64,000 bases of DNA from the NCBI GenBank assembly GCA_002794775.1, contig NBAY01000060.1, forward strand, positions 1 to 64,000. Reading direction: 5' to 3'. This DNA comes from Porodaedalea pini. Its lineage: Eukaryota; Basidiomycota; Agaricomycetes; Hymenochaetales; Hymenochaetaceae. Both the position numbers and the translations under genes were made by a program. Within the stretch, counting starts at the first letter, position 1. Each line of letters opens with the position of its first letter. The notes under the pieces were generated by a model. It was not told the origin of the DNA, did not search any database, and saw nothing but the letters and a program-made list of their open reading frames with translations. Positions 1 to 64,000 of this stretch are shown here, piece after piece.

Positions 1-180
1 TATACTCTGCATGCATGCAGAGCCACTATGTTTAGCCCAGGTGTTAGAGAAGGTTCAGTTTTTGGAGTCTGAGCTCATAGTTTTGAAGAGGACATATGAA
101 GAGGCCAATGAGGTGGAATGCTGGAAGGCACCTAGGTAGTGCCAACACTTGAGCCCACAAGACAGATGAGACAAAACAAT

Positions 181-257
181 CTTTGTTGCTGTCAGAGAGA
201 CTGAAAATACATACAGGAAAAGTGTCTACTCACCTTTGTTGCTGTCAGAGAGACTGA
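181..257. repeat. Duplicated 24-mer in family E LTR
   Basis: CTTTGTTGCTGTCAGAGAGA followed by CTGA occurs at 181-204 and again at 234-257, separated by 29 bases. It probably belongs to the R/U5 part of the family E LTR, but that LTR has no second copy here to prove it. Confidence 0.6.
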
Positions 258-398
258 GGCAACAAAGGTGTCAGAAAGGGTTCAAATAGAAATGACTAGA
301 TAATATGAACTGTACAGTACCAGTCTGAAAGGAATCCATTGAGAATTACTCTTGGAATTTGTAAATCTTCAGCATATGCATGCCAAAGGATTGCTTGG

Positions 399-1284
399 TG
401 TAGAGTTCTGATGAGCAGCCAACCACTGCAGATCTCTCTAGAGGCCATCCATTGCACATTCCAATAAGTACTGGCATGTACTGGACTCAGAATGATTTGC
501 CTGACACATACCAGACACAAGATGAATTGCCTGACATCACATCAGCAGATCACTAGGAAGATCCCTCTGACAATTTGGGATGTACCAGAAAGCTTATGTC
601 ATTGGAGTCTGTTAGGACACATACTGGAGATCTGCCTGATGATGGGTGATGACTCACTGATTGGAGGATCTCAGTTCCAGTGGAGCTGCAATATGACCAG
701 ATGAGGGACCAAGGTAAATGGGAAAGTTGTCACATAGTTATGTTTTCTTTAAACTTTCTATGTTTCTCCTTATGTTCTGAGTGTTTTCTCTCTGATGCTC
801 TATGTTTCACCCAGTACACATATTATACTCATTTTGGAAGAATTTTCTTATAGATAGATCTCTTGCACCTTGTATTTAGGGACTCCCCTGTTGTAGGTAG
901 CAAGGGAGGAAATACTACCACAGAGTTCCCCTCAGATAGGGCAGCTTCTGTGCATGCAGTTATTCTCCACAACAGTTGGTTTTGTGGTAACCTTGTCTTC
1001 AGTCTCATCTCTTATCTTGTTCTCATTCTCATCTCTGCTATCGCTATCATCTTGTACCAAAGTTGATATCTCACTCATTCTGGCTCTGTACCAACACTCA
1101 CATCAGGTCTGGAGCACCTTACAGTATTGACATGTACTAACATGTACCAACATATACCGATGCATACTGATGTGTACTGAGTTTTTCCTGTGCTCATACC
1201 AAGATTATCTTTACTTCATAACTCAACAGAAACACATCCCCAAATGAACCACCAATCCTAAACAACCCATACACAGGATCTACA
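399..1284 (+). mobile_element. Solo LTR-B2 (886 bp)
   Basis: Starts TGTAGAGTTC and ends GGATCTACA, with perfect 4-bp duplications TTGG at 395-398 and 1285-1288. It aligns along its length with the reverse complement of the 887-bp solo LTR at 35016-35902. No internal sequence is attached, so it is a solo LTR left by LTR-LTR recombination. It sits in the LTR-like part of family E. The ORFs inside it are accidental. Confidence 0.9.
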
Positions 1285-1619
1285 TTGGCTGGATATGAGT
1301 GCATATGAGCTTTGGATAGGTTGAAAAGTGAAGGGAATATGAAAAGGATATGAATAGAGTATAATGTGCTATGCTCTGAAGGTCCAGAGGCTACACTGCC
1401 ACCAAGTTTCAGGCTTGGACTCAGTGTGGTTGCAGTATGGCTGTATGTTGGCCTTCCAGAGTTTGTGCATCTCAGAATATTGGTAGCTCGGTACCTCAGA
1501 TTCATGACACAGTGTCCTGACAGTCAGTGTCATGTTGGATATGGTAAGAACACTCTGGTGGGCTTACACCCTTCCCCCCTCAAAAGAATAAGGTCCCCCT
1601 CTGAGAAATGAAATGTGCT

Positions 1620-2529
1620 GGGAATGGGGTAGCATCAATCAAAAAAATGCAAAATAAAATGTCCTCAACTTCTTCAGGGCCTCTTCAGGGCCCCCTCCCT
1701 CTGATCTCATTGTCAGACCAGGTCTGGAGCTGTTTGGCTCAGCTCTGAGTGAGATTTCCACTCCATCCCTTGGTCACCATATCCCTTCCATTGGACAAGT
1801 AGCTGCATGCCTCAGCCCTGCTTCTGCTCATCCACAATGGCCTCCACCTCATACACATTCTGCTCTGGCTCTATGGGGTCTGGACACTCTAACCTCTGAG
1901 CTGGGAATTGTCCATCATCATTCAGCATAAAACATCAGAGTTAGCTGGCATAGAATCTAGGGAAAGCCTGGCTAGAGTCCAGCAGCTCTATGATGTACTC
2001 TGACTTCTCAGGGTGTGCTGCAATGATGAAGTATGGTCCATCATACTTTGGCATGAACTTCACCACTCAGTCCTGTCCAGCTGCCTTGTATTCACAGTGC
2101 CAGTTCTAGGTTGAGAGCATTACCTGGTCTTTAACCTTGAAAATATCATCCAGAGCTTGCCTTCAGTTTGTGTCATGGGCCTGCCAAGTTTTAGATGCCA
2201 GAAGGGTGTCCTTGGCCTTGGATACATCCTGTTAAAGCTGCTGCATCAACTCCATGGCCTGGATCACCTCTGGCCCTTCCTCCTGTAACTCTGCTTCCTA
2301 TTCTGGCACAATCAGTAGGATCATGCACAGCAAGTAGCCCTGCTGGAGTTGGAATGGGGTGAAGCCTGTGGGTGTATTGACCATATTCATGATGCAGAAT
2401 TGGACCCAGGGCAATGCATGCACCCACTGGTTCTGATTCCGATCCACATAGTACCAGAGTATCTGGTTGACTGTCTTATTGGTCCATTCACTTGCTCCAT
2501 CAGTCTCCAGTGTAGCGCTCTACACTCAC
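1620..2529 (-). pseudogene. Degraded integrase C-terminus and chromodomain
   Basis: Translation of the minus strand from 2529 gives a Ty3/Gypsy integrase C-terminal part: a TDGASEWTNKTVNQ-like stretch matches the region around the third catalytic residue (DGQTERVNQ in family A). It is followed by an NQWVHALP-like helix and a TPTGFTPF-like motif. About 250 codons downstream, near 1870-1735, a VYEVEAIVD...LLVQWKGYG segment is a chromodomain. Several in-frame stops (TAG, TGA) interrupt it and the 5' part, including most of the catalytic core, is absent because LTR-B2 begins at 2530. The sequence is clearly different from family A Pol, so this is a separate chromovirus family. It is non-functional. 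Confidence 0.65.
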
Positions 2530-2762
2530 TGTAGATCCTGTGTATGGGTTGTTTAGGATCAGCAGTTCATTTGGGGATGTGTTTCCATTGTGTTATGAAG
2601 TAAAGATAACCTTGGTATGAGTGCAGGAAAAACTCGGTACATGTCAGTATGCATTGGTACATGTCAGTACATGTTAGTACACATCAATACTGTAAGGTGC
2701 TCCAGACCTAACGTGAGTGTTGGTACAGAGCCGGAATGAGTGAGATATCAACTCTGGTATGG
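2530..2762 (-). repeat. Truncated LTR-B2 fragment
   Basis: Begins TGTAGATCCTGTGTATGG and follows the solo LTR at 35016 for about 233 bp. It stops where the B1 5' LTR starts at 2763. The missing remainder should lie beyond the right end of B1 but is not found in the window, so sequence has been lost or rearranged. Confidence 0.8.
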
Positions 2763-3674
2763 TGTAGAGCCATGCTGATCATCCTATCACCACTGATCAA
2801 TCCAGAAGCACTTGAGAACTGGTTCTGATGCATACCAATCAGTACTGGACTAAATCTGATTGGTCTGGTTTCAAATCAGAAACTCATGATCATGTCAGCA
2901 ACACATTACAAGATCTCTGAAAGCAGACTGGAACGTACTGGAGATCTTATCTGGATGATCAGGGATATGGTCACATGGGGCATATAGCCAAGACATGTAC
3001 CAGATGGCAGTCCGATGACAGGGGCCATGTACTGATTGGACAATCTGAGTTCTGGTGGAGCACTAGTATGGTCGGACACGATACGGACGTTTTTCCTCTT
3101 TGTGATTTATGTTTTTGCTATGTTCTTCTGATTTCTATGCTTTCTATGTGTGCCTCCATGACCTATGACTTTTCCTTTCGACTTCTCTATGTTTCAACTG
3201 TTATGCACATTATGCCCATATAGAAATTATTAACTGTAGATAGATCTTTGGACTTAGTATGAATATGCACCCCATGTTGTAGGTAGAGGACAAGTCAGTT
3301 CTACCACACAGTCTCCCTCAGATAGGGTAACTTGAGTGCAATTTGTCTTAGTTTTTGTAAACCTTGTAGTTGTTCTGTCTCCATCTTAGTCTCTCATCTC
3401 TCAAAAGCATCTCTCGTCTCTTGTTCTGTAACTCAAATCTCACTGCTCTCAGTAATTGCATCATACCAGTGTCAATTATCCACATGTTCTATCTAATACC
3501 GGTCAAGTGCAGACCCAACCAGAGCTACCAACCTCAGTTCTCAATATCGCCACATACAGATGTGTACCGGTATGTGGACTGACCTTACCAAAGTCAACCC
3601 CTAACCTCCCAGAGCATGCAATCATGTACCCAAAAGGACTGCTAATCCCAGACACCCCTAAGTCAGGATCTACA
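2763..3674 (+). repeat. 5' LTR of B1
   Basis: 912 bp, TGTAGAGCCATGC to GGATCTACA, colinear with the B2 LTRs (42670-43603 and 60864-61796). It retains the TATAAATATGCACC-type promoter region only in decayed form (TATGAATATGCACC near 3269). It is followed by AG and a mutated primer site (TAGAGCCCACTGTGAGGG, 3677-3694). Confidence 0.88.
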
Positions 3675-3760
3675 AGTAGAGCCCACTGTGAGGGGGTTAA
3701 ATGTGTCGCGATCCTCTCGTCAATCACATTCATCACATGGGACATCATAGCAGACTATTG

Positions 3761-5803
3761 AACCCCCTCATCCATATTGAACTACTAACACTTGGCAGCA
3801 TAGATGCCATTTTGAAGAGCATGCTACAGATTCAGATTTAGAGTCTGTAGAGCGTTACCTTGATTTGGACCTAGAATAATTTAACATGTCATTTGACTCC
3901 AGAGCACAGTCTCCATTCTCATTCATTAATCAGCTTGTCCACAGTTCTGTCAACAGTCCCCTATGCCCCTTTGACTAGCTCATCACCACTAACCGAGCTT
4001 GAGAGCAACAACCCAGAGGATACTGCTCAGCTCATCCTACCAGATCCTAGTTCATCTGTACTGAGACAGACATCTTTGCCCATCAGTACATCGTCAGTTC
4101 CATCAAACTCAGTTAATACACAGGCTATGCAGCCCTGGACATCAACCATAGTAGCACTGGTACAGCCAGTACCCCCAGTTAGAATCATGGCAAACCATCC
4201 TCCATGTCGTAAAGCTAGAGATACTCCCTTCTTTGATGGACACAACCTGTTGGATCTTCCTTGGTACTTTGAGGATATCAAATATATCACGACTGACTGC
4301 AACTTGGATGATGCAGTGAAGATCCAGTATGTGAAGTATTATGCTTCAAGTTCTGTGGCTGAGCTGTGGGATATCACTGATGGTGTCAGTACAAGAGCAA
4401 GCAATTAGACTAAAGCGAAGGAGGCAATCATATTGTTTTACCTGGCATGCACTTTACCTGGGAAGATCTTGACAGGCTCATCGAGGGTTGGAAGAGTAAG
4501 GGGATACAGTCAAGGGAGGATTTCAGAGAGTATAAGAGAGAGTTCATGGTGAGGTTAAAGTATCTGGAGCAAAACTCGATCGTTTCAGCAGAGGAAGCAG
4601 CACATGCATTCATTCAAGCCTTTATAGGCAAACTGAAGGACAGGTTGCAGCAGTGCCTAGAGATAAAGGAGCCTGACCTATCTCTGGGCAAACTGTATAT
4701 GATCAATTTGGTGGTAAAGCATGCTGACTACATCCTGGCCGGTACAGTTTGTGATGATGTACCAATGACTCGAGCACCTGACCCGATGAGTCAGTCAAAA
4801 GTAAAGTCGGAAGAATTGGATATTGGTATGGTGTGGGATGTGGTCAAGAACATACAGGTTCAGGTGCAGTCCCTCAGGTGAAGACTACCACCAGTGTTGA
4901 TATCCCAGAGGAGTCCTGGGTGTGCATTCTGTGGGGATACGAGCCACTACATTAGGTCATGCCTGAAGGTGTTAGAGTATATCCAGGCAGGAAAGTGTGT
5001 GAGGGACACAAATGGGAAGGTGATGCTACTGAATGGAGGGTTTGTACTGAGCACAGCAGTGGGGAATAATTTGATTGAGAAGATAGATTTGCTGCATCAG
5101 GAGACCAGTATGGCCTTGGTAAACCTCATAGAGGTAGCAACATCAACAGCAACAAGTACCAAAGTGTCGGAAGGCCCAGCAATGATGGTGGAGATTGTGG
5201 AGGAAGTGTCAGACAAAGAGTTGGAGGTGGCACAGTATGAGACATTGCTGAATGAGGCAAAGAAGCAAGCATCAGCAGTGAAGAAAGCCAAGCTCGATGG
5301 AGTCATGATACTGGTATGACCAAAACCCAGTCCCACAAATGTACTGATGACCTTGAATGTGAAATCAAGTATACCAAAGCTGGTAGAAAACCCAAACATT
5401 CCCCAGGAAAGTAAATCAATGACAGATTTGAGAAATTTGGGCAGTAACCAGCCACAGTTCCAGTACATCACTCCAGTCGAGGATCCAGTGACAGTTCAGA
5501 AGGTGTTGTCAAGGACTTTGGACTTGGTGGTCACAGTGACACAGTGGGAACTCCTCACTCTATCTTTGGATATGAGGTGGCAGATGAAGGAATTGACATC
5601 AGCAAAGTGATATGCAGTCAGTAACATCAATCTTGTCAAGTCAGACCAGGAAGGGGGCAAAGTCATGGAGTACCAACCTGTACTGGAGTCATTGGCACCA
5701 GTACTCTTGGAGTCAGGACCAGCAGCACACAATGTGCTTCCCATCTGCGTAATTAAGGTGCTGATTGAGGATACCATCAAAGCAGAAGCCATACTCAATC
5801 AAG
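3761..5803 (+). pseudogene. B1 gag and start of protease (broken)
   Basis: Colinear with the B2 gag at 43710-46735. The recognisable Gag block with a HNLLDLPWYFEDI-like motif lies near 4240-4280, and a CCHC knuckle CAFCGDTSHYIRSC lies at about 4921-4965. Breaks include TAG at about 4406 where B2 has TGG, and TGA at 4879-4881 where B2 has CAA. The coding sequence stops at the protease catalytic triplet, where A1 inserted (target duplication TCAAG). It cannot make a functional Gag. Confidence 0.8.
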
Positions 5804-6243
5804 TGTTAGGTGGGAGTCCGGGAGACGACTCGGACTGGGCAGGCCTCGGCTGACTGTCGTCTGGGACGTGCTATACTCGAGCGGGGACTCAGGACACACT
5901 GTACTCAGGCTAGGTCATCATGGAGGTAAGAGGATTAATACAATGTACTCTACTACAGGAGGGGGACGCAGTCTCACCTAGGTCGTCATGGAGGTAAGAG
6001 GAAAAGCAGAACAGGTGTTCGGATGCGATTCCTCTTCCTTATATACAGTGATCACCTTGTGAGAACTGGTTGCCCCATTGTCTAAGATTACATAAAGAGA
6101 GCAGAATGGAACGAATGAAGGTCATGTGAAAGGAGTGTGGGAAATGATTGAAAGGATGATTAATGATAATGAAAAGGAGCGATTAAAAATAAAAGAAATG
6201 ATAGAAGGAAAATAAAAGAAAGGAAAAAGTTTGAGTCCTGACA
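5804..6243 (-). repeat. 3' LTR of A1
   Basis: 440 bp, plus-strand TGTTAGGTGG to GTCCTGACA. Belongs to the longer LTR subfamily shared with A4, recognised by CACTGTATATAAGG on the sense strand. The polypurine tract (plus-strand CCCCCCTCTC at 6247-6256) and the pol stop TAA abut it. Confidence 0.92.
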
Positions 6244-9200
6244 TTACCCCCCTCTCAAGGTTGGGCATCCCGACCAACCAAGATCGTGGTCATCTGGTTT
6301 GGTGTCGACGAAGAGTGGACAGAGTCATTGGCGAGGAATGTTGAGTTTTTGAGGAGTGCCAGGGTGTTTCTGATAGAACTCCATGATCACCTCCTTTGCA
6401 TTCTCGCTGAAGTCTGTCTCAGGCTGCCAAGTTGGTTTGTTGTATCCAACCCACTTGATGAGGTACTGTAGCTTTCCTCAGTGCAGACATGAGTTGATAA
6501 CCTCCTGAACCTTGTATTCCTCCTCGTTGTCAACGATGTCGGGTGGTGGCGGTGGAGGTTGTTTCTGGCTTTCGAAGGATGGTTCGACAGCGGGTTTTAA
6601 CAGGGCTTCGTTGAAGACGGGGTGGACTTTCTTCCATTGCTTGGGGAGTTTGAGCTTGTATGCACTCGCGCCCACCTTGTCGACGATTTTGAAGGGTCTG
6701 TACCACTTGTCTGCTAGCTTCTTTGTTGGCACGTCTGTGCTGATGTTCCGACCATCCAGGAAGACCTTGTTGCCGGTCTGGTACTCCACCGATACCCCCG
6801 CTGTGCAGTCATGGTAGCGCTTCATGTCATCAGCTGCCTTGACCAGGTTGTCCTTTGCCACGCGATGAGTCTCCTTGATGTGTTTTGCAAATTCTTCTGC
6901 CAACATGTTAGTGGATGAAGTTCGTGTCATGTCAAAGCTCAGAGGATGACGTCCTGTATTCGCGTAGAAGGGAGACATCTTTGTCACTGAGTGTTCGTGG
7001 TTGTTGTATGCGAACTCTGCGAGAGGGAGCCAGTCCTTCCAGTCCGATTGCCAATGGTTAACGAAGAGCCTAAGGTACTGTTCGAGCTCTTGGTTAACAC
7101 GTTCCGTCTGACCGTCTGTTTGTGGGTGATATGCCGTCAATGGGTTGCCTTCGATGTGCAGGAGTTTGTATAGTTCCTTCATCATTGATGCATCGAACTG
7201 CGTGTCACGGTCATGGATAATCTTCTTGGGTAGGCCGTGGAGGCGGAAGACGTGGTCACAGTACAACTGAGCCATGCCTTCTGCTGACAGCTTCGTTGTT
7301 GTTGGAATTGCATGCATTTGTTTCGAGAATCTATCTACAAAGACGCAAATTGCATTGTGTCCCTTCAATTCTGGGAGCTCTCTGATGAGGTTGACCGTGA
7401 CGATTTCCCAAGGAGCTTCCGGGACTGCATTTGGGTGAAGCGGCCTCGACCTCAACACTCTCAGAGCCTTTGTTCGCTGACAGCGATCACATCCTCGGAT
7501 GTACACTCAGATGTCGGAGAACATCGACGCCCACCAGAAGTCTCGATGGACAAGTTCCACCATCTTTGATGCTCCTGGATGCCCAGCCAGTACTGAGTTG
7601 TGACACTCCCGCAACACTGACTCCCTTATTGTCGACGGGACATATACCTTGCCCTTCATCCGCCACAAACCATCGACTTCTGTCATTCCTGTCAGCCTCT
7701 CCGACTCATTCTGTGCCCTCTGCACTTCACCCACTCATTCCAACACCTCGTCACGCGACGTCCTCACCACTCCACGATTCAGCCACTTCTCTTTGATGAA
7801 CACGACACTGTCGTTATCATCCTTCCCCTCGTCATAGCTGGTCTTATGCGACAGTAGGTCCGCTTTGCCCATTGTCTTCCCCAACTTGTGCTTGAGGTGG
7901 AAGTCAAATTCCTCGAGCTCTGTCCTCCAGCAAGCTTGTCGATAGCTCAGCTTTTGCGCTGACCTGAAGTAGGTGAGGTTGGTGTGATCAGACCAGATCT
8001 CGATAGGGTGATGGGTGCCGAGAAGGTACTGTCTCCACTCTTTGAGTGCTGAAATGATCACGAGCATCTCCTTGTTGTAGATCTCGTAGTTTCGTTCCGC
8101 CGGCAGGAGCGCTTCAGACCTGTAGGCGACTACCCTCCACTTGCCTTCCTGCTTCTGCAACAACATGCCTCCAAGTGCAAAGTTTGATGAGTCCACCTCG
8201 ACGCAGAAAGGGCCCTCATCGTTGGCGATGGCCAGGACTGGAGGTGAGCAGAGACGTCGTCTCAACTCCTTGAATGCTTCTTGCTGTTCGGTCTCCCATA
8301 CCCAGTCCTTCTTGCCTGTCAGTGACATCAGCAGATGGACCACCTTGCTGTAGTCTTTGATGAACCATCGCAGCCAGTTGCCCATGCCAAGGAATTGTTG
8401 CAGCTGCTTAAGGTTTCACGGGACTGGCCAGTCTGCGATCGCTTCTGTCTTCGCCGGGTCAGCCCTGATCTCACCATTGCCAACAATGTGGCCAAGGTAT
8501 TTCACAACCTTGGCATCAAATTCGCATTTCTCTGGTTTCAGGTATAGACCGTTCTCTTGCAAGATCTGAAGGACGCGCCTCGAAGTTTTGATATGTTCCT
8601 CTAGAGTTTGTGAGAGGATCAGTATGTCGTCAAGGTAGACGATGATCAAGTTATCATAGATCAGTCCCTTGAAGATGTGGTTGACAAAAGCTTGAAATGT
8701 CGCCGGTGCGTTGCAAAGACCAAAAAACATGACTGTTGGTTCAAAGAGACCCATGTTCGTGTGGAACACTGCCTTCCATTCATCACCTTCATGGATCCAG
8801 ATGTTGTAATATCCCCAGCAAAGGTCAAGCTTGGTGATGAACTTTGCCTTCTTGACCTTGTCGACAAGTTCATCGATGAGGGGGAGAGGGTACTTGTTCT
8901 TGATTGTTCCTTTGTTAAGCTTCCGGTAATCCTGAATTGGGCATAGAGACTTGTCGGCCTTCTTGATGAAGAAAAAGGGGGACACCATCGGCGAGATCAA
9001 CTTTCGTATGCAGCCCGACTTCAGGTTCTCTTCAAGGAAGTCCTTCAGCAATTGCTGTTCTGTCGGTGTCAACGGGTAGATCTTGCAGTCACTAGGCTTA
9101 AAGTCAGGTTTTAAGTCGATGATGTGATCCCAGGGTCTATGTTCTGGCAGTTTTTCGAAGCCTTTTTCACTGAAGACGTTGGCAAAGTCATTGAGGTATG

Positions 9201-9857
9201 CGGGCCAGGATGCCTTGTCCATTCACACCTCTCTCACCCTCCTCATCTCCTCTACAACCTCCTTCTCGATCGCACACTCCTCTGGGCAACGGGTGAATTC
9301 AATTGAACCCGTCTTCCAGTTGACCTCCGGGTTGTGGTGTCGAAGCCAGTCGTAGCCCAGGAAGATGTTTGACGATGCCAGGGATGTCACCACAAGGATG
9401 ATCCTTTCCTTGTGATGTCCAATCATTAGCTCGACGTCAACATATTTCTCGATCAAACCGGCCTCATTGTGTGTGCCGTCTGCATTGAGCACTGCCAGGG
9501 GTCTGATGTAGCGTTTGGTTTCCAACCCATAGCGTTCGACGAACCTGACATCAATGCACGATCCTGTACACCCTGAATCCACAAGTGCATGCTCATCTAC
9601 CTCCCTCGTCTCCCCCTCCACGCTATGTCTGATGTTCAGGAGGAGGTCCAGCTGGTGTCCGCCAGTTCCCCTCATGAACAGCTGCTCATATTCACCTTCC
9701 TTATTCACACCGGTGGGGACTTCATAATCGGGAGAACTATCAACGTCATTTGCATCTATGTATCATACAGACGGTTGGTTATATTTTAGCAAGTCCAGAT
9801 TCAAAGTCCATTGTTCTACTCGGTCAGTCGTCCCGATGGCTACGCCTGACCACTCGC
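6244..9857 (-). pseudogene. A1 Pol (PR-RT-RH-IN-chromodomain), broken
   Basis: All Pol blocks remain in one frame but stops separate them. Protease with DSG lies near 9570. RT with YLDD is at about 8640-8620, RNase H at about 8200-7860, and the integrase HHCC and DDE core at about 7660-7050. Stops at about 6475-6477, the 7507 boundary, the 7735 boundary, 8413-8415 and 9220-9222 each sit where A3 or A5 has an arginine CGA or CGN codon, so CpG transition explains them. The chromodomain continues past the last stop toward 6260. Known role of the family: reverse transcription and integration. This copy cannot be full length. Confidence 0.88.
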
Positions 9858-10922
9858 AAAACCCTGTGAGTCGACGACCTCTTTGTCATCTCCCTCCCCT
9901 TCCATGTAGTCCTCCACTGTCGACCTTCGAGTGTCTACGACTTCCTCGAATGCCGATTCCTTCATCGCACCTAGCTCATCGGCAAGGAGGCGACGTTCAC
10001 CAGGTGCCATCATCCGCAGCATACGCTGCACGATCGTCTTTCCTTGCGGGCATGCATCCTTGAAGTGGCCCAGCTGGCCACAGATCCAGCATGCATGTCG
10101 GCGTTGCACCTCATTCATCAAGACATCCATTGGCTGGCCAGCGCCTCCAAAGGTAATGCTGGTTGCATCGTGTTTGTCGACGTGGGGGGCTGCTACCTGG
10201 TGATGAGCCGGGGGTGCATGCGGCTGCTGCGGGCATGGTGGGGGTGGGAATGTGCGGCCTCGTTGGATGGCGCAGATCTGTTGCTCGCCCTGGTCGATCT
10301 TGATTGCTTTCTTCTTCCAGTCATCATATGTTGTTGGCACTGGCGTTGACCTTAGCACTCCTCATACCACCTCGATGTTCATCGCCCTCTTCAGATGGTC
10401 GCAGATGATGCTGTCATCCATTAGTCCTGCTCTCGTGATGATGACATCGAGATCCTGAAAGAACTCATCGGCGGTGAGGTCCTTCTGAACCTTGGTTTGG
10501 AATTTCGCCAGCACCTTTTCCTTCCAGTTCGGATTGTCGAATGAAGCATCTAGGCACTCTTGGAACCTCATCCAACTGTTGGTGAAGGTCATGATGCCAG
10601 CCATCGTTGATTCCTCCACGTAGTTCTGTGCCCATGTTGCCGCATTACCACCCTTCAAATAGGAGAGAGCAACATAGAGCTTACTCTCCGATGTGGGGTA
10701 TCAGCTCGGGTTTGCGGAGATGAAAAGAAGGACCTCACATTTGAAGTCTAAATAGTCATCACCACCAGTGAATTCACGTGGCTGGGCGACATCGATGCTG
10801 GGGGTCAGGGGATTGGTTGCAGCGACCGGTGCCAGGGCATTGTTCGCCTGATGGGCAAAGGCGCCTGTGATGATTGCTGCTATCTGCTCCATCTGCTGTT
10901 GACTGAACCCTCCTGTCAACAT
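9840..10922 (-). pseudogene. A1 Gag, broken
   Basis: Starts at the conserved ATG (MLTGGFSQQQ) at 10922 and runs 361 codons to TAG at 9840, as in the other copies. A CCHC knuckle CWICGQLGHFKDAC is intact at about 10090-10050. In-frame stops near 10699 and 10360 split it. The slippery heptamer GGGTTTT is kept (plus-strand 9858-9864). Confidence 0.85.
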
Positions 10923-11635
10923 TGCAGGTTTGGGCGTGGGCGTCGAAGGTTCAGGGGGGGTTGGCGGTGAAGGGTCTCTACGAGTCTCGCAGTAAGGGCC
11001 TGGAGTCGGCGGCAGGAGGACTGTGGACGTTGATGGTGCAGGCGATGATGGAGCCACCAGGGGCCACCTCACTCTCCTTCCTTGTTCGTCTGACAAATAC
11101 CAGCTGTGCCAGACTTCACTCCACCAGATATCGTGTACAATGCCACTGTTGTTGGTCGCGACATAGCCTGGTCGGTCTGGATTCCAACAGGCTGATGCAG
11201 GAAGGGCCCATCGCTGTTCGTCGGTGAGATCTATCTTGATGACGGTGGAGGAATGGGGATCGGTTGTGCATTTGATCCAGGGTTACGCCAATGTTGAATG
11301 GGTTCATCGGCAAAGTTGATGATGAGACGGAAAGATGTGGCGGAAATAACAATTGACAATGATGTTGACGACTGAACACGTAACGTCACCCACGTCCAAG
11401 TTAAGTGGCTTCTCCACCAAAGAGAGATGCAGAGAGCCAGGGTCGGGAAAAGTCGGTTGTGAGGTTTATGTAATACATGAATGTCCAAAAACGTCTGGGC
11501 AGGGTTTAGGGTTGTCGTTTAGGGGGTTTACACTTCAAGTCCATCTCGGAGAGCGCTCCTCCTCTAGACTGAGTGAAGGCGAGTCGACAGCGATGATGTA
11601 TGCTGGGGATGAGCCTGGGTTGGGTTCTGCTTTTA

Positions 11636-11769
11636 TGTTAGGTGGGAGTCCGGGAGACGACTCGGACTGGGCAGGCCTCGGCTGACTGTCGTCTGGGATG
11701 TGCTATACTCGAGCGGGGACTCGGGACACGCTGTACTCAGCCTAGGTCATCACGGAGGTAAGAGGATTA
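11636..11769 (-). repeat. 5' LTR of A1, part next to leader
   Basis: First 134 bp of the right-hand A1 LTR, cut by insertion of A2. It ends with the target sequence GATTA (11765-11769), duplicated at 18035-18039. Confidence 0.92.
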
Positions 11770-12191
11770 TGTTAGGTGGGAGCCCGGGGGATGACTCGGA
11801 CTGGGCAGGCCTCGGCTAACTATTGTCTGGGACGTGCTATACTCGAGCGTAGACTCGGGACACGCTTACTCAGGCTAGGTCATCATGGAGGTAAGAGGAT
11901 TAATACCAGTCTAAACTAATACAAGGGGAGCGAGTCTCACCTAGGTCGTCGTGGAGGTAAGAGGAAAAGCAGAACAAGGAGTTCATGCAATTCCTGAGAC
12001 CTCTTATAGCGGCGACCATGGGACTATATTATCTAAAGTTACATAAATGAGCGGAATGGAACGAATGAAGGTCATGTGGAGGGAGTGTGAGAAATGATTG
12101 AAAAGACAATTAAATATAATGAGAAGGATCAATTAAAGGAAAGGAAATGATAAAAGGAGAATAAAAGAAAGGAAAAGTTCGAGTCCTAACA
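11770..12191 (-). repeat. 3' LTR of A2
   Basis: 422 bp, plus-strand TGTTAGGTGG to GTCCTAACA. Followed by the plus-strand C-run of the polypurine tract at about 12194-12202. Confidence 0.92.
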
Positions 12192-15100
12192 TTACCCCCC
12201 CCCTCAAGGTTGGGCATCCCGACCAACCAAGATCGAGGTCGTCTGGCTCAGTGTCGATGAAGCGTGGGCGGAGTCATTGGCGAGGAATGTCAAGTTTACG
12301 AGGAGCGCCAGGGTGTTTTCGATAGAATTCAGCGATCGCCTCTTTTGCATTCTCGCCAAAGTCCGTCTCAGGCTGCCAAGTCGGTTAATTGTATCCGACC
12401 CACTTGACGAGGTACTGTAGCTTTCCTTGGTGCAGATGTGAGTCTAGAACCTCCTAAATCTCGTACTCCTCTTCATTGTCGATGATGTTAGGAGGCGGCG
12501 GTGCTGGTTGTTTCTGGCTCTCGAAGGACGGTTCGACGGCGGGCTTCAGTAGGGCCTCATTGAAGACCGGGTGGACCTTTTTCCATCGCTTGGGGAGCCT
12601 GAGTTTGTATGTGCTGGCTCCCACCTTGTCGATGATCTCAAAGGGACTGTACCATTTGTTGGTGAGCTTCTTCATCGGTGAATCTGTGTTGATGTTCCGC
12701 CCATCGAGGAAGACCTTGTCTCCAGCCTTGTACTCAACTGAAGTTCCTGCCGTCCGGTCGTGGTAATGCTTCATGTCGTCCGCTGCCTTGACCAGATTGT
12801 CCTTTGCAACACGATGAGTCTCCTTAATGTGCTTTGCGAATTCTTCCGCCAACATGTTGGCAGACGAGGTTCGTGTTGTGTCAAAGCTCAAGGGGTGACA
12901 TCCTGTGTTTGCGTAGAAGGGGGACATCTTCATTGCCGAGTGTTCATGGTTATTGTACGCAAACTCCGCAAGAGGTAGCCAGTCCTTCCAGTCCGATTGC
13001 CGATGGTTAACAAAGAGTCGAAGATACTGTTCGAGCTCTTGGTTGACGCGTTCCGTTTGACCATCCGTCTGTGGGTGATACGCCATTGACGGATTGCCTT
13101 TGATGTGCAGGAGCTTGTACAGTTCCCTCATCATCGACGCATCGAACTGCGTGCCTCGGTCATGGATGATCTTCTTTGGCAAGCCGTGGAGACGGAAGAC
13201 GTGGTCGCGGTACAACTGGGCCATGCCTTCCGCTGACAATTTCGTCATTGTCGGGATCACGTGCATCTGCTTCGAGAACCTGTCCACAAAGATGCAGATC
13301 GCGTTGTGTCCCTTGGAGTCCAGGAGTTCTCCGATGAGATCGACTGTGACGACTTCCCAAGGAGCTTCCGGGACTGCATTTGGGTGAAGCGGCCTCGACC
13401 TTGACGCCCTCAGAGCCTTTGTCTGCTGACAGCGATTACACCCTCGGACATACGCTCGGACGTCGGAGAACATCAACATCCACCAGAAGTCTCGACGGAC
13501 GAGCTCCACCGTTTTTTGACGCTCCTGGGTGTCCCGCCAGAACCGAGTCGTGACATTCCCGCAATATGGCCTCCTTCATTGACGATGGCACGTACACTTT
13601 GCCCTTCATGTGCCACAACCCGTCGACCTCTGTCATCCCCATTGGCCTCTCTGACTTGTCCTGCGCCCTCTGCGCGTCACCCACTCATTCCAACACCTCG
13701 TCACGCGACGTCCTCACCACTCCACGATTCAGCCACTTGTCTTTGATGAACACAACGTCGTCGTTGTCATCCTTTCCTTTGTCATAGCCTGCCTTGCACG
13801 ACAGTAAGTCCACCTTGCCCATTGTCTTCCCTGACTTGTGCTCGAGGTGGAAGTCGAATTCTTCAAGCTCTGTTCGCCAGCGAGCTTGTCGATAGCTCAG
13901 CTTTTGTGCCGACCTGAAGTAGGTGAGGTTGGCATGATCGGACCAGATCTCAATGGGGTGACGGGCGCTGAGGAGGTATTGCCTCCACTCCTTGAGCGCC
14001 GAAATGATCGCAAGCATCTCCTTGTTGTAGATCTCGTAGTTCCATTCCGCTGGCAGGAGCGCTTCTGACCTGTAGGCGACCACCCTCCACTTGCCTTCCT
14101 GTTTCTGCAACAACACGCCTCCGAGTGCAAAGTTCGACGAGTCTGCCTCGACGCGGAAAGGGCCCTCATCATTGGCGATGGCCATGACTGGAGGTGAGCA
14201 GAGACATCGTCTCAGCTCCTCAAATGCTTCCTGCTGTTCGGTCTCCCATACCCAGTCCTTTTTACCTGTTAGTGACATTAGCGGATGGACTATCTTGCTG
14301 TAGTCCTTGATGAACCGTCGCAGCCAGTTGCCCATGCCGAGGAATTGCTGTAGCTGCTTGAGGTTTCGTGGAACCGGCCAGTCTGCGATTGCCTCTGTCT
14401 TCGCCGGGTCAGCCTTGATTTTGCCATTGCCGATGATGTGCCCGAGGTACTTCACGGTCTTAGCATCGAACTCGCATTTTTCCGGCTTCAGGTACAGGCC
14501 GTTTTCTTGCAAGATCTGAAGGACGCGCCTTGACGTCTCGATGTGTTCCTCAAGAGTTTGTGAGAGAATGAGGATGTCGTCGAGATAGACAATGATCAAG
14601 TTGTCATAGATCAGTCCCTTGAAGATGTGGTTGACAAAGGCCTGGAATGTCGCTGGTGCATTGCAAAGACCAAAGAACATGACCGTAGGTTCGAAGAGGC
14701 CCATATTCATGTGAAACGCTGCTTTCCACTTGTTGCCTTCGCAGATCCGGACGTTGTAGTATCCCCATTGAAGGTCAAGCTTAGTGATGTACTTCGCTTT
14801 CTTGACCTTGTCGACAAGTTCGTCAATGAGAGGGAGGGGATACTTATTCTTGATCGTACCGTCATTGAGTTTTTGGTAATCCTGGATCGGGCGTAGGGAC
14901 TTGTCGGCCTTCTTGATGAAGAAGAAGGGTGAGGCCATCGGCGAGATTGACTTTTGTATGCGGCCTGACTTCAGGTTCTCTTCGAGGAAGTCCTTTAACA
15001 ACTGCTGTTCTGTCGGCGTCAGCAGATAGATCTTGCAATTGCTCAGCTTGAAGTCAGGTTTCAGATCAATGACGTGGTCCCAGAAGCGGTGTTCCGGTAG

Positions 15101-15837
15101 CTTCTCGAATCCTTTCTCCGAGAAGACGTCGGTGTAGTCATTGAGATATGCGGGCCAGGATGCCTTGTCCATTCGCACTTCTCTCACCCCCCTCATCCTC
15201 CTCATCTCTTCCACGGCCTCCTCCACCTTCCTCATGTCCTCCTTTATGATCGTGCACTCTTCCAGGCAATGGGTGAATTCAATCAAACCCGCCTTCCAGT
15301 TGACCTCCAGGTTGTGACGTCGAAGCCAATCGTAACCAAGGAAGATGTTTGACGACGCCAGCGATGTCACTGCAAGGACAATCCTCTCCCTGTGGGGCCC
15401 AATCATAAGCTCGACATCGACATATTCTTCAATCAACCTGGCTTCATTGTGTGTGCCATCGGCATTGAGCACTGCGAGAGGCCGAATGTATCGTTTGGTT
15501 TCCAACCCGTATCATTCGATGAACCTCACGTTGATGCATGATCCTGTGCATCCCGAATCCACGAGGGCATGCGCATCCACCTCTCTCGTCTCACCCGCTA
15601 CGCTGTGTCCGACGTTCAGGAGGAGGTCCAGCTGGTGTCCGCCAGTTCCCCTCATGAACAATTTCTCTTCAACGTCTTCTTCATTCACACCAGTAGGGTC
15701 TTCATAGTCAGAAAAGTCATCGACGCCGTTTGCATCTAGATATTGTACAGGCGGTTGACTATATTTTAACGGATCCGAACTTGAAACCCTTGGAACTTCT
15801 CGGTCAGTCGTCCCGGTGGCTACGCCCAACCACTCAC
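12192..15837 (-). pseudogene. A2 Pol, broken late
   Basis: PR-RT-RH is nearly intact: one 606-codon open frame spans 15505-13685 and holds the RT with YLDD near 14590 and the whole RNase H. A TGA at about 15509-15511 sits just downstream of the protease DSG, where other copies have arginine. Another TGA at 13682-13684 matches the same position in A1. A frameshift at a T6 run (plus-strand 13511-13516, other copies shorter) splits the integrase zinc region from the DDE core (13509-12454). The chromodomain downstream of 12454 also has stops. Dead, but less decayed than A1. Confidence 0.88.
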
Positions 15838-16902
15838 AAAACCCTGCGAGTCGACGACCTCTTCGTCATCACCTTCTTCCTCCACGCAGTTCTCCACAGT
15901 CGACCTCTGAGTGTCTACGACTTCCTCGAATGCCGATTCCTTCATTGCCCCTAGTTCGTTGGTGAGAAGGCAACATTCGCTGGGTGCCATCATCTGCAGC
16001 ATACACTGCACAATCATCTTCCCTTGCAGGCATGCATCCTTGAAGTGACCAAGCTGGCCACAGATCCAGCATGCGCATCGGCGTTGTGCTTCATTCATGG
16101 AGACATCCATCAGCTGGCCAGCTCCTCCAAAGGTGACGCCTGTCGCATCGTGTTTGTTGACATGGGGGGCTGTCAACTGGTGACGAGCTGGGGGTCCATG
16201 CAGCTGCGGTGGGCGTGGTGGGGGCGGGAAGGTGCAGCCTCGTTGGATGGTGCAAATCTGTTGCTCACCCCAGTCGATCTCGATCGCCTTCTTCTTCCAG
16301 TCTTCATACGTCATCGGGACTGGCATTGACTGTAGTACCCCTCGCACCACTTTGATGTTCATCGCTCGCTTCAGCCGGTCACAGATGATGCCGTCATCCG
16401 TCAAACCCGCTCTTGTGATCACGACGTCGAGATCCTGGAAGAATTCGTCGGTGGTGAGGTCCTTCTGTACTTTAGTCCAGAACTTCACCAGCGCCTTTTC
16501 CTTCCGGCTCGGATCGTCAAACGAGGCGTCCAGGCGCTCTTGGAATCTTGTCCAACTGTCGGTGAAGGTTACAATGCCAGCCATCGTTGATTCCTCTACA
16601 TAATTCTGCGCCCACGTCGCTGCATTACCACCCTTCAGGTAGGAGAGAGCAACGTAGATCTTACTCTCCGACGTGGGGTATCTGTTCGGGTTCGTGGAGA
16701 TGAAAAGAAGGACCTCATGCTTGAAGTCTAGGTAGTCATCGCTGCCAGTGAATTCACATGGCCGGGCGACGTCTATGTTGGGGGTCGAAGGGTTAGCCGC
16801 CACAACCGGTGCAGGGGCATTATTCGCCTGATGGGCAAAGGCATTTGCGATGATGGCTGCGATCTGCTCCATCTGCTGCTGACTGAAGCCTCCTGCCAAC
16901 AT
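15820..16902 (-). CDS. gag: A2 Gag (360 aa), open
   Basis: Capsid-type Gag with no interruption. It starts at the ATG conserved in all copies (MLAGGFSQQQM) and has the FTGSDDYLDFKHEVLLF block near residue 55. The CCHC knuckle CWICGQLGHFKDAC lies at roughly residue 275. It ends at TAG 15820. Gag would form the particle and bind element RNA. Pol follows in the -1 frame through the GGGTTTT heptamer (plus-strand 15838-15844). CpG substitutions such as R to C or Q are visible, and Pol of the same copy is broken, so any function would need help in trans. Confidence 0.85.
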   Translation of the reverse strand: MLAGGFSQQQMEQIAAIIANAFAHQANNAPAPVVAANPSTPNIDVARPCEFTGSDDYLDFKHEVLLFISTNPNRYPTSESKIYVALSYLKGGNAATWAQNYVEESTMAGIVTFTDSWTRFQERLDASFDDPSRKEKALVKFWTKVQKDLTTDEFFQDLDVVITRAGLTDDGIICDRLKRAMNIKVVRGVLQSMPVPMTYEDWKKKAIEIDWGEQQICTIQRGCTFPPPPRPPQLHGPPARHQLTAPHVNKHDATGVTFGGAGQLMDVSMNEAQRRCACWICGQLGHFKDACLQGKMIVQCMLQMMAPSECCLLTNELGAMKESAFEEVVDTQRSTVENCVEEEGDDEEVVDSQGFVSGWA

Positions 16903-17612
16903 TGCAGGCTCGGGTGTGGGTGTCGAAGGTTCTGGGGGGGTCGGCGGTGAGGGGTCTCTGTTGGTTTCACGGTAGGGACCTGGGGTCGGTGGTAGGTTGA
17001 TAGTTGACGTCGATGGTGCAGGTGACGATGGAGCGGCTGGGGGCCACTTGGCTCTCCTTCCTCGTTCGTCTGACGAATACCAGGCGCATCGGATTTCACT
17101 CCACCAGATGTTGTGTGTGACGCCGCTATTGTTGGTCGTGACATAACTTGGTCGGTCTGGATCCCAATGGGCTGATGCAGGAAGGGCCCGTCACTGTTCG
17201 TCGGTAAGATCTATCTTGACGTTGGTGGAGGGACAGGGATCGGTTGTGCGTTCGATCTGGGGTTACGCCAACGTTGAACGGGTTCGTTGGCGAAATTGAT
17301 GACGAGGCAGTAGGATCCAAGCGAGATCACAAATGAGATTGTCGTCGAAGTTTGTACTCGTCTGGTTACCCACGTCCATGTCAGGTGCGTGCTCCACCAG
17401 AGGCTAATTCATAGAGCCAGGGTCGGGAAATGTCGGTTGAAATGTTTATGTAATACACGAACATCCGAAAACGTCCGGGCAGGGTTGAGGGTTGTCGTTT
17501 AGGGGGTTTACACGTCAAGTCCGTCGAGGGGAGTGCTCCTCTAGACCGAGTGAAGGCGAGTCGACAGCAACGACGTACGCTGGGGATGAGCCTAGGTGCG
17601 GTTCTGCTTTTA

Positions 17613-18034
17613 TGTTAGGTGGGAGCCTGGGGGACAACTCAGACTGGGCAGGCCTCGGCTGACTATCGTCTGGGATGTGCTATACTCGAGCGTAGACTCG
17701 GGACACACTTACTCAGGCTAGGTCGTCGCGGAGGTAAGAGGATTAATACCAGTCTAAACTAATACAAGGGGAGCGAGTCTCACCTAGGTCGTCGTGGAGG
17801 TAAGAGGAAAAGCAGAACAAGGAGTTCATGCAATTCCTGAGACCTCTTATAGCGGCGACCATGGGACTATATTATCTAAAGTTACATAAACGAGCGGAAT
17901 GGAACGAATGAAGGTCATGTGGAGGGAGTGTGAGAAATGATTGAAAAGACAATTAAATATAATGAGAAGGATCAATTAAAGGAAAGGAAATGATAAAAGG
18001 AGAATAAAAGAAAGGAAAAGTTCGAGTCCTAACA
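17613..18034 (-). repeat. 5' LTR of A2
   Basis: 422 bp, plus-strand TGTTAGGTGG to GTCCTAACA. AAAAGCAGAAC (plus strand) near 17811 marks the predicted RNA start, and its complement lies in the primer site just left of 17613. Confidence 0.92.
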
Positions 18035-18039
18035 GATTA

Positions 18040-18344
18040 ATACAATGTACTCTACTACAGGAGGGGGATGCAGTCTCACCTAGGTCATCATGGAGGTAAG
18101 AGGAAAAGCAGAACAGGTGTTCGGATGCGATTCCTCTTCCTTATATACAGTGATCACCTCGTGAGAACCGGTTGCCCCATTGTCTAAGATTACATAAAGA
18201 GAGCAGAATGGAACGAATGAAGGTCATGTGAAAGGAGTGTGGGAAATGATTGAAAGGATGATTAATGATAATGAAAAGGAGTGATTAAAATAAAAGAAAT
18301 GATAGAAGGAAAATAAAAGAAAGGAAAAAGTTCGAGTCCTGACA
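18040..18344 (-). repeat. 5' LTR of A1, outer part
   Basis: 305 bp completing the 439-bp right LTR of A1 after the A2 insertion. Ends GTCCTGACA, followed by the A1 duplication TCAAG. Confidence 0.92.
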
Positions 18345-20550
18345 TCAAGGGGCAGCAGTGTGTATCATTTGGGAAGACGTGTGGGAGAAGTTAGGGATAC
18401 ATTTGGATCCAGATCACGTGATGACACTCAAAGCCATGGACACAGGGAAGTCATCGACATTGGGAAGGATTTGAGACACCAGATTCAGGGTAGTGGGTGT
18501 GGATTTAAAGTTGCAGGTTCAAGTGGTTTCGGTGGCACTGTTCAAAGTATTGCTGGGTTGACTGTTTTTTGCTCTTACCAAATGCAAAATGAAGGATTTC
18601 TTGTCAGGTGATCAGCATATAACCATCACAGATCCCCAAGATTAGAATTGTAGAAGCAAGGTGTTGACCAGTATCTGGGCATTCTGGCATACTCCAGAAT
18701 CAGGTTTTCACAAGTCAAGGAACTGACGCATCAGTGCTAGCAAAACATGTGGAAACCGATGGTATGCAAGATGTGCCAAGGAGTTGATCCATTGGTATAT
18801 GTACTGAGCTCATGTACAGATGTTTTATCTTTGCATTTTAATGATCCTGATTATTTATCTTGTCATCCAGCCCCTTCTCAGACCAAAAATAATTCTCAGT
18901 TTGCTCAACCCGTTTACAGTTTTCAACAAATGTCCTTTAATGTTTTCAATCAACCTGATTCGACTATTTCCTGATATGTTTCCCTGAGTTTTACCTTGAA
19001 TACTCCAGCTCTGTTTATTTATTCACAAAGATTGAATTTTCTTTTGTCTTCTTATACTGTTGCTATGGACCCCTCTTTGGACACTTTTGGCTCAGTGGTG
19101 TTGGATTTGATGGAAGACAAGGGAAGTATATTGGCATACAAGTGGGTGGCACAGAAGGTTTGTCCTGTACCAGGAGTGTTACCAGAGGAGTTTTGTATAG
19201 TTTGAAGGTGACATCCCAACCCATTGGTGGACATGCCAAAGCTACCAATGAAACTAGTACCATTCGTACCAACAGGGAAGTTTACACAGGAAAGGCTGGA
19301 CGTGATGGATGTGGATCCTAGCAGATTTCTGTGGGATGAAGAGAAGAAGTTGGTTATGAATTTAATCATGTTACAGGAAGGGGTGTTTGTGTGGTCAGAG
19401 ATGGAGAGAGGGACCTTGGATCTGATGTATTTTGATCTGGTATGCATACTGATGGTGGCACATGTACTGTGGGTGCAGAAGAACATACTGATCCTCCCTA
19501 GGATACTCAAAAAGATGCTAAACATACTCAGGGAAAAGATCGCTGCCGGAGTTATCAGACCATCAAACTCCTCATACTGGTTGAGGTGGTTTTGTGTGGT
19601 GAAGAAAGACAGAGTGTCCTCACAGTTCATTATCAACTTGCAGGATCTGAATGGGGTGACCATTCAAGATCTGGCCATACTGCTGGACATTGAGATGCTA
19701 GTGGATGTGTGCAGTGGGCATGCATGCTACATGGTACTTGATCTCACCATTGCTTTCAACCAGCGGATCCTCGACGAACAGTCCTGAGATTTGACAATGT
19801 TCCAGACTCCACTTGGTACGTTCTGACTGAAGGTGTTACTGATGGGATATATGAATTCACTGCAGATTCTCCACAGAGATGTCACATTTATTCTCAGTGA
19901 CAAGATTCCTAAGGTGATGCAGCCATTTGTGGATGATGTGATTATGCAAGGAGGATTTACATGGTACAAGTGTACCAATGGAGAGTTCAAAATGATTCTG
20001 GAGAACCCAGGCATCTGCCAGTTCATGTATGAACACCTGTGTGACATAAATCAAGTGCTGCAGAGGATGAGGAAAGTGGGTGGTATGTTTTCCAGGAAGA
20101 AATTTTAGGCATGTACTGATTTGGAAATATTTTTGGGGAATAAACTCACATACTGAGGATGAGAACTGGACAATTCAAAGGTTCAGAAGGTGTAGGATTG
20201 GCACCCTTGCTGAATGGTGACAGAAGTGAAGGGATTCCTCAGTACAGTTGGTGTGTTGAGGGTGTTTATCAAGGATTTCATGAAGAAAGCTCAACCGCTG
20301 ACCCGTCTGATGCGTAAAAACAACATATTTGACTGGGGACCAGAAGAGTAGGATTCAATGAATACATTGAAGGAAGCTGTTATTGACTGCCCAGTGCTGT
20401 GTGCAATCAACTACAGGTCAGACAGAGCAGTTATCTTAGTGGTGGATTTATTGACCATAGGAGTAGGGTGGATGTTAGGGCAAGATCACCTAGACAGTAG
20501 GAGAAGGATTAATCAGTTCAGGTCAATCAACTGGAACTTGGTACAGGCGA
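18345..20550 (+). pseudogene. B1 protease end, RT and RNase H start (broken)
   Basis: Continuation of B1 after A1. It begins in the protease (AAVCIIWEDVWEKLG block) and includes the decayed counterpart of the -1 shift site (AGGTTTT at 18702-18708, where B2 has GGGTTTT). It then runs through the RT, with FVDD near 19930 in place of the usual Y-x-DD, to the start of RNase H. In-frame TGA codons at 18472-18474 and 20154-20156 are shared with B2. Others (about 18974, 19786, 20107) are private and mostly fit CGA to TGA or CAG to TAG. Interrupted at 20551 by a solo LTR-B. Confidence 0.82.
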
Positions 20551-21464
20551 TGTAGATCCTGACTTAGGGGTGTCTGGGATCAGTGATCCTTTTGGGGATG
20601 TGATTGCGTTGCTCTGGGAGGTTAGGGGTTGACCGCGGTGAGATCACTCGACATACCGGTACACGTCGGTATGCTTTGATATTGAAAACTAAGGTCGGGA
20701 ACTCCTGTTGGGTCTGTTCTTGACTGGTATGGAGTCAGTACGCACAGGTGATCAACACTGGTATGATGTGATCACTATGAGCGACGAGGTTTGAGTTACG
20801 GAGTAAGAGACGAGAGACGGTTTCAAGAGGTGAGATGCTAAGATGAAGATGGAACGACTACGAGGTTTACAAGAGCTAAGACGAGTTGCACTCAAGTTAC
20901 CCTATCTGAGGGAGACTCTGCGGTAGAACTGACTTGTCCTCTACCTATGACATGAGGTGCATATTTATACTAAGTCCAAAGATCTATCTACAGTTAATAA
21001 TTTCCATATGGGCATAATGTGCATATCAGTTGAAACATAGAGAAGTCAAAAGGAAATGTCATAGGTCATAGAGGCGTGCATAGAGAGCATAGAAATCAGA
21101 AGAACATAGGAAAAACATAAATCATAATGAAGAAAAACGTCCGTATCATGTCCGACCATACCAGTGCTCCACCAGAACTCAGATCGTCCAATCGGTACGT
21201 GGCTCCCGTCATCGGACAGCAGTCCGGTATGCATCTTGGCTGTATGCTCCATGTGACCACATCCCTAGTCATCCAGATAAGATCTCCAGTACGTTCCAGT
21301 ATGCTTTCAGAGGTCCCAGAACATGTTGCTGATGCGATCGCAAGGTTCTGATTTGAAACTGGACCGATTGGATTCAGTCCGGTACTGAGCGGTATATGTC
21401 AGAACCAGTTCTTGAGTGCTTCTGGAGTGGTCAGTGGTGATGGGATGATCAGCACGGCTCTACA
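20551..21464 (-). mobile_element. Solo LTR-B (914 bp)
   Basis: Plus strand begins TGTAGATCCTGACTTAGG and ends CGGCTCTACA, the reverse of the B2 LTRs. Perfect 4-bp duplication GCGA (20547-20550 and 21465-21468). Removing it restores a GTACAGGCGATGTACTC junction matching B2 at 48924-48944. It sits in the RNase H of B1. Confidence 0.92.
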
Positions 21465-23154
21465 GCGATGTACTCCCAGCCAAAGATTGAGTTGTTTGGG
21501 TTGTTTAGGGCATTGAGGGTGGTGAGGTTGTTTATTTATGGAGTTAAGCTCCTGGTGGTCAAAATGGATGCAGCATATGTCAAAAGGATGGTTACCAATT
21601 CGAATTTACAGCTGAATGTGACAATAAATCAGTGGATTGCAGGAATTCTCCTTTTTGACTTCAAGCTTCATACCAGCCATAGAATTTACGTGTACTGACA
21701 GGCTATCGAGAAGGTGAGCTGCACCAGAGAACCCACAGGAGGAGGAGGATTATGAGGAGTGGATAGATACAGTGTATGTGTTTTTGTATGAAGCAGTTTT
21801 GAGTACTGACATCGAAGAAGGGTCTGGTACAGCCATGGATCCTCAGGGACAGCGATTCTTAGCTTTGGACTCAGTAAAGTTGCAAGATAAGCAATTAGAG
21901 TTGGTTTGGTACCTCCTTGAGCATGAAAGGAAGCCCTCAGAGATCAATGAGAAGCACTTCCCCTTGTTTGTCCAGTACACCTCTGGATTCTTCATGTGAG
22001 CAGGACAGCTTTGGCAAAAGACCTGATGGGAGCATCCTCAGTTGGTTGTCGAACCGGGATGCTGCTGGTCACTTGTTCAGCAGGCTCATGACAAACTTGG
22101 ACACAAGGGAGTGTCCTTGATACATGCTTGGTTGCTGGATTGGTTTTGGTGGCTGTCAATTTTAGAAGATGTCAAATACTTTGTGCATACTTGTCATATC
22201 TGTCAGGTGTGCCAGACTACAAAAGTGTCAATACCACCATCAGTACTGGACATACTGATGTTGTTCACCCAGATCCATATCAACATGAAACACATGCCCA
22301 CTTCAGGAGGCTTTTACTACATCATGCATGCACAGTGCTCCTTGTCCAGTTACCCAGAGTTCTGGCTACTGTGAAAGCAGACTGGTCACATGATCAGGCG
22401 GTTCATCTTTCAGGAATTACTGTGTTGGTACAGCATGTGTCCCGAACTCATTACCAACAATGGTACTCTGTTTATTGCTGCACTTGATTGGTTGCAGGAT
22501 TGGTACCACATTTTGCACATCAAGATATTGGCATACAATTCTCAGGCCAATGGGATCATCAAATGATGGCATTATGATGTCCAGGAAGTCTTGATCAAGG
22601 CAGCTGATGGGAACATATCCAAGTGGCATGAGCATGCTTACTCAGTTTTCTGAGCTGAGTGCATCACAATCTAGAAGTCAACTGGTATGTCACTGTATTA
22701 TATAGTTCATGGAGTCGAGCCGGTACTTCTGTTTGATCTTGCCAAGGCCACTTATCTTACTCTGCTGTTGGATTCCCCAATGCATACCAAGGAATTAATA
22801 GCAACCCAGGCATGCCAGCTACAGAAGCATCTGGCGGACCTTGATAGGATTGCATGGTTGGTTTGAGATGCTCGACACAAGTATGCCTGACAGTTCACCG
22901 AAGTCCATAAGCACATCATCAAGGACTACAATTTCCAGCCCGGTCAACTTGTACTTGTGCAGAACACCAGGATCAAAAAGGAGTTGGACTGAAAGATGAA
23001 GGCCTGGTACTTAGGATTGTATGTTATAGTCCACCTGACATGTTCTGGAGCATATATCATCTTGGAACTTGATGAATCAGTTTCCCAGATTCAGGTTGCA
23101 GCTTTTCATCTTATTCCTTATTTTCCCCACTCTGATCTTTCTGTTCCCATTGAT
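21465..23154 (+). pseudogene. B1 RNase H end and integrase (broken)
   Basis: Matches B2 48935-51715. RNase H remainder to about 21700, a connecting acidic segment, then the integrase HHCC region (CHICQVCQ near 22200). The DDE core has a first Asp position changed (HINMKHMP; B2 HIDTKHMP) and an AYNSQANGI motif near 22540 followed by TGA at 22564-22566, shared with B2. Many W and stop codons stand where B2 has arginine. Interrupted by A3 after TTGAT (23150-23154). Confidence 0.82.
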
Positions 23155-23567
23155 TGTTAGAACCTGAACTTTCACCTTTTCCTTTATTTTCCCTTTTACC
23201 ATTTCCTTTATTATATTCGTCCTTTTCATTATATTTACCCATCTTACACAATCATTCCCACACTACCTTCATTCGTTCCATTCCCACTCGTTATGTAATG
23301 TTCGGTAATATAGTCTCACGGTCGTCGCTATATAAGGTCTCAGGAATCGCATGAACTCCTTGTTCTGCTTTTCCTCTTACCTCCGCGACGACCTAGGTGA
23401 GACTCGTCCCCCTTGTATTAGTTTAGACTTGTATTAATCCTCTTACCTCCGCGACGACCTAGCCTGAGTAAGCGTGTCCCGAGTCTACGCTCGAGTATAG
23501 CACGTCCCAGACGATAGTCAGCCGAGGCCTGCCCAGTCCGAGTCGTCTCCCGGGCTCCCGCCTAACA
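23155..23567 (+). repeat. 5' LTR of A3
   Basis: 413 bp, TGTTAGAACCTG to CGCCTAACA. Contains a TATA box, the predicted RNA start, and a duplicated CCTCTTACCTCCGCGACGAC block downstream of it. Confidence 0.95.
23329..23372 (+). promoter_or_regulatory. A3 promoter and self-primer donor
   Basis: TATATAAGG begins at 23329. Thirty-three bases downstream, GTTCTGCTTTT (23362-23372) is exactly complementary to AAAAGCAGAAC at 23569-23579, one base after the LTR. In Tf1/sushi elements the mRNA 5' end folds back on such a site and primes reverse transcription, so 23362 is the predicted transcription start. A4 and A5 show the same 33-base spacing. Confidence 0.75.
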
Positions 23568-24277
23568 TAAAAGCAGAACCTCACCCAGGCTCATCCCCAG
23601 CGTAAGTCGTCGCTGTCGACTCGCCTTCACTCGGTCTAGAGGAGCGCTCCCCTCGACGGACTTGACGTGTAAACCCCCTAAACGACAACCCTCAACCCTG
23701 CCCGGACGTTTTCGGACGTTCGTGTATTACGTAAATATATCAACCGACATTTCCCGACCCTGGCTCTACGAATTAGCCTCTGGTGGAGCACGCACCTAAC
23801 GTGGACGTGGGTAACAAGACGAGTCCAAACTTTGACGACAATCTCGTTTGTAATCTCACTCGGATCCTACCGCCTCGTCATCAACTTCGCTGACGAACCC
23901 GCTCAACGTTGGCGTAACCCTGGATCGAACGCGCAACCGATCCCTGTCCCTCCGCCAACGTCAAGATAGATCTCACCGACGAACAGCAACGGGCCCTTCC
24001 TGCTTCAGCCCGTTGGGATCCAGACTGACCAGGCTACGTCGCGACCAATAATAGCGGCGTCACTCACGACATCTGGTGGAGTGAAATCCGGCGCAGCTGG
24101 TATTCATCAGACGAACGAGGGAGGAGAGCAAGGTGGCCCCCAGCCGCTCCGTCGTCACCTGCACCGTCAACGTCTATGGTCAACCTACCACCGACCCCAG
24201 GTCCTTACCGCGAAACCAACAGAGACCCCTCACCGCCGACTCCTCCAGAACCTTCGACACCCGCACCCGAACCCGCG
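23568..24277 (+). other. A3 primer site and leader with coding-like stretch
   Basis: Holds the primer-binding site AAAAGCAGAAC (23569-23579) and about 700 bp before the conserved gag ATG. An open frame without ATG runs 23682-23969. The gag frame itself is open from inside that region, except for TGA at 24026-24028. GTAACC at 23914 and ATAG ending at 23969 bound a possible 56-nt intron that would join the two frames. Confidence 0.55.
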
Positions 24278-25357
24278 ATGTCAGCAGAAGGTTTCAGCCA
24301 ACAGCAAATGGCGCAGATCGCGGCCATCGTTGCGAATGCCTTCGCCCATCAGGCGAACAACGCCCCAGCACCGGTCGCGGCCGCTAACCCCCCGACCCCC
24401 AACATAGATGTCGCCCGGCCACGAGAATTCACTGGTGGCGACGATTACCTCGACTTCAGACGTGAAGTCCTCCTTTTTGTATCCACAAATCCAAGTCGAT
24501 ACCCTACGTCAGAGAGTAAGATTTATGTAGCTCTCTCCTACCTGAAGGGTGGTAATGCGGCAACGTGGGTGCAGAACTACGTCGAGGAGTCGACAACGTC
24601 GGGGATCGTCACCTTCACCGACAGCTGGGAAAGATTCCAGGAACGACTCGACGCCTCGTTCGACGACCCGAATCGCAAGGAGAAAGCGCTGAAGGATTTC
24701 CGAGATAAGGTTCAGAAGGACCTAACCGCGGACGAGTTCTTCCAGAAGTTCGACATGATAATTAAGCGCGCCGAGTTGAAAGACGACAGCGTCATCTGCG
24801 ATCGCCTCAAGCGGGCGATGAACATCGAGGTGGTCCGTGGAGTGCTAAGGTCGACGCCAGTCCCAACGAAATACGAGGATTGGAAGAACAAGGCGATTGA
24901 AATAGACCGCGGCGAACAGCAGATTCGCGCTATCCAACGAGGACGCGCCTTTCTTCCCCCTCCTCACCTACCACAACAAGCGCCCCCGGCTCGCCGTCAG
25001 GTAGCGGCCCCTCACGTCGACAGACGCGATGCGACCGGCGTCACCTTTGGAGGCGCTGGTCAACCGATGGACGTCTCGATGAACGAGGCACAACGACGAC
25101 GTGCGTGCTGGATCTGTGGTGGGCTGGGCCACTTTAAAGACAAGTGCCCACAGGCGAAACCGATCATCCAGCGCATGCTGGAACTGATGGCGCCAGGCGA
25201 ACGTCGTGTCCTCGCCGACGAGCTCGGAGCGATGAAGGAGTCGGCCTTCGAGGAAGTCATAGACACTCGGAGGTCGACGGTGGAGGACTATGTGGAGGAA
25301 GAAGGCGATAACGAAGAGGTCGTCGACTCGCAGGGTTTTGCGAATGGTCAGGCGTAG
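24278..25357 (+). CDS. gag: A3 Gag (359 aa)
   Basis: Retrotransposon Gag. I place the start at 24278 (MSAEGFSQQQM) because this ATG is found in A1, A2, A4 and A5; the upstream ATG at 24176 is private to A3. A proline-rich start leads into the FTGGDDYLDFRREVLLF block near residue 55 and a helical capsid-like region. A CCHC knuckle CWICGGLGHFKDKC at about residues 278-291 binds RNA in this family. An acidic tail ends at TAG 25355-25357. The frame shifts to Pol at GGGTTTT (25333-25339). No break was seen. Confidence 0.9.
   Translation: MSAEGFSQQQMAQIAAIVANAFAHQANNAPAPVAAANPPTPNIDVARPREFTGGDDYLDFRREVLLFVSTNPSRYPTSESKIYVALSYLKGGNAATWVQNYVEESTTSGIVTFTDSWERFQERLDASFDDPNRKEKALKDFRDKVQKDLTADEFFQKFDMIIKRAELKDDSVICDRLKRAMNIEVVRGVLRSTPVPTKYEDWKNKAIEIDRGEQQIRAIQRGRAFLPPPHLPQQAPPARRQVAAPHVDRRDATGVTFGGAGQPMDVSMNEAQRRRACWICGGLGHFKDKCPQAKPIIQRMLELMAPGERRVLADELGAMKESAFEEVIDTRRSTVEDYVEEEGDNEEVVDSQGFANGQA
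25333..25339 (+). other. -1 frameshift heptamer GGGTTTT (A3 gag/pol)
   Basis: In the Gag frame it reads G-GGT-TTT, a canonical X-XXY-YYZ slippery heptamer. The pol frame is -1 relative to gag and is open from 25312, so the two overlap by 46 nt, and the gag stop lies 16 nt beyond the heptamer. It is identical in all six family A copies, including decayed ones. Confidence 0.7.
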
Positions 25358-28300
25358 CCATCGGGGCGACTGACCGAGAAGAACAAGAGACTTCAAATCC
25401 GGATCCGCTAAAATATAACCAACCGTTTGTACAATACGTAGATGCGAACAACGTCGATGGTTTTCCCGATTACGAAGTCTCCACCGGTGTGAACAAGAAT
25501 GAAGAGTACGAACAACTGTTCATGAGAGGAACTGGCGGACGCCAGCTGGACCTTCTCCTGACCGTCGAGCATGAAATAGCTGGTGAGGCGAGAGAGGTAG
25601 ATGCGCATGCCCTTGTGGATTCGGGATGCACGGGATCCTGCATCGACGCCAGGTTCGTCGAGAGGTACGGGTTGGAAACGAAACGCTACATTCGACCCCT
25701 CGCGGTGCTGAACGCCGATGGCACGCACAATGAGGCCGGATTGATCGAGGAGTACGTTGACGTCGAACTCATGATCGGCCGTCATCGGGAGAAGATCGTC
25801 CTCGCAGTAACGTCCCTAGCGTCATCGAACATCTTCCTGGGGTACGACTGGCTTCGACGTCACAATCCGGAGGTCGACTGGAAAACGGGCTCGATCGAAT
25901 TCACCCGCTGTCCAGAAGAATGTGCGATCGAGAGGGAGCCGGTGGAGGACCTAGGCGAGGTGAAGAAGGTGGTGGAGCAGATGAGGAGGGTGAGTGAGAT
26001 GCGAATGGACAAGACGTCCTGGCCTGCATACCTCAACGACTACGCCGACGTTTTCAGCGAAAAAGGTTTCGAGAAGCTGCCGGAACACCGACCCTGGGAC
26101 CATGTCATCGACTTGAAGCCCGACTTCAAACCGAGCGACTGTAAGATCTACCCGCTCACGCCGACTGAGCAGCAGTCACTCAAGGACTTCCTTGATGAAA
26201 ACCTGAAGTCGGGTCGCATTCGACGGTCGATATCGCCCATGGCGTCGCCCTTCTTCTTCATTAAGAAGGCTGACAAATCGCTACGCCCCATCCAGGATTA
26301 CCGTAAGCTCAATGACGGTACGATCAAGAACAAGTATCCCCTCCCTCTCATTGACAAACTCGTCGACAAGGTCAAGAAAGCGAAATACATCACTAAGCTT
26401 GACCTTCGCTGGGGGTACTACAATATCCGGATCCGCGAGGGTGACAAATGGAAAGCAGCGTTTCGCACGAACATGGGCCTCTTCGAACCGACGGTCATGT
26501 TTTTTGGCCTTTGCAACGCGCCGGCCACATTCCAGGCCTTTGTCAACCACATCTTTAAGGACCTAATCTACGCGAACTTGATCATTGTATACCTCGACGA
26601 CATCCTGATCCTCTCGGAAACCATTGAGGAGCATATCGACACGTCGAGGCGCGTACTCCAGATCCTCCGAGAGAATGGCCTGTACCTGAAGCCGGAGAAG
26701 TGCGAGTTTGACGCCAAGGTCGTCAAATACCTCGGCCACATCATCGGCAATGGAGAGATCAGGGCTGACCCGGCAAAGACGGAGGCGATTGCGAACTGGC
26801 CAGTCCCACGGAACCTCAAGGAGCTGCAACAGTTCCTCGGCATGGGAAACTGGCTGAGACGGTTTATTAAGGACTACAGCAAGGTGGTCCGACCGTTGAC
26901 GTCGTTAACGGGCAAGAAGGACTGGGTATGGGAGACCGAACAGCAGGAAGCGTTCGAGGAGCTGAGACGACGTCTCTGCTCACCTCCAGTCCTAGCCATC
27001 GCCAATGACGAGGGCCCTTTCCACGTAGAAGCGGACTCGTCGAACTTTGCGCTCGGTGGTGTGTTGTTGCAGAAGCAGGAAGGGAAGTGGAGGGTGATCG
27101 CCTACAGGTCAGAGGCACTCGAACCGGCGGAACGAAACTACGAGATCTACGACAAGGAGATGCTCGCGATCGTTTCGGCGCTCAAGGAGTGGCGGCAATA
27201 CCTCCTTGGCGCTCGCCACAAAATTGAAATCTGGTCCGACCACGCCAACCTCACCTACTTCAGGTCAGCGCAGAAGCTGAGCTATCGTCAAGCTCGCTGG
27301 CGAACCGAACTCGAGGAATTTGACTTCCACCTCGAACACAAGTCGGGGAAGACAATGGGCAAGGCCGACTTGCTGTCACGCAAGGCGGGCTATGATCAGG
27401 GCAAGGATGACAATGACGGTGTCGTGTTCATCAAGGAGAAATGGCTGAACCGTGGGATGGTAAGGACATCGCGTGATGAAATGTTGGAACGAGTGGGTGA
27501 GGCGCAGAGAGCGCAAGACGAGTCGGAGAGGCTGACGAATATGGTGAAGGTCGATGGGTTGTGGCGGATGAAAGGCAAGGTGTACGTGCCGTCGACGATG
27601 AAGGAAGTGGTATTGCGGGAGTACCACGACTCGACCCTGGCAGGACATCCTGGATCGTCGAAGACGGTCGAACTGGTACGTCGAGACTTCTGGTGGGCGT
27701 CAATGTTCTCCGATGTCCGAACATACGTCCGAGGATGCAACCGTTGCCAACGGACAAAAGCCTTAAGAACGTCGAGGTCGAGACCGCTTCATCCTAACGC
27801 GATCCCTGAAGGTCCCTGGGAGATCGTCACGGTCGACCTAATCGGAGAACTCCCGGACTCTAAGGGACACAATGCAATCTGCGTCTTCGTGGACAGATTC
27901 TCGAAACAGATGCATGCCATCCCGACGACGACGAAACTGTCAGCGGAAGGCATGGCTCAGTTATACCGAGACCACGTCTTCCGCCTCCATGGCCTACCGA
28001 AGAAGATCATCCACGACCGAGGCACACAGTTCGATGCGTCGATGATGAAGGAGCTATACAAACTCCTACACATCGAAGGCAACCCGTCAACGGCATACCA
28101 CCCACAAACGGACGGTCAGACGGAACACGTCAATCAAGAGCTCGAACAGTACCTCCGGCTCTTTGTCGATCATCGGCAATCGGACTGGAAGGACTGGCTT
28201 CCCCTCGCAGAGTTCGCCTACAACAACCACGAACATTCAGCGACAAGGATGTCACCCTTCTACGCAAACACCGGACGTCACCCTATGAGCTTCGACACCG

Positions 28301-28983
28301 TACGAACTTCCTCTGCCAACATGTCAGCGGAAGAATTCGCCAAGCACATCAAGGAGACTCATCGTGTTGCTAAGGACAATCTAGTCAAGGCAGCAGAGGA
28401 CATGAAGCGCTACCATGACCGGACAGCAGGAGCTTCGGTGGAGTACAAGGCTGGAGACAAAGTCTTCCTTGACGGGCGAAACATCAGTACGGACTCGCCG
28501 ACGAAGAAACTCGCAGACAAATGGTACGGCCCCTTTGACATCGTCGACAAGGTAGGAGCGAGCGCGTACAAGCTCAAACTCCCGAAGCGATGGAAAAAGG
28601 TCCACCCTGTCTTCAACGAAGCCCTGTTGAAACCCGCTGTCGAACCGTCCTTTGAAAGCCAGAAGCAACCGCCGCCGCCGCCGCCAGACATCGTCGACAA
28701 CGAGGAGGAATACGAACTCGAGGAAGTCTTAGACTCACGTCTGCACCGAGGGAAACTACAGTACCTTGTCAAGTGGGTCGGCTACAATGAACCTACTTGG
28801 CAGCCTGAGACGGATTTCGGCGAGAACGCAAAGGAGGCGATCGCTGAGTTCTACCTCAAACATCCCGGTGCACCTCGGAAACTCGACATCCCTCGTCAAC
28901 GACTCCGTCCGCTCTTCGTCGACACCGAGCCTGACGACCGCGATCATGGTTGGTCGGGACGCCCAACCTTGAAGGGGGGGTAA
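25340..28983 (+). CDS. pol: A3 Pol polyprotein with chromodomain
   Basis: Produced by -1 frameshift; the first in-frame ATG is 25489 (1164 residues from there, used for numbering). Aspartic protease has DSG at 44-46. Reverse transcriptase has YLDD at 368-371. RNase H spans about 508-640. The integrase zinc region with CxxC (GCNRCQRTK) is near 750-760. The DDE core has Asp about 783, Asp about 842 and Glu about 882. A chromodomain at about 1075-1130 has a YLVKWVGYNEPTWQP core, which in chromoviruses binds methylated histone H3 and directs insertion into heterochromatin. The frame ends TAA directly against the 3' LTR, after a G7 polypurine tract. No stop or frameshift was found, so the enzyme set looks active. 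Confidence 0.93.
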
Positions 28984-29396
28984 TGTTAGAACCTGAACTT
29001 TCACCTTTTCCTTTATTTTCCCTTTTACCATTTCCTTTATTATATTCGTCCTTTTCATTATATTTACCCATCTTACACAATCATTCCCACACTACCTTCA
29101 TTCGTTCCATTCCCACTCGTTATGTAATGTTCGGTAATATAGTCTCACGGTCGTCGCTATATAAGGTCTCAGGAATCGCATGAACTCCTTGTTCTGCTTT
29201 TCCTCTTACCTCCGCGACGACCTAGGTGAGACTCGTCCCCCTTGTATTAGTTTAGACTTGTATTAATCCTCTTACCTCCGCGACGACCTAGCCTGAGTAA
29301 GCGTGTCCCGAGTCTACGCTCGAGTATAGCACGTCCCAGACGACAGTCAGCCGAGGCCTGCCCAGTCCGAGTCATCTCCCGGGCTCCCGCCTAACA
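28984..29396 (+). repeat. 3' LTR of A3
   Basis: 413 bp. Differs from the 5' LTR at two sites by eye (GACGACAGTC versus GACGATAGTC, and GTCATCTCC versus GTCGTCTCC), both transitions. Confidence 0.95.
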
Positions 29397-29491
29397 TTGA
29401 TGATATCCTTCAACAGGATGATGATGAACATGGCATGATGAAGCAAGATCTGGTAGAAGAAGACAGCTCTGAGTCAGAATCTAACACCTAG
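29397..29491 (+). pseudogene. B1 pol C-terminal tail
   Basis: Last part of the B1 integrase ORF after A3. An acidic stretch ends at TAG 29489-29491, matching B2 51723-51817. No chromodomain. Confidence 0.8.
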
Positions 29492-29905
29492 TTGTGTTTT
29501 CTAATTATGTTCACCATCCAAGGTATTGGTACATGTACCAACACATACTGATGCCTCATTATATTATCTTTTAATCAATTATGATCCCTTTATGCTTTAA
29601 CCATGGAACCGTCTAAATTCCTTCATATGGAATACTTTTCCCACTTCATGAAACATTGATTATATTATCTCTCTTCAATTTCCCTTTTGGTATATTAGTA
29701 AAACCACACATGGACAATTACAGTTGAACTTTCCTCTCTCCTTTTGTTTTATCACACCAAAAATTAAAGAAAACACAAAGAAAAATTCCAAAATTCCAAA
29801 ATATATACAAATAAATTACTATGCTTGTATAATTTTTCTTTTTTTTCTTTTCTTTTCTTTTTCCTACAGGACCAAGTCATACCAATGTGTACCAACATGT
29901 ACTGA
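29492..29905. other. B1 spacer between pol and reverse-strand gene
   Basis: AT-rich and non-coding, colinear with B2 51818-52241. Has a long T/C tract ending TTTTTCCTACAGG (to about 29880), which resembles a 3' splice acceptor on the plus strand. The last part is the tail next to the convergent antisense gene. Confidence 0.6.
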
Positions 29906-30453
29906 CTAGTCCTCCCACTCATGGGTGCCCCACTTCCTCTTCTCTAGCACTGCAAGGTGCACACAGATTGAGGCCACTTCAGCTACCTGATGAGTCATCT
30001 CCACTGTGAGATGATGCAAGCTATGCTCAAGCTCATGGACGTCATGGATGAGCTCCATGATGATGTGGTCAAACTCATCCTTAGAGTCATGCTCTGAGAT
30101 GAGCTCATGTGGGTCCTCGTATGCACCAGTAAACCAGCTAGGCCCAGCAACAGGTGGCAAGGCAGCACACCTCCTCTGTTGTTGCTTCTGCTGCCACAGA
30201 ATATATGCAGCAGCAGGCCTTAGTATGCAAGGCAGTGGGGACAGAGTGTCCTCTACCACAATCAGAGAACCCAGTGTGGGTGGTGCAGATGTTGCAGACT
30301 GCTGCTTCTGCAGGGGCTTGGGTATAGTGCATGGTACACCTTTGTCGCAAGTGGCGCATTTCCACTTTCCACCCAACTTTCCACCCTGGACCTCCTTTGC
30401 ATATCCCTGGGTAGCCAGTGAGCACCTAGTCTGCCAAACAACCATGTAGAGGA

Positions 30454-30892
30454 TGTCAGGACTTGAACTTTTCCTTTCTTTTATTTTCCTTTTTATCATT
30501 TCTTTTCTTTTAATTGATCCTTTTCATTATAATTAATCATCTTTTCAATCATTTCCCACACTCCTTTCACATGACCTTCATTCATTCCATTCCGCTCTCT
30601 TTATGTAATCTTAGACAATGCAGCAACCAGTTCTCACAAGGTGATCACTGTATATAAGGAAGAGGAATCACACCTGAACACCTGTTCTGCTTTTCCTCTT
30701 ACCTCTGTGGCGACCTAGGTGAGACCACGTCCCCCTCCTGTAGTAGAGTACATTGTATTAATCCTCTTACCTCCATGATGACCTAGCCTGAGTATAGCAT
30801 GTCCCGAGTCCCCACTCGAGTATAGCACGTCCCAGACAACAGTCAGCTGAGGCCTGCCCAGTCCGAGTTGTCTCCTGGACTCCCGCCTAACA
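30454..30892 (+). repeat. 5' LTR of A4
   Basis: 439 bp, TGTCAGGACTTG to CGCCTAACA. TATATAAGG at 30651 and GTTCTGCTTTT at 30684-30694 keep the 33-base spacing seen in A3. Confidence 0.93.
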
Positions 30893-31605
30893 TAAAAGCA
30901 GAACCCCACCCAGGCTCATCCCCAGCATATGTCATCACTGTCGACTCGCCTTCACTCGGTCCAGAGGAGTGCTCCCCTCGACAGACTAGATGTGTAAACC
31001 CCCTGAACAACAACCCTCAACCCTGCCCAGATGTTTTAGGACATTTGTGTATTATGTAAATTTCTCAACCGACATCTTCCGACCCTGGCACTCCACATTA
31101 GCCTTTGGTGGAGCACACACCTGATGTGGATGTGGATAACCAGACGAGTACAAGCATCTACAGTGATATCATTTGTAATCTCACTCAGCTCCTACCGCCT
31201 CATCATCAACTTTGCTGACAAACCCATTCAACATTGGCGCAACCCTAGATCGAATGAACAACCGATCCCTGTTCCTCCGCCATCTTAGACAAGATAGATA
31301 TCACTGAGGAACAGCATTGAGCCCTCCCTTCATCAGCATGGTGGGACCCAGATCGACCAAGTTACGTTGCAACTGACAACAGCAGCATCGTACATGAGAT
31401 CTGGTACAGCAATATCAACAAGCATTAGTACTCAACAACAGCAGAAGGGAAAAGAGCGAGGTGGTCCCCAGCCATCCCTCTGTCACCCACACCATCAATG
31501 TCGACTGTGACATTGCCATTTACCCCAGGTCCTTACTGTGAAACCTGTAGAGACCCATTGCCACCAACCCCTCCCAAACCTTCAACACCTGCGCCAGAGC
31601 ATATA

Positions 31606-32682
31606 ATGTCAACAGGTGGCTTCAGCCAACAACAGATGGAGCAGATCATGGCGATCATCACAGATGCCTTCACTGCAGCAGTGGCAAATGCCCCGGCTGG
31701 CCAAGGAGCTGCCCCAACCCCCAGCATTGATGTCGCCCAACCATGTGAATTCACTGGTGGCGACAACTACCTGGACTTCAAACATGAAGTCCTCCTTTTT
31801 GTCTCTGCAAATCCGAACAGATACCCCACATCGGAAAGCAAGATCTATGTTGCCCTCTCTTACCTAAAAGGCGGCAATGTGGCAACATGGGCACAAAACT
31901 ACGTGGAGTAATCAACAACAGCCGGCATCATAACCTTCACCGATAGTTGGACCAGGTTTCAGGAATGCCTGGATGCCTCATTCGATGACCTGAACCGGAA
32001 GGAAAAGGCGCTAGCAGAGTTCTGAACTAAGGTTCAGAAGGACCTCACAGCCAACGAGTTCTTCCAGAAGCTAGACGTTGTCATCACAAGAGCAGGTCTA
32101 ATGGACAACAGCATCATCTGTGACCACCTGAAGTGAGTGATGAACATTGAGGTGGTTTGTGGGGTATTGAGGTTGACACCGGTCCCAACAACATACGACA
32201 CCTCGAAAAAGAAGGCTATTGAGATTGACCGTGGTGAACAACAAATCCATGCCATACAACAAGGCTGTGCGTTTCCACTCCCACCATGCCCACAGCAGCA
32301 GCAGGCACCCCCGGCTCATCGCCAGGTGGCAGCCCCCCACGTCGACAAACGTGACGTGACTGGTGTCACTTTTGGCAGCGCTGGTCAGCCTATGGATGTC
32401 TCGATGAATGAGGCGCAATGCCGACAAGCATGCTGGATCTGTGACCAGCTAGGGCACTTCAAGGATAAGTGTCCACAGGGGCAGATGATCATGCAGCGCA
32501 TGCTGCAGATGATGGCACCAGGCAAACATCGCCTCCTCGCCGATGAGCTAGGTACAATGAAGGAATCAGCATTTGAGGAAGTCATAGACACTCAAAGGTC
32601 AACAGTGGAGGACTATGTGGAGGAGGAAGGAGATGACAAAGAAGTCATCGACTCACAGGGTTTTGTGAGTGGTCAGGCGTAG
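31606..32682 (+). pseudogene. A4 Gag, broken
   Basis: Conserved ATG at 31606 (MSTGGFSQQQM), TAG at 32680-32682. TAA near 31909, TGA near 32023 and TGA near 32134 interrupt it. CCHC CWICDQLGHFKDKC is at about 32440-32480. Heptamer GGGTTTT at 32658-32664. Confidence 0.85.
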
Positions 32683-35600
32683 ACATCAGGGCAACTGACC
32701 GAGAAGTTCAAGGGGTTTCGAGTTTGGACTCGTTTAAATATAACCAACCGCCTGTACAATACATAGATGCAAACAGTGTCAATGGTTTTCCCGACTACGA
32801 GACCCCCACCAGTGTGAGTGAGAACGAAGGATACGAGCAGCTGTTCATGAGGGGAACTGGCGGACACCAGCTGGACCTCCTCCTGAACGTTGGACACAGT
32901 ATGGTGGGTGAAATGAGAGAGGTGGATGCGCACGCCCTCATGGATTCAGGGTGTACAGGATCATGCATTGATGTGAGGTTTGTAGAACAATATGGGTTGG
33001 AGACCAAGCGATACATCAGACCCCTCGCAGTGCTCAATGCAGATGGCATGCACAATGAGGCCATATTGATTGAGAACTACGTCAATGTCAAATTAATGAT
33101 TGGACACCACAAGGAAAGGATCGTCCTTGTGGTAACATCCCTGGCATCGTCAAACATCTTCCTTGGTTACAACTGGCTTTGACACCACAACCCAGAAGTC
33201 AACTGGAAGATGGGTTTGATTGAATTCACCCACTGTCCAGAGGAATGTGCAATTGAGAAGGAAGCTGTGGAAGAGATGAGGAGGGTATGAGAAGTGTGAA
33301 TGGACAAGGCATCCTGGCCTGCATATCTTGACGACTATGCAGACGTCTTCTCAGAGAAGGGATTCGAGAAACTACCAGAACACCGCCCCTGGGACCACGT
33401 TATTGACCTGAAACCCGACTTCAAACCCAGCGACTGTAAGATCTACCCACTGACACCGACGGAACAGGAGTCACTGAAGGATTTCCTTGAGGAGAACCCG
33501 AAGTCAGGCCATATACAAAAGTCGATCTCACCGATGGTGTCACCTTTCTTCTTCATCAAGAAGGCTGACAAGTCCTTATGCCTGATCCAGGATTACCAGA
33601 AGCTTAACGAGGGCACGATCAAGAATAAGTATCCTCTCCCCCTCATTGACGAACTTGTCGACAAGGTCAAGAAAGCAAAGTTCATCACTAAGCTTGACCT
33701 TTGCTGGGGATACTATGATATCCAAATCTGTGAGGGTGACGAGTGGAAGGCAGTGTTCTGCATGAACATGGGTCTCTTTGAACCAATGGTGATGTTCTTT
33801 GGTCTCTGCAATGCACCGGCAATGTTCCAGGTGTTCGTCAACCACATCTTCAAGGACTTGATCTATGCAAACCTGATCATCGTCTACCTCGATGACATTC
33901 TGATCCTCTCAGAAACCATAGAGGAACATATCAAGACATCAAGATGCGTACTTCAAATCCTTCGAGAAAATGGCCTGTACCTGAAACCGGAGAAATGTGA
34001 GTTCGACGTCAAGGTCATCAAGTATCTTGGTCATATCATCGGTAACGGTGAACTGAAGGCTGACCTGGCGAAGACAGAAGCGATCGCTAGCTGGCCCACC
34101 TCTCGCAACCTCAAGGAACTCCAAAAGTTCCTCAGAATGGGGAACTGGCTAAGGCATTTCATCAAGGACTACAGCAAGGTGGTCCAACTGCTAACGTCGC
34201 TGATGGGAAAGAAGGGCTGGGTATGGGAGACCAAACAGCAGCAAGTGTTCAAGGAGCTGAAGCGTCGTCTCAGCTCACCTCCAGTCCTGGCAATCGCCAA
34301 TGACGAGGGCCCTTTCCACGTAGAAGCAGACTTGTCAAACTTTGCACTTGGCAGTGTGTTGTTGCAGAAGCAGGAAGGCAAGTGGAGGGTGATCGCCTAC
34401 CAGTCAGAGGCACTCCTACCAGCAGAACGAAACTACGAGATCTACAACAAGGAGATGCTCACAATCGTTTCAGCACTCAAGGAGTGGAGGCAATACCTTC
34501 TCAGCACTTGTCATAAGATTGAAATCTGGTCCAACCATGCCAACCTCACGTATTTTAGGTCGGCGCAGAAGCTAAGCTACTGTCAAGCTTGCTGGCGAAC
34601 AGAGCTCAAAGAATTCAACTTCCACCTTGAGCACAAGTCGGGAAAGACGATGGGCAAGGCGGACCTGCTATCACGCAAGGTGGGCTACAATGAGGGCAAG
34701 GATGACAATGATGGGATTGTGTTCATCAAGGAGAAGTGGTTGAACCATGGGGTGGTGAGGATGTCACATGATGAGGTGTTGGAAAGAGTGAGTGAAGTGC
34801 AGAGGGCACAAGACGAGTCAGAGAGGCCAATGGGACTGACCAAAGTTGACGAGTTGTGGCAGATGAAAGGCAAGGTGTACATGCCATCAACAATGAAGGA
34901 AGCAGTGCTAAGGGAATGCCACAACTCGACCCTGGCAGGACACCCCAGATCGTCAAAAATGGTCAAACTGGTACATTGAGATTTTTGGTGGGTGTCAATG
35001 TTCTCCGATGTCCGATGTAGATCCTGTGTATGGGTTGTTTAGGATCGGTAGTTCGTTTGGGGACGTGTTTCCGTTGAGTTATGAAGTAAATATAAGCTCG
35101 GTATGAGCATGGGAAAAATCTCAGTACACGTCGGTACGCATCGGTATGTGTCGGTATGTGTCGGTATGCGTCAATATTGAAAGGTGCTCTGGACGCGATG
35201 TGAGTGTCGGTACAGAGCCGGAATGAGTGAGATATCAAATCCGGTGCGAGACAATAGCAATAGCAGAGACGAGAATGAAAACAAGACAAGAGATGAGACT
35301 GAAGACGAGGTTGCCACGAAACTAACTGTTGTGGAGACTAACTGCACGCACGGAAGCTGCCCTATCTGAGGGGAACTCTGTGGTAGTATTTTCCTGCCCT
35401 GCTACCTATGACAGGGAAGTCCCTAAATACAAGGTGCAAGAGATCTATCTACAGGAAAATTATTCCAAAGTGAGTATAATGTGCATACCGGGTGAAACAT
35501 AGAGCGTCAGAGAGAAAACATTCGGAATGTAAGAGAAACATAGAAATTCAAAAGAAAACCTGTCCATGCGACAACTTCCCCATTTGCATCAGTCCATCAT

Positions 35601-37174
35601 CCGGTCATATCGCAGCTCCACCAGAACTGAGATCCTCCAATCGGTGAGTCGTCACCCATCATCGGGCAGATCTCCGGTACGCATCCCAACTGACTCTGAT
35701 GACATAAGCTTTCCAGTACATCCCGAATTGCCAGGGGGATCTTCCTAGTGATCCGCTGATGTGATGTCGGGCAAATCATCCTGTGTCCAGTACGCGTCGG
35801 GCAAATCATTCTGAGTCCGGTACGTGTCAATAGCTGTTGGAACGTGCAACGGATGGCCTCTAGAGGGATCTGCAGTGGTTGGCCGCTCATTGGTACTCTA
35901 CACTGAGCATACATCCAAGGATGCAATCGTTGTCAACAAATGAAGGCCCTGAGAACCTCAAGGTCGAGACCCCTCCACCCAAACGCGGTCCCTGAGGGTC
36001 CTTGGGAGATCATCACAGTCAATCTCATCAGAGAACTCCCAGACTTGAAGGGACACAACGCCATCTGTGTCTTTGTAGACAGATTCTTGAAGCAGATGCA
36101 CGCGATCCCTACAACAATGAAACTGTCAGCAGAAGGCATGGCGCAGCTGTATTGGGATCATGTCTTTCGGCTACACGGTCTACCCCAAAAGATCATCCAT
36201 GACTGCAGCATGCAGTTTGATGCCTCGATGATGAAGGAGCTGTACAAGCTCCTGCACATTGAGGGCAACCTGTCAATGGCTTATCACCCACAGATGGATG
36301 GTCAGACAGAACGTGTTAACCAAGAGCTTGAACAGTACCTTTGGCTCTTTGTTAACCATTGGCAATCGGACTAGAAGGACTGGCTCCCCCTCGCAGAGTT
36401 CGCATACAACAACTGTGAACACTCAGCGACGAAGATGTCTCCCTTCTACATGAATACAGGACGTCATCCTCTGAGCTTCGACACGATGCAAACTTCATCT
36501 GCTAACATGTCAGCGGAAGAATTCATGAAACACATCAAGGAGACTCATCACATTGCGAAGGACAACCTGGTCAAGGCAGCTGAAGACATGAGATGCTACC
36601 ATGACTGAACGGCAGGAGCTTTGGTGGAGTACCAGGCTGGAGACAAGGTTTTCCTTGATGGATGAAACATCAGCACGGATTTGCTGACAAAGAAGCTTGC
36701 CAACAAGTGGTATGGTCCCTTCGACATCATCAACAAGGTAGGAGCAAGTGCATACAAGCTCAAGCTCCCAAGCCGATGGAAAAAGGTCCACCCAGTCTTC
36801 AACAAGACCCTGCTGAAGCCAGCCATCGAACTGTCCTTTGAAAGCCAGAAACAGCCACCACCACCACCACCTAACATCATCGATAATGAAGAGGAGTATG
36901 AAATCAAGGAGGTCCTAGACTCACACCTGCACTGAGGGAAACTACAATTCCTCATCAAATGGGTCAGGTACAATGAACTGACTTGGCAGCCTGAAATGGA
37001 CTTTGGCAAGAACGCAAAGGAGGCAATTGCTGAATTCTATTGAAAACATCCAGGTGCTCCTCGAAAACTCGACATTCCTCGCCAACAACTCTGTCCACTC
37101 TTTGTTGACACCGAACCAGATGACCGCAATCTTGGTTGGTCGGGATGCCCAACCTTGAGGGGGGGGGGGGGTAA
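32665..37174 (+). pseudogene. A4 Pol, broken and split by solo LTR
   Basis: PR (DSG near 32945), RT (YLDD near 33885) and RNase H lie in 559 open codons at 33300-34979. The integrase is cut by the solo LTR-B2 at 35016-35902 just before the CxxC zinc motif. DDE core 35940-36374. Chromodomain near 36900-37060. TGA codons (about 33179, 33287, 33296, 34977, 36606, 36663, 36933) stand where A3 and A5 have CGA. TAG at about 36372 replaces a Trp codon. The polypurine tract has grown to 13 G (37159-37171). Confidence 0.87.
35016..35902 (-). mobile_element. Solo LTR-B2 (887 bp) in A4 integrase
   Basis: Plus strand TGTAGATCCTGTGTATGG to GGTACTCTACA. Flanked by CCGA (35012-35015) and CTGA (35903-35906), a 4-bp duplication differing by one CpG transition. 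Much richer in CpG than the LTR-B2 at 399-1284, so younger. Confidence 0.9.
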
Positions 37175-37613
37175 TGTCAGGACTCGAACTTTTCCTTTCT
37201 TTTATTTTCCTTTTTATCATTTCTTTTCTTTTAATTGATCCTTTTCATTATAATTAATCATCTTTTCAATCATTTCCCACACTCCTTTCACATGACCTTC
37301 ATTCATTCCATTCCGCTCTCTTTATGTAATCTTAGACAATGCAGCAACCAGTTCTCACAAGGTGATCACTGTATATAAGGAAGAGGATTCGCATCTGAAC
37401 ACCTGTTCTGCTTTTCCTCTTACCTCCATGATGACCTAGGTGAGACTGTGTCCCCCTCCTGTAGTAGAGTACATTGTATTAATCCTCTTACCTCCATGAT
37501 GACCTAGCCTGAGTATAGCATGTCCCGAGTCCCCACTCGAGTATAGCATGTCTCAGACGACAGTCAGCCGAGGCCTGCCCAGTCCGAGTCATCTCCTGGA
37601 CTCCTGTCTAACA
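37175..37613 (+). repeat. 3' LTR of A4
   Basis: 439 bp, TGTCAGGACTCG to CTGTCTAACA, followed by GAGGA. Confidence 0.93.
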
Positions 37614-38902
37614 GAGGAAGCAAGCCCTACCAGGCTGCCCCTTGCACACCCTTGCATGCCATGTGCAGTTCACACACATCTCCTCAAGGGAGACTGGCAG
37701 TGGGCCCACCCAGCACAGACAACCAGTTGCCAGGTTGATCAGCTTGACCCCATTGAACATGGTGACCACTAGACCCAATGTACTGTTGGTACACCCTTCA
37801 TCTGCGTGGTGATATGTTGAACCACCAGCTCCTCCATCTGCCAGCTCCCAGTTCAGATTGACTCAAATGGGAGGCTCTTCAGCCTCCTCAACTGCCTGAT
37901 CCTAGCAATGTTCCACTCAGGTGGCACACGTGTTCTGTTCATGCAGCCAACACATTTCCTTGGCTTCCTCCCTCACCTGATCCTGAGCAGCTAACATGGC
38001 AGCGAGACCAGCCTTGTCTCATGCCCGCTGCTCTGCCTCTATCTCTGCTGTCACCTGCATCTTGTAGAACAAGCCCCCTGGCATGTAGGTGGGGAGCTCA
38101 TCTCCATTTAGGGTGCTCGCAGCAGCTTGTTGCTACTGCTGTTGTTGTGCCAGATTTGGGCATGGTACTGAGCACAGTACATGAGCATAGGGAGGAGGGA
38201 TCTCCTCCACATCTGACTCATCATTCTCAGGTGCATTCTTGACAGTGGTGCACCGCTGCTCCTCATGTGAGTCCACCTGCTGTTGGTGTTGGGCAGACAG
38301 AGTACTGATGGTATGTGACACATCAGGCTTTTCCTCTTCCTCCTCCTCACTCCCCTTGACTTCGCATGGACTGGTCTGCTGTTGCTGTTGTGCAGGTGCA
38401 GTACCATCAGTACACAGGACAGCAAGTCCCTCCTCCTCCTCCTCATTCTCATGCTCCTCAACCTTGGGCAGACCAGGCATTTTGAGATGTTCAGCAAATG
38501 CCTCAACCTCTGGTACAGCCAACAGGACCCTGACAATGCACGATTGCACCTTGTGCTCCATAGGGTAGACAAACTTATACCTGTACATGTCAGGCATGAG
38601 TATCCACTTGAGCCCTCCACCGATGTATGGTACATCATCCAGCCAGCCCACATCTGGTATGATGAATCCCTTGCCCTGGTATCTGGCAAGGTCCACCGTC
38701 TCATGGTCTGCAAAGAATTGGATGTAGAGGTGGTCCGTAGTAAGCTGGTCAAGCCCACCCAGCACCCACTACATCTCCTTCCAGACCCACATGACCAGCA
38801 GGTATGTGCACAGGTCAGTCGTGACCTAGTGATGCTTCCCCAGCACCACACAATCCCAGTAGAGCTAGTAGTAGCTCTCCAGGGTGTGCTGTATCGGTAT
38901 GG

Positions 38903-38945
38903 TGTAACACCATCCAAATTGTTGGGCATAGAATGAGCAGAACTG
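38903..38945 (+). repeat. 43-bp LTR-C terminal fragment
   Basis: TGTAACACCATCC through AGCAGAAC matches the sense start of LTR-C (reverse complement of 41511-41553 and 50654-50696), then similarity stops. It marks where B1 breaks off inside the antisense-gene intron. Confidence 0.6.
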
Positions 38946-40455
38946 AAAGGAAATTTTTGCACATTTGGAAACACCAAACAAGGCAGATCATCATTGATCA
39001 TACACGTGATACTGAGGTCACCTGATCTTGACAGATACTTGCCCAGGCAAAAATCCATCAGCCACAGTCATGCTACACTGTCACACCTTGTGACATGGCA
39101 CACAAATGTCAAGAAAGCAAAGGACAACCAATAGAGGTTGATCCTCAATACACAAAGTGCATGCTACTACAGAATGTAGCACAGAAGGTTCCAGAACTCC
39201 TAAAGACAATAGGACTGATGGACAAGGACATCACATTATGGGCACACAAGTAGGAAGGCCAATCCCCTTACTTTGAAACAGGACAGGCAATCTACTACCA
39301 AGATGCCAAGACATATAAAGTCCACATCAGTAAAGAAGAATGTGACATGGAGAACTACAAATGGGATACAGTCATCCAATACAATAAGGAGCCACACAAA
39401 GAATGCAGAAACTGCAAGATGATGATATGAATACCTACCCTGAGTCCAGCACAAGGGAATGACATACCAATACACATAATGATAGCACTCAAGCACTGTT
39501 GGGCATACCTAAGGGACATAAAGCATCAAGGCACAATTACACTATATGAATTTGAGCATGTGTCAGGAAGGTGAACATTCAAGATCACCTTAGCCCTAGG
39601 AGTACATGACCCACCATTCACAATGGAGACATGTCTCAGCAGAGCAGCCCTAACACCAAGTAGACCTGGCACTGAATGGTGATCCAAGAATAACCTATGG
39701 GTCCACATGGTTATTCCCAATGGATTTGAATGGGAGGAATGACCACCTGAGCACAGCAATGCCACCTGATAGGCTACACAGTGCCACAACTGGGGAAGAC
39801 ACTTCGAGAAGCCAGAGAAGCAAAGCCCTGATATAGAAGCACACAGGAGAAGCAGGAAGTTAATTAAACTGAAGCATGTGGAGAATGCGGGAGCCTGACT
39901 ACCAAATCAGTCTGCTCGCACTTCAGTGCACATGTGCAGACATCACATGACTCACACCCACAGTCCAAATTGCAGAATGCAAGAAAACCATTGGACAGAG
40001 TACATGTGCATACATCCCCACTGCAGCAGCCAAGTGCTGTGGCTACCTGAAACATAGGAAGGGGACGGAAGGGCATCTGGTTGTGCAGAACATAAAGAAA
40101 TTAGAAATTCAGTAGGCTATATAAGGCCAAGTAACTAGCACCCCAGATCCCCATTCTCTATCACTTTTATTCCACAGGTTACAGAACACTGCTACTTCTT
40201 ACCCCTACCTCTACCTCTATAACTACCACTGTGTAATATCCTCCTTGGTTGAATAACAAGTCTGCCCCATACTGGGTTGAGGATTTGTCCCAAGTTGAAT
40301 AAGTTTTGACTTTGATTGAGTAGACCCTCAGCTATGCCACATTTAGAAGGTTCCTCTCATTGTCCACAGAACTAAGTCTGGTTGAGTGCATCTCAGCTAT
40401 GCCAAGCCTTGCAGTTTGCCTCCTAGACAACATCACAGCGTAACTGAATGTCTCT
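38946..40455 (+). other. Unassigned degraded mobile-element-like DNA
   Basis: No family matched. The plus-strand frame near 39140-39790 is protein-like with scattered stops (CMLLQNVAQKVPELLKTIGL, later ALGVHDPPF). It shows very low CpG, consistent with an old Gag-like or other element ORF. A CTATATAAGG box at about 40117 followed by a C/T-rich tract suggests an old promoter or LTR. No terminal repeats or duplication were found. Confidence 0.4.
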
Positions 40456-41553
40456 TGATGAAGATACTGAGTTCTGGTTGTTAGTGAATGGGAATCAGAT
40501 GAATGAGTTCGAGGGAGATGTGTCTAGTGGGTCAATACCCTCGTTCCGGTCAAGTTCCGTGGGTTCTGGATCGCAGGGTTCGGGTTGCGTGCGTTCCGGT
40601 GTGTCCGGGGCAATGGAATCGGTGAAGCATACTAGTAGGGAAGTGTTTGAAGTGTAGCGCTGGCAGAGTGCTCGAGATGTGTGGGGGATTGTTGGTGGCT
40701 GTGTCAGAAGACACGGAGACGCGCTAATACTAGTGCGATTTCTCAAAGCAGGATTGTCCTTGGGATGGACGGCTAGTCCCTGTGCTCAACAGATGTCGTC
40801 TGGAGTACCAGAGAGCGGGGCGAGATACAGGACTTAAATCAGAAGATAAGAGACAAGAGGGAGCAAAGTCGAGGTAATGAGAACAAAGCAGAACGAGGCG
40901 AAGATGGAATGGACAGAATGAGCGCAATGAGCACAATGCAAATAAAACGAAGTTGAGGTGAGCAATTTGAGTCACGAAGGCTCTGAGGAGTACCTAGAGA
41001 CCATCCTGAGAGATATCACACAAAGTTAGGTGTCAAAACTCGGGGGTGGAATTGCTGTTCTATCTACAACATTTGGCGCTCTATAAATACTAAACAAGTG
41101 TCCTGCGTAAACATGAAAGGCGAAATAAAATAAGACGAGTCCTCTATTGTCCTACCACTGAGCCTCCTGAGTGTTCCTTTGAGCGGCTCCACGATCTGAA
41201 CTACTGAAAGGCGGGGACAGCGCATGTTGACTTGGCGTAGTGTTGGTGAGCTTCGGGATCCTTTGTACGGAGCTGGAACGACCAATGCCGGGCTGGTGCA
41301 TGTTCGTTAGACAAAGGCAAATGAACGAACCTTTGGCAGGGTTGAGAGGACACGCGCACAGATAAGTGCACCGGGGTTGGTCCGAGTAGCTGATGTGTGC
41401 GATCTGGTCATTGCGTGCGTTCTGTGTTCGGGTAATCTCCACCAATCCGGGTGTACCGCTTTGCTCGATTGCCGAGTCGAGGCTCTTTGACTTCGTGACA
41501 TACATCGTGTGTGTTCTGCTTGTTCCGTGCCCAATGAACTGGTTGGTGTTACA
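40456..41553 (-). repeat. LTR-C (1098 bp), 3' LTR of family C element
   Basis: Same length and largely the same sequence as the solo LTR-C at 49599-50696. Sense orientation is minus (TGTAACACC to TCATCA). The flanks CTCT and TCTC do not match, and the right side is internal element sequence, so this is a 3' LTR, not a solo LTR. The rest of the element was cut off by the B2 5' LTR at 42670. Confidence 0.8.
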
Positions 41554-41694
41554 TCTCCTCGGGCGTTTTAAACAGTGACTGTCCCTAGTCACTCTGTCCT
41601 TCTGAATCCTCTTGTGTTCGTGGGATAAGGCGTCGTACATTGGCCTCGTGTGGTCCGCACCCTCTCTCTTACCGTCATCCATCACGACATCAAA
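41554..41694 (+). other. Family C PPT and antisense-gene leader
   Basis: TCTCCTCGGGCGTTTTAAAC and following bases match, in position and sequence, the minus-strand segment next to the B2 3' LTR (60863 downward). The reverse complement (GAGGAGA next to the LTR) is the likely polypurine tract. Confidence 0.6.
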
Positions 41695-42669
41695 ATGTTG
41701 TCTTACCAGCTTGGCATTTCAGTGGAGCACTCCCAGGCGATGGCGCAGCTCGAGCGAGAGGTTCAGGAATGGGAGCAAGGCATCCTCGAGCAGTGGTTGG
41801 AGTTCCCATTGTGGTCATTGATGCCAGAGGTAGTACGTGCCTGGATAGTCGGCTTGGCCGACTTTGATGTGAGTATTAACGTTCACCATGAGCGACTCTA
41901 TCCCTGACGCTCTCGTTTAGTACATGTGGTCTGAGCTTCATCGCCGTACGACCGAGGTTTGCCGTCTCGACATGTGGACTCGTCTGCCAGAGAGTTGCTG
42001 GCAGCAGATGCACGACTACCTGAATGCGGCGAGGGATCGCTACGGGATGCAGGATAACGAGACCATGCACGCCCTGGCTGATGCAGCAATAGCTGCAGAA
42101 ATGGCAGTGACGGCACGAAACAAACCTGGGAGTACGGAGTTGGACTGGGAGTTGGCTGCATTTGATCAGCACGAATGAGTTTGTCAAGCTAGTGAGACTG
42201 AGCAGCTTGATGAGCTGATTCAGTTTGGACAGCAGTCTCTCCCCGTATTGACAATGTGGCACAGCATGTCTGCCCAACCAACAGTGCCTGATCTTGGGTC
42301 TCCTGGTGGAAGCGATCTGGCTGGTTCCGCTTGGACGAGAGATGCACAACAGGCAGAACTGGCAGAACTGGCACAATGAGCGGAATGGACAGAATGGACG
42401 GAATGACCGCAACAAGCGCAACAGACGAGATCTGGTCCTGACAAAACTGATCTACCAATCGAGGACAATCAGAGTGATGCATCTCGTACTTCTTCAATGC
42501 GGGCATGGGTGAAGAAGGAGTTGGTGACTCATGCTGCTGCCCGTGCCCATCGTCATCCGGTTATTCCTCCTCGGGCACCAAGCAAAGAGTTGACTCGGAT
42601 GGTTGTCGACGAGAGTCCTGCTAGTCCTCCACCTGGTTGTCGCGGGGAATCAGATTACGGGGGAAACGG
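41695..42669 (+). pseudogene. Family C antisense gene, truncated, with intron
   Basis: Unknown protein encoded opposite to the element's own genes, just inside its 3' LTR. ATG at 41695 opens a 58-codon exon ending in phase 0. A 52-nt intron (41869-41920, GTGAGT...CCCTGAC...TTTAG) leads to exon 2, which starts YMWSELHRRTTEVCR. The protein is rich in E, Q, A and W, with helix-forming stretches. TGA codons at 42176-42178 and about 42378-42415 fit CGA decay. The B2 5' LTR removes the C-terminal part. It shares its leader with the B2 antisense gene, but I see no clear similarity of the coding part. Confidence 0.6.
41869..41920 (+). other. Predicted 52-nt intron (family C antisense gene)
   Basis: GTGAGT donor, CTGAC branch-like motif, TTTAG acceptor. 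It contains an in-frame stop, and removing it keeps the reading frame. Confidence 0.65.
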
Positions 42670-43603
42670 TGTAGAGCCGTGCCAATTGTCCCATCACCAC
42701 CGATCACTCCAGAAGCATTCAAGAACTGGTTCTGATGCGTACTGATCAGTACCGGACTCAACCCGATCGGTCCGGTCTCGAATCAGAACCTCGCGATCGT
42801 GTCATCAGCACGTTCTGACACCTCCGAAAGCATACCGGAACGTACCGGAGATCTTATCTCAACAATTAGGGACGCGGTCACATGGAGCATACAGCCAAGA
42901 CGCGTACTGGACTGCTGTCCGACGACGGGAGCCATGTACCGATTGGACGATCTGAGTTCCGGTGGAGCACCGGTGTGATCGGACACAAAGCGGACGTTTT
43001 TCCTCATTATGATTTATGTTTTTCCTATGTTCTTCTGATTTCTATACACTCTATGCGCGCCTCTATGACCTATGACTTTTCCTTTCGACTTCTCTATGTT
43101 TCAACTGATATGCACAGTATGCCTGTATAGAAATTATTAACTGTAGATAGATCTTTGGACTTAGTATAAATATGCACCCCATGTCATAGGTAGGGGAGAA
43201 GTCAGTTCTACCGCAGAGTCTCCCTCAGATAGGGTAACTTGAGTGCGATCCATCCTAGTTCTCGTAATCTTGTAGTCATTCCGTCTTCGTCTTAGCATCT
43301 CATCTCTCGAAACCGTCTCTCGTCTCATACTTTGTAACTCGAACCTCATCGCTCGTCATGATCACATTGTACCGGTGTTGATTACCCGCACGTACTGACT
43401 CCGTACCGGTCAAACCACAGACGCGACAGGAGTTCCCGACCTTTGTTCTCGATATCGACACGTACCGGCGCGTACCGAAGCGTACCGACGCGTACCGGTA
43501 CGTCAAGTGATCTCACCACAGTCTACCCCTAACCTCCCAGAGCAACGCGATCACGTCCCCAAAAGGACTGTTGATCCCAGACACCCCTAAGTCAGGATCT
43601 ACA
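42670..43603 (+). repeat. 5' LTR of B2
   Basis: TGTAGAGCCGTGCC to GGATCTACA. TATAAATA at 43165-43172 is the likely promoter. U5 holds a CGTACCG-rich cluster (about 43459-43505). Differences from the 3' LTR are mostly CpG transitions. Confidence 0.92.
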
Positions 43604-43605
43604 AG

Positions 43606-43623
43606 TGGAGCCCACCGCGAGGG
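43606..43623 (+). other. B2 tRNA-type primer-binding site
   Basis: TGGAGCCCACCGCGAGGG begins two bases after the LTR with TGG, the complement of a tRNA CCA end. The tRNA was not identified. This differs from the self-primed family A. Confidence 0.65.
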
Positions 43624-45573
43624 GGTTAAACGTGTCGCGATCCTCACGTCCACCACGTTCGTCGCGTGGGACATCTCAGCAGACTATTGAACCCCCTCAT
43701 CTGTATTGAACCGCTAACGCTTGGCAGCGTAGACGCCGTATCGAAGAGCGCGCTACAGATTCGGATTCAGAGTCCGTAGAGTGTTACCTTGATTCAGACT
43801 TAGAACAACTTAACACGTCATTCAACTCTGGAGCGCAGTATCCCTTCTCATTAATCAGCTCGTCTGCAGTTCCGTCGACAGTCCCCTCAGCCCCGTCGAC
43901 TAGCTCGTCACCACTAACTGAGCTCGAGAGCGACAACCCAGACGATACTGCTCAGCTTGTCTTACCGGATCCTAGTTCGTCCGTACCGGGACAGATGTCT
44001 TCGCCTGTCGGTACGTCATCAGTTCCGTCAAACCCAGTTAACACACAGGCTACGCGGCCCCGGACATCGACTGTAGTAGCTCCGGTACAGCCAGTACCCC
44101 CAGTAAGAATCATGTCAAACCATCCTCCACGTCACGGAACCAGAGATGCTCCCTTCTTCGATGGACACAACCCATTAGACCTTCCTCGGTACTTCGAGGA
44201 TATCGAATATATCGTGACTGACTGCAACTTAGACGACATGGCGAAGATCCAGTACACGAAGTATTACGCTTCGAGTTCCGTAGCTGAGCTGTGGGATACC
44301 GCCGATGGTGTCGGTACAGGAGTGAACGATTGGACGAAGGCGAAAGAGGTGATTATAGCGTTCTACCCGGCATTGGCGCCTGGTGTGTGCTTCACCCGGG
44401 AAGACCTCGACAGGCTCGTCAAAGGTTGGAGGAGTAAAGGAATACAGTTGAGGGAGGATTTCGGAGAGTATAAGAGAGAGTTCATGGTGAGGTCGAAGTA
44501 TTTGGAATGTAACTCGATCGTTTCAGCGGAGGAAGCGGCACGCGTGTTCATTCGAGCCTTTACGGGCAAGATGAAGGACAGGTTACAGCAATGCCTAGAA
44601 ATGAAGGAGGCTGACCCGTCCCCGGGCAAACCATATACGATCGATTTGGTGGTAAAGCACGTGGACTACATCCTGGCCGGTACGGTTTTCAATGACGTAC
44701 CAACGACTCGAGCGCCCGACCTGACGAATCAGTCAAAGGTAAAGTCGGAGGAAGTGGATATCAGTACGGTGTGGGAAGCAGTCAAGAACATTCAGGTTCA
44801 GGTACAGTCACTCAGGCAAAGACCGCCGCCAGCAACGACGTCCCAGAGGAGTCCTGGGTGTGCGTTCTGTGGCGACACGAGCCACTACATTAGGTTGTGC
44901 CCAAAGGTGCTGGAGTATATCCAGGCAGGCAAGTGTGTGAGGGATGCAAACGGGAAGGTGACGCTACCGAACGGAGGGTTCATACCGAGCATGGCGGTGG
45001 GTAATAATTTGATGGAAAAGATAGACTCGTTGCGTCAGGAGACCAGTACGGCCTCGGTTAACCTCATAGAGGTGGCAATGTCGACAACAACGGGCACTGA
45101 AGTGTCAGAAGGTCCAGCGATGATGGCCAAAATTGCGGAGGAAGTATCGGACGAAGAGTTGGAAGTGGCGCAGTACGAAACGTTGTTGAACGAAGTGAAG
45201 AAGTGAGCGTCGGTGGCAAAGAAAGCCAAGTTTGATGGAGTCGAGATACCGGTACGACCGAAACCCGGTCCAGCGAATGTACCGACAACCTCGAATGCGA
45301 AACCGAGCATACCGAAGCCAGCGGGTAACCCGAACATTCTCCAGGAGAGCCGATCGATGACAAATTTGGGTGGGAACCAGCCACAGTTCTGGTACATTGC
45401 TCCAATCGAGGATCCGGCGACGGTTCAGAAGGTATTGTCAAGGACGTTAGACTCGGCGGTAACAGTCACACAGCAGGAGCTCCTCGCTCTGTCTTCGGAT
45501 ATGAGGCGGCAGATGAAGGAATTGACAACAGCGAAGTGGTACGTGGTCGGTAACGTCAACCTCGTCGAGTCGG

Positions 45574-46570
45574 TGAAAGGTGACAGTACGGTCTACTGGC
45601 AGACTCGGACCTGGTTGAGTTCGGCCACTGGGGGTTCACTCTAACGTGTCTGATGGAGGGGATAGTGTCAGGAAGTGTGGGGAAGTGTAATAGAATACTC
45701 GGGGCTAGGTGTCGACTCGAGGACGTGAGTACAAAGGACGACCGGCAAAACGTGCCTAAATGCGGTCGGAGAACAAAGAGCAACTATGATCTTGACAACC
45801 CGGGCTCGGAAACTCGCCAGTGAAGACAGGAATCGATACTATTCGTCGAGACGATTCTGAATCTGAAAAGACCTCGAGACGCGATGCAGAATTGACGGAG
45901 ATATAGCAGTTGCACTGGTTGCGGCTGGCGGAACGCACGGAACTCCCGGAACCAAAAGCTATTTTCGTAGCTCTACGACGCGGGCTCGGAATCGTGCAAG
46001 AAAAGACAGTGTTCGAAAGCGATTTTCGACGAGGTTAAGAATCTGAAGAGAGCTCGGGAAACGGATAAGAATTGAGGGCGATATAGCGAAAGCAAGATTT
46101 GGCCGAAAACGGGACTCGAGACAGAACGGACGGAACGGACGGAACGACACTGAACGGCAACGGAGACGAGAACTAAAGACTGGGACTGACTCAGGGGAAC
46201 TAAACTTTTATTTTTGAGACATTTACATGAGTGTTTAAATAACCAACAGAGGGTTGAGCCTCTGAGCGGCGTACAAAGGACACAAAGACAGACCGGAGGC
46301 TCTAGCCAAACAACACCAAATAGCCGGAACTCGGAGCCGTAACTCGAGAACATGAGTAATTAAGCTTCGGGAGGCTCGGAACAATACCAGATGTGACCCA
46401 AAACGGACTTTGGTGGCTCACCGGTGCAGAACCAAGCTGTATGCGTCGAGTTAATACTGCCAAACACTGAAACTGTCCTGAAATGCGTCGGGGATACTTG
46501 TAAGACTGTCCTGAGTCGAGTCGAACCTAATAGAGCCGATTCCGAGGCCAGCGGCATCGGGATCTCCACA
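45574..46570 (-). mobile_element. Solo LTR-D (997 bp)
   Basis: Plus strand TGAAAGGTGACAG to GATCTCCACA, perfect 4-bp duplication TCGG (45570-45573 and 46571-46574; B1 has one TCAG here). Strand is uncertain: TATTTAAAC on the minus strand near 46245 suggests minus. No other copy in the window. Contains a GGAACGGAC-type repeat at about 46128-46150. Confidence 0.85.
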
Positions 46571-47085
46571 TCGGACCAGGAAGGGAGCGAAGTCGCAGAG
46601 TACCGAGCGGTACCAGAGTCATTGGCTCCGGTTCTCTTAGAGTCGGGACCGGCGGCACACGACGTGCTTCCCATCCACGTAATTAAGGTATTGATCGAGG
46701 ATGCCGTCGAAGCAGAAGCCATACTCGATCAAGGGGCAGTGGTGTGCATCATTCGGGAAGACGTGTGGGAGAAGCTAGGAATTCATTTAGATCCGGATCA
46801 CGCAATGACACTCGAAGCCGCAGATGTGGGGAAGTCATCGACATTGGGAAGGATTTGAGATGCCAGATTCAGGGTAGCGGGTGTGGATTTGAAGTTGCAG
46901 GTTCAGGTGGTTTCGGTGGCGCCGTTTGAAGTATTGTTGGGGCAACCATTTTTCGCTCTTACCGAATGTGAAACAAAGGATTTCTTGTCGGGCGATCAGC
47001 ATATAACCATCACGGATCCCCGAGATCGGAATCGTAGGAGCAAGGTGTCGACCGGTATCCGGGCGTTCTGGCACGCTCCAGAATC

Positions 47086-47092
47086 GGGTTTT
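47086..47092 (+). other. -1 frameshift heptamer GGGTTTT (B2 PR/RT)
   Basis: In the Gag-PR frame it reads G-GGT-TTT. The RT frame is -1 and opens at 47038, giving a 73-nt overlap. The Gag-PR stop is 16 nt past the heptamer. B1 has AGGTTTT here, from CpG decay. Confidence 0.65.
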
Positions 47093-50000
47093 CACAAGTC
47101 GAGGAACTGACGCAGCGGTGCCGGCGAGACGAGTGGAAACAGATGGTATGTGAGATGTGCCGCGGAGTCGATCCATCGGTACGCGTACCGAGCTCATGTA
47201 CAGACGTTTTATCTTTGCGTTTTAATGACCCTGATTATTTATCTCGTCGTCCAACCCCTTCTCAAACCAAAATTAATTCTCAATTCGTTCAACCCATTTA
47301 CAGTTTTCAACAAATGTCCCCTAATGTTTTAAATCAATCCGATTCGACTATTTCCCGTTACGTTTCCCCAAGTTTTACCTTGAATACCCCAGCTCCGTTT
47401 ATTTATTCGCAGAGATTGAATTTTCTTTTATCTCCTTGCACCGTTGCTTTGGACACTTCTTCGGACACTTTTGGTTCGGTGGTGTTGGATTCGACGGAGG
47501 ATGAAGGAAGTGTTTTGGCGTACAAGCAGGTGGCGCAGAAGGTACGTCCTGTACCGGGAGTGTTACCGGAGGAGTTTCGTATAGTTCGAAGGCGACATCC
47601 CAATCCATTGGCCAACATGCCAAAGTTACCGACGAAACCGGTACCGTTCGTACCAACGGGAAAGTTTACACAGGAAAGGCTGGACGCGATGGATTTGGAC
47701 CCAGGCGGATTTCTGTGGAACAAAGAGAAGAAGTTGGTGGTGAATCTGATCATGTTGCAGGAAGGGGCATTTGCGTGGTCGGAGACGGAGAGAGGGACCT
47801 TAGATCCAACGTATTTCGACCCAGTACGCATACCGACGGTGGCGCATGTACCGTGGGTGCGGAAGAACATACCGATCCCCCCTGGGATACTCGAAAAGAC
47901 GCTAAACATACTCAGGGAGAAGATCACCGCCGGAGTTATCGAACCGTCAAACTCGTCGTACCGCTCGAGGTGGTTTTGTGTGGTAAAGAAGGACGGAGCA
48001 TCCTTACGGTTCGTTATCGACTTGCAGGATCTGAACGGAGTGACCATTCGAGACTCGGCCGTACCGCCAGACATAGAGACGCTTGTAGACGCGTGCAGCG
48101 GGCGCGCATGTTACACGGTACTTGATCTCGCTGTGGCTTTCGACCAGCGAATGCTCGACGAACGGTCCCGAGACTTAACGACGTTCCAGACCCCGCTCGG
48201 TACGTTTCGACTGAAGGTGTTACCGATGGGATACACGAATTCGCTGCAGATTCTCCATGGAGACGTCACGTTTATTCTCAGCGACGAAATTCCTAAGGTG
48301 GCGCAGCCGTTCGCGGACGATGTAATTACGCAAGGAGGGTTTACATGGTACGAGCGTACCGACGGAGGGTTTGAAACGATTCCCGAGAACCCGGGCATCT
48401 GCCGGTTCGTCTACAAACACTTGTGTGACGTAAATCGAGTGCTGCAGAGGATGAGGAAAGTGGGCGGTACATTTTCCGGGAAGAAATTCCAGGCGTGTAC
48501 CGATTTGGTGATATTTTTGGGGAATAAACTCACGTACTGAGGGCGCGAACCGGACGATTCGAAGGTTCAGAAGGTGCGGGATTGGCCCCCATGTCGAACA
48601 GTGACGGAGGTGAAAGGATTTCTCGGTATGGTTGGAGTGTTGAGGGTGTTTATTAAGGATTTCGCGAAGAAAGCTCGACCATTGACCCAACTTACGCGTA
48701 AAAACAACATATTCGATTGGGGACTGGAAGAGCAGGATTCGATGGACACGTTGAAGGAAGTGGTTATCGACTGCCTGGCACTGTGCGCGATCAACTACGG
48801 GTCAGACAGAGCGGTTATCTTAGCGGTGGATTTGTCGATCATAGGAGTAGGGTGGACGTTGGGCCAGGATCACCCAGACGGTAGGAGAAGGATTAATCGG
48901 TTCGGGTCGATCAACTGGAACTCGGTACAGGCGACGTACTCCCAGCCAAAGATCAAGTTGTTCAGGTTGTTTAGGGCATTGAGGGCGGTGAGGTTGTTTA
49001 TTTATGGAGTTAAGCTCCTGGTGGTTGAGATGGACGCAGCGTATGTCAAAGGGATGATTAACAATCCGGATCTACAGCCGAATGCGATGATAAACCGGTG
49101 GATTGCAGGAATTCTCCTTTTCGACTTCGAGCTTCGCCACGTACCGGCTGCGGAATTCACGTGTACTGACGGACTGTCGAGACGGCGAGCCGCACCAGGG
49201 GACCCCCAAGAAGAAGACGACTATGAAGAATGGATCGATGCAGCGTATGCGTTTTTGTATGGAGCGGTGTTGAGTACCGACGTCGAAGAAGGGTCTGGTA
49301 CAGCCACAGATCCTCAGGGGCAGCGATTCCCGGCCTCGGATTCGGTAAAGTCGCGAGATAAGCGATTAGAGTTGGTTCGGTACCTCCTCAAACATGGAAG
49401 GAAGCCCTCGGAGATCGACAAGAAGCGCTTTCCTTTGTTTGTCCGGTACACCTCCGGATTCTTCATGCGAGCAGGACGGCTTTGGCGAAAGACCCGACGA
49501 GAGCATCCCCAGCTGGTCGTCGAACAGGAACGCCGCTGGTCGCTTGTCCAGCAGGCTCACGACGATCTCGGACACAAGGGAGTGTATTCGGTACGCGCTG
49601 ATAATTCTGAGTTCCGGTTGTTAGTGAATAGGAATCAGATGATTGAGTTCGAGGGAGACGTGTCTAATGGGTCAATACCCTCGTTCCGGTCGAGTTCCGT
49701 GGGTTCCGGATTGCAGGATTCGGGTTGCGTGCGTTCCGGTGTGTCAGGGGCAATGGAATCGACGAAGCGTACTAATAGGGAAGTGTTCGAAGCGTAGCGC
49801 CGGCGGAGCGCTCGAGATGTGTGGGGGATCGTTGGTGGCTGTGTCGGAAGACACGGAGACGCGCTAATACTAACACGACTTTCTCGGAGCGGGATTGTCC
49901 TCGGGATGGACGGCTGGTCCCTGTGCTCAACAGACGTCGTCTGGAGTACCAGAGAGCGGGGCGAGATACGGGACTTAATTCAGAAGATAAGAGACGAGAG

Positions 50001-51817
50001 GGAGTCGAAGTCGAGATAACGAGAACGAAGCGAAACGAGGTAAGGACGGAACGGACGGAACGAGCGCAACGGGCGCAACGCGAATAAAACGAAGTCGAGG
50101 TGAGCGATTCGAGTCACTGAGGCACCGAGGCGTACCTAGAGACAGTCCTGAGAGATAGCACACAAAGTTAGGCGTCGAAACTCAGGGGTGGAATTGCTGT
50201 TCTATCTACAACATTCGATGCTCTATAAATACTAAACAAGTGTCCTGCGTAAACATGAAAGGTGAAATAAAATAAGACGAGTCCTCTATTGTCCTACCAC
50301 TGAGCCTCCTGAGTGTTTCCTTTGAGCGGCTCCACGATCCGAACTACTGAAAGGCGGGGACGGCGCGTGTTGACTTGGCGTAGCGTCGGTGAGCTTCGGG
50401 ATCCTTTGTACGGAGCCAGAACGACCAATGCCGGGCTGCCGCATGTTTGTTAGACAAAGGCAAATGAACGAACCTTTGGCAGGGTCGAGTGGACACGCGC
50501 ACAGATAAGTGCACCGGGGTCGGTCTGAGTAGCTGATGCGTGCGATCCGGCCGTTGCGTGCGTTCCGTGTTCGGGTAATCACCGCCGGCCCGGGTGTACC
50601 GCTTTGCTCAATTGCCGAGTCGAGGCTCTTCGACTTCGTGACGTACATCGCGTGCGTTCCACTCGTTCCGTGCCCAACGAACCGGTTGGTGTTACAGCGC
50701 TCGATTGCTGGACCGGTTTTGGTGGCCGTCGATTTCGGAGGATGTCAAATACTTTGTGCGTACGTGTCATATCTGTCAGGTGCGCCAGACCACAAAAGTG
50801 TCGATACCGCCATCGGTACCGGACGTACCGACGTTGTTCGCCCGGATCCACATCGACACGAAGCACATGCCCGCTTCAGGAGGCTTTCACTACATTGTAC
50901 ATGCGCGGTGCTCCTTGTCCAGTTACCCGGAGTTCCAACTGTTACGAAAGCAGACTGGTCACATGATCGGGCAGTTCATTTTTCAGGAATTACTGTGTCA
51001 GTACGGCGCGTGTCCCGAACTCGTTACCGATAACAGTACCCTGTTTATCGCTGCGCTTGATTGGTTGCGGGATCGGTACCACATTTCGCACATCAAGATC
51101 TCGGCGTATAATTCTCAGGCCAACGGGATCGTCGAATGATGGCATTACGATGTCCAGGAAGTCTTGATCAAGGCAGCCGACGGGAACGCATCCAAGTGGC
51201 ATGAGCACGCTTACTCGGTTTTCTGGGCCGAGCGTATCACAATCCAGAAATCGACCGGTATGTCGCCGTACTACATGGTTCATGGAGTCGAGCCGGTACT
51301 TCCCTTCGATCTCGCCGAGGCCACTTATCTTACTCCGCCGTTGGATTCCCCGATGCGTACCGAGGAACTGATAGCGACCCGGGCGCGCCAGTTACAGAAG
51401 CGTCTGGCGGACCTTGATAGGATCGCGCAGTTGGTTCAAGATGCTCGACACAAGTACGCTCGACAGTTCACTGAAGTCCATAAGCACGTCATCAAGGACT
51501 ACGATTTCCAGCCCGGTCGACTCGTACTTGTGCGGAACACCCGGATCGAAAAGGAGTTGGACCGAAAGACGAAGGCCCGGTACTTGGGACCGTACGTCAT
51601 CGTCCGTAGGACACGTTCCGGAGCGTATATCATCTCGGAACTCGATGGATCGGTTTCCCAGATTTGGATTGCAGCTTTTTGTCTCATTCCTTATTTTCCC
51701 CGATCTGACATTTCTGTTCCCCTTGACGAAATCCTTCGACAGGATGATGACGAACATAGCATGATGAAGGAAGATCTGGTAGAAGAAGACGGCTCTGAGT
51801 TGGACTCTGATACCTAG
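47093..51817 (+). pseudogene. pol: B2 RT-RNase H-integrase ORF, interrupted
   Basis: RT, RNase H and integrase of a Gypsy lineage distinct from family A. The RT keeps the SRWFCVVKKDG and LDLAVAFDQR blocks. Its catalytic motif is FADD (48310-48321) instead of Y-x-DD, as in other fungal Gypsy elements with F-x-DD. RNase H begins after TGA 48538-48540, shared with B1, and has VDLSIIGVGWTLGQ. Integrase HHCC is split by LTR-C (49599-50696) between the His pair (HDDLGHKG) and CHIC. DDE residues lie in HIDTKH, VTDNSTLF and QANGIVE, the last followed by TGA 51137-51139, also shared with B1. The C-terminus is acidic, with no chromodomain. Not translatable as it stands. Confidence 0.82.
49599..50696 (-). 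mobile_element. Solo LTR-C (1098 bp)
   Basis: Plus strand TGATAATTCTGAG to GGTGTTACA, perfect 4-bp duplication GCGC (49595-49598 and 50697-50700). Same length as the LTR-C at 40456-41553. It breaks the integrase zinc finger of B2. Confidence 0.9.
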
Positions 51818-52241
51818 TCGCGAATTCTGATTATGTTCGCCATCCAAGGTATCGGTATGCGTACCGATACGTACCGACGCCTCCTTATTTTATTATCTTT
51901 TAATCAATTATGATCCAATTATGTTTTAAACCATGGAACCGTTTACATTCTTTCATACGGAACTCTTTCTCGATTATTGAAACATTAAATATATGGCCTA
52001 TCTTTGATTTCCCTTTCGGTACAATAGTAAAATCACAAACGGACACTTAACGACGACCTTTCTGTTTCTTGTTCTCTTCGTCCTTTCATTTTTGTCACAC
52101 CCGAAAACTTAAAGAAAACAAAAGAAAAATCCATATTCAAAAATATATACAAATAAATTACTACACTTTGTATTATTTTTCTTTTTTTTCTTTTTCTTTC
52201 CGCAGGACCAAGTCGTACCGACGCATACCGACGCGTACCGA
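51818..52241. other. B2 spacer between convergent genes
   Basis: AT-rich, no ORF. Includes a T/C tract ending CTTTCCGCAGG (52176-52206), acceptor-like on the plus strand and conserved in B1, then CGTACCG-type repeats before the stop of the reverse-strand gene. Confidence 0.6.
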
Positions 52242-52872
52242 CTAGTCCTCCTCCTCCTCCCTTGCACCCCACTTCCCCTTCTCAAGCGCCGCAAGGCGTG
52301 CACGGATCGAGGCCGCTTCGGCCGCCTGACGAGTCGCCTCTGCAGTGAGTCGACGCAAGCTACGCTCGAGCTCGTGGACGTCACGCACGAGCTCCGCGAC
52401 GACGTGATCGAACTCGTCTTCGGAGTCGTGCTCTGAGACGAGCTCACGCGGGTCCTCGTATGCGCCGGCGAGCCGGCTTGGACCTGCGACGGGCAGCGAG
52501 GCAGCACGGCCCCTCTGTTGCTGCTGCTGCTGCCGCGGTACGCGTGCGGCAGCAGGCCTCGGTACGTGAGGCGGTGGGGATGGCGTGTCCACCATGATCG
52601 GAGAAGCCGGCGCAGGTGGCGCAGACGACGCAGACGGCTGCGGCTGTTGCTGCTGCTGTTGCTGCTGCTGCAGCTGCAGCTGCGGTGCTTTGGGCGCAGC
52701 GCGCGGTATGCCCTCGTCGCGGGCGGCGCGTTTCTGCTTTCCACCCGACTTTCTGCCCCGGACCTCCTTCGTGCGTCCCTGGGTTGCCAGCGAGCACCCC
52801 GTCTGCCAGACGACCGTGCAGAGGAAGCAAGCCCTACCGGGCTGCCCCTGACACGTTCTCCCCCGACGCGCG

Positions 52873-53295
52873 TGTTAGGCGGAAGCCCGGGAGACGACTC
52901 GGACTGGGCAGGCCTCGGCTGACTGTCGTCTGGGACGTGCTATACTCGAGCGTAGACTCGGGACACGCTTACTCAGGCTAGGTCGACGCGGAGGTAAGAG
53001 GATTAATACAAAACTAGACTAATACAAGGGGGACGAGTCTCACCTAGGTCGACGCGGAGGTAAGAGGAAAAGCAGAACAAGGAGTTCATGCGATTCCTGA
53101 GACCTTATATAGCGGCGACCGTGAGACTATATTACCTAACATTGCATAACGAGTGGGAATGGAACGAATGAAGGTCGTGTAGAGGGAGTGTGGGAAGTGA
53201 TTGGAAAGATGATTAAAGATAATGAAAAGGAGCAATTAACAGAAACGAAAAAGGAAAAGGGGAAATAAAGAAAAGGGGAAGTTCAAGTCCTGACA
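52873..53295 (-). repeat. 3' LTR of A5
   Basis: 423 bp, plus-strand TGTTAGGCGG to GTCCTGACA. The polypurine tract (plus-strand CCCCCCCTC at 53299-53307) adjoins it, and the pol stop TAA is at 53296-53298. Confidence 0.95.
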
Positions 53296-56200
53296 TTACC
53301 CCCCCCTCAAGGTTGGGTGTCCCGACCAACCAAGATCGCGGTCGTCTGGCTCGGTGTCGACGAAGAGCGGACGGAGTCGTGAGCGAGGGATATTGAGTTT
53401 GCGGGGAGCACCGGGGTGTTTGAGGTAGAATTCAGCAATTGCCTCCTTTGCGTTCTCGCCGAAGTCCGTCTCCGGTTGCCAGGTCGGTTCGTTGTACCCG
53501 ACCCACTTGACGAGGTACTGTAGTTTACCTCGGTGCAGACGTGAGTCAATGACGTCTTCAACCTCGTATTCCTCTTCGTTGTCGACGATTTCCGGTGGTG
53601 GCGGTGGCGGTAGCTTCTGGCTCTCAAACGACGGTTCAACGGCGGGTTTCAACAGGGCTTCGTTGAAGACAGGGTGGACCTTTTTCCATCGCTTCGGGAG
53701 TTTGAGCTTGTACGCGCTCGCTCCTACCTTGTCGACGACGTCAAAGGGGCCGTACCATTTGTCTGCAAGTTTCTTTGTCGGCGAGTCCGTACTAATGTTT
53801 CGCCCGTCAAGGAAGACCTTGTCGCCAGCCTTGTATTCCACCGATGTTCCTGCCGTCCGGTCATGGTAGCGTTTCATGTCTTCTGCTGCCTTGACCAGAT
53901 TGTCCCTTGCCGCGCGATGGGTCTCCTTGATGTGCTTCGCGAATTCTTCTGCCGACATGTTGGTAGAGGAAGTTCGTACGGCGTCGAAGCTCCTAGGGTG
54001 ACGTCCAGTGTTCGCGTAGAAGGGTGACATCTTTGTCGCCGAGTGTTCTCGGTTGTTGTAGGCGAACTCTGCGAGAGGGAGCCAGTCTTTCCAGTCTGAC
54101 TGCCGATGGTCAACGAAGAGCCGGAGGTACTGTTCGAGCTCTTGGTTGACGCGTTCCGTCTGACCGTCCGTTTGCGGGTGATACGCCGTCGACGGGTTGC
54201 CTTCGATGTGTAGGAGTTTGTACAGCTCCCTCATCATTGATGCGTCAAACTGCGTGCCTCGGTCATGGATGATCTTTTTTGGCAAGCCATGGAGACGGAA
54301 GACGTGGTCGCGGTACAGTTGAGCCATGCCTTCCGCTGACAATTTTGTCGTCGTCGGGATCGCGTGCATCTGTTTCGAGAACCTATCGACGAAAACGCAG
54401 ATTGCGTTGTGCCCCTTGGAGTCCGGGAGTTCTCCGATGAGGTCGACCGTGACAATTTCCCAGGGACCTTCAGGGACCGCGTTTGGATGAAGTGGCCTCG
54501 ACCTTGATGCCCTCAGAGCCTTCGTTCGTTGGCAGCGGTCACATCCTCGGACGTATGCTCGGACATCGGAGAACATCGACGCCCACCAGAAGTCTCGACG
54601 TACCAGTTCGACCGTCTTCGACGATCCCGGATGTCCTGCCAGGGTCGAGTCGTGGCACTCCCTCAACACCGCTTCCTTCATCGTCGTCGGCACGTACACC
54701 TTGCCTTTCATTCTCCACAACCCGTCGACTTCTACCATATTCGTCGGCCTTTCCGACTCGTCTTGTGCCCTCTGCGCTTCACCCACTCGTTCCAACACTT
54801 CATCCCGCGACGTCCTCACTATTCCACGATTCAACCACTTTTCCTTGATGAAGACGATGCCGTAGTTGTCATCCTGGCCCTTGTCGTAACCTGCCTTGCG
54901 CGATAATAGGTCCGCCTTGCCCATCGTCTTCCCCGACTTGTGTTCGAGGTGGAAGTCAAACTCTTCGAGTTCGGTTCGCCAGCGGGCTTGCCGGTAGCTC
55001 AGCTTCTGCGCTGACCTGAAGTAGGTGAGGTTAGCGTGGTCGGACCAGATTTCGATCGTGTGGCGAGCGCCGAGGAGGTATTGTCGCCATTCCTTGAGCG
55101 CCGAAACGATCGCGAGCATCTCCTTGTCGTAGATCTCGTAGTTTCGTTCAGCGGGTAGGAGCGCTTCTGACCTATAGGCAATCACCCTCCACTTCCCTTC
55201 CTGTTTTTGCAACAACACACCGCCGAGCGCAAAGTTTGACGAGTCCGCTTCTACGCGGAAAGGACCCTCGTCGTTGGCGATGGCTAGGACTGGAGGTGAG
55301 CAGAGACGTCGTCTCAGCTCCTCGAACGCTTTCTGCTGTTCGGTCTCCCATACCCAGTCCTTCTTGCCCGTTAACGACGTCAGCGGATGGACCACCTTAC
55401 TGTAGTCCTTGATGAACCGTCGTAGCCAGTTACCCATGCCGAGGAATTGTTGTAGCTGTTTCAGGTTTCGTGGGACCGGCCAGTTCGCAATCGCCTCCGT
55501 CTTTGCTGGGTCAGCCTTGATCTCGCCATTACCGATGATGTGGCCGAGGTATTTGACGATCTTGGCGTCAAATTCGCACTTCTCCGGTTTCAGGTACAGG
55601 CCATTCTCTCGCAGGATCTGAAGGACGCGCCTCGACGTGTCTATATGTTCCTCAATGGTCTCCGAGAGGATCAATATGTCGTCGAGGTATACGATGATCA
55701 GGTTAGCGTAAATCAGTTCCTTGAAGATGTGATTGACAAAAGCCTGGAACGTTGCCGGGGCGTTGCAGAGACCAAAGAACATGACCGTCGGTTCGAATAG
55801 GCCCATGTTTGTGCGAAACGCTGCTTTCCATTCGTCACCCTCGCGGATCCGGATATTGTAGTACCCCCAGCGAAGGTCAAGCTTAGTGATGTACTTCGCT
55901 TTCTTGACCTTGTCGACGAGTTCGTCAATGAGAGGGAGGGGATACTTGTTCTTGATCGTACCGTCATTGAGCTTACGGTAATCCTGGATCGGGCGTAGCG
56001 ATTTGTCGGCCTTCTTGACGAAGAAGAAGGGCGACGCCATGGGCGATATCGACCGTCGAATGCGACCCGACTTCAAGTTTTCATCGAGGAAGTCCTTGAG
56101 TGACTGTTGCTCTGTTGGCGTGAGCGGGTAGATTTTACAGTCACTTGGTTTGAAGTCGGGCTTCAAGTCGATGACGTGGTCCCACGGTCGGTGTTCCGGT

Positions 56201-56940
56201 AGCTTTTCGAAGCCTTTTTCGCTAAAGACGTCGGCGTAGTCGTTGAGGTATGCGGGCCAGGACTCCTTGTCCATTCGCACCTCTCTCACCCTCCTCGTCT
56301 CCTCTGCTGCTCTCCACACCCTCTGCATACCTTCCTCGTCGTCCTTCTCTACCACGCATTCACCTGGACAGCGAGTAAAGTCGAGTGTCCCCGTCTTCCA
56401 GTTGACCTCTGGATTGTGTCGTCGAAGCCAGTCGTACCCCAGGAAGATGTTAGAAGACGCCAATGAGGTTACTGCCAGGACGATCTGTTCCTTATGATGA
56501 CCGATCGTGAGTTCAACGTCAACGTATTCCTCGATCAACCCAGCTTCGTTGTGCGTGCCGTCGGCATTGAGCACCGCAAGGGGTCGGATATACCGCTTCG
56601 TTTCTAGCCCATACCGTTCGACGAACCTCACGTCGATGCACGATCCTGTACATCCCGAGTCCACGAGTGCGTGAGCGTCTACCTCCCTCACTTCACCTTT
56701 CACACTGTGTCCGACGTTCAGGAGAAGGTCCAGCTGGCGTCCGCCAGTTCCTCTCATGAACAACTGCTCGTACCCTTCACTTCTTTTCACACCGGTGGGG
56801 ACTTCATACTCCGGAGAACCATCGACGTCGTTCGCATCTACGTGTTGTACAGACGGTTGGTTATATTTTAACGAGTCCGGATTCAAAGTCCCTTGTTCTT
56901 CCCGGTCAGTCGCCCCGATGGCTACGCCTGACCACTCGCA
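53296..56940 (-). CDS. pol: A5 Pol polyprotein with chromodomain
   Basis: Entered by -1 frameshift at the heptamer (plus-strand 56940-56946). The first in-frame ATG, 56886, gives 1196 residues. Order as in A3: protease (DSG near residue 77), RT with YLDD (near 55690), RNase H (near 55250-54890), integrase zinc region with GCDRCQRTK (near 54540), DDE core (VTVDLIGELP, IHDRGTQFD, NQELEQYLR), a basic C-terminal domain, and a chromodomain with YLVKWVGYNEPTWQP (near 53520-53470). No stop or shift was found. A3 and A5 Pol are close homologues differing at scattered residues, so both derive from recently active sources. Confidence 0.94.
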   Translation of the reverse strand, partial: CEWSGVAIGATDREEQGTLNPDSLKYNQPSVQHVDANDVDGSPEYEVPTGVKRSEGYEQLFMRGTGGRQLDLLLNVGHSVKGEVREVDAHALVDSGCTGSCIDVRFVERYGLETKRYIRPLAVLNADGTHNEAGLIEEYVDVELTIGHHKEQIVLAVTSLASSNIFLGYDWLRRHNPEVNWKTGTLDFTRCPGECVVEKDDEEGMQRVWRAAEETRRVREVRMDKESWPAYLNDYADVFSEKGFEKLPEHRPWDHVIDLKPDFKPSDCKIYPLTPTEQQSLKDFLDENLKSGRIRRSISPMASPFFFVKKADKSLRPIQDYRKLNDGTIKNKYPLPLIDELVDKVKKAKYITKLDLRWGYYNIRIREGDEWKAAFRTNMGLFEPTVMFFGLCNAPATFQAFVNHIFKELIYANLIIVYLDDILILSETIEEHIDTSRRVLQILRENGLYLKPEKCEFDAKIVKYLGHIIGNGEIKADPAKTEAIANWPVPRNLKQLQQFLGMGNWLRRFIKDYSKVVHPLTSLTGKKDWVWETEQQKAFEELRRRLCSPPVLAIANDEGPFRVEADSSNFALGGVLLQKQEGKWRVIAYRSEALLPAERNYEIYDKEMLAIVSALKEWRQYLLGARHTIEIWSDHANLTYFRSAQKLSYRQARWRTELEEFDFHLEHKSGKTMGKADLLSRKAGYDKGQDDNYGIVFIKEKWLNRGIVRTSRDEVLERVGEAQRAQDESERPTNMVEVDGLWRMKGKVYVPTTMKEAVLRECHDSTLAGHPGSSKTVELVRRDFWWASMFSDVRAYVRGCDRCQRTKALRASRSRPLHPNAVPEGPWEIVTVDLIGELPDSKGHNAICVFVDRFSKQMHAIPTTTKLSAEGMAQLYRDHVFRLHGLPKKIIHDRGTQFDASMMRELYKLLHIEGNPSTAYHPQTDGQTERVNQELEQYLRLFVDHRQSDWKDWLPLAEFAYNNREHSATKMSPFYANTGRHPRSFDAVRTSSTNMSAEEFAKHIKETHRAARDNLVKAAEDMKRYHDRTAGTSVEYKAGDKVFLDGRNISTDSPTKKLADKWYGPFDVVDKVGASAYKLKLPKRWKKVHPVFNEALLKPAVEPSFESQKLPPPPPPEIVDNEEEYEVEDVIDSRLHRGKLQYLVKWVGYNEPTWQPETDFGENAKEAIAEFYLKHPGAPRKLNIPRSRLRPLFVDTEPDDRDLGWSGHPTLRGG

Positions 56941-58001
56941 AAACCCTGCGAGTCAACGACCTCTTCGTCATTCTCTCCTTCCTCCACATAGTCCTCCACC
57001 GTCGACCTCCGAGTGTCTACGACTTCCTCGAAGGCTGACTCCTTCATCGCTCCGAGCTCGTCGGCGAGGATGCGGCGTTCGCCAGGGGCCATCAGTTCCA
57101 GCATACGCTGGATAATCGGTTTCCCCTGCGGGCACCTGTCCTTGAAGTGGCCTTCTTGACCACAGATCCAGCAAGCCCTTCTGCGACGTGCCTCGTTCAT
57201 AGAGACGTCCATCGGTTGTCCGATACCTCCGAACGTGACGCCGGTCGCGTCGCGTTTGTCGACATGCGGGGTTGCAACTTGGCGCCGAGCGGGGGGTGCC
57301 GGTTGTTGTTGGCGAGGTTGCGGTATGAACGGGCGGCCTCGTTGAATCGCGCGGATCTGCTGTTCTCCGCGATCGATCTCGATAGCTTTGTTCTTCCACG
57401 CCTCATACGTTGTTGGTACGGGCGTCGACCTCAGCACGCCGCGGACTACCTCGATGTTCATTGCTCGCTTGAGGCGGTCGCAGATAACGCTGTCGTCTTT
57501 CAGTTCCGCCCGCTTGATGATGACGTCAAGTTGTTGGAAGAACTTATCCGCGGTGAGGTCCTTCTGAACCTTCTCCCGGAAATCCTTCAGCGCAGCTTCC
57601 TTTCGGTTTGGATCGTCGAACGAGGCGTCGAGTCGTTCCTGGAATCTTTCCCAGCTGTCCGTGAAGGTAACGATTCCCGCCGTTGTCGACTCCTCGACGT
57701 AGTTCTGCGCCCACGTTGCCGCATTACCACCCTTCAGGTAGGAGAGAGCTACGTAGATCTTACTCTCCGACGTAGGGTATCGGCTTGGGTTCGCGGACAC
57801 GAAAAGAAGGACTTCGCGTCTGAAGTCAAGGTAATCGTCGCCACCAGTGAATTCACGTGGTCGGGCGACGTCTATGTTGGGGGTCGGGGGGTTAGCGGCC
57901 GCGACCGGCGCTGGGGCGTTGTTCGCCTGATGGGCGAAGGCATTTGCAATGATGGCCGCGATCTGCGCCATTTGCTGTTGGCTGAAACCTTCTGCTGACA
58001 T
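56922..58001 (-). CDS. gag: A5 Gag (359 aa)
   Basis: ATG at 58001 (MSAEGFSQQQM), TAG at 56922. Contains FTGGDDYLDFRREVLLF, a capsid-like helical region, and the CCHC knuckle CWICGQEGHFKDRC (near 57165-57125). Same length as A3 Gag. The frame is also open upstream of the ATG as far as about 58345, with amino-acid-level conservation, so the true N-terminus may be longer. An 852-nt open frame on the plus strand across this gene is a shadow. Confidence 0.92.
   Translation of the reverse strand: MSAEGFSQQQMAQIAAIIANAFAHQANNAPAPVAAANPPTPNIDVARPREFTGGDDYLDFRREVLLFVSANPSRYPTSESKIYVALSYLKGGNAATWAQNYVEESTTAGIVTFTDSWERFQERLDASFDDPNRKEAALKDFREKVQKDLTADKFFQQLDVIIKRAELKDDSVICDRLKRAMNIEVVRGVLRSTPVPTTYEAWKNKAIEIDRGEQQIRAIQRGRPFIPQPRQQQPAPPARRQVATPHVDKRDATGVTFGGIGQPMDVSMNEARRRRACWICGQEGHFKDRCPQGKPIIQRMLELMAPGERRILADELGAMKESAFEEVVDTRRSTVEDYVEEGENDEEVVDSQGFASGQA
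56940..56946 (-). other. -1 frameshift heptamer (A5 gag/pol)
   Basis: Minus-strand GGGTTTT, reading G-GGT-TTT in the Gag frame. The Gag stop lies 16 nt downstream. Confidence 0.7.
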
Positions 58002-58705
58002 CGCGGGTTCGGGTGTTGAAGGTTCTGGGGGAGTCGGCGGTGAGGGATCTCTGTTGGTCTCGCGGTAAGGACCCGGAGTCGGTGGTAGGTTAACTGTAGA
58101 TGTTGACGGTGCGGGTGACGATGGGGTAGCTGGAGGCCACCTTGCTCTCCTTCCTCGTTCGTCTGACGAATACCAGCCGTTCCGGATTTCACTCCACCAG
58201 ATGTCGTGAGTGACGCCGCTGTTATTGGTCGCGACGTAGCCTGGTCGATCTGGATCCCAACGGGCTGAGGCAGGAAGGGCCCGTCGCTGTTCGTCGGTGA
58301 GATCTATCTTGACGTTGGTGGTGGGACAGGGATCGGTTGCGTGTTCGATCCGGGGTTACGCCAACGTTGAGCGGGTTCGTCAGCAAAGTTGATGACGAGG
58401 CGGTAGGATCCGAGTGAGATTACAAACGAGATTGTCGTCGAAGTTTGGACTCGTCTGGTTACCCACGTCCACGTTAGGTGCGTGCTCCACCAGAGGCTAA
58501 TTCGTAGAGCCAGGGTCGGAAGATGTCGGTTGATATGTTTACGTAATACACGAACGTCCGAAAACGTCCGGGCAGGGTTGAGGGTTGTCGTTCAGGGGGT
58601 TTACACGTCAAATCCGTCGAGGGGAGCGCTCCTCTAGACTGAGTGAAGGCGAGTCGACAGCGACGACGTACGCTGGGGATGAGCCTGGGTGGGGTTCTGC
58701 TTTTA
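58002..58705 (-). other. A5 leader with primer site and conserved upstream frame
   Basis: AAAAGCAGAAC primer site is the complement of 58694-58704, one base from the LTR. A frame without ATG is open 58591-58304, and its codons differ from A1 mainly at synonymous positions (for example AGC versus TCT for Ser). GTAACC at 58359 and ATAG ending at 58304 would form a 56-nt intron joining this frame to the gag frame in phase. Confidence 0.55.
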
Positions 58706-59128
58706 TGTTAGGCGGAAGCCCGGGAGACGACTCGGACTGGGCAGGCCTCGGCTGACTGTCGTCTGGGACGTGCTATACTCGAGCGTAGACTCGGGACACG
58801 CTTACTCAGGCTAGGTCGACGCGGAGGTAAGAGGATTAATACAAAACTAGACTAATACAAGGGGGACGAGTCTCACCTAGGTCGACGCGGAGGTAAGAGG
58901 AAAAGCAGAACAAGGAGTTCATGCGATTCCTGAGACCTTATATAGCGGCGACCGTGAGACTATATTACCTAACATTGCATAACGAGTGGGAATGGAACGA
59001 ATGAAGGTCGTGTAGAGGGAGTGTGGGAAGTGATTGGAAAGATGATTAAAGATAATGAAAAGGAGCAATTAACAGAAACGAAAAAGGAAAAGGGGAAATA
59101 AAGAAAAGGGGAAGTTCAAGTCCTGACA
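58706..59128 (-). repeat. 5' LTR of A5
   Basis: 423 bp, identical to the 3' LTR by eye. Minus-strand TATATAA at 58944-58938 and predicted start GTTCTGCTTTT at 58911-58901, again 33 bases apart. Confidence 0.95.
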
Positions 59129-60356
59129 GCGCGCAGTTGGCGCACGCCTCCTTGAGAGGGACCGGCAGCGGTCCCGCCCACCGTAGACAACCGGTCGCCG
59201 GGTTGACCAGTTCGACCCCGTCGAACATGGTGACCGAGGGACCCAACGTACCGTCGGTACGCCCTTCGTCTGCGTGGTGGTATGACAAACCACCAGCCTC
59301 TGCCTCCATCGATACGGGGGCGGGCTCAGCTGGAGCGAGACGCCCCTCCACCTCTTCGACTGGCGGCTCCCGGCGTTGCTTCATGCGAGGGCCCCCACGA
59401 CCTCGCTCACGCGCTCGACGCGGGCCTCCTCCACTCTCCCGATGACCACACGCACGCGCCTGACGCATCGCTTCCGCCTGCTTCCGAGCCTCTTCCTGAG
59501 CGGCTAACATGGCAGCGAGACCGGCTTCGTCTCACGCCCGCTGCTCGGCTTCGTGCTCCGCAGCCGCCTCCATCTCAAAGAATAGTCCCCCAGGCGCATT
59601 CGCTGGGGGCGGGACACTTGACGCTGCGCTCGGCGCGGGTTGTTGCTGCTGCTGTTGCCGCAGCGGCTCCTCGCGTTGTCCGGTATGCGTTCCCTCCTCG
59701 TCGTCAGACGCGATCTCGACGGTCGTACGCCATCGCCACTTGTCGGCACCCGTCTGCTGTTGCTGTTGTGCTGACGGGGCGTCACCGGTACGCGGTACGC
59801 TGGACCTCTCCTCGCGCATCGCGCTCGCCTCGACTTCGCGTGGACCCGTCTGCTGTTGCTGTTGCGCAGACGCGGTACCGTCGGTATGTGGGACGGCGCG
59901 CTCCTCCTCCTCATTCACGACCTCCTCGACCTCGGGCAGACCAGGCGTTTCGAGACGTTCGACGAACGCCTCGACTGCCGGTACAGCCGACGGGACCCTG
60001 ACGAAGCGCGGTTGCGCCTCACGCTCCACGGGGTAGACAAACTTATACCCGTACCCGTCAGGTATGAGTACGCGCTCGAGCTCTCCGCCGATGTACGGTA
60101 CGTCGTCCAGCCAGTCCGCAACCGGTACGACGAATCCCTCACCCCGGTACTTGGTGAGGTCGACCGTCTGGTGGTCAGCGAAATACTGACCGTAGAGCTG
60201 GTCAGCGGTGGACTTGTCGAGCCCATCCAGCGCCCACCGCATCTCCTTCCAGACCCGCACGACCTGGAGGTACGTCCGCAGATCGGACGCGATCAGGTGG
60301 CGGTTCGCCGGCACCGCGGAGTCCCAGTAGAGCTGGTAGTAGCTCTCCAGGGTGCG

Positions 60357-60411
60357 CTATTTCAAATCGGTCAGCTCGGTACGCGTGCTTGATCAAGTTT
60401 CGAGGACTCAC
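60357..60411 (-). other. Predicted 55-nt intron (B2 antisense gene)
   Basis: Donor GTGAGT directly after an AAG codon, branch-like GCTGAC 15 nt before the acceptor AATAG. Phase 0; splicing joins YGTK to RTLESYY. It is read from the strand opposite to the genomic RNA of the element, so it would not be spliced out of that RNA. Confidence 0.7.
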
Positions 60412-60702
60412 CTTCGTGCCGTATGCCCACTCGGCCCACTTCCATCGTTTGCCGATCTCGCGACCCCGACTCCCCGCCAGTAACGTCTCCCGCCGTTTCA
60501 CGTACCGCCCGAGGCGGCGTCGCACGTACCGGTCAATGTTGACCAGCCGTTGCTCGATCTCGCGGGTGTCCCACGTGATCCTCTCGCGCTTGATGGCGCC
60601 GACGTTGTTGATGTACCCCAGTACGCGGGGTGCCTTGCGCGCCAGCCGAGGCGGCGCCGTGCTGTTGCTGTTGCTGCTGCTGTCGCGGTGCGGAGATGAC
60701 AT

Positions 60703-60863
60703 GGTCGGAAGAAGCAGGAGAAAAACCCGTCGGTACGACCACTTTTCCAACGCCCTCTCTAGTGTGTTCCGATGCGCATGATCAGCGTGATCAAGCTTCT
60801 CGCGTGTATCAGAAGAAGAGAAGGCGTGACTGGGGACAGTCACAATTTAAACGCCCCGGGAGA
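60703..60863 (-). other. Leader of antisense gene / B2 PPT region
   Basis: Between the antisense ATG and the 3' LTR. The 50 bp next to the LTR match the family C segment at 41554-41600. GGGAGA against the LTR is the likely polypurine tract of B2 in plus sense. The same DNA thus serves plus-strand priming and the 5' leader of the antisense gene. Confidence 0.55.
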
Positions 60864-61796
60864 TGTAGAGCCATGCTGATCGCCCCATCACCGCCGATCA
60901 CTCCAGAAGCATTCAAGAACTGGTTCCGATGCGTACCGATCAGTACTGGACTCAACCCAATCGGTCCGGTCTCGAATCAGAACCTCGCGATCGCGTCATC
61001 AGCACGTTCCGACACCTCCAAAAGCATACCGGAATGTACCGGAGATCTTATCTCGACGATTAGGGACGCGGTCACATGGAGCATACAGCCAAGACGCGTA
61101 CCGGACTGCTGTCCGACGACGGGAGCCACGTACCGATTGGACAATCTGAGTTCCGGTGGAGCACCGGTGTGATCGGACACAAAGCGGATGTTTTCCTCAT
61201 TATGATTTATGTTTTTCCTATGTTCTTCTGATTTCTATGCACTCTATGCGCGCCTCTATGACCTATGACTTTTCCTTTCAACTCCTCTATGTTTCGACTG
61301 ATATGCACAGTATGCCCGTATGGAAATTATTAACTGTAGATAGATCTTTGGACTTAGTATAAATATGCACCCCATGTCGTAGGTAGAGGACAAGTCAGTT
61401 CTACCGCAGAGTCTCCCTCAGATAGGGTAACTTGAGTGCGATCCGTCTTTGTTCTCGTAATCTTGTAGTCGTTCCGTCTTCATCTTAGCAGCTCGTCTTT
61501 CAAAACCGTCTCTCGTCTCATACTTCGTAACTCGAATCTCGCCACTCGTCATGATCACATCGTACCGGTGTTGATAACCCGCGCGTACCGACTCTGTGCC
61601 AGTCAAACCACAGACGCGACAGGAGTTCCCAACCCTTGTTCTCGATATTGACATGTACCGGCGCATACCGAAGCGTACCGACGTGTACTGGTACGTCGAG
61701 TGATCTCACCGCAGTCTACCCCTAACCTCCCAGAGCAACGCGATCACGTCCCCAAAAGGACTGTTGATCCCAGACACCCCTAAGTCAGGATCTACA
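60864..61796 (+). repeat. 3' LTR of B2
   Basis: 933 bp, TGTAGAGCCATGCTG to GGATCTACA. Followed directly by family A gag sequence (A6). Confidence 0.92.
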
Positions 61797-62780
61797 ACGC
61801 AAACCTCGAATGCTCCGCCCCCCAACATTGACGTTGCCCGGCCACACAAATTCACTGGCGGTGATGATTACCTTGACTTCAAGCGCGAAGTTCTACTCTT
61901 CGTATCGGCAAACCCCACGAGGTACCCCTCGTCGTTGAGCAAGATCTACGTCGCACTCTCCTATCTCAAGGGTGGCAACGTGTCGACGTGGGTGCAGAAT
62001 TACGTTCAGGAGTTCACGACGAATGGCGTTGTGAGCTTCACAGATAGCTGGACAAGGTTCCAGGAATGACTGGATGCATCCTTCGATGACCCGAACAGAA
62101 AGGAGAAGGCGTTGAAGAAGTTCCAAGAAAAGATCCAGAAGGACCTCTCTGCTGATGAGTTCTTCCAAGACCTTGACGTAATCATCAAAGCGGCAGAGCT
62201 AATGGACGATGGTGTCATCTGCGATCGCCTAAAGCACGCAATGAACATCGAAGTAGTCCGTGGAGTGCTAAGGTCGACGCCAGTCCCAACGAAGTACGAA
62301 GACTGGAAAAAGAAGGCCGTCGAAATCGATCGTGGCGAACAGCAGATCTGCACCATCCAACGAGGCCGTGCACTACCCCCCATGCACCCACAGCAACAGC
62401 AGGTGCCGCCCATCCGTTGTCCATTCGCAGCCCCTCACGTCGACAAGTGCGATGTGACTGGCGTCACCTTTGGAGGTGCTGGTCAGCCAATGGACGTCTC
62501 GATGAACGAAGTGCAACAACGACGTGCGTGCTGGATTTGCGGCGGGCTGGACCACTTTAAGAGCAAGTGCCCGCAGGGGAAGCCGATCATCCAGCGCATG
62601 CTGGAACTGATGGTGCCAGGCAAACGTTGTATCCTCGCCGATGAGCTCGGCGCAATGAAGGAATCGGCATTCGAGGAAGTCATAGACACTTGAAGGTCGA
62701 CTGTGGAAGACTATGTGGAGGAAGAAGACAACGACGAAGAGGTCGTCGACTCGCAGGGTTTTGCGAAGGGTCAGGCGTAG
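61797..62780 (+). pseudogene. A6 Gag, 5'-truncated and broken
   Basis: Begins at the residues before PPNIDVARPHKFTGGDDYLDF. TGA near 62067-62069 and near 62691-62693 interrupt it, and TAG 62778-62780 ends it. The CCHC is altered: CWICGGLDHFKSKC keeps Cys, Cys, His and Cys. Heptamer GGGTTTT at 62756-62762 is kept. Confidence 0.82.
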
Positions 62781-64000
62781 TCATTGGGGCGACTGACCGA
62801 GAAGAACAAGGGACTTCGAATCCGGATTCGCTAAAATATAACCAACCATCTGTACAATACGTAGATGCAAACGACGTGGAAAAACTGATGGTTTTTCCAA
62901 TTACGAAGTCCCCACTGGTGTGAATAAAAATGAGGAGTACGAGCAGCTGTTCATGAGAGGAACTGGCAGACACCAGCTGGACCTTCTCCTGAACGTTAGA
63001 CAAAGCGTAGCGGGCGAAGTGAGAGAGGTGGACGCGCACGCCCTTGTGGACTCGGGGTGTACAGGATCGTGCATCGACGTGAGGTTCGTCGAACAGTATG
63101 GGTTGGAGACGAAGTGTTACATCCGACCCCTCGCAGTACTCAATGCCGATGGCACGCACAACGAGGCTGGGTTGATCAAAGAATATGTCGAAGTCGAGCT
63201 CATGATCGGCCACCACAAGGAAAGGATTGTCCTTGCGGTAACGTCCCTAGCGTCATCAAACATATTCCTGGGGTACGACTGGCTTCGACGTCATAACCCT
63301 GAGGTCGACTGGAAGACGGGTTCGATTGAATTCACTCGCTGTCCAGAGGAATGTGCGATCGAGAGGGAGCCGGGGGAGGACCTAGGCAAGGTGAAGGAGG
63401 TGGTGGAACAGATGAGGAGGGTGAGTGAGACGCAAATGGACAAGGCATCCTGGCCCGCATACCTCAACGACTACGCCGACGTTTTCAGTGAAAAAGGCTT
63501 CGAGAAGCTGCCGGAACACCAACCCTGGGATCATGTCATCGACCTGAAGCCCGACTTCAAACCGAGCGACTGTAAGATCTACCCACTCACGCCAACAGAG
63601 CAACAGTCACTCAAGGACTTCCTCGATGAAAACTTGAAGTCTGGTCGCATCTGACGATCGATATCACCCATGGCATCACCTTTCTTCTTCATTAAGAAGG
63701 CCGACAAATTGCTATGCCCGATCCAGGATTACCGTAAGCTCAATGATGGTACGATCAAGAACAAGTATCCCCTCCCTCTCATCAATGAACTCGTCGACAA
63801 GGTCAAGAAAGCGAAGTACATCACTAAGCTTGACCTTCGCTGGGGGTACTACAATATCCGGATCCGCAAGGGTGATGAATGGAAAGCAGCATTTCGCACG
63901 AATATGGGCCTCTTCGAACCAACGGTCATGTTCTTTGGCCTTTGCAATGCGCCGGCCACGTTCCAGGCTTTTGTCAACCACATCTTCAAGGACCTGATCT
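62763..64000 (+). pseudogene. A6 Pol, 5' part, broken, continues beyond window
   Basis: Contains the protease (DSG near 63050) and the start of RT up to the [10 protein letters not shown] block. The frame is broken by a net 8-bp insertion near 62877-62898 and by TGA at about 63651-63653 where A3 has CGA. Confidence 0.82.

Follow-up and report, generated by a model that had tools for sequence, protein, structure and literature searches.

The window analysed here is a stretch of 64,000 nt of Porodaedalea pini contig NBAY01000060.1 (GCA_002794775.1), read on the forward strand. It contains the Gypsy element B2, whose antisense gene runs on the minus strand from 60702 to 52242 and is split by a nested element, A5, as well as a decayed copy of the same family, B1. 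The features are given below by position; the word CGGTAC is referred to as the family B tag.

29906..30452, minus strand: B1 exon 2, last part, decayed (similarity to B2 and translation)
37614..38890, minus strand: B1 exon 2, first part, decayed (similarity to B2 and translation)
42670..43604, plus strand: 5′ LTR of B2, with a 10-bp-spaced tag array inside at 43462-43501
43710..45206, plus strand: B2 gag, an open reading frame that aligns with gag of other copies
46571..51817, plus strand: B2 pol, protease-to-integrase part (open reading frame and RVT_1 match)
51818..52241, no strand: gap between the two converging stops of B2, with tag sites at 51861, 51871, 52017, 52215 and 52235
52242..52872, minus strand: antisense exon 2, last part, with the stop, the remainder of the zinc cluster, a Gln/Pro-rich stretch and a helical tail
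52794..52853, minus strand: cluster cysteines 3 to 6 (C-x7-C-x2-C-x7-C), from translation
52873..59128, minus strand: nested element A5, within the antisense gene of B2 and inside its zinc cluster
59129..60356, minus strand: antisense exon 2, first part, with one TGA at 59534-59532
59133..59144, minus strand: cluster cysteines 1 and 2 (CANC), from translation
60357..60411, minus strand: antisense intron, 55 nt, GTGAGT...TAG
60412..60702, minus strand: antisense exon 1, 97 codons from the ATG at 60702
60814..60867, no strand: block at the 3′ LTR edge, located in copy L014 and placed in the window by homology
60864..61797, plus strand: 3′ LTR of B2, with 8 tag sites; the presumed source of antisense transcription

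The two LTRs of B2 are 93.6% identical, and its pol is interrupted by stops and by an inserted B′ LTR at 49593-50696. The LTRs of A5 (423 nt) are 100% identical to each other, and by our own reading of the sequence the element is flanked on either side by CGCGC. In elements of family A, which serve as the control, pol and LTR leave no space between them. The block at the 3′ LTR edge is 84% identical between B and the sister family B′ and includes the inverted repeat GTGACTGGGGACAGTCAC in L014. The original prediction placed the same antisense gene in B1. Both exon 2 blocks are indeed present there, the first with 8 in-frame stops by our own count from the translation, but nothing matching exon 1 was found.

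The antisense gene is real. It is uninterrupted in six of 20 fetched family B copies, which share the 55-nt intron and have 705-714 codons, in agreement with the roughly 714 codons first estimated for B2; the single in-frame TGA and the intron proposed for B2 are likewise confirmed. This intron was found in the fetched copies with both exon borders mapped. Both halves of the gene occur in the same order in 18 of the 20, adjoining where no other insert is present; in L011 and L012 the N half alone is visible within the 10 kb taken. The pol end and 3′ LTR both flank the gene in 13 fetched copies, either one does in six, and neither in one. Lying open on the strand opposite gag-pol, after pol and before the 3′ LTR, the gene has the position of a Gypsy antisense accessory ORF, and it is found, conserved, downstream of most B-type pol places (32 of 38). 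The codon alignment comprises ten copies and excludes L009-L013, L015, L017, L021, L024 and L027, each of which has an insert, a frameshift or no start. Within it the six cluster cysteines are invariant, and at the site of the B2 TGA five copies have Arg, two Gln, one Glu and two a stop. Because eight of the ten have an amino acid there, the TGA is a decayed codon; an ancestral stop or a border between two genes is ruled out on the same grounds. Many copies are broken, B2 and B1 among them. Nevertheless, chance is excluded as the source of the frame, since exon 2 of six copies is free of stops in the antisense frame, against 3-18 per frame in the other five.

Constraint is also evident at the level of the amino acid sequence. 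For non-CpG substitutions between distant B copies pN/pS is 0.34-0.38 (z +7.0 against a context-preserving null). The frame is neither lost from other copies nor neutral outside CpG sites, two outcomes that had been named as grounds for rejecting the gene. The opposite frame that shares the wobble position scores z +4.6 and has 15 substitutions that create or remove a stop, which is what a shadow would show. A similar shadow accompanies pol (+6.3 beside +10.9, a sum that includes the L018 pol row, which is spoiled by a frameshift and was set aside in the constraint test of pol, C and B′; the L023/L016 pair has 3 non-CpG differences only). CpG-type changes favour the antisense frame weakly and to the same extent as its shadow (z +3.2 each). 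Selection on a plus-strand gene, the third such ground, is ruled out as the cause of conservation by the 6-12 stops in each opposite-strand exon 2 frame of six copies. Regional pN/pS values for the N half (0.76-1.68) were excluded from use, because subfamilies have probably recombined: the N half has very few synonymous changes, against many at 411-495. The zinc exon of family C shows non-CpG pN/pS of 0.14-0.35 (z +10.1), and the B′ antisense frame is weakly constrained, its z of +2.0 lying below that of its opposite wobble frame (+2.7).

The gene is wider than family B and has a counterpart in three further Gypsy families, B′, C and D. Their pol sequences are 48-71% identical, 11 of the 12 sister-family loci in which the stretch after pol was read hold an antisense zinc-cluster ORF, and these antisense genes are linked to each other by sequence similarity. 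The earlier idea of a stable and possibly regulatory accessory gene of family B is supported by the copies, but the gene is not confined to that family. Because the frame, intron and cysteines are kept, because purifying selection acts outside CpG sites and because the plus strand offers no explanation, this is a stable and probably a regulatory accessory gene. Capture from a host, also suggested at first, is a possibility on which two weak protein searches, having found nothing, have little bearing.

Zinc clusters of the Zn_clus family (PF00172) follow the spacing C-x2-C-x6-C-x5..12-C-x2-C-x6..8-C. The cysteine spacings of the antisense proteins conform to this Zn2Cys6 rule in B (2, 6, 7, 2, 7), B′ (2, 6, 7, 2, 6), C (2, 6, 8, 2, 6) and D (2, 6, 8, 2, 7), which bears out the zinc-cluster-like motif originally noticed in B2. 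Pfam Zn_clus scores of 10.5-10.6 bits, below the cut-off of 21, were obtained for one of two B′ and both C proteins, and the scanned B and D proteins gave no Zn_clus match. Judged by its cysteines, the product is probably a DNA-binding zinc-cluster protein. Predicted structures have a mean pLDDT of 38.8 for B and 48.8 for B′, with blocks of 79-87 in the B′ tail helix only. Weak searches of a large protein set gave no homologue of the B N part or the B′ protein among the matches listed (about 7,990 candidates each, probably low-complexity words). The B′ protein had no match in solved structures, viral contigs gave none either, and Pfam scans of the antisense proteins found neither a dioxygenase nor a VANC domain, with nothing above cut-off.

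A second feature of these elements is the tag. CGGTAC occurs at 6.4 per kb in B copies versus 0.2 per kb in A elements and 0.2-0.76 per kb across A, B′, C and D; 10 kb of B holds 80 occurrences versus 7 expected, and CGGTACG is present genome-wide at 0.12 per kb. The B tag is strand-neutral, lies in every frame and extends throughout the element, at 6.2-10.1 per kb in gag, RT and pol versus 10.7 in the LTR. Its count exceeds that of synonymous shuffles in pol, RT, gag and the antisense exon, and A5 pol shows no such excess. The tag often forms direct repeats, CGGTAC at 10 bp in B and CGGAAC at 9 bp in B′, a letter differing by family; the spacer letters within the repeats vary, and arrays spaced by 10 bp also occur in the LTR. 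Paired direct-repeat patterns number 180 and 240 genome-wide versus 0 and 1 when reversed. When all CGG triplets are counted, the N6 spacing ranks first in B′, and N7 falls outside the top five in B. Families C and D have no enriched word of comparable strength, though both have the antisense gene, and CGG-pair geometry showed nothing strong in C, D or A5. No sparing of tag CpGs was seen (decay of 0.190 versus 0.198 for other CpGs). A pol-less derivative that lacks the antisense gene and retains gag has 56 tags versus 2.6 expected. A fragment of gag from a further Gypsy copy holds CGGAAC 8 times in 1.3 kb, in repeats. Repeats of CGG are classical zinc-cluster sites. One known site is CGG-N7-CGG (PMC5295593).

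These data are best read as pointing to a sequence-specific regulator that the element itself encodes, perhaps an anti-silencer comparable to plant VANC. The antisense gene would be a long-standing accessory of this Gypsy lineage, presumably transcribed from the 3′ LTR end and, as the conserved intron suggests, spliced once. Its product would be a Zn2Cys6-type protein, assigned by spacing and predicted to bind zinc, that may pair through its helical tail. The B and B′ proteins would recognise their own family tag along the whole element, where enrichment of CGGTAC or CGGAAC is observed, and recognition would let the protein act in trans on copies of its own element. The protein would most likely relieve host silencing in a sequence-specific way and also control transcription, as VANC proteins do for Arabidopsis VANDAL elements. 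Retention of the gene in copies, non-CpG constraint in B and in the C zinc exon, the sister loci, tag enrichment, the match to a known zinc-cluster site, the tag-rich pol-less derivative and the precedent of VANC21, with its dense family motif (PMC5735166), all support this explanation; counting against it are the C and D families, the decay of tag CpGs, the N7 ranking in B, the sub-cut-off Zn_clus scores, the weak constraint in B′ and the gag that the pol-less derivative retains, whose product could be what reads the tag. Taken as a whole, it falls a little short of being probable. More tentatively still, this may be a self-recognising lineage of LTR-retrotransposons whose antisense zinc-cluster protein reads a family-specific tag spread over the whole element, coding DNA included, with protein and tag diverging together between B and B′ and pol-less derivatives exploiting the system by amplifying the tag, an anti-silencing counterpart of VANC/VANDAL of independent origin.

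Alternatively, the reader of the tag may be Gag, integrase or some host factor, or mutation may have produced the tag, and the antisense protein would then do something else, for instance as a nucleic-acid chaperone. This is a minority possibility of some weight: C and D have the gene and no visible tag, the pol-less derivative has tags and gag but no antisense gene, and the gag fragment of the further Gypsy copy also bears CGGAAC repeats. On the other hand, the strand symmetry of the tag favours reading of DNA over RNA, CGG direct repeats fit a zinc cluster, and the varied spacer letters argue against simple duplication. Slightly less likely is a regulator confined to the LTR, like HTLV-1 HBZ, that tunes the ratio of sense to antisense transcription or imposes latency, the body tags being incidental or for something else. 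The gene adjoins the 3′ LTR and encodes a helical tail, tag arrays occur within the LTR, and HBZ and related antisense proteins are described as working on their own LTRs (PMC10186651), but RT and pol hold the tags at a density like that elsewhere, and in numbers above those of synonymous shuffles. That the antisense RNA matters rather than the protein, for example as a source of small RNAs against the element, has been proposed for plant antisense ORFs (PMC7264820); amino-acid-level constraint and length changes in whole codons make it improbable here. A chance or decaying frame would suit the many broken copies, but is already contradicted by the selection test, the uninterrupted copies and the sister-family counterparts, and is scarcely credible.

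The self-recognition model matters for the function of Gypsy antisense genes, a role described as unknown in reviews (PMC7264820, PMC11963269): here the gene comes with both a putative DNA-binding domain and a putative target sequence, which opens the question to a simple binding assay. Confirmation would show a retrotransposon acting in trans solely on its own copies, non-autonomous copies parasitising that action, and co-evolution of a protein and its target. The case also shows that the coding DNA of a mobile element can bear a second, DNA-level signal.

Several known systems resemble this one in part. The antisense ORFs of plant Gypsy elements (Retand TRP28, Grande gene23, RIRE2) share its strand and its position between pol and the 3′ LTR, and are kept in most copies of their families; nuclear location is reported for the Grande protein and DNA binding is predicted for TRP28 (PMC11963269, PMC7264820). 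They belong to another kingdom, and the Zn2Cys6-spaced cluster and family-specific DNA tag set the present gene apart, TRP28 being compared by description. Another is brtn of the Boty-like Gypsy elements of Botrytis (PMC7264820, PMC8365987), by description also a fungal gene antisense between pol and the 3′ LTR, although in an ascomycete. HBZ, too, is encoded antisense at a 3′ LTR and combines a dimerising tail with a regulatory role (both proposed for the present protein), but it is a bZIP protein with no zinc cluster and no self-tag in the available part of its description (PMC10186651). The Zn2Cys6 transcription factors AOD2 and AOD5 share the cysteine spacing and CGG-N7-CGG geometry (PMC5295593); they are host genes, and the B, B′, C and D clusters lie below the Pfam cut-off. 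Escape from methylation silencing has likewise been proposed for TET/JBP dioxygenases on fungal DNA transposons (PMC12730594), which are enzymes of DNA transposons without a match among the antisense proteins scanned. VANC differs in belonging to a DNA transposon, in its sense genes and in its unrelated protein (DUF1985, DUF287), and its motif is mostly noncoding (PMC5735166, PMC10398659), whereas the B and B′ tags also fill coding DNA. Given the lack of any Pfam match above cut-off in the proteins scanned, the kinship is one of working alike rather than of membership. In both systems, nonetheless, an element encodes a DNA-binding protein (here predicted) and carries a short motif that is dense in its own family, varies among relatives and forms arrays in one orientation (PMC5735166, PMC10398659).

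Family B element B2 carries its minus-strand gene, hereafter the antisense gene, in the following arrangement.

Features of B2 in the window
42670-43604 and 60864-61797: LTRs of B2, a Gypsy element, with a mutual identity of 93.6%
between the pol stop (51817) and the 3′ LTR, minus strand: antisense gene
60702 (ATG) to 60412, minus strand: antisense exon 1
between exons 1 and 2, minus strand: antisense intron, 55 nt, GTGAGT...TAG
60356 to 52242 (end of stop), minus strand: antisense exon 2
52873-59128: A5, a nested family A element inside the antisense gene, with LTRs 100% identical

A5, which inserted between zinc-cluster cysteines 2 and 3 of the gene, is younger than B2. The other family B copy, B1, was noted at the outset as holding the antisense gene in the same place, and the blocks of B2 are indeed present there in decayed form. 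Other sequences lie in and around B2: an LTR of the sister family B′ with a decayed B′ antisense gene (40464-42715; gene from 41921 on) adjoins the 5′ LTR, and a lone B′ LTR lies within pol (49593-50696). An insert of about 1 kb between gag and pol (45572-46570) matches, at 98% identity across 193 nt, DNA adjoining gag of another Gypsy copy, L045, and probably represents a solo LTR from the family of L045.

A search of the P. pini genome (53.27 Mb, 201 contigs) with the N part of the antisense protein gave 81 matches. Among 20 loci chosen by the antisense gene and fetched at 10 kb each, the gene is flanked within that distance by both the pol end and the 3′ LTR in 13, by pol alone in two (L009, L013), by the 3′ LTR alone in four (L010, L011, L012, L021) and by neither in one (L027). 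The original prediction that the frame is maintained in other copies was borne out: ATG, intron and every codon are intact in six of the 20 (714, 714, 714, 711, 705 and 708 codons), and when these are aligned with four copies bearing 1-3 stops, length differences are whole codons. Counted from pol, with 63 places scored among 1,403 candidates, split copies merged and B-type taken as identity of at least 74%, the gene lies downstream on the opposite strand within 25 kb at 32 of 38 B-type places (exon 1 being the sole antisense match at two of the 32); of the 42 gene places entered in this comparison, 10 lacked a listed pol.

Differences among the ten aligned copies are chiefly CpG losses (8,277 CpG-type versus 2,135 other, over 45 non-independent pairs). 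Outside CpG, where selection on the antisense frame had been anticipated, pN/pS comes to 0.37 when all pairs are taken and to 0.34-0.38 when the distant groups are compared with each other. Under a null in which every difference is relocated to a random site of the same three-base context, five pairs with 271 differences yield 126 synonymous changes where 79 are expected (z +7.0); four of the other frames are negative, and the opposite frame that shares the wobble position scores +4.6. Since pN/pS of pol is 0.07-0.08 (three usable pairs), the antisense gene is faster-evolving than pol, yet constrained. Constraint in B is clearest from residue 361 onward (0.10-0.31); the zinc exon of sister family C gives 0.14-0.35 (four pairs, z +10.1), and the longer B′ exon 0.30-0.61 (six pairs), with z just +2.0. 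Synonymous change between B subfamilies averages 1.1 per pair in codons 99-240 and 12.2 in codons 411-495, a roughly tenfold difference that suggests recombination between subfamilies.

Pol searches placed B′ at 63-71% identity to B and remoter families at 48-51%. The DNA downstream of pol was read at 12 sister loci (L029, L030, L032-L041), and 11 have an antisense zinc-cluster ORF, with all six cysteines in 10 and one lost in L034; L029 has no such ORF in the approximately 280 nt between pol and another element. L029 (G000:C13:502300-506800) is a B′ pol nested within gag of a B element, whose adjoining frame we take to be a LINE endonuclease. The cluster is CDQCLMRGIECTGTPGKACTSCRRLRIRC in B′, CDTCIVAGASCDGVPKSRRCTRCLWNKARC in C and CDACVETGIPCIRIPNEGPCLRCKSSHLAGC in D (single locus read, L035). 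As read, the B′ ORF is preceded by an intron of 51 nt (GTGAGT...TAG) and, before that, by a short exon 1, and the C antisense sequence has 71 genome matches, 24 of them stop-free across residues 1 or 2 to 254. Single BLASTP comparisons link B to B′ (63/219 residues, E 1e-17, spanning cluster to tail), B′ to C (E 6e-5) and C to D (E 8e-11), and these linked ORFs indicate that the gene is old in this Gypsy lineage. Elements of family A, a separate Gypsy family that also occurs in the window, are without it, as their pol abuts the LTR (53296 beside 53295). Named pol relatives come from Rhodofomes, Candolleomyces, Leucocoprinus, Pleurotus and Hypsizygus, all of them Agaricomycetes. Elsewhere in the genome, Zn_clus matches that exceed the Pfam cut-off recur with equal scores, in one group at G000:C64:151287, C64:155563 and C88:374 and in another at C44:322601 and C136:56732; other mobile elements carrying a zinc-cluster gene may account for them.

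Family B is also marked by a short tag, CGGTAC. By word counts CGGTACG occurs 7 times in the B LTR versus 0.2 by chance, and CGGTAC/GTACCG is the top word in 10 kb of the B copy L014 (80 versus 7 in dinucleotide shuffles). Density per kb is 6.4 in six B loci versus 0.28 in B′, 0.76 in C, 0.53 in D and 0.20 in four A copies; about 11.8 kb of B2 holds 75 sites, and A5 holds 2. Over the whole of L014 the strand ratio of CGGTACG is equal (25:25), with leans in single parts (LTR 9:1, antisense exon 2:12), and the tag occurs in all element parts and, coding parts pooled, in all three phases. Against 300 synonymous-codon shuffles per region, tags number 17 versus 2.35 in B pol, 10 versus 2.36 in RT and 14 versus 3.8 in the antisense exon (0/300 reaching each count), and 7 versus 2.9 in gag (5/300); A5 pol has no excess (2 versus 2.5) and C pol has zero tags. 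Selection, or some drive, therefore acts on the tag as DNA. B′ uses CGGAAC instead (4.0 per kb; CGGAACG 2.4 versus 0.28 in B and 0.24 in A), exceeding synonymous shuffles in pol (7 versus 2.5; 2/300) and the antisense exon (3 versus 0.7; 8/300). The L045 gag piece has 8 CGGAAC in 1.3 kb versus 1.1 expected, so the B′ tag also occurs outside B′. Genome-wide, the single word CGGTACG is unenriched (6,327 versus 7,778 for the reversed control).

Tags are also spaced. In B, 11 same-orientation neighbour pairs lie at 9-11 bp, 8 of them at 10 bp (1.1 expected at 9-11 bp from jittered placements; 0/2,000 reach the observed value), and B′ neighbours at 9 bp form 5 pairs in each of L038 and L041 and a single pair in each of L039 and L040, giving CGG-N7-CGG and CGG-N6-CGG, respectively. 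These paired patterns occur 180 (B) and 240 (B′) times genome-wide, versus 0 and 1 for reversed controls, with varying spacer letters. When all CGG triplets are counted, N6 ranks first in B′ (11 versus 3.2) and N7 falls outside the top five in B.

L044 (C1:540400-545700), a tag-dense locus that the pol list does not include, is an element related to B. Its LTRs share 97.9% identity, its gag is about 82% identical to B gag in DNA, and blastn against L014 and the window gave no match to pol or the antisense gene. Its interior consists of degenerate repeats, and the whole element has 56 tags versus 2.55 expected; eight interior copies including L044 match at least 1,900 of 2,001 bases. Gene loss with tag multiplication would be expected of a tag that works in cis and is served in trans, and this derivative, which keeps gag, is a suggestive natural control rather than proof. 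The 2,001-base interior is identical in L044 and at G000:C154:37236-39236, through either very recent copying or duplication in the assembly. On the minus strand, the tag-rich interior of L044 (L044:1219-2754) reads as an open frame of 511 residues, made up of degenerate peptide repeats resembling YRxVPE and encoding a putative protein. Lone LTRs of this family lie in the window at 35012-35909 (95-96% identical) and 392-1288 (85%).

Between the antisense start and the 3′ LTR the distance is 161 nt. B and B′ share, with 84% identity, a 54-nt block at the LTR edge that L044 also possesses; blastn of the downstream parts of B and B′ gave no further match of comparable length. The block contains an inverted repeat that is absent at this place in C and D loci, and may serve as a primer site for plus-strand synthesis, belong to the antisense promoter, or do both.

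The gene, its intron and constraint, the cluster spacing, and the tag with its family difference and spacing are observed features; linking them, the antisense gene would be expressed from the 3′ LTR end, and its protein would bind zinc and DNA and read the CGG tag, with relief of silencing as the outcome. Lying in antisense, the intron goes unrecognized when the sense genomic RNA is spliced, and its persistence across retrotransposition is consistent with this. We favor relief of silencing because the tag spans the whole element, CpG decay in copies is strong, and VANC proteins of Arabidopsis VANDAL transposons offer a worked precedent (PMC5735166). Against this outcome, no tag is visible in C or D, the B′ frame is weakly constrained, and the CpGs of the tag are unspared. 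Loop 1 of the cluster is basic in B (ARRGRT), and IVAGAS in C and VETGIP in D are without these basic residues.

Antisense genes at the same place are known in plant Gypsy and Botrytis Boty elements (PMC7264820, PMC11963269, PMC8365987). In a mainly open-access paper library, searched by title and opening of the abstract, no listed paper describes a zinc-cluster antisense gene or a family tag in a fungal Gypsy element.
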